34,134 nt of DNA, from NCBI GenBank assembly GCA_947260005.1, contig CAMYOL010000051.1:44882-79015 (forward strand), read 5' to 3'. The position numbers were made by a program, and so were the translations under genes. Under the pieces are notes generated by a model. That model made no database searches. It was not told where the DNA came from and worked only from the letters and a program-made list of their open reading frames with translations. Of this stretch, positions 1 through 34,134 are shown piece by piece. Origin of the DNA: an uncultured Ectothiorhodospiraceae bacterium. Lineage in GTDB: Bacteria; Pseudomonadota; Gammaproteobacteria; UBA6429; Thiohalophilaceae. Numbering within the stretch: the stretch's first letter is position 1; every line of letters begins with the position of its first letter.

Positions 1-14
1 AAAGAGTTGACGAT

Positions 15-353
15 ATGTCCTACGACCAGGGATTAGCACGAAGGATACATGAATATTTCCAGGACCGGCACGATGTTGAAGCCAAAAAGATGTTCGGCGG
101 ACTTTGCTTCATGGTGTCCAATCATATGTGTTGTGGTATTGTCAAAGAGACACTTATGCTGCGTGTTGGACCGGACAATTATGATAAATGCCTGGCCAGG
201 AAATATGCCTCAGAAATGGATTTTACTGGAAAAGCCTTAAAGGGCATGATTTACGTTTCACCTAAAGGCATCGAGTCTGATTCCAGCCTTGCAAATTGGC
301 TGGATATCGCCATCGGTTTTGTTGAATCCTTACCTCCTAAGAAACGAAAATAA
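15..353 (+). CDS. TfoX/Sxy N-terminal domain protein
   Basis: A 112-residue protein that matches the stand-alone TfoX N-terminal domain family. The features seen are an early KKMFGGLCFMV segment, a central LMLRVG strand and a lysine-rich tail (PPKKRK). Full-length TfoX/Sxy, a competence regulator, has a second C-terminal domain that is absent here. Single-domain members are common in bacteria and their role is unknown, so a competence function should not be assumed. The ATG start lies 14 bases from the window edge with only a weak purine-rich stretch (AAGAG) before it, so an upstream start outside the window cannot be excluded. The next gene begins 86 bases downstream on the same strand and looks unrelated. 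The family call is from remembered sequence pattern, not from a search. Confidence 0.8.
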   Translation: MSYDQGLARRIHEYFQDRHDVEAKKMFGGLCFMVSNHMCCGIVKETLMLRVGPDNYDKCLARKYASEMDFTGKALKGMIYVSPKGIESDSSLANWLDIAIGFVESLPPKKRK

Positions 354-439
354 TACGAAATTAAAATTACACTTTTATCGACAGTAATATTTTCAATTTA
401 TCCTTAAGCAGAGACCTGTACAAAATCAACAAATCAATC

Positions 440-892
440 ATGAAATTTCATTGGAATAATCAATCTCACCTGCCTGATTTTATTATACTCAATACCGGTT
501 GGATCGAAAAATACTTTCAATTGGAAGCGGTTGATAAAAAACTGTTTAAAGATCCTGCAGTCATTTTCCGTGATGGGGGGTATATTTTATCGATTACACA
601 AGGCGAACGAGTACTCGGTGTCTGTGCATTAATGAAAACAAATGAGACAATATATGAATTGGCAAGGATGGCCGTTGATGAATCTGAGCAAGGCAAAGGG
701 ATTGGAAGATTAATGCTGGATGAAGTAATTAAACATTCGCAGGAAAATGACATAAAAAAACTAACAATCGTCAGTAATACAAAATTAAAAGCCGCTATTG
801 GTCTATATAAAAGTTATGGTTTTAAGGTGGTTTCCGAAGGCCCACACCCGATTTATCAACGTGGCAATATTGAAATGGAGAAATACATTTAG
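440..892 (+). CDS. GNAT family N-acetyltransferase
   Basis: A 150-residue GNAT-fold acetyltransferase. The acetyl-CoA pyrophosphate-binding loop is visible as QGKGIGRLML at about residues 84-93, matching the family Q/R-x-x-G-x-G/A pattern. It follows the usual beta-4 strand (YELARMAVDE), and the C-terminal part has the typical GLYKSYGFKVV segment. The acceptor substrate cannot be read from the sequence. The stop codon overlaps the GTG start of the following HAD-like gene by one base, so the two are almost certainly co-translated. Both genes are AT-rich compared with the DNA after 1600, which may indicate a transferred two-gene cassette. Confidence 0.88.
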   Translation: MKFHWNNQSHLPDFIILNTGWIEKYFQLEAVDKKLFKDPAVIFRDGGYILSITQGERVLGVCALMKTNETIYELARMAVDESEQGKGIGRLMLDEVIKHSQENDIKKLTIVSNTKLKAAIGLYKSYGFKVVSEGPHPIYQRGNIEMEKYI

Positions 893-1572
893 TGTTTTCT
901 GATAAAAACACATTGCTTCTGGATATGAATGGTACGTTTATGTTTGGTGAGGACAACTTTGACTCGTCACAGGATTTTTCAAAACATTATTACGATAATG
1001 ATGGCACCCTTGAGCCAGACAAAATAAACAACATCATAAGATCAGTATATACCTATCTGGATTCGATATACGCAGATATAAAATTCAGGCATCATTTTCC
1101 ATCTATAAAAAACGTATTAAAAAATATGGAAAATGTTAAATTAACTGATTCTGAAATATCTAAAATAATTGATACTTTCGCGTATCATGAGATGGGTTTT
1201 ATTCCTGATGAATATATAGAAGTGCTTCATATTCTTAGGGAGAAATACAAATTAGCAGTCGTGATCGATATCTGGGCACCTAAGACTGCCTGGTTACAAT
1301 TATTTGAAAAGCTAGGCATCGATAAACTTTTTTCTGCTTCATCATTTTCATCTGATCACGGCATGGTTAAGCCTTCACCAAAGCCATTCGAACTTGTTGT
1401 CGAAAACCTGGCTGTCCAGAGAGAGCACTGCCTAATGATTGGCGACTCCATAAGGCGTGATCTTGGTGGCGCGAATGCGGCCGGAATAGATTGTGTTTTA
1501 GTCGGTGGTGAAAAACATCCACTTGCTGTCGGTTCATCCGAGAGTTTAATAGAGCTGAGTCACCTACTATAA
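892..1572 (+). CDS. HAD-like hydrolase with atypical motif I
   Basis: A 226-residue HAD-superfamily protein beginning at a GTG that overlaps the preceding stop codon. Motif I is LLLDMNGTF at residues 8-16. The nucleophile Asp is present, but the second Asp of the DxD pair, the general acid/base of phosphatases, is Asn. Motif II, normally ending in Ser or Thr, reads VVIDIW. The motif III lysine (GMVKPSPKPF) and motif IV acidic residues (IGDSIRRD) are intact. A helical cap of about 100 residues lies between motifs I and II. DxN variants in the superfamily are often non-phosphatases or inactive, so the reaction is uncertain. Overlap with the GNAT gene suggests a shared pathway. Confidence 0.8.
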   Translation: MFSDKNTLLLDMNGTFMFGEDNFDSSQDFSKHYYDNDGTLEPDKINNIIRSVYTYLDSIYADIKFRHHFPSIKNVLKNMENVKLTDSEISKIIDTFAYHEMGFIPDEYIEVLHILREKYKLAVVIDIWAPKTAWLQLFEKLGIDKLFSASSFSSDHGMVKPSPKPFELVVENLAVQREHCLMIGDSIRRDLGGANAAGIDCVLVGGEKHPLAVGSSESLIELSHLL

Positions 1573-1579
1573 CCAATCC

Positions 1580-1600
1580 AGGTCAAATCTGACGTGACCT
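1580..1600. repeat. Short inverted repeat between convergent genes
   Basis: A 6-bp inverted repeat (AGGTCA at 1580-1585, TGACCT at 1595-1600) separated by 9 bases sits in the 45-bp gap between the convergent HAD and YdjM-like genes. It could be a weak two-way terminator, but no clear T-tract follows on either strand. Confidence 0.3.
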
Positions 1601-1617
1601 CACTTTTGCTATAATAA

Positions 1618-2676
1618 TTAATTAAAAGGCGCGAACTCTCCATCAATCATTCGTAAAAATTTCACTTCTTTTGACTCTTCATGCTGACAAGCACCAAATA
1701 TAAATGGCGCACGAATATCACCGAGTACGAATCGTTGGTCGGCAAACCATATACACTGCATTTCCGGAAATTTCTCAAATCGGTATACTGCAGGGAATTC
1801 CATAAAACGACGTACTTGTTTAAATTTATCGGCATTCCAGATCTGCTTTGCTAACGCATGTGCCGGGTCCTGACCCATTTTTGATATCACCAGCCAATTT
1901 AAATGGCTTGTCGGTGTGTATAAAGCATTAACACGAGTGAACATGTCATCTTTTTCGGTCGCCGTTTTTAATTCTGTACGATATAAATTGATGTACCTTA
2001 CAAACAATCGATCTTCGGTCTCGATAATGATCTTCCAGTTTAACGGCGACAAGGGCTGAGGGATGGCAATGACTTTACTGGCTTGCATTTTTTGCGTTGG
2101 CATCGAAGCATAAGCCTCACCAACTGCCATACGCAACCAATATCCTTGTATGAGCACGTAGGTCATCAAGATCATCACCCCACCCAGGGCGATATTTTTT
2201 GAGTGTTTACGAAAAATAAAACTGGTATTAATTGCCAGCAGCAAGATACCACTGAAATAGAGATCGATAATGAAGGTAGTTGGTAATGACAACCTGAAAT
2301 CACTAAATGGCGCCAATACTTCAGTACCGTAAGCCGTGATCACATCTCCGAATAAATGAACACCAAGGCTTAATAAACAGAGCGGCAATAACTGTCGCCA
2401 ACTAAAATCAAAACGAGTAAAACGGCTTAGTAGTTTAGCCAGCAACCAGGCTATTATAATCGCCCATACCGGCATCATTATGATCGAATGGGTAATGCCT
2501 CGGTGATAAGTTAAGTAAGCCTGCATCCCAAAAAATCGAGAGATAAAATCAATGTCGGGAAAAGCCGCGATGAAAAAGCCCAGCCAGCTTCTTAGCCAAT
2601 ACGGTAAGACTTCAGTTTTACGATAGCTGGCTTTTGCGACCAGCATCCCACTTAAGGCATGCGTTAAGGTATCCAT
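1618..2676 (-). CDS. YdjM-family inner-membrane metal-dependent hydrolase
   Basis: A 352-residue membrane protein of the YdjM/DUF457 family, often named metal-dependent hydrolase. The diagnostic histidine and aspartate motifs are at the N-terminus: THALSG (residues 4-9), PDIDF (about 40), HRGITHS (about 58-64) and HLFGDVITAYG (about 107-117). Four or so hydrophobic segments occur between residues 28 and 180, followed by a soluble C-terminal half of about 160 residues. The family motifs suggest bound metal, but I know of no established substrate. E. coli YdjM is LexA-controlled; I see no obvious LexA box here. The gene is convergent with the HAD gene and divergent from the receiver-like gene at 2863. 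Confidence 0.85.
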   Translation of the reverse strand: MDTLTHALSGMLVAKASYRKTEVLPYWLRSWLGFFIAAFPDIDFISRFFGMQAYLTYHRGITHSIIMMPVWAIIIAWLLAKLLSRFTRFDFSWRQLLPLCLLSLGVHLFGDVITAYGTEVLAPFSDFRLSLPTTFIIDLYFSGILLLAINTSFIFRKHSKNIALGGVMILMTYVLIQGYWLRMAVGEAYASMPTQKMQASKVIAIPQPLSPLNWKIIIETEDRLFVRYINLYRTELKTATEKDDMFTRVNALYTPTSHLNWLVISKMGQDPAHALAKQIWNADKFKQVRRFMEFPAVYRFEKFPEMQCIWFADQRFVLGDIRAPFIFGACQHEESKEVKFLRMIDGEFAPFN

Positions 2677-2862
2677 AGCTAAATCATGCGTTTTTTACAG
2701 ATAAAAATCAACGTGTTATGCGTTTATTAATGTCAATGTATAAATTCATATTAGAAATGCGTGTTTCGTCACGCAAATGATCAAAGCTCCCCTACTCCAC
2801 TAAAGTTAATAAGGATTTAAGCCGACAACAGCAACAGTATTAACCTATCAGAGGTAAAGTGA

Positions 2863-3288
2863 ATGCATGCTCCCGATGTTCGGACATGCATGGATGCCAG
2901 TTCCACGCCGGAGACACGGCGTAAAATAGTCATTTTCGAAGAAGATGAGTTTCTAGTGAGTTTGTTAAACCTGTTGTTGCGACGTGAAGGGTTTGATATC
3001 ACCTTCATATCCGATGTCAGTAATGCAATGCATTATGTACAAACTGAATCGGCTCCAGAATTAATTTTTATTAATCATCACTGGCTGCTTGACGACCAGC
3101 CCCATTTAATACAAACCATTCAAAATGATAGTGATTGGCATCAGATTTCAATTATTTTGTTAGTCAATTATTACAATCAGGAGATCATTGATCACGCCAT
3201 GGAATTGGGTATCAGTGATTATATATTACAACCCTTTGATCCTGGCGTGTTAATCGATCTGATCCAAAAATATTCGGCGGTAAGATAA
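2863..3288 (+). CDS. Degenerate response-regulator receiver domain (pseudo-receiver)
   Basis: A 141-residue protein made of a single CheY-like receiver domain after a tail of about 20 residues. The fold pattern is clear: KIVIFEEDEF at the first strand, with the acidic cluster at residues 26-28, and a C-terminal SDYILQPFDPGVL. Three hallmark residues are replaced. The phospho-acceptor Asp is Asn71 (LIFINHHW), the conserved Thr/Ser is Asn102, and the conserved Lys is Gln123. It should therefore not be phosphorylated by the usual Asp route and probably acts by binding a partner. A GAGG ribosome-binding site lies 8 bases before the ATG. No histidine kinase is adjacent. A large inverted-repeat element starts 6 bases after the stop codon. 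Confidence 0.8.
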   Translation: MHAPDVRTCMDASSTPETRRKIVIFEEDEFLVSLLNLLLRREGFDITFISDVSNAMHYVQTESAPELIFINHHWLLDDQPHLIQTIQNDSDWHQISIILLVNYYNQEIIDHAMELGISDYILQPFDPGVLIDLIQKYSAVR

Positions 3289-3293
3289 AGTTT

Positions 3294-3418
3294 TACGTTA
3301 TTGCGAGGTTTACGTGCCTTTTCATTCTAGGGGCTTACTTTAGTTAATCATTTATCTCTTTTAAGATAATTCTGAAAGTATAAGCCAGGGGGATGGTATG
3401 CACGCTCGCAATAACGTA
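3294..3418. repeat. 125-bp nested inverted-repeat element
   Basis: Perfect 14-bp terminal inverted repeats (3294-3307, sequence TACGTTATTGCGAG, and 3405-3418) bound a 125-bp unit. Inside it, further complementary segments are nested: GTGC near 3314 with GCAC near 3400, a CTTACTTTAG-like pair, and a central TTATCT/AGATAA stem. The whole unit could fold as one long imperfect hairpin. It resembles a MITE-type or REP-like non-coding element. It might also act as a terminator for the receiver gene, although no T-tract is obvious. Confidence 0.65.
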
Positions 3419-3543
3419 CCTAAATTTGACTATATTGTTATAAAAATACGCGCTCTGCTGACATAAGTCATATCATACCCAAGAACCTCTTACCCACCAT
3501 TCCTAGGGTGTTGTTACTCGTCATTCCTAAGGTAGTCTTACTC

Positions 3544-3611
3544 GTCATTCCCGCGGAGGCGGGAATCCAGGTTTTATTATATTTATGGATTCCCGCCTCC
3601 GCGGGAATGAC
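3544..3611. repeat. Dispersed palindromic repeat, perfect 26-bp arms
   Basis: Arms at 3544-3569 and 3586-3611 are exact reverse complements separated by a 16-base AT-rich loop. The core is CATTCCCGCGGAGGCGGG. A diverged second copy lies at 33879-33951. Palindromes of this type are scattered in many bacterial genomes and are usually intergenic. The right arm runs straight into the 9-bp tandem array. The stretch 3419-3543 before it holds nothing I recognise apart from two partial GTCATTCC-like repeats. Confidence 0.9.
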
Positions 3612-3782
3612 GGGAATGACGGGAATGACGGGAATGACGGGAATGACGGGAATGACGGGTATGACGGGTATGACGGGTATGACGGGTATGACGGGTATGA
3701 CGGGTATGACGAGAATGACGAGAATGACGAGAATGACGAGAATGACGAGAATGACGAGAATGACGGGTATAACGGTTATAAT
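3603..3782. repeat. 9-bp tandem repeat array in three six-copy blocks
   Basis: Head-to-tail 9-bp units: six copies of GGGAATGAC (3603-3656), six of GGGTATGAC (3657-3710), six of GAGAATGAC (3711-3764), then two decayed units to 3782. The first unit is the end of the right arm of the adjacent palindrome, so the array looks like an expansion of that arm. It ends 24 bases short of the 3' end of the convergent ATPase gene. Open reading frames through it encode only simple tripeptide repeats and are not called as genes. Confidence 0.95.
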
Positions 3783-3806
3783 AAATCGAAACGATGAAAC
3801 TTTATT

Positions 3807-5594
3807 TTAAATTTCTTCATCCGGCGGAACGACTTTTATTACTTCTTCAATCGTCGTTAATCCCATTGCCACTTTACGTGCACCGGAGATGCGCATCACG
3901 GTCATACCCGATTTCACTGCAATATCACGTAATGTCTTGGAATCGATCTCTTCGTGTATGGTGGCACGTAGGTCTTGATCCAGGATCATCATTTCATAGA
4001 TGCCGATTCGTCCCATAAAACCGGTATGACGACATTCTTCACAACCGACAGGTTTGCAAAAATTCCCCTGCCCACCCATCTTCCATGGATAGGTTAACGT
4101 TTTCCATAACTCCTGATCTATTTCAGTCGGCTCTTTGCATGAAGGACATAAAGTTCGCACCAGACGTTGTGCCATCACACCTATAACGGTTGCATTAATC
4201 AAATAGGCAGGTATACCAATCTCGCGTAATCGTGGAATAGCTGCCGAGGCATCGTTGGTATGCAATGTGGATAGCACCAGGTGACCTGTTAATGCAGCTT
4301 GCGTAGCCATCTCGGCGGTTTCTTTATCGCGAATCTCACCAACCATAATGATATCGGGATCTTGCCGTAATAGCGTTCGAATACCGGACGCAAAATCTAC
4401 CCCGATATTATGCTGCACCTGCATCTGATTAAACTCGGGCATCACCATTTCAATCGGATCTTCGACAGTGCAGACATTAACTTCAGGTTGCGCTAATAGT
4501 TTAAGCGTAGAATATAGAGTCGTAGTCTTACCTGAACCGGTTGGCCCAGTCACTAACACAATGCCATGTGGTTGCGAGAACATCGACTTCCAACCAGCGG
4601 CATCCTTTTCACTGAATCCTAACCCGGAAAAATCTTTAACTAACACATCCGGGCTAAAGATCCGCATAACCATTTTCTCACCAAATGCGGTTGGCATGGT
4701 CGACAGGCGTAGTTCGATCTCATCCCCTTTTGGGGTTTTACTTTTGATACGGCCGTCTTGTGGACGACGTTTTTCGACCACATCCATGCGGCCAAGCACT
4801 TTGACTCGAGCGATGACAACTGACATAACCGGGGTGGGCATTTCATATACCGTATGCATCACGCCATCTATCCGGAAACGGATATTACTCATATCACGGC
4901 GCGGTTCTAAGTGGATATCACTGGCCCGCTGATCAAAGGCAAACTGCAACAACCAGTCAACGATGTGGACAACGGATTTATCATTCGTATCCAGGCGACC
5001 GGATTTACCCAACTCTATTAAGGCTTCGAAGTTTGTTACGCCGGGGATATCATCTTCGTTCTCTGATGTAGCAGTACGAATAGACTGACTAACACTATAA
5101 AACTCGGCGAGATAACGAGTTATGTTATTGGGATTACAGATAACACGTACTATTTTGAGACTGTTCACATGCGATAATTCGTTCTCCCAATCACGCATGT
5201 AGGGTTCTGCGGTGGCGATGGTTACCGAATCCTCGGTAACTTCAACCGGTAAAATTTTATGACGATTGGCATAAGCCGGTGACATTACACTGGTGACGGA
5301 CGTCACGTCCACCTTCAACGGGTCAATTCGAAAATAAGGTAGACCGGAATGTTCAGCAAGCCATTCGGTTAATACTTCGAGGGTCAATTTCTTTTTAGGG
5401 TTTTTTTGGTCGGGCCAGTCTTGCTGGGAGATTATGACTAGCGGGTGGATCTCTAGACCGCCGCTGCGAACCGGGATCAAAAAATCGTCGGCAAGTTTGC
5501 TTTCGATTCGACCGTCTTCAAGCAAACCGCTAATCAATTCATTGATCGTGACCCGGTGACTGGGTTCATCAAAAGATGCTGGTTGTGTTGCCAT
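3807..5594 (-). CDS. GspE/PilB-type secretion or pilus assembly ATPase
   Basis: A 595-residue hexameric-type ATPase of the type II secretion/type IV pilus family. Visible landmarks are an N-terminal T2SSE-N-like region (LTEWLAEHSGLPYFRID, about residues 88-104), the N2 domain (RASDIHLEPR near 230), Walker A GPTGSGKTT near 348, Walker B and Asp box IIMVGEIRD near 414, and a His box (STLHTND). A four-cysteine zinc motif, CPSC near 484 and CEEC near 519, is also present. No other pilus or secretion gene is in the window. Its start lies only 2 bases after the ptsP stop codon, so it is probably translated with ptsP. Which machine it powers cannot be told from this sequence. The predicted N-terminal region is divergent and may bind a regulator such as c-di-GMP, but the MshEN motif is not clear. 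Confidence 0.9.
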   Translation of the reverse strand: MATQPASFDEPSHRVTINELISGLLEDGRIESKLADDFLIPVRSGGLEIHPLVIISQQDWPDQKNPKKKLTLEVLTEWLAEHSGLPYFRIDPLKVDVTSVTSVMSPAYANRHKILPVEVTEDSVTIATAEPYMRDWENELSHVNSLKIVRVICNPNNITRYLAEFYSVSQSIRTATSENEDDIPGVTNFEALIELGKSGRLDTNDKSVVHIVDWLLQFAFDQRASDIHLEPRRDMSNIRFRIDGVMHTVYEMPTPVMSVVIARVKVLGRMDVVEKRRPQDGRIKSKTPKGDEIELRLSTMPTAFGEKMVMRIFSPDVLVKDFSGLGFSEKDAAGWKSMFSQPHGIVLVTGPTGSGKTTTLYSTLKLLAQPEVNVCTVEDPIEMVMPEFNQMQVQHNIGVDFASGIRTLLRQDPDIIMVGEIRDKETAEMATQAALTGHLVLSTLHTNDASAAIPRLREIGIPAYLINATVIGVMAQRLVRTLCPSCKEPTEIDQELWKTLTYPWKMGGQGNFCKPVGCEECRHTGFMGRIGIYEMMILDQDLRATIHEEIDSKTLRDIAVKSGMTVMRISGARKVAMGLTTIEEVIKVVPPDEEI

Positions 5595-5596
5595 GT

Positions 5597-7864
5597 TTAC
5601 CGCCCTGCTCGCACTAAGCCGCCCATGCCGGCATTCTCGAGTTTCGTATTAAGGAAATGTCGAATACTAACAGCATCTTCCATATCCAACGCCTCGTCAA
5701 GGTATTGTCTGGCACGTTTACTGGAAAGGTTACGTATTACCCATTTAACCCGATTCAAACTTGAAGCACTCATACTAAGGCTATCAACGCCCATCCCAAC
5801 TAACAATACAATCGCCGCGGGATCCCCGGCCATTTCACCGCATACACTGGCCGGCTTTTTCGCTGCATGGGCGGCGTTAATGGTTTGTTGCACGGCCTGT
5901 ATCACCGCTGGATGCAAGGCATCATATAACGATGCCACCTGAGCATTATTTCGGTCAACAGCGAGTAGATATTGAGTTAAATCGTTTGTACCGATGGATA
6001 AAAAGTCGACTAATTTTGCCATGCGTTCGGCCTGATAAACCGCTGACGGCACCTCGATCATGACACCCACCTCAGGCATCTTAACTTTGTGTTCTTCTTC
6101 TTTGAGTTCATCGTGCGCACGTTTTATCAGTGCCAGTGATTCGTGAACCTCACTCATCTGGCTCACCATCGGTAATAAGATCTGCAAATTATCCAAATCA
6201 ACTGCCGCTCGCATCATGGCACGAACTTGCACTAAAAACAGTTCAGGATGATCGAGCGTGATACGAATGCCACGCCAGCCTAAAAAAGGATTGTCTTCAA
6301 TGATAGGAAAATAAGGTAGCGATTTATCCCCGCCGACATCCAGGGTTCGCAAGGTGACCGATTTAGGTGCAAACGCCTTTAACGCCTGGCGGTAAATACG
6401 CAATTGTTCTTCTTCACCGGGAAATCGCTGGCGGGTCATAAACGGGAACTCGGTTCGATATAAACCAATACCATCGGCACCACTATTCAGAGATGGGGTA
6501 ATATCCGATAACAAGCCAGTGTTTACTTTAAGTGGAATTTCTTGACCATCAGATGTGATCGAAGGATCATCACGTAAATTAAGTAACTCAGCGACCAGGG
6601 TTTCTTCTTCTTTCGCCAGTCGCTGGTATTCAGCAGTAATTTGTTTCGATGGTGAAATATAAACGTTACCACTATAACCATCCGCAATAATCGTCTGTCC
6701 ATCTATGCGGCCCAGCGGAATCGAGACCGAGCCCATAACTGCAGGTATGTCTAAAGCCCTGGCCAGAATCGCAACATGGGATGTTCTTGAACCCGTTGCA
6801 CTGACCACACCGGCCAGACGTTTGCGTGGCACTTCAGCCAGTTGTGCCGCTGTTAACTCATCCCCCACCAACACCGTATCTTGTGGATACTCGATCTCGC
6901 GTTGCGCATCCTGGATGAGGTAATGCAAAATTCGTCGCGCCAGTTCACGTAAATCCTCTGCACGTTCGCGCATGTAAGGATCATCCATCTCGGCAAACGT
7001 TTGGATCTGCTCATCAATGGTACGACGCAATGCTCCGGGTGCCCAGTTACCATCAACAATTCTTGATGCCGTCACCCCGCGCAATGAGTGTGAATCGAGC
7101 ATTAATAGATAAGCATCAAATAACGCACGTTCTTCTTCAGGTAATACGTCTTTTAAGCGATTGGATAACTTAGTGATATCTTGTTTTACTGCATTCAATG
7201 CCTGATGAAAGGCCTCAATCTCTTTATCGGCATCATCAATCGGTCGGTCCGGGACTTTTTCTAATTCGGTCGATGGATAAATCGCAACGGCCGTACCAAT
7301 CGCGACACCCGGTGCACCGGGTAACCCCATCAATGGACGTGAATCTTTAACTTCAACCTGACCCAGCAGCTTTTCTATCTCGCCACTGGCCTCGGCATGG
7401 ACCATGGCGCTGGCCAGTTGTGCGGCGATAGTAATTAAAAAGTTTTCCTGTTCTTCATCAAATCGCTGGGCGCGTACTTGTTGTACAACCAGCACCCCTA
7501 ATAATTTTCGCTTGTGAAGGATTGGAACGCCTAAAAAACCAAAAAATTGTTCTTCGGCTGTTTCAGGAAAATAATGATAAGCAGGATGGTTCAAAGCACT
7601 GTCTAGATTTAGTGGCTCGGCTCGATTTGCGACAACACTCACCAGACCATGTTCATATCCAATCCGCACTTTACCGACAGATTCCGGATCAAGCCCCTCG
7701 GTGGCCATTAACACATGTTCTTGTGACTCTTCATTGGTTAAATAAACCGAACACACATCTGCTGCCATGGCCTCACGTACTTCATGCACGATGACATCCA
7801 ACGCCTGATCTAAATCACGCGCATCGTTTACCGCCTGGATAATACGCCGCAGGGTATTTAACAT
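5597..7864 (-). CDS. ptsP: Phosphoenolpyruvate--protein phosphotransferase PtsP (EI-Ntr)
   Basis: A 755-residue enzyme I of the nitrogen-related phosphotransferase system, close to the 748 residues of E. coli PtsP. An N-terminal GAF domain (about 1-165, including GFLGVPILHKRKLLGVLVVQQ-like residues) precedes the PEP-utilising enzyme I module. The active-site histidine is in SRTSHVAILAR near residue 363. PEP-binding landmarks include GIGLYRTEFPFM, GTNDLTQYLLAVDR and CGEMAGDP. The family autophosphorylates from PEP and passes phosphate to NPr and then EIIA-Ntr, linking nitrogen and carbon status to regulation. It lies downstream of rppH in the same orientation, as in Pseudomonas and enterics. 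An intergenic palindrome separates the two genes. Confidence 0.97.
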   Translation of the reverse strand: MLNTLRRIIQAVNDARDLDQALDVIVHEVREAMAADVCSVYLTNEESQEHVLMATEGLDPESVGKVRIGYEHGLVSVVANRAEPLNLDSALNHPAYHYFPETAEEQFFGFLGVPILHKRKLLGVLVVQQVRAQRFDEEQENFLITIAAQLASAMVHAEASGEIEKLLGQVEVKDSRPLMGLPGAPGVAIGTAVAIYPSTELEKVPDRPIDDADKEIEAFHQALNAVKQDITKLSNRLKDVLPEEERALFDAYLLMLDSHSLRGVTASRIVDGNWAPGALRRTIDEQIQTFAEMDDPYMRERAEDLRELARRILHYLIQDAQREIEYPQDTVLVGDELTAAQLAEVPRKRLAGVVSATGSRTSHVAILARALDIPAVMGSVSIPLGRIDGQTIIADGYSGNVYISPSKQITAEYQRLAKEEETLVAELLNLRDDPSITSDGQEIPLKVNTGLLSDITPSLNSGADGIGLYRTEFPFMTRQRFPGEEEQLRIYRQALKAFAPKSVTLRTLDVGGDKSLPYFPIIEDNPFLGWRGIRITLDHPELFLVQVRAMMRAAVDLDNLQILLPMVSQMSEVHESLALIKRAHDELKEEEHKVKMPEVGVMIEVPSAVYQAERMAKLVDFLSIGTNDLTQYLLAVDRNNAQVASLYDALHPAVIQAVQQTINAAHAAKKPASVCGEMAGDPAAIVLLVGMGVDSLSMSASSLNRVKWVIRNLSSKRARQYLDEALDMEDAVSIRHFLNTKLENAGMGGLVRAGR

Positions 7865-7880
7865 CTCTTTTGTTCCATTA

Positions 7881-7980
7881 ACTCTCTCCCTCCGGGAGAG
7901 GGTTGGGGTGAGGGGATATTAAATAGATAACTCATTATTTTATTCTCCCCCTTATCCTAATCTTCTCCATGGTGGAGAAT
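7881..7980. repeat. Imperfect palindromic repeat between rppH and ptsP
   Basis: The gap carries CTCTCCCTCCGGGAGAGGG followed by TTGGGGTGAGGGGA and, about 40 bases later, a diverged inverted partner (CCCCCTTATCCTAATCTTCT, then CCATGGTGGAGAA). This matches the pattern of a widely dispersed bacterial intergenic palindrome. It would form a stem-loop in an rppH-ptsP transcript and could attenuate or stabilise it. Confidence 0.65.
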
Positions 7981-8027
7981 GAATAATTCCAATTATAGAT
8001 TTGTGTGATTCAACGATACCTAACTGG

Positions 8028-8543
8028 CTAGCTTTGATTCGATGACACAGGCAATTTTTCAGCACCATTTGGACTGATTAAAGGCAGCAATTCTTCGAGT
8101 GCTTTGAAATAAACCGAACGCTTGAAAAAAACAACTTGATCGACCGTTTCCCAGTAATTAATCCACCGCCAGGAATCAAATTCCGGTTTATCGCACTGAT
8201 CCAGACTGACATTCGATTCTCCCCCCACCAGGCGCAGTAAAAACCAGATTTGTTTTTGACCAATGCAACGTGAACGCGGGCGACGATGACGTAAAAATCG
8301 CTTCGGAATCCGATAGCGCAGCCAGCGAGCGGTGCGACCGATAATTTCGACATGATCCTCGGTTAACCCCACCTCTTCCTCAAGCTCACGAAACAGGGCC
8401 TGTTCAGGTGTCTCGTCCGAACGGATACCGCCCTGAGGGAATTGCCAGGAATCCTCACCCATACGTCGAGCCCAAAACAGCTCACCGGCATCATTGCATA
8501 GAATAATGCCTACATTTGATCTAAACCCTTGCCGATCAATCAC
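8028..8543 (-). CDS. rppH: RNA pyrophosphohydrolase RppH
   Basis: A 171-residue Nudix hydrolase. RppH removes pyrophosphate from the 5' end of triphosphorylated mRNA and so starts 5'-end-dependent decay. The N-terminal [17 protein letters not shown] and WQFPQGGI segments are typical of RppH. The Nudix box follows the G-x5-E-x7-REUxEExGU rule (GGIRSDE, then RELEEEVGL) at about residues 38-60. A basic stretch near residue 85 ([12 protein letters not shown]) is family-like. The rppH-ptsP order is conserved in gammaproteobacteria, and in Pseudomonas a HAD-IB phosphatase gene also lies nearby, as here at 9292. Confidence 0.95.
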
Positions 8544-8653
8544 TTAGAAACATCTCTTTACAAAATTGTTGAAGACCATTGTTTCACAGCCCTCGAATAC
8601 CTTCAATCTACCCTAAATGAAGCAAATTTTCTCAAGAAAATCCAATACTTATA

Positions 8654-8690
8654 CTACCCCACTCAAGTTGGGTGAGGTTATTTTTGCTAT
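8654..8690 (+). other. Stem-loop followed by T-rich stretch upstream of the 8800 gene
   Basis: ACCCCACTCAA pairs imperfectly with TTGGGTGAGGT and is followed by TTATTTTT. It sits between the divergent rppH and small membrane protein genes, so if transcribed to the right it would be a leader stem-loop or attenuator. The rest of 8544-8799 holds no gene that I can support. Confidence 0.3.
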
Positions 8691-8799
8691 CCGTCGGCTA
8701 GCCGTCTCATTTATAGTACCCATGGGTGGATACTGACCTTATCGGCCAGGCTGATTGGATTAATAAAATAAGCGTAAAAAACGGTAAGTTGGTTCAGAT

Positions 8800-9123
8800 A
8801 TGAAAAATTTCATTAAAATAGTGATGTTGTTCTCGAGTAGCACGCTGGTACTGCTGGTGCTGTTTGGCTTAATCTTCCGAGCCACGCTTTACTGGACCTT
8901 GCCCGTGGCACCCGGTGAACCATACGGTATCGCCGACATCCTCGAGCTGATTATCTATTTTACGATATTAGGCATGGCAAGCTTAAATGTTATAGTCGGT
9001 TTAATCTTGTTATTGGTCCCGAACTGGCGTGATATTCGATTGGCGGTCATTGCTCTAATCGTTAGCCTGATTATGCCCCCGCTTTACTTTATGTTGCACT
9101 CCCTCGTGCCCAAACTCATGTAA
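8800..9123 (+). CDS. Small membrane protein of unknown function
   Basis: A 107-residue protein that I do not recognise. It has three hydrophobic segments suited to membrane spans: about residues 8-26, 48-71 and 79-100. A short proline-containing loop (PVAPGEPYG) joins the first and second. There are no cysteines or clear catalytic motifs. Codon use and the lack of any competing long frame on either strand support it as a real gene, but the ribosome-binding site is weak. It is followed by a palindromic repeat before the HAD-IB gene, so co-transcription with that gene is possible but not shown. Confidence 0.65.
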   Translation: MKNFIKIVMLFSSSTLVLLVLFGLIFRATLYWTLPVAPGEPYGIADILELIIYFTILGMASLNVIVGLILLLVPNWRDIRLAVIALIVSLIMPPLYFMLHSLVPKLM

Positions 9124-9140
9124 CAATGAGAATAAGTACC

Positions 9141-9260
9141 AGGAAAATAGGGGGCAGCAGAAAATAGGGGTCAGAGACGTATTTTTAAGTATATAATTTG
9201 CTAACAAAAATACGTCTCTGCCCCCTATTTTCGACCCCTATTTTCTGATCCCTATTTTTC
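9141..9260. repeat. GGGGTCAG-family palindromic repeat, copy 1
   Basis: Inner arms at 9161-9186 and 9206-9231 are 26 bp long with one mismatch. They share the core GGGGTCAGAGACGTATT with the element at 11777-11851. Extra partial AAAATAGGGG units lie outside each arm, at 9144-9155 and at 9234-9257 inverted, so the element is a nested series of the same unit. It separates the small membrane protein gene from the HAD-IB gene and may act as a terminator or mRNA stabiliser. Confidence 0.85.
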
Positions 9261-9291
9261 ATCGTTTTTATTAATAAAGGAATTTTTTTGC

Positions 9292-9954
9292 ATGGCCTTA
9301 GTCATTTTTGATTTAGACAATACTTTACTCGCTGGCGACAGTGATTATCTTTGGGGCAAGTTTCTGGTCGATCAGGGCGAAGTCGATGGTGAGGTTTATG
9401 AATCAACCAACCGACGTTTTTATGACGACTATAAAGCGGGTACGTTGGATATTTTTGCGTTTTTAAAATTCAGCCTGGAGCCTCTCACGCGTATTTCTAA
9501 TGAGCGACTAACAAAATTACATAATCAATATATGAATGAAGTCATCCAACCATTGGTTACCTCAAATGCCTTGTCGTTAGTTGACCAACACCGACAAATG
9601 GGTGACACCTTATTGATCATCACCGCAACCAATCATTTTATTACCGCACCGATTGCAAAAGTGTTTGGTATTGAAAATCTACTTGCGACTGATCCAGAAA
9701 TGATTGAAGGACGATACACCGGTAATGTCGCCGGGACACCCTGTTACCAGGACGGTAAGGTTGTTCGCTTAAACACCTGGCTCGATGAACACCATCAAGA
9801 TTTAAACGGCAGTAGGTTTTATTCTGATTCGCATAACGATCTGCCTTTATTATCCAAAGTCGACCACCCCATTGCCGTTGATCCCGATGATATACTCCGG
9901 CAACATGCCATAGATAACGATTGGAAAATTATGAACCTGCATCATGACAAATGA
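9292..9954 (+). CDS. HAD-IB family phosphatase (SerB-like)
   Basis: A 220-residue HAD hydrolase of subfamily IB, which includes phosphoserine phosphatase-like enzymes. Motif I is FDLDNTLLAGDSD (residues 5-17) with both aspartates present. Motif II is IITATN and motif IV is YSDSHNDLPLL. The helical cap contains the family-typical NRRFYDDYKAGTLD stretch. The natural substrate is not identifiable. AAGGA lies about 9 bases before the ATG. The 3' end overlaps the start of the btuC-like gene by 11 bases, implying translational coupling with a corrinoid transporter. In Pseudomonas a similar gene neighbours rppH-ptsP, so the coupling here may simply reflect position. Confidence 0.9.
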   Translation: MALVIFDLDNTLLAGDSDYLWGKFLVDQGEVDGEVYESTNRRFYDDYKAGTLDIFAFLKFSLEPLTRISNERLTKLHNQYMNEVIQPLVTSNALSLVDQHRQMGDTLLIITATNHFITAPIAKVFGIENLLATDPEMIEGRYTGNVAGTPCYQDGKVVRLNTWLDEHHQDLNGSRFYSDSHNDLPLLSKVDHPIAVDPDDILRQHAIDNDWKIMNLHHDK

Positions 9955-10957
9955 AACAGTTCATCAGTTAAGCGCTTCACGACAGACCGCCTATCAGCGT
10001 ATTGCCCTGCTCGCTGTTATTTGCCTGGGCAGTTTTTTGGTGGCATTAAGTTCGGGCAATATTGCTATTCCGTTTATGGAATTAATAAACCTGTTTAGCG
10101 ATGATGCCAATCCACTCTACGCACAGGTTGTACTCGAATTACGCTTACCCCGTATGATTCACGCTTTTAGTACCGGCGCCTTGCTTGCCTTAGCCGGTGC
10201 GTTAATGCAGGTGTTATTACGTAATCCCCTTGCTGACCCTTATATATTAGGTATCTCCGGCGGTGCGGCGGTGTTCGCTTTAATTGCCATCGCCATTGGG
10301 CTGGTCGGCTGGATAGTATCGGCCTCGGCCTTTTTCGGTGCGATGTTAGCGATGCTGTTAGTATTTGGTTTAGCTCGAGGGCAAGGTAGCTGGACCGCTT
10401 CACGCTTACTACTAACCGGGGTCGTGCTCGCATCAGGTTGGGGGGCAACCATTAGTTTTATTTTATCCGTGGCACCGGACAGTAAACTTCGCAGTTTGTT
10501 ATTCTGGTTAATGGGCGATTTAAGTTTTGCCAGCAATATCTGGCCCGCACTGATTACGCTGGCGATCGGTTTTATTATCTGTATGTACTTTGCACGTAAT
10601 CTGAACGTGTTATCACTTGGCGCAGAGCAGGCGCAAAGTCTAGGTTTGCATATTAATCGTTTCCGTTGGCAACTTTATGTGCTGGCCTCGATGCTCACCG
10701 CGATGGCCGTCGTGCAAGCCGGTAATGTTGGCTTCATAGGGCTTATCATCCCGCATTTATTACGTTTAATGGGATTACGCGACTATCGCTTACTTATCCC
10801 GGCTGCCGTTTTAGCCGGTGGCAGTTTACTCGTATTTGCCGACACCTTTGCGCGTTCCGCCTTTACCGATACTTCATTACCCGTTGGTGTCTTAACTGCC
10901 GCCATCGGCGTACCGATATTTATATTCCTGTTGTACCGAGGAGTTAAGTCGGTATGA
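9944..10957 (+). CDS. btuC: BtuC-like cobalamin/iron-siderophore ABC transporter permease
   Basis: A 337-residue FecCD-family permease with about nine or ten hydrophobic segments. It has the family signature ALAGALMQVLLRNPLADPYILG near residues 83-104 and GNVGFIGLIIPHLLR near 265, the latter being the region that contacts the ATPase. FecCD permeases carry cobalamin, haem or siderophores. The cobalamin assignment is inferred from the window: a B12 riboswitch-controlled btuB, a btuF-like gene and cob genes. E. coli BtuC is 326 residues. The start overlaps the HAD-IB gene by 11 bases, and the stop overlaps the ATPase start by 4 bases (ATGA). No substrate-binding protein is adjacent; the best candidate lies at 26079-26984. 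Confidence 0.85.
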   Translation: MTNETVHQLSASRQTAYQRIALLAVICLGSFLVALSSGNIAIPFMELINLFSDDANPLYAQVVLELRLPRMIHAFSTGALLALAGALMQVLLRNPLADPYILGISGGAAVFALIAIAIGLVGWIVSASAFFGAMLAMLLVFGLARGQGSWTASRLLLTGVVLASGWGATISFILSVAPDSKLRSLLFWLMGDLSFASNIWPALITLAIGFIICMYFARNLNVLSLGAEQAQSLGLHINRFRWQLYVLASMLTAMAVVQAGNVGFIGLIIPHLLRLMGLRDYRLLIPAAVLAGGSLLVFADTFARSAFTDTSLPVGVLTAAIGVPIFIFLLYRGVKSV

Positions 10958-11757
10958 GCGCGGGAGAACATAGGGACCATAGTCAACAAACTTCTCATAT
11001 CGATTGCTTGAATCTACAGCTCACGATTGGTGGGCGCGTTTTATATAACGATATCAATTTAAGCTTAAAACCCGGCGAGGTTTGGGCCGTGCTGGGTCTT
11101 AACGGTGCCGGTAAGACCACCTTATTACATACCTTAGCCGGTATCCGCCCTGCCGGTGCGGGTCAAATTAAAATAAAGGCGAAACCAATCGAACAATACA
11201 CGCGTATTGAACTGGCTCGTCAAATTGGCCTGTTACTACAAACACAACAAGATCCCTTCCCCGGTAAAGTGATTGAACACGTATTGATTGGACGACATCC
11301 TCATCTGACGGCAATGCAGTGGGAAAGTAAACAGGATTATCAACTTGCCCAACAAGCATTGAGCATGGTTGGTTTAAAAGATTTTGAAAACCGAAATTTA
11401 CAAACGCTTTCGGGTGGCGAATATCAACGCATGTTGATTGCGATGGTGTTAGTACAACAACCACTGTGTTTTTTATTAGACGAGCCGGTCAATCATCTAG
11501 ACTGGCAACATCAACATCAAATCCTTAAAACCCTGGTTAACATGGCGAAAGAACAATCCAATTCCATCTTAATGGCCCTGCACGATGTAAACCTGGCTGC
11601 ACGATACTGCAGTCATTGTTTAATGCTATTTGATAATGATCGAATCGCGGTGGGTAAGACGTCTGAGTTATTGGATCAAGAAAAACTTGAACAACTTTAT
11701 CACACGCCGATTTCAACAATTGAAAGCCCGCAGGGGCAGATCTTTATTCCGAGATAA
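10954..11757 (+). CDS. btuD: BtuD-like ABC transporter ATP-binding protein
   Basis: A 267-residue ABC ATPase of the FecE/BtuD type. Walker A is GLNGAGKT at residues 48-55, the Q-loop follows in LLLQTQQDPF, the ABC signature LSGGEYQR is near residue 152, Walker B is CFLLDEP, and the switch histidine is in MALHDVNLA. It pairs with the permease gene by a 4-base ATGA overlap. Its role is to power inner-membrane import, most likely of corrinoids given the neighbouring B12 genes. Iron-chelate import is the alternative. The gene ends 19 bases before a perfect 36-bp hairpin that could stop transcription. Confidence 0.9.
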   Translation: MSAGEHRDHSQQTSHIDCLNLQLTIGGRVLYNDINLSLKPGEVWAVLGLNGAGKTTLLHTLAGIRPAGAGQIKIKAKPIEQYTRIELARQIGLLLQTQQDPFPGKVIEHVLIGRHPHLTAMQWESKQDYQLAQQALSMVGLKDFENRNLQTLSGGEYQRMLIAMVLVQQPLCFLLDEPVNHLDWQHQHQILKTLVNMAKEQSNSILMALHDVNLAARYCSHCLMLFDNDRIAVGKTSELLDQEKLEQLYHTPISTIESPQGQIFIPR

Positions 11758-11776
11758 GAAAAAAAACAGGGGTCAG

Positions 11777-11851
11777 AAAAATAGGGGTCAGAGACGTATT
11801 AATTTTTACCTGAAACAGGTAAAAATTAATACGTCTCTGACCCCTATTTTT
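11777..11851. repeat. GGGGTCAG-family palindrome, copy 2: perfect 36-bp hairpin
   Basis: Arms at 11777-11812 and 11816-11851 are perfect reverse complements with a loop of only three bases. The outer half of each arm matches the 9161-9231 element (core GGGGTCAGAGACGTATT); the inner half differs. T-runs at the outer edges on both strands would allow it to terminate both the btuD-like and the convergent parA-like transcripts. The right arm overlaps the coding end of the parA-like gene. A further GGGGTCAG half-site lies just to the left at 11769-11776. Confidence 0.93.
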
Positions 11852-12533
11852 TTGACATCACGCTTTGATGTTTCAAGCGCGGTTCGACTTTATCGATCCA
11901 TTCGACAATCGGTTCCCACTGAACCTTATCCTGTTGAACGCGTTGATCCCACATCTCAAAGATACCGATACCTCTAGCTGAAGCACGTACATAATTTTGG
12001 GTATCACGCAAAGTTGCGATAAACGGAAGTTTTAAGGTTGTTAGAAATCTTTCCAGTGATTGATACACCAGGGTATTTTTCTTGGCACGGTTAGCAATCA
12101 CCGCCACTTGCACACCGAAGCTACGCACCTTACCGACCAACAATAGTTCTTCAATAAATCGGGTGGCTGCATGGATATCGATCGGGCTGGGTAATACGGG
12201 TACCAAAATAATATCAACCTGGCGAACCAGTTCTTGCAATTGCTGCCCCATCACACCCGCAGGGGCATCAATGATCACTTTGTCCGAACCCGGTAACACC
12301 CGACGATGCCAGGACATAGTCACACCTGCACGCGGACGCGAATAAGCCGGCACACCATAGACTTCATTCTTTTCTTTCGGACGCAGATTCAACCAGCGCA
12401 TACTCGAACCTTGCGGATCATGGTCAACCATCGCCGTGGTCAGGCCTTCGCTCGCATATCGACTGGCCAGATTGGTCGCGATGGTGGTTTTACCACAACC
12501 ACCCTTTGAATTAAGTACGAGTATTCGTTGCAT
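11844..12533 (-). CDS. ParA/MinD-family ATPase
   Basis: A 229-residue ParA-type P-loop ATPase. The deviant Walker A motif KGGCGKTT with its signature lysine is at residues 10-17. The second conserved Asp lies in MVDHDPQGSS, and Walker B is VIIDAPAG, a small departure from the usual DxPP. No ParB, parS-like site or plasmid replication gene is near, so plasmid or chromosome partitioning is not supported. Orphan ParA proteins in gammaproteobacteria often position other complexes. The last codons (S-K-K-stop) lie inside a dispersed repeat arm, so the original C-terminus may have been altered. The gene is divergent from the btuB riboswitch transcript. Confidence 0.88.
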   Translation of the reverse strand: MQRILVLNSKGGCGKTTIATNLASRYASEGLTTAMVDHDPQGSSMRWLNLRPKEKNEVYGVPAYSRPRAGVTMSWHRRVLPGSDKVIIDAPAGVMGQQLQELVRQVDIILVPVLPSPIDIHAATRFIEELLLVGKVRSFGVQVAVIANRAKKNTLVYQSLERFLTTLKLPFIATLRDTQNYVRASARGIGIFEMWDQRVQQDKVQWEPIVEWIDKVEPRLKHQSVMSKK

Positions 12534-12614
12534 TAATGTGCCGTCTGTAAATTAATTTAATCTTGCCAGCTTAGGCGAGCGTCTCTCGGAGAACCGGAAT
12601 TAAAGCACATTTCA

Positions 12615-12713
12615 CCCTAATCGCACAGCAAAATTATGGTTAATTCTTGTTCATTGCTATCTTATTATAGTCAATTAGTTTAAACGCTGAAATATTAGGG
12701 TAATAACTGTGCG
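12615..12713. other. Interleaved inverted repeats upstream of parA-like gene
   Basis: Two 7-bp pairs alternate: CCCTAAT (12615-12621) with ATTAGGG (12694-12700), and CGCACAG (12622-12628) with CTGTGCG (12707-12713). The order A-B-A'-B' would form a pseudoknot in RNA, or could be half-sites for DNA-binding proteins. It lies in the gene-free interval 12534-12767. Otherwise I see only AT-rich DNA there. Confidence 0.4.
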
Positions 12714-12767
12714 ATCTTTCGCATTTTGGCCTGTTCTGATACAAATATCGTCAAAAATCTCCTTTTC

Positions 12768-12796
12768 TTGACAAGCCGTCCGCCCATCCGCATGAT
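12768..12796 (+). promoter_or_regulatory. Predicted sigma-70 promoter for the btuB leader
   Basis: TTGACA at 12768-12773 matches the -35 consensus exactly. CATGAT at 12791-12796 matches the -10 consensus at four of six positions, with a 17-base spacer. Initiation near 12803 would place the transcript start just before the cobalamin riboswitch. Confidence 0.65.
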
Positions 12797-12812
12797 CCAC
12801 TCACAATTACTG

Positions 12813-12995
12813 ACCTTGGTGCCTGAAGGATGTTCATCCGGAAGGTGAAACGGGAAGCTGGTTAAAGTCCAGCGCTGCCCCCGCAACGGTAAACAAGTAA
12901 GGGTACTCCATCACAGCCACTGCCATTTGGTGGGAAGGCGGACTACCTGGAAATCTGAATTTCGGATTTCACTTGTGAGCCCGGAGACCGGCCAA
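12813..12995 (+). promoter_or_regulatory. Cobalamin riboswitch
   Basis: The conserved landmarks occur in order: GGTGCCTGAAGG, then AAACGGGAAGCTGGT, AGTCCAGCGCTGCCCCCGCA, CAGCCACTGCC with TGGGAAGGCG, and finally the B12 box AGCCCGGAGACCGGCC at 12978-12993. Binding of adenosylcobalamin normally lowers expression of the downstream gene, here btuB. An expression platform follows at about 12996-13098, where TTTCCTC at 13047-13053 is complementary to the ribosome-binding site GAGGAAA at 13088-13094. This suggests control of translation initiation. Confidence 0.97.
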
Positions 12996-13095
12996 AGTCG
13001 TTTTATGGGTGTGTCGCGGAGGGCGTCGCCAAAGGTTCGATCTGACTTTCCTCTGCACACGTATTACCTGCGCGGGTGCGCGTTTAGGAGGAAAA

Positions 13096-14943
13096 GTGAA
13101 ACATCGTTTATTTATCCCGGCCGTGATCGGGCTGAGTTGTCCCTTAACCAGTATGGCGGAAACCAGTCCGTCCAAAGAATCAACCGAGTCATCGCAAATT
13201 ATTGTGACCGCCTCACGCGTCAGTGAGACAGTGGATGAAACCCTGGCTTCTGTCGCTGTTATCGATCGGGAAGAGATTGAAAAAAGTCAGGCGCGTACCG
13301 TAGCGGATCTACTCAGGCTGCAAGCCGGTGTCGATATCACCCGCAATGGCGGCGCGGCCTCAACCACCGGCGTTTTTCTGCGGGGCACAGACCCAAACCA
13401 AACGCTATTTTTAGTGGATGGTATGAGAGTCGCCTCTTCTACCACAGGCCAATTTGCCTTTGAACAACTGTCATTAAGTGAAATTGAACGAATTGAAATT
13501 GTTCGTGGCCCTCGTTCCACGCAATATGGCTCGGATGCCATGGGCGGTATTATTCAAATTTTTACTCGTCAAAATGAAGGCCACCACGCGCGTATTGGTT
13601 TTGGAAGTTTTGGTACCAAGGAGGCCTCGGCAGGAATTCGGGTTGGTAAAAAAATTACCTTTCGACTCAATGCCAGTCATGAACAGGCGGATGGATTTTC
13701 AGCAACCAATCCGAATGCCGGTTTTTTTTATAACCCTGATAATGATCCCTATGAGAAAAATAACGTCAGCTCAGATTTAAATATCCCTATTGGAAAGAGC
13801 ATGAATTTAAATTTCAAAGCCCTGGCGGGTAATTCAGAAGTCGATTTCGATCAGGGCACGACCGAAAATGAATATCAGGACTTAATTAGCAAATTTGATC
13901 AGCAAATTAATGAGAGCTGGTCGCATAAGTTAACGGTCGGTTTCAATAATCAAAATTCTGAAACCATTTCCGCTTTTCCGTCCGACATCACTTCTAAACG
14001 CACATCGTATGACTGGCAGAACGACATTGTATTGAGTGATTCATTTTTACTGCTTGTTGGCCTGTCTCGATATGAAGATCAGGCAACCAATATCGATAAC
14101 GCCATCCCGAGTGTTATTTTTGATGAAGAAATTGATAACAATGCCGTATTTACAAATTTAAGCTATAGCGGTTCTGTCCATGACTTTTTATTTTCTGTGC
14201 GCGGTGATGATCACAGCGCCTTTGGTTCGGCGACCACGGGCTTAGCCTCATGGGGAATGGCCATATCCCCCTCATTACGATTGACCACAAGTTTTGCAAC
14301 GGGCTTTCGAGCACCAACCCTCAATGAGTTATATCACCCAGGATTTGATTTCGGGGGTGGACCTCAGTATGCAGGTAATTCGAATCTACAGCCTGAAGAG
14401 TCCGCGGGCGGTGAGATCGGTTTACGCTGGAAAACAAATTCATTGGGTAATCTGAAAGTCACTTACTTCCATAACAATATCGATAACTTGATCAGTTATG
14501 AAGGCACTGATTTTCAGGCTATCAATATCGCCGAAGCAACCACTAAAGGCCTTGAAATTGAACACAGTTGGGGACATGAAAAGTGGCTCATTAATACTAA
14601 CGCCACGTTACAACGAGCTTATGATAATAATACCAAAGAAGATCTGATTCGTCGGCCACGTGAAAAACTGAGTGTCGCGGCGACCCATCATCACACCAAT
14701 GATGCCAGTAGTCGTCTGGAGTTTTTGTATAGTTCGGATCGGCTGGATGGTTTTGGATCAAACAAAATCGTTTTACCCAGTTATGCATTGTTAAATTTTT
14801 CGTCGCGAATCAAACTACAAAGACATGTTTGGCTAGACTTCCGATTTGATAATATAACAAACAAGCAATATGAGTTAGTCAGCGGTTACAATACACCTGA
14901 CCGATCCATATTTTTTGGTATTAGTTACGACATGGCAAAATGA
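13096..14943 (+). CDS. btuB: TonB-dependent cobalamin receptor BtuB
   Basis: A 615-residue outer-membrane receptor. The GTG start at 13096 is chosen because AGGAGG (13086-13091) stands immediately before it and a signal peptide follows (RLFIPAVIGLSC, cleavage after SMA near residue 21). An upstream in-frame ATG at 13009 would run through the riboswitch expression platform. A TonB-box-like SQIIVTASR lies near residue 35. The plug domain follows to about 145 (LRGTDPNQTLFLVDGMR, IERIEIVRGPRSTQYG), then a beta-barrel with the FATGFRAPTLNELYHPG region typical of BtuB-like receptors. The protein ends SYDMAK rather than the usual terminal aromatic residue. The riboswitch upstream supports cobalamin as the ligand. 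It overlaps the tonB-like gene by 4 bases. Confidence 0.95.
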   Translation: MKHRLFIPAVIGLSCPLTSMAETSPSKESTESSQIIVTASRVSETVDETLASVAVIDREEIEKSQARTVADLLRLQAGVDITRNGGAASTTGVFLRGTDPNQTLFLVDGMRVASSTTGQFAFEQLSLSEIERIEIVRGPRSTQYGSDAMGGIIQIFTRQNEGHHARIGFGSFGTKEASAGIRVGKKITFRLNASHEQADGFSATNPNAGFFYNPDNDPYEKNNVSSDLNIPIGKSMNLNFKALAGNSEVDFDQGTTENEYQDLISKFDQQINESWSHKLTVGFNNQNSETISAFPSDITSKRTSYDWQNDIVLSDSFLLLVGLSRYEDQATNIDNAIPSVIFDEEIDNNAVFTNLSYSGSVHDFLFSVRGDDHSAFGSATTGLASWGMAISPSLRLTTSFATGFRAPTLNELYHPGFDFGGGPQYAGNSNLQPEESAGGEIGLRWKTNSLGNLKVTYFHNNIDNLISYEGTDFQAINIAEATTKGLEIEHSWGHEKWLINTNATLQRAYDNNTKEDLIRRPREKLSVAATHHHTNDASSRLEFLYSSDRLDGFGSNKIVLPSYALLNFSSRIKLQRHVWLDFRFDNITNKQYELVSGYNTPDRSIFFGISYDMAK

Positions 14944-15593
14944 AAACATACCGACTCTACATAATGATTCTGGTTTCTGCGGGCATCCATTTGGGTGCCT
15001 TCGGACTCTGGATTCAGTCGAGTCAAAATATACATGTAACAACTGACATGCGTAGTCAAAATCTAAATGTCACACTAACTCAACCACAGACGCCCGTAAT
15101 CGAACCTAAAAAGCTTGTAAAGAAACCTAAGATGGTTAATAAACCGGTACACGAGCAAGTAGCGGTAAAAAGTGAGACTAAGACCTCCAGACCAAACCCA
15201 AAAAATGCGAAAAATCGTATTCCGAAAAAAACAAACTCAACTGAACCGTCAATACCTGCTCAACAAGCTATAAAACCACCTGAGCAAAAAACGGCTTTAT
15301 TGAATAATGATATGCTCAAAGCACTCCAGTCTGAATTCAGAGCCCGGTTTAAATACCCGATGCTGGCGCGAAAACGTGGCTGGCAGGGCAAGGTCGTGCT
15401 GGCATTAAATATAAATACTCAGGGCAAGATTGCTAATATTGCTATAAAACGAAGCTCCGGGTTTAAGATTCTTGATCGCAATGCGGTAAAAACATTTAAG
15501 GCAATCGATATGATCACACCCAGTCTGCACGAACGCATTAAACAATCACATTCATTTAATATCCCGATCATTTATCAACTTAACGGAGGTTGA
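14940..15593 (+). CDS. TonB-family energy transducer
   Basis: A 217-residue TonB-like protein. One N-terminal membrane segment (about residues 5-24) is followed by a lysine- and proline-rich periplasmic spacer (about 45-120) with repeated KKP and PKK motifs. A C-terminal TonB domain follows (about 128-217: MLARKRGWQGKVVLALNIN, GKIANIAIKRSSGF). TonB links the inner-membrane proton-motive force to outer-membrane receptors. Its start overlaps the btuB stop codon (ATGA), so it probably serves BtuB directly and shares the riboswitch control. No exbB or exbD is present, so it must borrow a motor encoded elsewhere. Confidence 0.9.
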   Translation: MKTYRLYIMILVSAGIHLGAFGLWIQSSQNIHVTTDMRSQNLNVTLTQPQTPVIEPKKLVKKPKMVNKPVHEQVAVKSETKTSRPNPKNAKNRIPKKTNSTEPSIPAQQAIKPPEQKTALLNNDMLKALQSEFRARFKYPMLARKRGWQGKVVLALNINTQGKIANIAIKRSSGFKILDRNAVKTFKAIDMITPSLHERIKQSHSFNIPIIYQLNGG

Positions 15594-15594
15594 C

Positions 15595-16158
15595 ATGGGA
15601 CACAGGCTATCAAAAATTTACACCCGAACCGGAGATAAAGGAACCACCGGATTAGGCGACGGAACCCGGGTCGAGAAAGATCATTTACGCGTCGAGGCCT
15701 TTGGTACGGTTGACGAACTTAATAGTCATATCGGTGCCATTATCGCGCACAAATTACCTGTTCGCGTTCGAGAGACACTTGAAGGCGTTCAGCATGACTT
15801 ATTTGACCTCGGTGGAGAACTTTGTATTCCAGGGCACAAGGCCATTATCGCCAGTTACACACAACGGCTTGAAGATACACTGGATGAACTGAATGCCGAC
15901 CTTCCTGCTTTAAAGGAATTCATATTACCGGCCGGAGGACTTGCTACCTCTCATTGTCACATTGCACGCACGGTTTGTCGCCGTGCCGAAAGACGCCTTT
16001 ACTCGTTAAGCAAGATTGATCAGGTCAGCATCGAAACCCTCTCCTATGTAAACCGACTTTCAGATTTGTTGTTTGTCATCGCTCGGATCTGTGCGCGATT
16101 TGAAAATGGACAAGAAGTATTATGGCAACCCGGTCGGTTTGAGAAATCGGAGGCTTGA
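15595..16158 (+). CDS. PduO-type cob(I)alamin adenosyltransferase
   Basis: A 187-residue PduO/MMAB-type ATP:cob(I)alamin adenosyltransferase. It transfers the adenosyl group of ATP to reduced cobalt, making the coenzyme form. The ATP-binding N-terminus is plain (YTRTGDKGTTGLGDGTR at about residues 9-25), followed by VEAFGTVDELNSHIG, and the C-terminal helix carries CRRAERRL, as the family does. GGAGG precedes the ATG, which starts 1 base after the tonB-like stop codon. It is the third gene of the btuB operon. Its last 39 bases overlap the end of the convergent kinase gene. Confidence 0.95.
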   Translation: MGHRLSKIYTRTGDKGTTGLGDGTRVEKDHLRVEAFGTVDELNSHIGAIIAHKLPVRVRETLEGVQHDLFDLGGELCIPGHKAIIASYTQRLEDTLDELNADLPALKEFILPAGGLATSHCHIARTVCRRAERRLYSLSKIDQVSIETLSYVNRLSDLLFVIARICARFENGQEVLWQPGRFEKSEA

Positions 16159-17148
16159 AAGATGCTGCTCTAGCTCACTGAGCACTTCAAGCTTTCGATC
16201 CCAAAACTGTTTTTCCAGATATTTATAACCAATTCTATCGACATTATAGACGTGAATGGCCATCACCCAGATGACTGAGACCAATTCATAATATGGAATT
16301 GATCGTATTTCATCAGCGGATAGTTTTCGATGCATCTGATAACCATCTATAAAGGCTGAAGAAATGCGATCTTTTGATCTTAATGAGTGTATCGAAGAAA
16401 TAAATTTCCCAATTTCAAATGCTCGGTATCCATATCCACATTGATCAAAATCAAACAGGGTGATCTCATTATTTTCATTTATATGAAAATTAGTCGAATT
16501 CACGTCACCTATGCAAAATCCAAATTCTCCATGATCGGTGGTTAAACAAGGAATATTCTTATGGATCTTATCTCTCAGCGAATACAAATAATTACAAGAC
16601 TCTCGACTAATAAAAGGTTCAATTGCCTCAACTGACTTGTTCAGGAGATACTCAAGTTCCAGAGTATGCTTGGAACTGTTAGGTATAAATTCGTGCCCTA
16701 ACTGATGTATCTGCGCAATAGAGTCCCCAAGTAACATACTTTGCTCAACCGTAACTCCATTCCCTGGTGCATACCCGTCAGCATATTCGAATAATGCCCC
16801 TACTCTCTCACCCTCGGGACTATGTATAACGAAACTGTATAGATTATCATTGGTTTTTATTGGTGAGGCTACCCGGGCCTGGTTGTTTTTAAGATAAGTT
16901 AACCATTCAAGTTCAAATTGAATTTCATCAAAATTGCGCCAGGTGTTTCTATATATACGTAAAATATATTTTTTATGTTCACAGGTAATTAAATAATTAT
17001 CATGTAAACCCAAAACATAAAATTCACAACGTAAAATATTTGTTAGTGAATAATTTTCCGAGACGAATCGACATATCGACTTTGAAGATAACTGAGAATA
17101 AGTATATTTTAATTTATCCAAAATCCATTCACTTTGAAATAGACACAC
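16120..17148 (-). CDS. APH-fold phosphotransferase (kinase-like)
   Basis: A 342-residue member of the aminoglycoside phosphotransferase/choline-homoserine kinase superfamily. ATP-lobe features include YILRIYRNTW. The catalytic loop is IGDVNSTNFHI, where the usual HGDxHxxN histidine is replaced by isoleucine while Asp and Asn remain. The metal-binding LFDFDQCGYGYRAFEIG follows. The small-molecule or protein substrate is unknown; similar stand-alone kinases include SrkA and type II homoserine kinase. The predicted GTG start is 3 bases from the end of the DUF6624 gene, suggesting one transcript. The gene is AT-rich, and its end overlaps the pduO-type gene by 39 bases on the opposite strand. Confidence 0.82.
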   Translation of the reverse strand: MCLFQSEWILDKLKYTYSQLSSKSICRFVSENYSLTNILRCEFYVLGLHDNYLITCEHKKYILRIYRNTWRNFDEIQFELEWLTYLKNNQARVASPIKTNDNLYSFVIHSPEGERVGALFEYADGYAPGNGVTVEQSMLLGDSIAQIHQLGHEFIPNSSKHTLELEYLLNKSVEAIEPFISRESCNYLYSLRDKIHKNIPCLTTDHGEFGFCIGDVNSTNFHINENNEITLFDFDQCGYGYRAFEIGKFISSIHSLRSKDRISSAFIDGYQMHRKLSADEIRSIPYYELVSVIWVMAIHVYNVDRIGYKYLEKQFWDRKLEVLSELEQHLSSLRFLKPTGLP

Positions 17149-17151
17149 ACA

Positions 17152-18003
17152 TTAACGCCAGCCAGTTTTTTTAGCCCACTCATTGTAACCCTTATTAAAG
17201 TTGTCAGGATCTTTTGGAGCACGACCACCTTCGCTCTGTATTTGTTGTTTGTGCTTGTCCCTATCGCTTTCTATGGGTTCTAGTCCAGCCAAAGCTCGAC
17301 GTTGATTTACCGTTTTTTCATCAACAATAGCGCCATAGCTAAATTCACCATTATCATCAAACCACCCAACCAGCCCATAAACCTGTGGTTTCTGTTCATG
17401 GAAATTAATCACATCGGCGAGATAAGCGACTAATCTCGATGGCACCTCGTTATTAACTTCAGCTTCAGATAATAACCGTAAGCAGTGTCTGAGGAAATCC
17501 GGACGACTAATTGCGTGCTGAGCAATTAGAAAGGCGGCGCGACAGCCATCCAATCCTACCAGCGAGGTCCCTGGCCATCCATACACATCAATAATATCAT
17601 TTAGACGATCAGCGTTTTTCTCATGAACTGCCAGCATTTTAGGATGATAGCCATCATACAACACATCTTGCTCAAGCAATAATGACCGCATTGCCTGATC
17701 CTGGTCTTGCAGCTCAAGCAATTCATCATGTATCTTCTGGTTGAATTTTCTATGCGTCGATTCAATAAATCGTTTTAATTTTGTCCAACTGGAAAAACCA
17801 TATTCTCGGGCAACCACACGTTGCGCATCGAGTACAGAAAATTTTGATTCAAAAATCTCTTTATCAGATTTCCCGGTAAATGAGAATTCAAAGTGTCTAA
17901 CGATAGGACATATAGAATTATCAGCTGTGCGATGTAAAGAACGTAACTTCTTAGCCTCTTTCTTAAGAAAATCAAGATTTGGCTTGTTGGGTAGGGATTT
18001 CAT
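17152..18003 (-). CDS. DUF6624 protein with ankyrin-protein-type leader domain
   Basis: A 283-residue protein. The ATG at 18003 is preferred because AGGAGG lies 8 bases upstream. A longer in-frame GTG at 18090 overlaps its own only candidate ribosome-binding site. Residues 5-75 (NLDFLKKEAKKL, then DAQRVVAREYGFSSWTKLKRFI) resemble the leader segment that precedes ankyrin repeats in many bacterial proteins, but no repeats follow. The C-terminal region (GWPGTSLVGLDG, IAQHAISRPDF, AYLADVINFHEQKPQVYG) fits DUF6624, whose function is unknown. It forms a probable operon with the APH-fold kinase 3 bases downstream. Confidence 0.75.
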   Translation of the reverse strand: MKSLPNKPNLDFLKKEAKKLRSLHRTADNSICPIVRHFEFSFTGKSDKEIFESKFSVLDAQRVVAREYGFSSWTKLKRFIESTHRKFNQKIHDELLELQDQDQAMRSLLLEQDVLYDGYHPKMLAVHEKNADRLNDIIDVYGWPGTSLVGLDGCRAAFLIAQHAISRPDFLRHCLRLLSEAEVNNEVPSRLVAYLADVINFHEQKPQVYGLVGWFDDNGEFSYGAIVDEKTVNQRRALAGLEPIESDRDKHKQQIQSEGGRAPKDPDNFNKGYNEWAKKTGWR

Positions 18004-18288
18004 AGAAATCCTCCTTTCATTAAACCCTGTTGCCCGCGATATCAGGTTGAAAGAAGGACAGAATAATGTCGCTTCGTAGGTGGAGGTCACCTCCTTTCCG
18101 CGGACTCAGATGCACCCTACTGCACTAAAAATGAGTCTAGCATAGAATTAACATCAGGGAATAAACTTTACCGCTACGAAGATATGCAGAATACTACCGA
18201 AATCAGTACAGATAAGATATTTTTTAAATTCTCATTTGTGTCTATAATATCGACCACTATTATAATCTACTATAAATGGTAATAAACA

Positions 18289-19056
18289 ATGAATAACCCT
18301 GTAATCCTTGTTGGTGTCGGTGAAATGGGCGGTGTTTTTGCCCGAGGAATCTTAAAGCTTGGTCATCCAGTCATTCCGGTCACTCGCAATATGGATATAC
18401 AAGCCGTGGCAGAAGAATATCCAGAACCATGTCTGGTTTTGGTTTCTGTTGGCGAGAATGATCTCCATCCAACTCTGGAAAAACTACCATCGCAATGGCA
18501 TTCACGCATCGGACTCTTACAAAATGAATTGCTTCCTCGTGATTGGCAGACTTACTCTTATAAAAATCCGACGGTCATCTCGGTCTGGTTTGAAAAGAAA
18601 AAGGGCCAGGACTTTAAAGTACTTATCCCCTCCCCGGCTTACGGACCACAAGCGACTCTGCTCGTTGAAGCCCTGGCCACACTTGATATACCCGCCACCG
18701 TAGTTGCCAATGAAGATGAACTGCTTTATGAATTAGTCCGTAAAAACGTCTATATTCTAACGACAAACATATCAGGTTTGATGACCGGTGGAACCGTTGA
18801 GTCGTTATGGCAAGACCACCGTGAGCTGGCAACCACCGTCGCCAATGAGGTGATTGATATTCAGGAATGGTTAACCGAACAAACTTATGACCGGGATCGA
18901 TTGCTAAATGGGTTCGTTGAAGGCATCGAAGGGGATTTGCAACACATGTGTATGGGTCGTTCCGCCCCGGGACGTTTAACGCGCGCGATTGGTTTTGCTG
19001 ATGAAGCTGGTTTAAAAGTAACGAAACTACGTGAAATATTTTCTGAAAAAGTTTAA
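18289..19056 (+). CDS. Rossmann-fold NAD(P)-binding protein, ketopantoate-reductase-like
   Basis: A 255-residue protein starting with a dinucleotide-binding motif (ILVGVGEMGGVFARGIL, residues 5-21), followed by helical C-terminal sequence (NVYILTTNISGLMTGGTVESL and a long helix near residue 190). The arrangement recalls the ketopantoate reductase/6-phosphogluconate dehydrogenase-like group, but the catalytic Lys/Asp/Glu set cannot be placed with confidence. I do not recognise a specific function. The gene ends 5 bases from the convergent small gene of the sortase cluster. The 285-base interval before it (18004-18288) holds an 18083-18095 GGAGGT/ACCTCC palindrome and nothing else I can name. 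Confidence 0.6.
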   Translation: MNNPVILVGVGEMGGVFARGILKLGHPVIPVTRNMDIQAVAEEYPEPCLVLVSVGENDLHPTLEKLPSQWHSRIGLLQNELLPRDWQTYSYKNPTVISVWFEKKKGQDFKVLIPSPAYGPQATLLVEALATLDIPATVVANEDELLYELVRKNVYILTTNISGLMTGGTVESLWQDHRELATTVANEVIDIQEWLTEQTYDRDRLLNGFVEGIEGDLQHMCMGRSAPGRLTRAIGFADEAGLKVTKLREIFSEKV

Positions 19057-19061
19057 ATATT

Positions 19062-19313
19062 CTACGATATTTCAGATATCACCCATTTATCCAGAAATAA
19101 ATTTCGTTGCATGGTCGTCGGGTTATCCGAATTAGACGAGTCATGTACTTCCTGATTGGTATAATCGATATAGCCTGGACCACTTACGGTTAACAATTCA
19201 ACGGAATCTATGTGTTCAATAGAGCCGTTAATGGTTTCCAGTGTCACCATCAGGTTTTCCAGTAACTCTTTATTTTCAGATTGTATATTAATTGATAAAG
19301 TATATTTACTCAT
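19062..19313 (-). CDS. Small uncharacterised protein encoded after the sortase gene
   Basis: An 83-residue acidic protein with no signal peptide or membrane segment, and I do not recognise its family. It begins with a beta-strand-like KYTLSINIQSENKELLENL and continues with a helix and strand pattern that could form a small ferredoxin-like fold. A GAGGA ribosome-binding site lies about 9 bases before the ATG. It starts 21 bases after the sortase stop codon on the same strand, so it is probably the third gene of the target-sortase operon. No such component is part of the PDS cluster as I know it. It is convergent with the 18289 gene. Confidence 0.6.
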   Translation of the reverse strand: MSKYTLSINIQSENKELLENLMVTLETINGSIEHIDSVELLTVSGPGYIDYTNQEVHDSSNSDNPTTMQRNLFLDKWVISEIS

Positions 19314-19334
19314 CTGATATTCCTCATAATTAAT

Positions 19335-19943
19335 TTAACTCAGGCAGGATTTGTCTACGCAAGGGTCGACCTCCTCTGCAAACACCACATATCGTAATGG
19401 ACCACTGCTATCGATCGCATTAAATGGATAACAGGTTACCAAGGTCAACCAATGCCCCTGTGCTGGAGCATTGATACCCATTTTCCCTGAGTCAATTATT
19501 TCCATATCTTCAATCTGATATTTTTTTACTTCCCCAAATTCATTTTGTAACTCTATGGTTTGTCCTAATTTAACATCCTGTAAAAAATTAAAATGCGTAT
19601 CACGATGCGCACTGATCATCGTTAATCCTGACGATTTATCCGTAAAGTGAAATACACGTTGTCCCGGAGCAAATGCCAAACTACTTCCATGGTCACCATC
19701 TAATACAATTTGATCGACATTCAATTCTGGCATGCGTAGGCGAGCAACAGGCCAGGTATCCGACCAGGGCCAGGGCTTAACCTGACTCGCGCCTGCCAGG
19801 GTTGACTGCCAGGCGGTATGCAATAAATTTTGTGCAATCACTGCCTTGACCGGAATATAAAAGGCGCTGGCAAGAAAATAGACTGCGATGACGGATAATA
19901 TAAACAATATCCACTTTAGAACTTTATCCGATAAGAAACGCAT
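19335..19943 (-). CDS. Class GN (marine proteobacterial) sortase
   Basis: A 202-residue transpeptidase anchored by one N-terminal membrane segment (about residues 10-33). The sortase catalytic triad is readable as His113 (SAHRDTHF), Cys171 (TLVTCYPF) and Arg184 (GPLRYVV). This group is found with a single dedicated target in mainly marine Proteobacteria, where the product is attached to an unknown cell-envelope acceptor. The ATG at 19943 is preferred: it overlaps the stop codon of the target gene (TAATG) and has AAGGA at a good distance. An ATG three codons upstream has no spacing to that site. The C-terminal tail has two extra cysteines (CVDKSC). Confidence 0.95.
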   Translation of the reverse strand: MRFLSDKVLKWILFILSVIAVYFLASAFYIPVKAVIAQNLLHTAWQSTLAGASQVKPWPWSDTWPVARLRMPELNVDQIVLDGDHGSSLAFAPGQRVFHFTDKSSGLTMISAHRDTHFNFLQDVKLGQTIELQNEFGEVKKYQIEDMEIIDSGKMGINAPAQGHWLTLVTCYPFNAIDSSGPLRYVVFAEEVDPCVDKSCLS

Positions 19944-22084
19944 TAAAACCATTCCTTACTTGGATAACGACGACGTAAAAATATCCTGACAACGATGGCA
20001 AGGAATAAACTTATCAGGCCAACGATGAGTTTCAGTTGCGCATCAGTGGCGGTTTTGGCAGAAAGAGGAATAACCTGACTTGTTTTAATGAAGGTGCTTT
20101 GTTTGTCAGCCAAAATTACTGGTTTTGCTGGTTGAAATTGAGTTCTTGAACGGACATGCGCCAGGGATCGATCAACCACCACCAGACTGGTATAGGGACT
20201 CATGATTTTATGCTTTAATGCTATATCAGTCATTCTCTTTTCAAGATTATTGATTGATTCCTCGCTTTGTTCGGAGCGGTCTTCAGTCAACATATTTATT
20301 TTTTGATGCGCCCAATGTTTTGCTATGCCAAAACCATTGTTACTGTCATTTAGTGAGAGCTGGCGACTCCACTCTTCACCATAACGATATCCGACGAGCT
20401 TTATCTGAGCTAATGGCGCTTTTGTTTTAATGCTAAATATGACGGGCTCACTCTCATATAAATCAGCAATGGTTTCAGGTATGACTTCAACCAAACCAGA
20501 ATTAATTACTAATCCAATATCCTGTAGTTGTGGACGATTTATTTTTTTTAATAACTTCCCTAATCGCTCCGATACTTCATTGGCATCACCGATATAGGTG
20601 TAGCTTCCACGGCCTACCTTAGCCGCTTTGTGTAAAAAATAACTGTTCGGTGAGGTACCAATTCCAACGGTAAATAAACGGTTTTTCTTAATATTGTTTC
20701 TAATCAGACCAAATACATCCCGCTCGTTGATAATCGCTCCATCGGTTAGATAGATTATTTGACGTCGTCGGTGTTCGGAATCCTGACTAGTCAGTGCTTT
20801 TCTTAAAGCGGGAAACATCTCCGTTCCACCGCGAGCATTAGACTGCGCAATAAACTGGCGTGCACGTGCTACATTAAAAACACTTGCCGGTTTTGATTGT
20901 TCAAATAAAGAATGCGTCTGTGTATTAAAGGTAATAATATTAAAATAATCCTCAGGATCTAAATCGGTTAATGCCGACAATATCGTGTCTCTAGCTTGAC
21001 GAATCGATGCGCCAGCCATTGAGCCAGACGTATCCACTAAATAAACCACTTCTTTATTGAGTAACGCCTGAGCAGACATTTCGGGTTGCTGATCGGATTG
21101 TTGGGGATACAACATCGCAAAATAATAATGTTCACCTTTAAATTTCTCATGAAACAGTGCTGTTCGGGGTAGTTGGCCTGGTTCGGGCCGCCAGAATAAT
21201 TCCAGATCTCGTTTTGCTAATACCGCTCCGAATTTAAATCGGATGCTATAACGACCCAATCCATGATTCGTTTTCTTAATCGCATGATATCGACTTTCTA
21301 ACTCAGCAAGTGGAAAGCCCGCATCTAATTCAATATGCAATGAAACTGGCGATTTACCCCCCGTTTGCGAAGATACTTGTGACGATTTATATTTTTTTAG
21401 CCTTCCAGGATTAAAATCTTCCTGTTCAGTACCAATATCACCCGATATATACCTGGGCTGCACTCTCATAGGAAAACGTAATTTAAATTCACCATCCTCA
21501 AACCGCGCCATATATTGAAACGAAATTTCAATTCTTACCTCTTCTCCCGGTGCAATGTTCGCAATTGAGCTATTAAAAATATTGGGTCTATGTTGTTCTA
21601 ATAATGCGGTGCGTTTATTTAAATTTTTTGCCGATTGATAGTGTCTCATTGCCTCGGAACGTGGCTTTATATCCGCATTGATAACCTGACCGCCCATTTG
21701 TATTTGTAGTGCATCAACAATGGCTGATGCTGGCAATGGAAACTGATAGATACCTTCCACCCATTCGTTGCTGGTATTTTTAAAAACTTGAGTCACTTTG
21801 CTACGATTAATCATTCCCGTAATACGCATATCGATCTCTGTTTTAACCATCAACGCTGACAATGAAACCCTGGGGTTCTGTGATACTAAAAACAAAGAAT
21901 TACTCTGATCTTCTTCTGCGGTCGCGACTTGCACAAAAGAAAAAAACATCAAAAAAGCAATCAGGATTAAAACATGCTGAAGCACATCCAGCGCAATCTT
22001 CGCTAATTCAGTTAACGGCCCGTGCCTAATGATATTATTCTGGGTGATATTGTCTTGGGCAATATTGTTTTGGTGTTGTAACAT
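19943..22084 (-). CDS. Marine proteobacterial sortase target protein (VIT and vWA domains)
   Basis: A 713-residue exported surface protein. After an N-terminal hydrophobic signal (about 35-53), a VIT domain spans about 60-190. A von Willebrand A domain follows with an intact MIDAS motif (DTSGSM near residue 350), later Thr (GGTEMF) and Asp (LTDGAI). The C-terminus is built for sortase processing: a short motif region VIPLSAKTATDA (671-682), a hydrophobic span (about 686-704) and an RRRYPSKEWF tail. The motif is not a canonical LPxTG. The domain pair resembles inter-alpha-trypsin inhibitor heavy chains, suggesting adhesion or matrix binding. AGGAGC precedes the start, and the stop codon overlaps the sortase start. 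Confidence 0.95.
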   Translation of the reverse strand: MLQHQNNIAQDNITQNNIIRHGPLTELAKIALDVLQHVLILIAFLMFFSFVQVATAEEDQSNSLFLVSQNPRVSLSALMVKTEIDMRITGMINRSKVTQVFKNTSNEWVEGIYQFPLPASAIVDALQIQMGGQVINADIKPRSEAMRHYQSAKNLNKRTALLEQHRPNIFNSSIANIAPGEEVRIEISFQYMARFEDGEFKLRFPMRVQPRYISGDIGTEQEDFNPGRLKKYKSSQVSSQTGGKSPVSLHIELDAGFPLAELESRYHAIKKTNHGLGRYSIRFKFGAVLAKRDLELFWRPEPGQLPRTALFHEKFKGEHYYFAMLYPQQSDQQPEMSAQALLNKEVVYLVDTSGSMAGASIRQARDTILSALTDLDPEDYFNIITFNTQTHSLFEQSKPASVFNVARARQFIAQSNARGGTEMFPALRKALTSQDSEHRRRQIIYLTDGAIINERDVFGLIRNNIKKNRLFTVGIGTSPNSYFLHKAAKVGRGSYTYIGDANEVSERLGKLLKKINRPQLQDIGLVINSGLVEVIPETIADLYESEPVIFSIKTKAPLAQIKLVGYRYGEEWSRQLSLNDSNNGFGIAKHWAHQKINMLTEDRSEQSEESINNLEKRMTDIALKHKIMSPYTSLVVVDRSLAHVRSRTQFQPAKPVILADKQSTFIKTSQVIPLSAKTATDAQLKLIVGLISLFLAIVVRIFLRRRYPSKEWF

Positions 22085-22244
22085 GTTTAGCTCCTGTTCC
22101 AGCGTGCCTTCCTTGGCCTCATTGTTTCCATTTACGCGCCGGTGTTTTAGTACAGTTACAGTTTGCTAGTCGACTCTGACGACAGCGGGGTCAGATTCGG
22201 GAAAGTCGCCGATGAATAATGACAAATCATGGCAATTTGGCCTC

Positions 22245-22272
22245 TTGACCCAATACCGCTTTAAATTATGCT
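22245..22272 (+). promoter_or_regulatory. Predicted sigma-70 promoter for pdsR
   Basis: TTGACC at 22245-22250 and TATGCT at 22267-22272 are separated by 16 bases, about 30 bases before the pdsR ATG, which has a strong GAGGAGG site. The 219-base divergent interval also contains a GGGGTCAGA half-repeat at 22187-22195. Confidence 0.55.
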
Positions 22273-22303
22273 AGGGTATATGTGACTTTGAGGAGGAGCA
22301 CGA

Positions 22304-22999
22304 ATGAGCAAGATCATTGCAATTGTTGAGGATGAGCCGGCCATCCGCGAAAACTATGCTGATGCCTTAAGCAAACAAGGCTATCAGGTCGATCAGTACC
22401 CTGGCCGTGATGAGGCCATGAATGCCTTTAACCAACGTCTGCCAGACCTTGCCCTGCTCGATATTGGCTTAAATGATGAGATTGATGGTGGTTTCGAACT
22501 CTGCCGTGCGTTACGTTCAATGTCCGATAACCTGCCGATTATTTTTCTCACTGCCCGTGACAGCGACCTTGATACAATTTCTGGCTTGCGTCTTGGCGCT
22601 GATGATTATTTAACAAAAGATATCAGCATTCCCAATTTATGTGCGCGGATAAGCGCCTTTTTCCGTCGTCTGGATTCTTTACAAAAACCCACCGCCGAGG
22701 ATGACTTGATTTCTCGTGGCCCACTCAGCATGGATATGAATCGCTTTACGGCCCAGTGGAATGATAATCTGGTTGATTTAACCCTGACCGAATTCTGGAT
22801 CGTGCATACGCTGGCCTTACGACCCGGCCACGTTAAGAATCGTGAACAACTAATGAGCGACGCAAAAATTGTTGTTGATGACGCCACCATCACTTCACAT
22901 ATCAAGCGTATCCGAAATAAATTTAGTAAATGGGACAACAACTTTGAATGCATCGATACTGTTTATGGAATGGGGTATCGTTGGAATGAGGCACAATAA
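22304..22999 (+). CDS. pdsR: PDS response regulator PdsR
   Basis: A 231-residue OmpR/PhoB-type response regulator. The receiver domain is complete: acidic pair D10/E11, phospho-acceptor Asp53 (LLDIGL), Thr83 and Lys105 (DYLTKD). The C-terminal winged helix (about 140-230) includes LTLTEFWIVHTLALRPGH and the recognition region ITSHIKRIRNKF. Its assignment to the Proteobacterial Dedicated Sortase system rests on position, being divergent from the sortase target and directly before the matching kinase, and on overall similarity to that family. It probably controls the target-sortase operon. Confidence 0.93.
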   Translation: MSKIIAIVEDEPAIRENYADALSKQGYQVDQYPGRDEAMNAFNQRLPDLALLDIGLNDEIDGGFELCRALRSMSDNLPIIFLTARDSDLDTISGLRLGADDYLTKDISIPNLCARISAFFRRLDSLQKPTAEDDLISRGPLSMDMNRFTAQWNDNLVDLTLTEFWIVHTLALRPGHVKNREQLMSDAKIVVDDATITSHIKRIRNKFSKWDNNFECIDTVYGMGYRWNEAQ

Positions 23000-23006
23000 A
23001 TAAAAT

Positions 23007-25199
23007 ATGGCCCGTAGTGTGACCCATCGTGTGACCCATCGTGTGACACAGCGGAAATCAACGCGTCTGCGTATAAGTATCCGTATTAAACTTTTCCTGG
23101 TCGCCTCTAGCCTGCTCATTATCCCCTGGATAGGTACACAATATATCCAGGAGATGGAATCCTATTTGCGCAATCAGCAAGAGGATGCCTTACTGACCAG
23201 AACGCAAATGGTCGCGGCGGTGATGCAAACCCGCCCAACATTATTCAATACACAAACCGTCGCACCGCTACCCACCACCCGCATCCAACACGTCTTCGTG
23301 CGCCCATTGCATTCCCGGATTCAACTCGATGGATATCTCGATGACTGGCGTCAATATCAGCAACGAATGCAGTTATTTAATGCCAACAATGCCCTAAAAG
23401 GTTCTGAAACAAGTTCAATATCCTTCAGACACCAGCTCGGCACCTATGGCAAATATTTATACGTCGTATTTGAGATCAATGACGACAATATAATTTATCG
23501 AAAACCAAATCACCTGTCGTTACACAAGAGTGACCACTTACGAATTGCACTCGAAGATAAACAAGGTCGGGTTAAACATTATATTATTACCACAATTGCC
23601 CCCGGCTGGGTCAATGCACATCAGGTCACCACTGATTTAACTGCCCCGCAAAGATTACGAGTAGAAAATCGTATTAAGGGTGAATGGCAGGAAACCGCCA
23701 CCGGTTACAACATTGAATTCCGTATCCCACTCAAATTAATCGGCAGTCGCCTGTCTTTTGCAATTGCCGATGTGGATGGTCAGGACAAACGCGAAGTCGA
23801 TACCATCATCGCGACCGCTGGTTTAAATGAAAACGAAGGCCTCGGAACCTTGATGTTTCCCTCACAACAAGCTGAAGACATGATCTCGCGATTACAACGC
23901 CCGCTGACGCGCACCTGGGTCATCGACTTGCATAACCGGGTAATCGCCCGTACCGGTACGCTTGTTAAAACGGAAAACCAGCTTGATTACGACCATGAAA
24001 AACAGGAATACAGTTTTTTTAGCGGGCTAATGACATTATTCTATAAATTAATATTAAAACAACCCGCAACGGAGTTTCATGATGAACTTTTAAACGCCTC
24101 ACGCCTTAACAGTGAAGAGTTTCGGAACGCCTTAAAAGGTGACCCCGATGTTCGATGGCGCCAAACCCCTGATAAAGAAGTTAATATACTCACCGCAACT
24201 TATCCTGTCGTTAGTAAAGATCAAATCATTGGGGCGATCGCAATTGAACAAACCAGCAATTCGATCCTGCTGGCACAAAACCGTGCGATGGAAATCATGT
24301 TTAACCTGAGTGCGCTGGCCTTTTTGATCGCCGCCATCGTGCTATTAGCCTTTGCGACACGATTATCATTACGTGTACGGCGACTTCGAGATGCAACTGA
24401 TCTAGCCATAACTGATGATGGTCGTGTCGTCGGCGAAATTAAGGCGACCTCAGATCGTGATGAAATAGGCGACCTGTCCCGCAGTGTGGCAGATATGTTG
24501 GATCGCCTCTCGCAATACAATCGTTACCTTGAAGGTATGGCGAGTAAACTGTCACATGAACTGCGTACGCCGATCACCGTTGTCCGCTCATCACTCGAAA
24601 ATCTGGCTCACACAGAAGGAAACGATGATAAAACGGTCTATATTGGGCGTGCCAAACAGGGCATCGAACGACTCAATAACATCCTTACTCGTATGAGTGA
24701 GGCCACTCGACTTGAGCAAACCATGCAAAGTGAACAAAAGGTCCGTTTTAATTTAGCCAGCGTTATTGAAGGCTGTATTGAGGGCTATCGATTGGCTCAT
24801 ACTGATGCAAAATTCGAATTAAATTTATCCCGACAACAAGACTATAGCTTGATGGGGTCCCCCGATTTAATTGCGCAAATGCTCGATAAACTAATTAACA
24901 ACGCCGTTGACTTCCATACTCCTGATACGGCCATTAACGTCAACTTGTCACAGTCAGAGGATGCTATAAATATAACCATTACCAATAAAGGACCGGTACT
25001 GCCAGAGGAGATGTCCGCGACGCTGTTTGAATCAATGGTGTCAGTACGTGATAAAAAAGGTGAGCAACCTCATCTTGGCTTAGGTCTTTACATTGTTCGG
25101 CTAATTGTTGAATATCATAATGGTGTAGTCATTGCGAAAAATTTACCCGACCACACGGGAGTGGAAATCAATATTAATCTTCCCACGACTAAATCATAA
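23007..25199 (+). CDS. pdsS: PDS sensor histidine kinase PdsS with CBM9-like sensor domain
   Basis: A 730-residue membrane histidine kinase. The first membrane segment is at about 28-44. A large extracytoplasmic region holds a CBM9-like beta domain (IQLDGYLDDW near 104-113, through about 290) and a further linker to about 425. A second membrane segment lies at about 430-452, followed by a HAMP-like region. HisKA carries His517 (KLSHELRTPITVV) and the ATPase domain shows LINNAVDFH and LGLGLYIVR. The sensor domain type suggests detection of a carbohydrate or related polymer. It starts 7 bases after pdsR. The first codons contain a 12-bp repeat (GTGTGACCCATC at 23017-23040), so the true start could be one of several in-frame GTG codons. 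Confidence 0.93.
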   Translation: MARSVTHRVTHRVTQRKSTRLRISIRIKLFLVASSLLIIPWIGTQYIQEMESYLRNQQEDALLTRTQMVAAVMQTRPTLFNTQTVAPLPTTRIQHVFVRPLHSRIQLDGYLDDWRQYQQRMQLFNANNALKGSETSSISFRHQLGTYGKYLYVVFEINDDNIIYRKPNHLSLHKSDHLRIALEDKQGRVKHYIITTIAPGWVNAHQVTTDLTAPQRLRVENRIKGEWQETATGYNIEFRIPLKLIGSRLSFAIADVDGQDKREVDTIIATAGLNENEGLGTLMFPSQQAEDMISRLQRPLTRTWVIDLHNRVIARTGTLVKTENQLDYDHEKQEYSFFSGLMTLFYKLILKQPATEFHDELLNASRLNSEEFRNALKGDPDVRWRQTPDKEVNILTATYPVVSKDQIIGAIAIEQTSNSILLAQNRAMEIMFNLSALAFLIAAIVLLAFATRLSLRVRRLRDATDLAITDDGRVVGEIKATSDRDEIGDLSRSVADMLDRLSQYNRYLEGMASKLSHELRTPITVVRSSLENLAHTEGNDDKTVYIGRAKQGIERLNNILTRMSEATRLEQTMQSEQKVRFNLASVIEGCIEGYRLAHTDAKFELNLSRQQDYSLMGSPDLIAQMLDKLINNAVDFHTPDTAINVNLSQSEDAINITITNKGPVLPEEMSATLFESMVSVRDKKGEQPHLGLGLYIVRLIVEYHNGVVIAKNLPDHTGVEININLPTTKS

Positions 25200-25332
25200 T
25201 TCGTCATATTCTATCGTTAAACCACCCTTTTCTCTCTTCGCTCTCGTCATATTGTTTTAGTTTACTGTACCTGTAGACATTTGAACGGCCCTGTGCACAT
25301 TGTCAGAGCCATAAACCAGCGAGGAAAGAAAC

Positions 25333-25971
25333 ATGTACGTAACTTTTAACAAAAAATCGATTGCACGAAATATTGCCCTGGCATTAGCTGCGGGTGTCCT
25401 TACTGTCGGGTGTGCCGGTAACGCCGCCAAACAGACGCAACCTTCTCAATCCAACGTAACACCAAAAGAACAGGCAATGGTCATTGAAAAATCTGAAGTG
25501 ACTTCAGAAAAACAACATGAAACCAGTGATGTTATCACTGCCGCAGAAGTCGAAGCCAAGATTGAAACTAACCCGGCTGCTCCGGTCATTCCTTATCCTG
25601 ATGTAGACATCAGCGAAAACACCAAACCCGAACAACTTAATTTCCAGTTTGGTTTTGATAAAGCTGAATTATCTGAAGAGGATGCCGAAATTCTAAAACA
25701 GCATGCAAAATTCTTGCTCGACAATCCTGAGATCGTTTTGAATATTAATGGTCATACTGATCATCATGGACCAAAGGTCTATAACGAATATCTAAGCAAA
25801 AAACGTGCGGATGCTGTCGCCAAGATCCTGATTGAGGCAGGCGTTCAGGAGGCACAAATAAAAATCAGCGCATTAGCAAACGATGAACCTCTACTTGACG
25901 TTGATAATACCCGTTTGAACCGTCGTGTTGAGCTTAACTATATTGAAATGAATATGGTTAGCGCAGAATAA
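25333..25971 (+). CDS. pdsO: PDS-associated OmpA-family lipoprotein PdsO
   Basis: A 212-residue envelope protein. The N-terminal signal ends in a lipobox-like LTVGC with Cys27, and a low-complexity spacer runs to about residue 95. The OmpA peptidoglycan-binding domain at about 97-205 shows NFQFGFDKAELSEED, NINGHTDHHG and LSKKRADAV, including the Asp and Arg positions that hold diaminopimelate in the family. An OmpA-family protein, pdsO, is known to sit beside pdsRS. The name here rests on that position, since ordinary Pal-like lipoproteins look similar. GAGGAAAG precedes the ATG and a strong terminator follows. Confidence 0.82.
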   Translation: MYVTFNKKSIARNIALALAAGVLTVGCAGNAAKQTQPSQSNVTPKEQAMVIEKSEVTSEKQHETSDVITAAEVEAKIETNPAAPVIPYPDVDISENTKPEQLNFQFGFDKAELSEEDAEILKQHAKFLLDNPEIVLNINGHTDHHGPKVYNEYLSKKRADAVAKILIEAGVQEAQIKISALANDEPLLDVDNTRLNRRVELNYIEMNMVSAE

Positions 25972-25984
25972 GATAATTGGTTTT

Positions 25985-26058
25985 AGGGGCTAGACTACCC
26001 GTCACTGATCGTTCCCTCCTCCTGTTCTCTCCAATCAGTGTGTCTAGTCCCTTTTTTT
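25985..26058 (+). terminator. Rho-independent terminator after pdsO
   Basis: GGGGCTAGAC at 25986-25995 pairs with GTCTAGTCCC at 26042-26051. An inner TCACTGAT/ATCAGTG pair extends the stem, and seven T residues follow (26052-26058). It closes the pdsO transcript just before the end of the convergent btuF-like gene. Confidence 0.9.
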
Positions 26059-26078
26059 AAAAAAATTATATATACTAA

Positions 26079-26984
26079 TTATTTCTTTAAATTTCTTCGA
26101 GCGATATCCGCCAGCTCACATAACTTTTCAGCTCCGTCTAGAATACGCGTAGACTGTCGATTAATAATATCCGGGTGTATAAAAAACAAATTATTATTTT
26201 TAACGGCTGAAAGTTCTTTCCAATTTTTCCATTTTGATAACCACTCCGGTTCCGAGACTGATAAGCCATTCGCGACACCGCTGGCTATAATCACCTGCGG
26301 ATCACCGTTAATGACTGCCTCCTGGGTCACTTTTGGTGCCATGATACGAGCGTCACTGAATATATTTTCAAGTCCACAAATATGCATAATCCGACTGATG
26401 ACAGTTTTACCATTGACAGTGTAAATCGGTTTGTGCCAGATTTGATAAAAGGCCCTGAGTTTGGGTTTGTTTTTATTTTCTTCTCTAATACTTAATAAAC
26501 GATTTTCAAAATGAGTCGCAGCCAGATTTGCCTGTTTTTCTTGTCCTAACAAAATACCTATATTACGTAAGGTCCTGGCAATATCATTAAGATCATGGGG
26601 TTCTATCAAATACACCGGTATATTAAATCTTTTGATACTTTCAATTTGTTGGCTATTACTCACCACTTCCCAGGCCAGTACCAGATCAGGTTTATAAGAT
26701 AATAAGGTTTCAATATTAAATCGCTCATAATCCCCTACCCGTTCAATTTTATTAGCCGCATCCGGATAATTGCTGGATTTGACCGTGGCGACTAACTTAT
26801 CTTCCCCACCCACTTTAAAAACCATTTCCGTTAACGAAGGCGCCAGGGTAATCACTCTTTGCGCTGAATGACTCAGTGTGATGGTATTATTTTTGTCATC
26901 GACGACACTTATTGCAAAAGATTTAGTTGAGATAAATAAACTAAAAACAATAACGAACAGGCTTATACCATTTTTTAGATTCAT
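26079..26984 (-). CDS. btuF: BtuF-like cobalamin-binding periplasmic protein
   Basis: A 301-residue class III periplasmic binding protein. A signal peptide (SLFVIVFSLFISTKSFA, cleavage near residue 24) precedes the first lobe (AQRVITLAPSLTEMVFKVGG, about 42-61, the typical BtuF/FecB start). A long linking helix and the second lobe follow (GLENIFSDARIMAPKVTQEAV). It delivers substrate to a BtuCD-type importer. The partner is probably the btuCD pair at 9944-11757, since none is adjacent. The start overlaps the cobS stop codon by 4 bases, placing it last in the cobU-cobT-cobC-cobS run. That context favours a corrinoid over an iron chelate. Confidence 0.88.
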   Translation of the reverse strand: MNLKNGISLFVIVFSLFISTKSFAISVVDDKNNTITLSHSAQRVITLAPSLTEMVFKVGGEDKLVATVKSSNYPDAANKIERVGDYERFNIETLLSYKPDLVLAWEVVSNSQQIESIKRFNIPVYLIEPHDLNDIARTLRNIGILLGQEKQANLAATHFENRLLSIREENKNKPKLRAFYQIWHKPIYTVNGKTVISRIMHICGLENIFSDARIMAPKVTQEAVINGDPQVIIASGVANGLSVSEPEWLSKWKNWKELSAVKNNNLFFIHPDIINRQSTRILDGAEKLCELADIARRNLKK

Positions 26985-27751
26985 CGCAACTGCTCAATAA
27001 TTACAAAATTAAATAAGACCAGCACCTCAATAAGCTCGATCAATGCGCCTGCCGTATCACCGGTGGTGCCCCCAATGCGACGACAGATCATCAATCGAAA
27101 CAGTACGACTGCAACGCTCACTGATAGGATGATCAATATACCATTCACTCCACCCCATAAGATCAATACGAGTGAAATACCCAGTAACGAGCCCCATATT
27201 TTTTTTCCTGGTATGTTGGACAGCATCACAGCGGCAATGCCATTTTCGCGAACATAAGGGGTGCAGGCCAATAACCCAGACACTGCAGCCCGGGCGATGA
27301 CTGGTGCAATAAATAAGGCCATCATCAGATTCGCATTTAACTCTGCCAACAAGACCAACTTTAATAACAACACTAAGACAATCGAAACAATGGCGGCAAC
27401 ACCCGCGTGTGTGTCCTTTAAGATGTTTAATGTTTTATCTTTATCACCATGCCCGCCTAACCAGGCATCTGCACTATCGGCCAGGCCGTCGAGATGCAAT
27501 GCGCCCGTCACAATCACCCAGGCTATCAATAACAGCATGGCGCTAAGCCCATCTGTAAAAATACCCGTCAGTAAATAAACGGCAATTAAACAACCACCAA
27601 TCAGTGCCCCGACTACCGGGTAAAATAGCAGCGAACCGGCCTGTACTGATTGATTATTTTGTTCAGTTGGCCACGACACCGGAACCGGTATAATCGTTAA
27701 AAAACGTACGGCGGTGACCAATGAAAGCCAGGCTGTACTAAAACCTGACAT
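26981..27751 (-). CDS. cobS: Adenosylcobinamide-GDP ribazoletransferase CobS
   Basis: A 256-residue polytopic membrane enzyme that joins adenosylcobinamide-GDP to alpha-ribazole or its phosphate, the final assembly step of the cobalamin lower loop. Family landmarks are AVRFLTIIPVP (residues 14-24), the acidic GALHLDGLADSADAWLGG (about 83-100), which binds metal and substrate, and GGTTGDTAGALIE near the C-terminus. Six or so hydrophobic segments are visible. It begins at the last base of cobC, and its stop codon overlaps the btuF start, so the genes are tightly coupled. Confidence 0.96.
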   Translation of the reverse strand: MSGFSTAWLSLVTAVRFLTIIPVPVSWPTEQNNQSVQAGSLLFYPVVGALIGGCLIAVYLLTGIFTDGLSAMLLLIAWVIVTGALHLDGLADSADAWLGGHGDKDKTLNILKDTHAGVAAIVSIVLVLLLKLVLLAELNANLMMALFIAPVIARAAVSGLLACTPYVRENGIAAVMLSNIPGKKIWGSLLGISLVLILWGGVNGILIILSVSVAVVLFRLMICRRIGGTTGDTAGALIELIEVLVLFNFVIIEQLR

Positions 27752-28350
27752 TAAAGCTGACCATGATGAAAGATCAATTGTGGATAATTTTTCTCGCCAT
27801 CGTGATCAATTTGTACCCGAGTAATCCCCGCATTGGCGACTTTAATTCGAAACACATGTTCAGGCGGCATACCTAAAATATATTGCATCGACATCCGTAT
27901 CACCCCGGCATGACAGACCACTAACAAATGTTGCCCTGAGTGATGCGTTAATAACTTATCCCAGGCCGATTCGATTCGTTTTTGAAACTCAATCAAGGGC
28001 TCTGCACCATTCGGACGTTCTTTAATCGGATCCCGCCAAAAGGCCTCAAGCGCACCGGGCATTTCAGTTTGTATTTCTGCTGCGGTCTTACCTTCCCAGT
28101 CACCAAAGCCAATTTCTTTAAAGTTTGGTTCAAACTTTAAAGCTCGCTGGTGGCGCTCGGACAATTCGTTTGCGAATTCAGCACAACGAGTCAGCGGTGA
28201 GGTAATGATAGTATCCCAGGGACAATGATCGGCCACCGCCGCACGCATTTGTGACCAGCCCTTTTCACTTAATGGATCATCAATCTGGCCACGATATTTT
28301 CTTCCCCCAACCGGTTCGCCATGACGAATTAAATCCACGGTCGTCATCAT
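27751..28350 (-). CDS. cobC: Alpha-ribazole phosphatase CobC (histidine phosphatase family)
   Basis: A 199-residue phosphoglycerate-mutase-like histidine phosphatase. The active-site LIRHGEP lies at residues 8-14, with the second conserved Arg in TSPLTRCAEFA, the catalytic Glu in FGDWEGKT, and the second His in VVCHAGVIR. In the cobalamin lower-loop pathway CobC dephosphorylates alpha-ribazole phosphate or adenosylcobalamin phosphate. The assignment depends on position between cobT and cobS, because the fold alone is not specific. The start overlaps the cobT stop codon by 4 bases. Confidence 0.9.
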   Translation of the reverse strand: MMTTVDLIRHGEPVGGRKYRGQIDDPLSEKGWSQMRAAVADHCPWDTIITSPLTRCAEFANELSERHQRALKFEPNFKEIGFGDWEGKTAAEIQTEMPGALEAFWRDPIKERPNGAEPLIEFQKRIESAWDKLLTHHSGQHLLVVCHAGVIRMSMQYILGMPPEHVFRIKVANAGITRVQIDHDGEKNYPQLIFHHGQL

Positions 28351-29423
28351 ACTGGTTCCTCTAGTGATATTTTTTCAGCCACACCGGCTTGTTCAAAAGT
28401 TGCCATGTTATTATGCAAGCCGATGGCTTGTTTTATTATGGAAACTGCCATCGCCGCCCCACTGCCTTCCCCTAATCGCATATCAAGATCCAGTAACGGT
28501 GTTGCCTTTAATGCCTGTAATACATATTTGTGCCCGGGTTCTTTTGATTGATGACCATAGATGAACCAGTTACCAACATCAGGATTAATCGCCAGAGCAT
28601 ATAAGACCGCAACACTGGAAATATAGCCGTCGACTAATACCGGAATGCCAACTTGCGCACAGCGAACATAGGCCCCGACTAATGCTGCGATTTCGGCACC
28701 CGCAAAATATTGCAGTCGCGTTAATGCATCTTTGGTTTTATCTTTATGTAACTCCAATGCTTGCTCGATGACAAGACGTTTATGTGCTATACCATCCGCA
28801 TCCAGTCCGGTACCGGGACCAACCAATTGTTCAACATTGACCTCTAACTCCACTGCAGCCAATGCGGTGGCACTGGTGGTATTACCGATCCCCATTTCAC
28901 CACCGATAAACAATTGTGTGTTGTTTTGTACTGACTGTTCAACAAGCTCATAACCTACATACAGCGCAGAGCATAGTTCTGTCTCTGTCATAGCCGCTTT
29001 TACCGCAAAGTTGGCCGTGCCATTGACTACTCGTTTGTTCAAAACTTTTTGTGATGAGTTTGGTGGAGCATTAATACCGACATCCACCACGGTTAAATTA
29101 GCATTTAACTGATTTGCCAACACACTGATCGCGGCACCACCGTGAATAAAATTTTCAACCATTTGCGCAGTGACCGCTTGCGGAAAAGCACTGATGTTCT
29201 CATCGGTTACGCCGTGATCACCCGCGAATATACAAATGTTGATATTATCAATTTCAGGTTTTACTACGCCTTGCATCGCAGCAAAGTTTATCGCCAGTTC
29301 TTCCAGCCGACCCAGTGCCCCAGGCGGTTTAGTTAATTGCATTTGATGTGCCTGTGCATCAAGTAAACTATTGTGATCCCATGCTTTCGCAGTATCGTTC
29401 AGCCAACTTATTTTCTTATTCAT
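28347..29423 (-). CDS. cobT: Nicotinate-nucleotide--dimethylbenzimidazole phosphoribosyltransferase CobT
   Basis: A 358-residue enzyme that activates the lower-ligand base by transferring ribose phosphate from nicotinate mononucleotide, giving alpha-ribazole phosphate. Landmarks are LTKPPGALGRLEELA (about 29-43), FAGDHGVTDENISAFP, and GEMGIGNTTSATAL with the conserved glycine-rich loop; a C-terminal catalytic Glu is likely in LGEGSGAA. The ATG at 29423 gives a length equal to typical CobT (about 350-360) and overlaps the cobU stop codon by 8 bases. A TTG nine codons upstream is in frame but less likely. nadC in the same window makes the co-substrate nicotinate mononucleotide. Confidence 0.95.
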   Translation of the reverse strand: MNKKISWLNDTAKAWDHNSLLDAQAHQMQLTKPPGALGRLEELAINFAAMQGVVKPEIDNINICIFAGDHGVTDENISAFPQAVTAQMVENFIHGGAAISVLANQLNANLTVVDVGINAPPNSSQKVLNKRVVNGTANFAVKAAMTETELCSALYVGYELVEQSVQNNTQLFIGGEMGIGNTTSATALAAVELEVNVEQLVGPGTGLDADGIAHKRLVIEQALELHKDKTKDALTRLQYFAGAEIAALVGAYVRCAQVGIPVLVDGYISSVAVLYALAINPDVGNWFIYGHQSKEPGHKYVLQALKATPLLDLDMRLGEGSGAAMAVSIIKQAIGLHNNMATFEQAGVAEKISLEEPV

Positions 29424-29922
29424 CTTTAATTCTATTCTCAATTCCTGCAATCATTTGTGTGACTCGCTGACAGTGTTTTGCCAGCCTTTGATGCAACCGG
29501 CCTGTTTCATCTACAAAACGGCGAGTCTCTTCTCCTAACGGCACCACTCCCATACCAACTTCATTGGTCACAAAAATGATTGGGGTGGTAATATTTTCAA
29601 TTACCACAAAAAACTGTGCCATCTCTTGTTCATACTGTTTATTTTCCAGTGCTAAAATATTTGTCATCCACAGAGTCAGGCAATCCACGATAACAAATGC
29701 ATCTGGATTAATTGATAATACTTTACTCAATTGAATCGGTTCTTCGATGGTCTGCCAGTGAGGAGGACGATTATACTTATGATGAGAGATGCGTTGTTGC
29801 ATTTCCTGATCCTCCGCGGTCGCCGTCGCGATGTAGAGGACACTCCGATTACTGTCTTCGGCACATTGTTCAGCGTAGGCGCTTTTCCCAGAACGAGCGC
29901 CGCCTATTACCAGTTCTAACAT
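29416..29922 (-). CDS. cobU: Bifunctional adenosylcobinamide kinase/guanylyltransferase CobU
   Basis: A 168-residue enzyme that phosphorylates adenosylcobinamide and then adds GMP, giving adenosylcobinamide-GDP for CobS. The P-loop GGARSGKS is at residues 7-14. Other family landmarks are YIATATAEDQEM, the guanylyl-acceptor region RISHHKYNRPPHW, VDCLTLWMTN and TNEVGMGVVPL. It starts 9 bases after the ampE stop codon without a clear ribosome-binding site, which suggests translational coupling to ampE. It leads the cobU-cobT-cobC-cobS-btuF series, and no B12 riboswitch precedes it. Confidence 0.96.
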   Translation of the reverse strand: MLELVIGGARSGKSAYAEQCAEDSNRSVLYIATATAEDQEMQQRISHHKYNRPPHWQTIEEPIQLSKVLSINPDAFVIVDCLTLWMTNILALENKQYEQEMAQFFVVIENITTPIIFVTNEVGMGVVPLGEETRRFVDETGRLHQRLAKHCQRVTQMIAGIENRIKDE

Positions 29923-29931
29923 GTAGTTAAA

Positions 29932-30795
29932 TTAAAAAATCCAGCTAACAATGACGATGATGGCCAGGAAGGTCAAAAAGGCTAACACCGTCCGTCTTAC
30001 CAAAAGTAGACAGTGATGAACGTGTTCCGCATTGACGGTATTATCATCACTCAGATCAGCTTCGTGTAACGCACCAATACCCGTTTCACTTAATAACGCA
30101 TCACTATCGGCTTGCCATAAATCTGAAACTTTTTGCAACGACTGGATAACGTCAACAAAATTCCCAATCACCGCAAAACACAATACGGTTATTCGCGCAG
30201 GAATCCACATCAGGATGTTATAGAGTTCCTTAGTTGATTTCGAAAAACCCGTTGGTACATCTTCAAATCGTTCTTTTAATAGACAAGATAGTCGAAACAT
30301 GGCGGCGCCGACGGGTCCCATAACAATAAACCAGAAAAACACACCGATTATTCCACTACAGGTTTTTATCAGCAGCGCTTGCTTAACCTGTTCTGCCACT
30401 AAAACTGGATTTTCATCTGCAGCACGACCCAATAAATCGCTGGCATGCAACTTTGCCGCTTCGCTGTCATCACGTTTTAACGCATCGTAATAATCCTGAA
30501 CCAGACGAATCGGATCAACGGGACCTAAGGCTAAAATTAAAATAAAAACAGAAAAAACAAAATCAAATAAACCCCACACCTCCCCGAGCATGGCGGAGAT
30601 AAGCCAGACGGCAAAGAGTAATGGCGCAATAATGGCGAGAACCACAACCGGTCCGTCGCGAACACTGCTGGAATCAAGTTGATGACAGACCCAGTCAGTA
30701 AACTGTGTAAACCAGGCAAAACCACGCCATTGGTCGGCACGACGGAAAATCAGCTCAATAGCAACAGCGGCAATAATGGCAATGAAAAATATCAC
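29932..30795 (-). CDS. ampE: AmpE, CbiB-like membrane protein
   Basis: A 287-residue membrane protein, close to the 284 residues of E. coli AmpE, with hydrophobic segments at about 1-13, 47-67, 75-92, 145-168, 205-220 and 265-287. Its position directly after ampD is the classic ampDE arrangement. AmpE is regarded as a membrane sensor linked to beta-lactamase induction, but its mechanism is unclear. Segments such as MGPVGAAMFRLS and WIPARITVL recall CobD/CbiB, the enzyme that makes cobinamide (phosphate). The gene is also immediately before cobU. It starts with GTG, preceded by AAGGA. Confidence 0.85.
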   Translation of the reverse strand: MIFFIAIIAAVAIELIFRRADQWRGFAWFTQFTDWVCHQLDSSSVRDGPVVVLAIIAPLLFAVWLISAMLGEVWGLFDFVFSVFILILALGPVDPIRLVQDYYDALKRDDSEAAKLHASDLLGRAADENPVLVAEQVKQALLIKTCSGIIGVFFWFIVMGPVGAAMFRLSCLLKERFEDVPTGFSKSTKELYNILMWIPARITVLCFAVIGNFVDVIQSLQKVSDLWQADSDALLSETGIGALHEADLSDDNTVNAEHVHHCLLLVRRTVLAFLTFLAIIVIVSWIF

Positions 30796-30830
30796 GTGAT
30801 GGGATCCTTTCCCTTGATTACCCTACTAGT

Positions 30831-31397
30831 TTATCCTAATCCGTCGTCGAGTACATGAGCCAATTTCGCCCAGTCGAAGGCCGGCCCTGGGTCGGTTTTG
30901 CGCCCAGGAGCAATATCACTATGCCCGACGATTCTTTTTTGATTAATCTCTGGATATCGCGTCAATAAAGCCTTAATCACCCCGGCTAATTGCTGATATT
31001 GAGCCTCCTCATAAGGGATCTCATCCGTCCCTTCCAGCTCGATACCAATTGAAAAGTCATTACAATCTTCACGGTTCTCAAATTGGGACAGCCCGGCATG
31101 CCAGGCGCGTTTATCGAATGGAACAAACTGAATCACCTGTCCATCCCGACGAATGAGCAAATGGCTCGAGACCTTTAAAGCTTCGATCGCCTTAAAAGAT
31201 TCGTGTTGTTGAATATCAAGTCGATTGGTGAATAATTGTTCGATATAGGGTCCATCAAAGTGACCGGCTGGCAGGCTAATACCATGCACCACAATGAGCG
31301 AGATATCGTCCGGTTCGGGTCGGTCATTACAGTTTGGCGAGGGAATATACAGGGTATCTAATAATAACGATGTCGGTTTATCGATCTTGAAACTCAT
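30831..31397 (-). CDS. ampD: 1,6-anhydro-N-acetylmuramyl-L-alanine amidase AmpD
   Basis: A 188-residue cytoplasmic zinc amidase that cleaves the peptide from anhydro-muropeptides during cell-wall recycling, lowering the inducer of AmpR-controlled beta-lactamase. Zinc ligands are visible: His in LIVVHGISLPAG (about residues 31-42), and His plus Asp in VGHSDIAPGRKTDPGPAFDW (about 157-176). The WHAG motif is at about 101-104. It is the first gene of a minus-strand run (ampD, ampE, then cob genes) and is divergent from the symporter gene at 31508. No ampR or beta-lactamase gene is in the window. Confidence 0.96.
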   Translation of the reverse strand: MSFKIDKPTSLLLDTLYIPSPNCNDRPEPDDISLIVVHGISLPAGHFDGPYIEQLFTNRLDIQQHESFKAIEALKVSSHLLIRRDGQVIQFVPFDKRAWHAGLSQFENREDCNDFSIGIELEGTDEIPYEEAQYQQLAGVIKALLTRYPEINQKRIVGHSDIAPGRKTDPGPAFDWAKLAHVLDDGLG

Positions 31398-31507
31398 TAA
31401 GAACCCGCCTGATGAACATTCTTTGTTATTATGCCGACAAGCATTAACTTATCAAGCATCGCTCTCATAATGGCCACGACAAATAACAATTAAAAACGGA
31501 GTCTGAT

Positions 31508-32914
31508 ATGGAATCCATTACCGCCATACTGAATAACATCAACGGTTTCGTCTGGGGACCCGTCACCTTGATCCTGTTGGTTGGCACGGGTCTGTTCTTA
31601 ATGGTCGGACTGCATTTTATGCCACTACGCCGAATTGGTACCGCCTTCAAATTTCTCTGGCAAGGCCGTAAAGGTGACCATGCGGAAGGTGAGATCAGTC
31701 CGTTTAATGCTTTGATGACTGCGCTCTCGGCGACCGTTGGTACCGGTAATATTGTCGGGGTGGCCGGTGCGATTGCGATTGGTGGTCCGGGCGCCATTTT
31801 CTGGATGTGGATAACCGCCTTAGTTGGAATGGCTACAAAATACGCCGAGGCCGTGTTAGCCGTGAAATACCGCGAAGTGGATGAAGATGGCAACCACCAG
31901 GGTGGGCCGATGTATTATATAAAGAATGGCCTGGGTAAAAACTGGAGCTGGCTGGCTTTTTTGTTCGCGCTGTTCGGGGCTATCGCTGCCTTCGGTATCG
32001 GCAATGGCGTGCAGGCCAACGCGGTGGCCAATGCCTTAAACCAGGGATTCACCGTACCCAACTGGATAACAGCCATTGTGTTGGCCACCTTAACGGGTCT
32101 GGTGTTGCTGGGAGGCATTACCCGCATCGGTAAAATCGCCGGTAAGCTGGTTCCGATAATGGCCATTTTCTATGTTGGCGGGGCATTGATTATTATCCTA
32201 CTTAACCTGAGCAGTGTCCCGGATGCGATCGGTATGATCGTCAAAGAAGCCTTTTCTCCTTCTGCTGCAGCGGGTGGTGCAGTGGGTGCGGCCATTATGC
32301 TCGCCATTCAAAAAGGCGTCGCTCGAGGTGTTTTCTCTAATGAAGCCGGTCTGGGCACGGCACCCATCGCCCATGCCGCCGCGAAAACCAATGACCCGGT
32401 AAAACAAGGCACCATCGGAATGTTGGGAACCTTTATCGATACCATCATCATTTGCACCATGACGGCATTAGTCATTATTTTAATGAATGGCTGGACCACC
32501 CTCGATCCTGAAACAGGTAAAACCATTTTAACGAATGCCTGGACACAACTCGATCCTTTAACTGGGGAAACCGTTTCACATGCCGCCATTACCTCGAATG
32601 CGTTTAGCCAGGGTCTGCCGGAGTTTGGAAAATACATCGTTACCCTCGGCTTAGCCTTTTTTGCCTACACCACTATATTAGGCTGGAGTTTTTATGGCGA
32701 GCGTTGTGCGGAATATTTATTTGGTATTAAGGTCATACCCATTTATCGAATCCTGTGGGTTCTGGTGGTGTTAATCAGTCCAATGGTCGATTTAAAAATC
32801 ATCTGGATCATTGCTGAAATACTAAATGGGCTTATGGCCATTCCAAACTTAATTGGCTTGTTACTGCTAAGCCCGATTGTCTTTAAAATTACACGTGACT
32901 ACTATTCAAACTAA
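31508..32914 (+). CDS. Sodium:alanine (AGCS) symporter
   Basis: A 468-residue secondary transporter of the alanine or glycine:cation symporter family with about ten to eleven hydrophobic segments. Family landmarks are NALMTALSATVGTGNIVGVA near residues 68-87, GGPMYYIKNG near 131, and SNEAGLGTAPIAHAAAKT near 277. It imports small amino acids with sodium; whether alanine or glycine is preferred cannot be read from the sequence. Two imperfect copies of a WTTLDPETGKT/WTQLDPLTGET segment occur near residues 330-360, a small internal duplication. CGGAG precedes the ATG. nadC follows after 17 bases, so co-transcription is likely. Confidence 0.95.
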   Translation: MESITAILNNINGFVWGPVTLILLVGTGLFLMVGLHFMPLRRIGTAFKFLWQGRKGDHAEGEISPFNALMTALSATVGTGNIVGVAGAIAIGGPGAIFWMWITALVGMATKYAEAVLAVKYREVDEDGNHQGGPMYYIKNGLGKNWSWLAFLFALFGAIAAFGIGNGVQANAVANALNQGFTVPNWITAIVLATLTGLVLLGGITRIGKIAGKLVPIMAIFYVGGALIIILLNLSSVPDAIGMIVKEAFSPSAAAGGAVGAAIMLAIQKGVARGVFSNEAGLGTAPIAHAAAKTNDPVKQGTIGMLGTFIDTIIICTMTALVIILMNGWTTLDPETGKTILTNAWTQLDPLTGETVSHAAITSNAFSQGLPEFGKYIVTLGLAFFAYTTILGWSFYGERCAEYLFGIKVIPIYRILWVLVVLISPMVDLKIIWIIAEILNGLMAIPNLIGLLLLSPIVFKITRDYYSN

Positions 32915-32931
32915 ATATCTTAAAATCGAAC

Positions 32932-33789
32932 ATGAAACCAGAACTTTCTGACATACAACAACAAGTTGCTAATGCTTTAAAAGAAGACATTGGAACTGGA
33001 GATGTAACGGCTAACTTACTCGCCGCCAATCAAACCTCAAAAGCCAACGTCATCACTCGTGAAGCTGGCGTATTATGTGGCACACAGTGGTTCGATCAAT
33101 GTTTTTTACAAATCGATAAAACCATAGCCATCCATTGGCAGGTAAAAGATGGTGACGTCATCACGCCATACCAAAACTTGTGCAAGATCGAAGGACCAAC
33201 ACGGGCCTTGTTAACTGCTGAGCGTGCCGCACTGAATTTTTTACAGACCTTATCCGCCACCGCGACGATGACAAAACGATACGTCGACGCCCTTGCCAAC
33301 ACTGGCGTTAAAATATTAGATACCCGAAAGACGATCCCCGGATTACGCCTCGCACAAAAATACGCAGTCACTTGCGGTGGCGGTATCAATCATCGCATCG
33401 GCTTATACGATATGATTTTGATAAAAGAAAATCATGTCGCCAGTTGCGGTTCCATCACTGCCGCAATTCAAAAAGCTCAACAAAATAAGCAACAGTGTGA
33501 AATCGAGATTGAAGTTGAATCATTGGATGAACTTGAACAGGCACTTGAAGCAGGCGCGCAGAGAGTCTTGCTGGATAATTTTGCTCGCGAAGATCTGGTT
33601 AAAGCCGTTGCCATCAATCAACAACGCGCTAAATTAGAAGTCTCCGGTAATATCACACTCGAGAATATTAATGAGGTTGCTCAAACTGGAATTGATTTCA
33701 TTTCAAGTGGGGCAATAACGAAAAACATCCAGGCGTTGGACCTGTCTTTACAGATAGTGAGCAGAACAGATACTAAACGGGGCAAATAA
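32932..33789 (+). CDS. nadC: Nicotinate-nucleotide diphosphorylase (carboxylating) NadC
   Basis: A 285-residue quinolinate phosphoribosyltransferase, the enzyme that converts quinolinate and PRPP to nicotinate mononucleotide in NAD synthesis. Landmarks are LKEDIGTGDVTANLL (about 16-30), the PRPP/quinolinate-binding ERAALNFLQTLS and ILDTRKTIPGLR, GGGINHRIGLYDMILIKENH near 150-169, the IEIEVESLDEL strand and the RVLLDNF loop. Length matches the family. nadC commonly lies near ampD in gammaproteobacteria, as here. Its product is also the co-substrate of CobT encoded in this window. A half copy of the GGGGTCAG repeat begins 28 bases after the stop codon. Confidence 0.97.
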   Translation: MKPELSDIQQQVANALKEDIGTGDVTANLLAANQTSKANVITREAGVLCGTQWFDQCFLQIDKTIAIHWQVKDGDVITPYQNLCKIEGPTRALLTAERAALNFLQTLSATATMTKRYVDALANTGVKILDTRKTIPGLRLAQKYAVTCGGGINHRIGLYDMILIKENHVASCGSITAAIQKAQQNKQQCEIEIEVESLDELEQALEAGAQRVLLDNFAREDLVKAVAINQQRAKLEVSGNITLENINEVAQTGIDFISSGAITKNIQALDLSLQIVSRTDTKRGK

Positions 33790-33816
33790 TTAGCCTGACA
33801 GATCACCTGCAAAACC

Positions 33817-33880
33817 GGGGTCAGAAATACATTTGTCGCTCGGTCACACATTTACCTCTGTCATACATTTACCTCTCTGT
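33817..33880. repeat. GGGGTCAG half-element and ACATTTACCTCT direct repeats
   Basis: GGGGTCAGA at 33817-33825 matches the start of the palindromic elements near 9161 and 11777 but has no inverted partner here. It is followed by two copies of CACATTTACCTCT-like sequence (near 33848 and 33865). It looks like a decayed or rearranged repeat copy in the 345-base gene-free right end. Confidence 0.5.
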
Positions 33881-33951
33881 CATTCCCGCGAAGGCGGAAA
33901 TCCAGCTTTTAAGGTTAAAAAAACCTAGATTCCCGCCTCCGCGGGAATGAC
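33879..33951. repeat. Dispersed palindromic repeat, second copy
   Basis: GTCATTCCCGCGAAGGCGG at the left and its near-complement ending CGCGGGAATGAC at 33951 form a hairpin with an AT-rich loop. It is the same family as 3544-3611, with two or three changes in the left arm and no tandem expansion. Confidence 0.88.
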
Positions 33952-34017
33952 ATAATGACATATGGATGGATTTATATTTACAGGAACTAAACAGAGAAAA
34001 TAATCAACACAATAAAC

Positions 34018-34116
34018 TGTCATCCTGAACGCAGTGAAGGATCTTTTTTGTGTTGTACGAAAAAGTGGTAAGTCAAAAACAAGATTCTTCTCTCACTTCG
34101 TTCACTCAGAATGACA
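34018..34116. repeat. Third-family imperfect palindrome at window end
   Basis: TGTCATCCTGAACGCAGTG at 34018-34036, with GAAGGATC after it, pairs imperfectly with AAGATTCTTC at 34081 and CACTTCGTTCACTCAGAAT ending in GACA at 34116. This pattern is a common dispersed bacterial intergenic palindrome. A further fragment (GGTTTGTCATC) reaches the end of the window. Confidence 0.75.
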
Positions 34117-34134
34117 GCATCCAGGTTTGTCATC

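Follow-up and report, generated by a model that had tools for sequence, protein, structure and literature searches.

A variant Proteobacterial Dedicated Sortase locus with a conserved leader ahead of its target gene and apparently separable control genes

What sortases do in Gram-negative cells has been called unknown (PMC10581121), and a locus that holds a sortase, one target and a two-component system raises the questions of what the target is attached to and whether the regulators serve that pair alone. We address these questions for a locus of an uncultured Ectothiorhodospiraceae bacterium, contained in a stretch of 34,134 nucleotides that was analysed as a whole (the window). The system itself is already known and is poorly understood; new here are a leader before the target gene, a 25-bp box, and a kinase sensor predicted to have a CBM9-like domain set in a Cache domain. 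No experimental work on the system was recognised in the open-licence literature beyond a deletion of srtA, taken up below (PMC8176591). PMC8938473 names a sortase solely in a reference and was discarded as irrelevant.

Identity and layout of the locus

A preliminary description of this DNA gave the coordinates and gene order correctly, assigned the genes to the Proteobacterial Dedicated Sortase system complete with PdsO, and named five HMMs as a check. Compared with these NCBIfam models, the sortase (TIGR03784; 193.6 bits, cut-off 158.25), the target (TIGR03788; 626.3 bits, cut-off 551.65), PdsR (TIGR03787; 391.6 bits, cut-off 335.7) and PdsS (TIGR03785; 762.4 bits, cut-off 612.2) all pass, and the protein labelled PdsO scores 50.1 against the TIGR03789 cut-off of 152.2. 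The assignment stands for four parts and fails for the PdsO label: judged by sequence, positions 19335–25199 are a variant form of the system that four of the five named parts fit.

The gene that had been labelled PdsO (25333–25971, forward strand) lies behind the kinase gene and encodes an OmpA/Pal-like lipoprotein (PF00691, 66.7 bits; lipobox LTVGC-A, read by eye). A search of its own genome with TIGR03789 gave ten matches, none of them over the cut-off. The proteins that do pass, at loci L068, L004, L036 and L017, have a glycine zipper and no lipobox discernible by eye, and are encoded between target and regulator; that of L074, narrowly under the cut-off at 143.8, also has a glycine zipper and no such lipobox. 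Identity of the lipoprotein with PdsO is ruled out by score, position and architecture; the two are different families in mostly different positions. L015 carries a lipoprotein-type OmpA protein at the PdsO position.

The span originally described begins with a gene that it left unnamed. This third gene of the target operon (19062–19313, reverse strand) is an open reading frame behind the sortase gene with a GAGGA ribosome site upstream, and encodes an 83-aa protein with no membrane segment and a conserved FLDKW-type C-terminal motif. Homologues are present in 11 of the 40 family genomes, and the nine of these with a sortase hit are all nine of the sortase-bearing family genomes; dN is 0.10–0.21, with dS above 2 or saturated. 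No match above chance was found in NCBIfam, Pfam or PHROGs, the structure model is poor (pLDDT 60), and the profile has two weak matches among solved structures (E 0.04 and 0.08). An 82-aa open reading frame of genome G022 (L107:571–819) has a short C-terminal resemblance to this family by eye, for which we claim no kinship.

Sortase, target and sorting signal

The sortase gene (19335–19952, reverse strand) encodes a class GN sortase of 205 aa (TIGR03784; PF04203, 71.4 bits) with one N-terminal membrane segment (hydrophobic 6–40) and all of the catalytic blocks HRDTH, TCYPF and RY. Its sole match among solved structures is 2ln7 (E 8e-8), which we take to be a class D sortase. Class D identity was rejected, with both of the relevant models under cut-off: NF058671, the next NCBIfam match, at 66.2 bits (cut-off 140), and NF033746 at 65.2 bits (cut-off 165).

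The target gene (19943–22084, reverse strand) has 10 bases in common with the sortase gene and encodes a protein of 713 aa (TIGR03788, PF08487, PF13768) with a signal peptide, a VIT domain, a vWA domain with DTSGSM, and a C-terminal sorting signal; its hydrophobic segments are at 26–58 and 679–705. Tail comparison places the sorting signal at 19946–20062 (reverse strand): the motif SAKTAT, a hydrophobic stretch, and the tail RRRYPSKEWF. The protein thus has the features of a Proteobacterial Dedicated Sortase target, namely a TIGR03788 score over cut-off and a C-terminal motif, membrane segment and basic tail. The motif is not LPXTG, and it has Ala where the usual LPxTAT has Pro; across 48 distinct targets (two of them, L034 and L059, with motifs read by hand) this position is Pro in 32, Ala in 15 and Thr in one.

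The claim of a single target is borne out by the genome, which has one PF04203 sortase, one TIGR03788 protein over cut-off and one sorting tail: a profile made from 14 such tails matches the window's target at E 4.5e-21, and its next match in the same genome is at E 0.72. The word 'surface', also applied to this target, is not supported, as no route across the outer membrane was seen among the genes of the locus.

The kinase sensor and the regulator

PdsS (23007–25199, forward strand; TIGR03785) is a sensor histidine kinase; it has a large periplasmic sensor and two membrane segments (hydrophobic near 21–47 and 426–458). A CBM9-like domain lies at 23286–23861 (forward strand), and both marks of such a domain are present: a PF06452 score of 32 bits, over the gathering score of 23.4, and a CBM9 fold in the sensor model (pLDDT 83.2), which aligns with 7nwn at Z 18.2 and rmsd 2.5 over 164 residues. 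At E 0.001, PF06452 matches 13 of the 27 sensor rows; PF23846 (Cache_WalK) matches four of the 27, the window's row not among them. The surrounding Cache fold aligns with 4ywz (Z 13.0, rmsd 3.0, 137 residues), which is tied with further Cache sensors, among them 9mrh (13.6) and DctB 3by9 (12.7). The sensor is accordingly predicted, from the structure model, to be a CBM9 domain inserted in a Cache domain. CBM9 ligands vary, and the shared fold does not show the ligand.

PdsR (22304–22999, forward strand; TIGR03787) is an OmpR-type response regulator. Between the divergent operons, sequence comparison identified a 25-bp box, TTGCCATGATTTGTCATTATTCATC (22211–22235, reverse strand), which is probably the PdsR site controlling the divergent operon. 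Of the 61 regions upstream of PdsR, 18 carry it with at most three mismatches, the box having been drawn by eye from part of the same regions that were later scored; 33 of the 61 have at least six mismatches, many of them not surpassing shuffles (e.g., L106, with eight).

A conserved leader ahead of the target gene

The leader element (22085–22146, core 22099–22142, reverse strand) consists of an outer helix CCGGCG/CGCUGG, a free GGA, and a hairpin GCC-AAGGAA-GGC, and is followed by the Shine-Dalgarno sequence ACAGGAG and the ATG. It has the sequence marks of a CsrA/RsmA-type leader, an ANGGAN hexaloop on a short stem with a second GGA within 10–63 nt. In 1,426,124 bases the leader model has 24 matches, 20 of which are its own rows, and 23 of the 24 lie on the opposite strand to PdsR, 123–247 bases from it. 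Outside this count are the weak matches L073, L108, L030 and L027 (E 0.03–0.94). L137, which matches the first pattern and was left out of the model as not being beside PdsR, was re-found by it.

The ANGGAN loop is present in 20 of 20 model rows, a count that is partly by construction since the loop was part of the first search pattern, and the second GGA is present in 19 of 20, 17–33 bases away; L098 has a leader without the upstream GGA. A loose pattern searched without the loop matches 24 of 59 regions, of which four (L036, L140, L072 and L127) were dropped as being without a GGA loop or without the following CA. Eighteen of the remaining 20 print at least three hairpin pairs, L062 has three by hand, and L119 has two.

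A structural reading draws on three of nine pairs being changed on both sides. The arms of the outer helix hardly vary, so that support for their pairing comes down to one double change and one single change, and one cell is unpaired. This near-invariance, the position linked to PdsR, and weak single-sequence folding energies (six single leaders compared with shuffles gave z values of −1.38 to 0.69, the window's being −0.78, and none folds clearly better) would also suit a DNA operator with two nested inverted repeats. An operator does not, however, account well for a loop conserved on one side only, for a stretch between the arms that varies from 31 to 49 bases while the hairpin stem varies in compensated ways, or for a core that ends 14–42 bases before the picked start codon in 22 of 24 cases (L059 and L069 deviate), and we consider it unlikely. 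The comparisons point to a conserved leader with an ANGGAN hairpin ahead of the target gene, a candidate CsrA/RsmE-type site.

Of the 95 loci searched, 71 gave no leader match. Many of these 71 are without PdsR, but they include PdsR loci with an adjacent sortase, such as L010, L014, L033 and L068. Searched up to E 5, Rfam matched neither the window nor L153. A match to RF00623 in L122 (E 0.41) is on the opposite strand and far below the gathering score, and was put down to chance.

Control genes with and without the sortase–target pair

Co-occurrence of the five genes across genomes had been suggested as a further check. Among 38 class-sampled genomes with a kinase over TIGR03785, nine have target and sortase within 6.5 kb of the kinase, and 19 lack any class GN sortase hit. 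The two-component control had been called 'dedicated'; the conserved box supports PdsR control of the divergent operon, but these 19 genomes speak against exclusive service to the sortase. Three relatives (G017, G008 and G022) keep regulator, kinase and OmpA gene and have neither sortase nor target. Many genomes are drafts, and contigs end near the kinase in L126, L127, L128 and L135, so that some absences could be assembly gaps or misses. That this holds in general is highly improbable, as in the three relatives a single contig spans the site, the listed completeness of the genomes is 100, 99 and 97 percent, respectively, and a six-frame search found no class GN sortase.

Behind the leader in G008 and G022 there is a stump that by eye resembles the target's signal peptide, and it is only for these two that we argue a loss of sortase and target. 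A kinase tree of 54 rows (the 38 of the class sample and 16 added, seven from the family and nine from sortase-adjacent loci) was midpoint rooted; the placement of G017 and of several deep rows is weak, and the long branches xL030 and xL012 meet.

The preliminary description offered PdsO as a plausible anchor, with the sortase joining its target to this OmpA protein in a covalent, outer-membrane-linked adduct. OmpA genes are indeed common beside the system: of the nine class-sampled loci that combine target, sortase and kinase, seven have one. They also lie within 6.5 kb of the kinase in 10 of the 19 genomes without a sortase hit, and sortase–target pairs occur without an OmpA, regulator or kinase match in the flanks covered by the analysis (e.g., L003, L009, L016, L023, L025, L028 and L029). 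Because pairs occur without this neighbour, and OmpA persists without sortase and target in the three relatives, OmpA as acceptor is unsupported; the lipoprotein here and PdsO, moreover, differ in family and mostly in place. We regard this proposal, for either protein, as decidedly unlikely.

These distributions suggest that regulator, kinase and OmpA gene form a unit separable from the sortase–target pair; the operon that this unit apparently controls would be preceded by a conserved RNA leader. A wider proposal, which taken as a whole we think less likely than not, goes further. The core would be a glycan-sensing PdsRS, with CBM9 in Cache, acting on one divergent transcript through the PdsR box and a new CsrA-type leader family, with an exchangeable first gene: target, OmpA/PdsO, or a 40–52-aa peptide. 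Sortase and target would be one optional cargo, the target's signal-peptide region would persist as the 40–52-aa peptide once the rest is lost, and this peptide, with a single membrane segment, might act back on the kinase.

A proposed mechanism

We propose the following model, to which as a whole we give a probability of about 0.6. PdsS would sample a glycan or other periplasmic ligand through the CBM9 domain set in its Cache domain, and phosphorylated PdsR would bind the 25-bp box and drive the operon of target, sortase and 83-aa protein, and probably its own operon too. Binding of a CsrA/RsmA-type protein to the leader's GGA hairpin would repress translation of the target operon until the protein is titrated away. 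The target would leave via Sec and be held by its C-terminal membrane segment; the sortase would cut SAKTAT between Thr and Ala and pass the Thr acyl to an amino group. By analogy with a Gram-positive sortase (see below), meso-diaminopimelate, in either lipid II or peptidoglycan, most likely provides the acceptor amine, and the product would be a VIT/vWA protein linked to the wall in the periplasm. The OmpA lipoprotein would be a separate, non-covalent tether between outer membrane and peptidoglycan in the same regulon, and the presence of sortase and target beside the control unit would have changed repeatedly.

The sortase might instead act mainly as a protease or hydrolase, releasing the target from the inner membrane to the periplasm without joining it to a covalent acceptor. 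There is one target only and no obvious acceptor gene at the locus, and anchoring to a thin Gram-negative wall would presumably be less useful; the catalytic blocks, however, are those of transpeptidases, which would favour transfer, and we think hydrolysis an improbable main function. Shewanella oneidensis MR-1 has an srtA that we take to be of class GN. According to PMC8176591, current density in S. oneidensis did not change significantly when srtA was deleted, and we count this result against the proposed model.

Several of these results lend themselves to testing: the 25-bp box, the leader and its GGA sites, a sensor whose fold can be named, and natural genomes that keep the control half without the sortase half. 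If the regulators are not dedicated to the sortase, both the annotation of these genes and the phenotype to look for would change.

Comparison with known systems

The next-best matches of PdsS and PdsR are CreC and CreB, and PdsS differs from CreBC and WalK-type kinases in the predicted insertion of CBM9 in its Cache domain. Bacillus anthracis sortase C is presumably a class D sortase, and class D models are the next best for the window's sortase, although far under their cut-offs. The system of SrtC also comprises BasI/BasH and a two-component system; SrtC is reported to cleave LPNTA at the Thr–Ala bond with m-Dpm as nucleophile, and to be expressed via the two-component system (PMC3297441). 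The TA-type motif and, as proposed here, two-component expression are shared, and the m-Dpm acceptor of our model is that of SrtC. SrtC belongs to a Gram-positive and to sporulation, whereas here the cell has a double membrane and the locus encodes a single VIT/vWA target.

CsrA/RsmE binding hairpins are described as an ANGGAN hexaloop on a short stem (PMC7652899). The leader shares the hexaloop and the second GGA, and the window's Shine-Dalgarno sequence contains another GGA; in addition, the leader conserves the near-invariant outer helix and the CA that follows.

With the Proteobacterial Dedicated Sortase system the locus shares sortase, VIT/vWA target, PdsR and PdsS, and the divergence of target–sortase from PdsR–PdsS. 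It differs in having an OmpA lipoprotein behind the kinase instead of PdsO, in the additional 83-aa gene, and in SAKTAT, which replaces LPxTAT.

Organization of the locus

The region 19062–25971 contains two divergently arranged gene sets. The minus-strand set comprises the gene for the VIT/vWA target (19943–22084; 713 aa), the gene for a class GN sortase (19335–19952; 205 aa), with a 10-base overlap between the two, and a gene for an 83-aa protein (19062–19313); the plus-strand set encodes the response regulator PdsR (22304–22999), the sensor kinase PdsS (23007–25199) and an OmpA lipoprotein (25333–25971). The preliminary description assigned five of these proteins to the Proteobacterial Dedicated Sortase system. 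By NCBIfam cut-offs this stands for the sortase, target, regulator and kinase and fails for the OmpA protein, which scores 50.1 bits with TIGR03789 (PdsO) against a cut-off of 152.2. Exactly one sortase is encoded in the genome (3.71 Mb, 81 contigs), together with, as had also been claimed, a single target over cut-off; no PdsO over cut-off and no second confident sorting tail were found in it.

Separable halves of the system

Among the 40 genomes of the window's family, 11 have a kinase over cut-off and eight of these have a sortase hit; the other three (G017, G008 and G022) have neither a sortase hit nor a target match. G008 and G022 keep the regulator, kinase and OmpA genes at the same site, between PduO-like and BtuF-like genes; a stump kept with them looks, by eye, like the signal peptide of the target. 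A kinase over cut-off is present in 38 of the 369 genomes of the class sample, with a class GN sortase hit (E 0.001) present in 19 of these and absent from 19. On contigs several of which are short, 9 of the 38 show both target and sortase within 6.5 kb of the kinase; OmpA genes occur within this distance in 21, including 10 of the 19 without sortase. In the flanks examined, sortase-target pairs such as those of L003, L009, L016, L023, L025, L028, L029 and L039 are accompanied by neither a regulator match nor a kinase match.

A quick tree of 54 kinase rows requires at least 10 changes in sortase adjacency, six of them forced by well-supported branches, whereas shuffling gives a mean of 18. In this tree G008 and G022 are sister to six sortase-bearing family rows, the window's included, with support of 99 for the eight. 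PMC3237569 describes a cassette of adjacent sortase and target genes and reports PEP-CTERM or GlyGly-CTERM signals on the same target family as well, in keeping with a sorting half that can be exchanged. Two loci (L136 and L142) have a kinase over the TIGR03785 cut-off and no strong PdsR match beside it.

The 83-aa gene

The 83-aa gene is preceded by a GAGGA site and is under protein-level evolution (dN 0.10–0.21; dS above 2 or saturated). With a query alignment built from the nine sortase-linked copies, homologues are found in 11 of the 40 family genomes: all nine with a sortase hit (eight over cut-off; the G011 sortase is in two pieces) and, among the 31 without one, only G016 and G017 (Fisher p 2e-7, uncorrected for kinship). 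The G016 copy is broken, in a genome with no kinase over cut-off; that of G017 is intact and adjoins PdsR, the sortase and target being gone. Homologues occur in two of the 369 class-sample genomes, both from the window's family, and scans of NCBIfam, Pfam and PHROGs gave nothing better than chance for the protein.

Sorting signals and OmpA proteins

Of 48 distinct targets, 32 have Pro at the LPxTG-proline position, 15 have Ala and one has Thr, the motifs of L034 and L059 having been taken by hand from the tails; the Thr position and next residue read TA in 37 of 47 (script reading). Pro is missing from the motifs of all four species in the window's genus (SAKTAT, SAKTAT, LAKTAT and STQTGT). 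The target of the sister species G001 (L059:8162–9361) is an open VIT-only frame that has lost vWA and kept the signal peptide and sorting signal. Near the main sortase of L026 is a weaker second sortase-like frame (5773–6213; 60 bits to the window's sortase), with Pro at the catalytic Cys position (TPWPF for TCYPF).

Proteins of L068, L004, L036 and L017 exceed the PdsO cut-off, and that of L074 scores 143.8. A glycine zipper is present in all five, and inspection by eye shows a lipobox in none; the gene lies in the target-regulator interval in the first four (from coordinates in L004 and L017) and behind the sortase in L074. The window-type protein has a lipobox and no zipper, with its gene behind the kinase, and is common to the congeners and L062, L065, L010, L014 and L033. 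L015 is an exception, with a lipoprotein type occupying the PdsO position; L066 (G031) has no OmpA match within the 2.2 kb examined behind the kinase.

Candidate control elements and sensor

A candidate PdsR box lies between the operons (22211–22235). Its pattern, TTGYCATNATTNRTCANNATTCATC, was defined by visual inspection of several PdsR upstream regions among those scored. It fits 18 of the 61 regions with at most 3 mismatches of 21 and 28 with at most 5, of which 27 share one orientation and 26 have no equal in 60 shuffles; the remaining 33 fit worse. Candidate boxes with 3 mismatches occur in the sortase-less G017, G022 and G129.

Spacer alignment reveals a conserved block, the leader, ahead of the target gene (22085–22146, minus strand). 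Because the first search required a hairpin, pairing in its 20-row alignment is partly by construction. A search free of this demand gave 20 accepted cases, with at least 3 hairpin pairs in 18 as printed and one more by hand. A covariance model run over 95 loci (1,426,124 bases) gave 24 matches at E <1e-6, namely its own 20 rows plus L151, L119, L144 and L137; 23 lie on the strand opposite PdsR, 123–247 bases from its start, and that of L137 is behind the kinase. In the 24 rows, whose alignment was fitted to the model, 99.1 percent of cells are paired and both-side changes affect 3 of 9 pairs, against 0.5 in shuffles.

The leader has an ANGGAN loop on a short stem, with a second GGA 17–33 bases off in 19 of 20 rows, and so fits the CsrA/RsmE site described in PMC7652899. 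Rfam has no family matching the window's leader stretch. Behind the leader stand the target in 13 loci (broken in frame in L067), an extra short gene and then the target in L070, OmpA in L119, L121, L122 and L152, a 34-aa frame and then the 83-aa homologue in L098, and short membrane peptides in L106 (8428–8586, minus), L107, L141, L144 and L137; these peptides are 40–52 aa long, with one hydrophobic segment and no adjacent sortase.

The PdsS periplasmic part gives a good model (pLDDT 83.2), in which residues 49–240 resemble modules of the CBM9 type (Foldseek E 2.4e-7; Z 18.2 over 164 residues, rmsd 2.5) and the flanking parts resemble Cache sensors. WalK is one of these (Z 13.0 over 137 residues), but other Cache sensors, DctB (12.7) for instance, are level with it. 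Pfam identifies CBM9_1 in 13 of 27 sensor rows and Cache_WalK in 4 of 27, the window's not among these four.

Genomic neighbourhood

A cobalamin uptake and salvage cluster (9944–16158 and 26079–29922) surrounds the sortase locus, with BtuCD-, PduO-, BtuF- and CobS/CobC/CobT/CobU-like genes (by eye) and a cobalamin riboswitch (12800–13010) ahead of a TonB receptor. Parts of this setting recur in L059, L002 (G002, a congener), L106 and L107. The interval between the PduO-like and dehydrogenase-like genes contains two more genes (16120–18090), one for a kinase of the phosphotransferase family (PF01636) and one for a DUF6624 protein; this pair is likely a recent insertion, since it is absent from the corresponding place in L059 and L002. 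The dehydrogenase-like gene (18289–19056; weak NAD-binding match) adjoins the locus in congeners and the OmpA gene in L098, where other genes are rearranged.

Acceptor and relation to known systems

As a member of its family, the sortase would cleave the target and transfer it. Release of the target free of any acceptor seems unlikely, and joining to the OmpA protein less likely still; we favour diaminopimelate as the acceptor, with a probability of about 0.55. After its own family, the window's sortase matches class D models best, and its sole solved-structure match is 2ln7, a class D enzyme. The m-Dpm amine is also present in Gram-negative peptidoglycan. The class D matches point to diaminopimelate together with a precedent in PMC3297441, Bacillus anthracis SrtC: under the control of a two-component system, this enzyme attaches a protein with an LPNTA motif to m-Dpm. 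No paper recognisable as describing control of the dedicated sortase system was found in searches of open-licence papers. The sortase system itself is already known, and the window locus is a variant of it.
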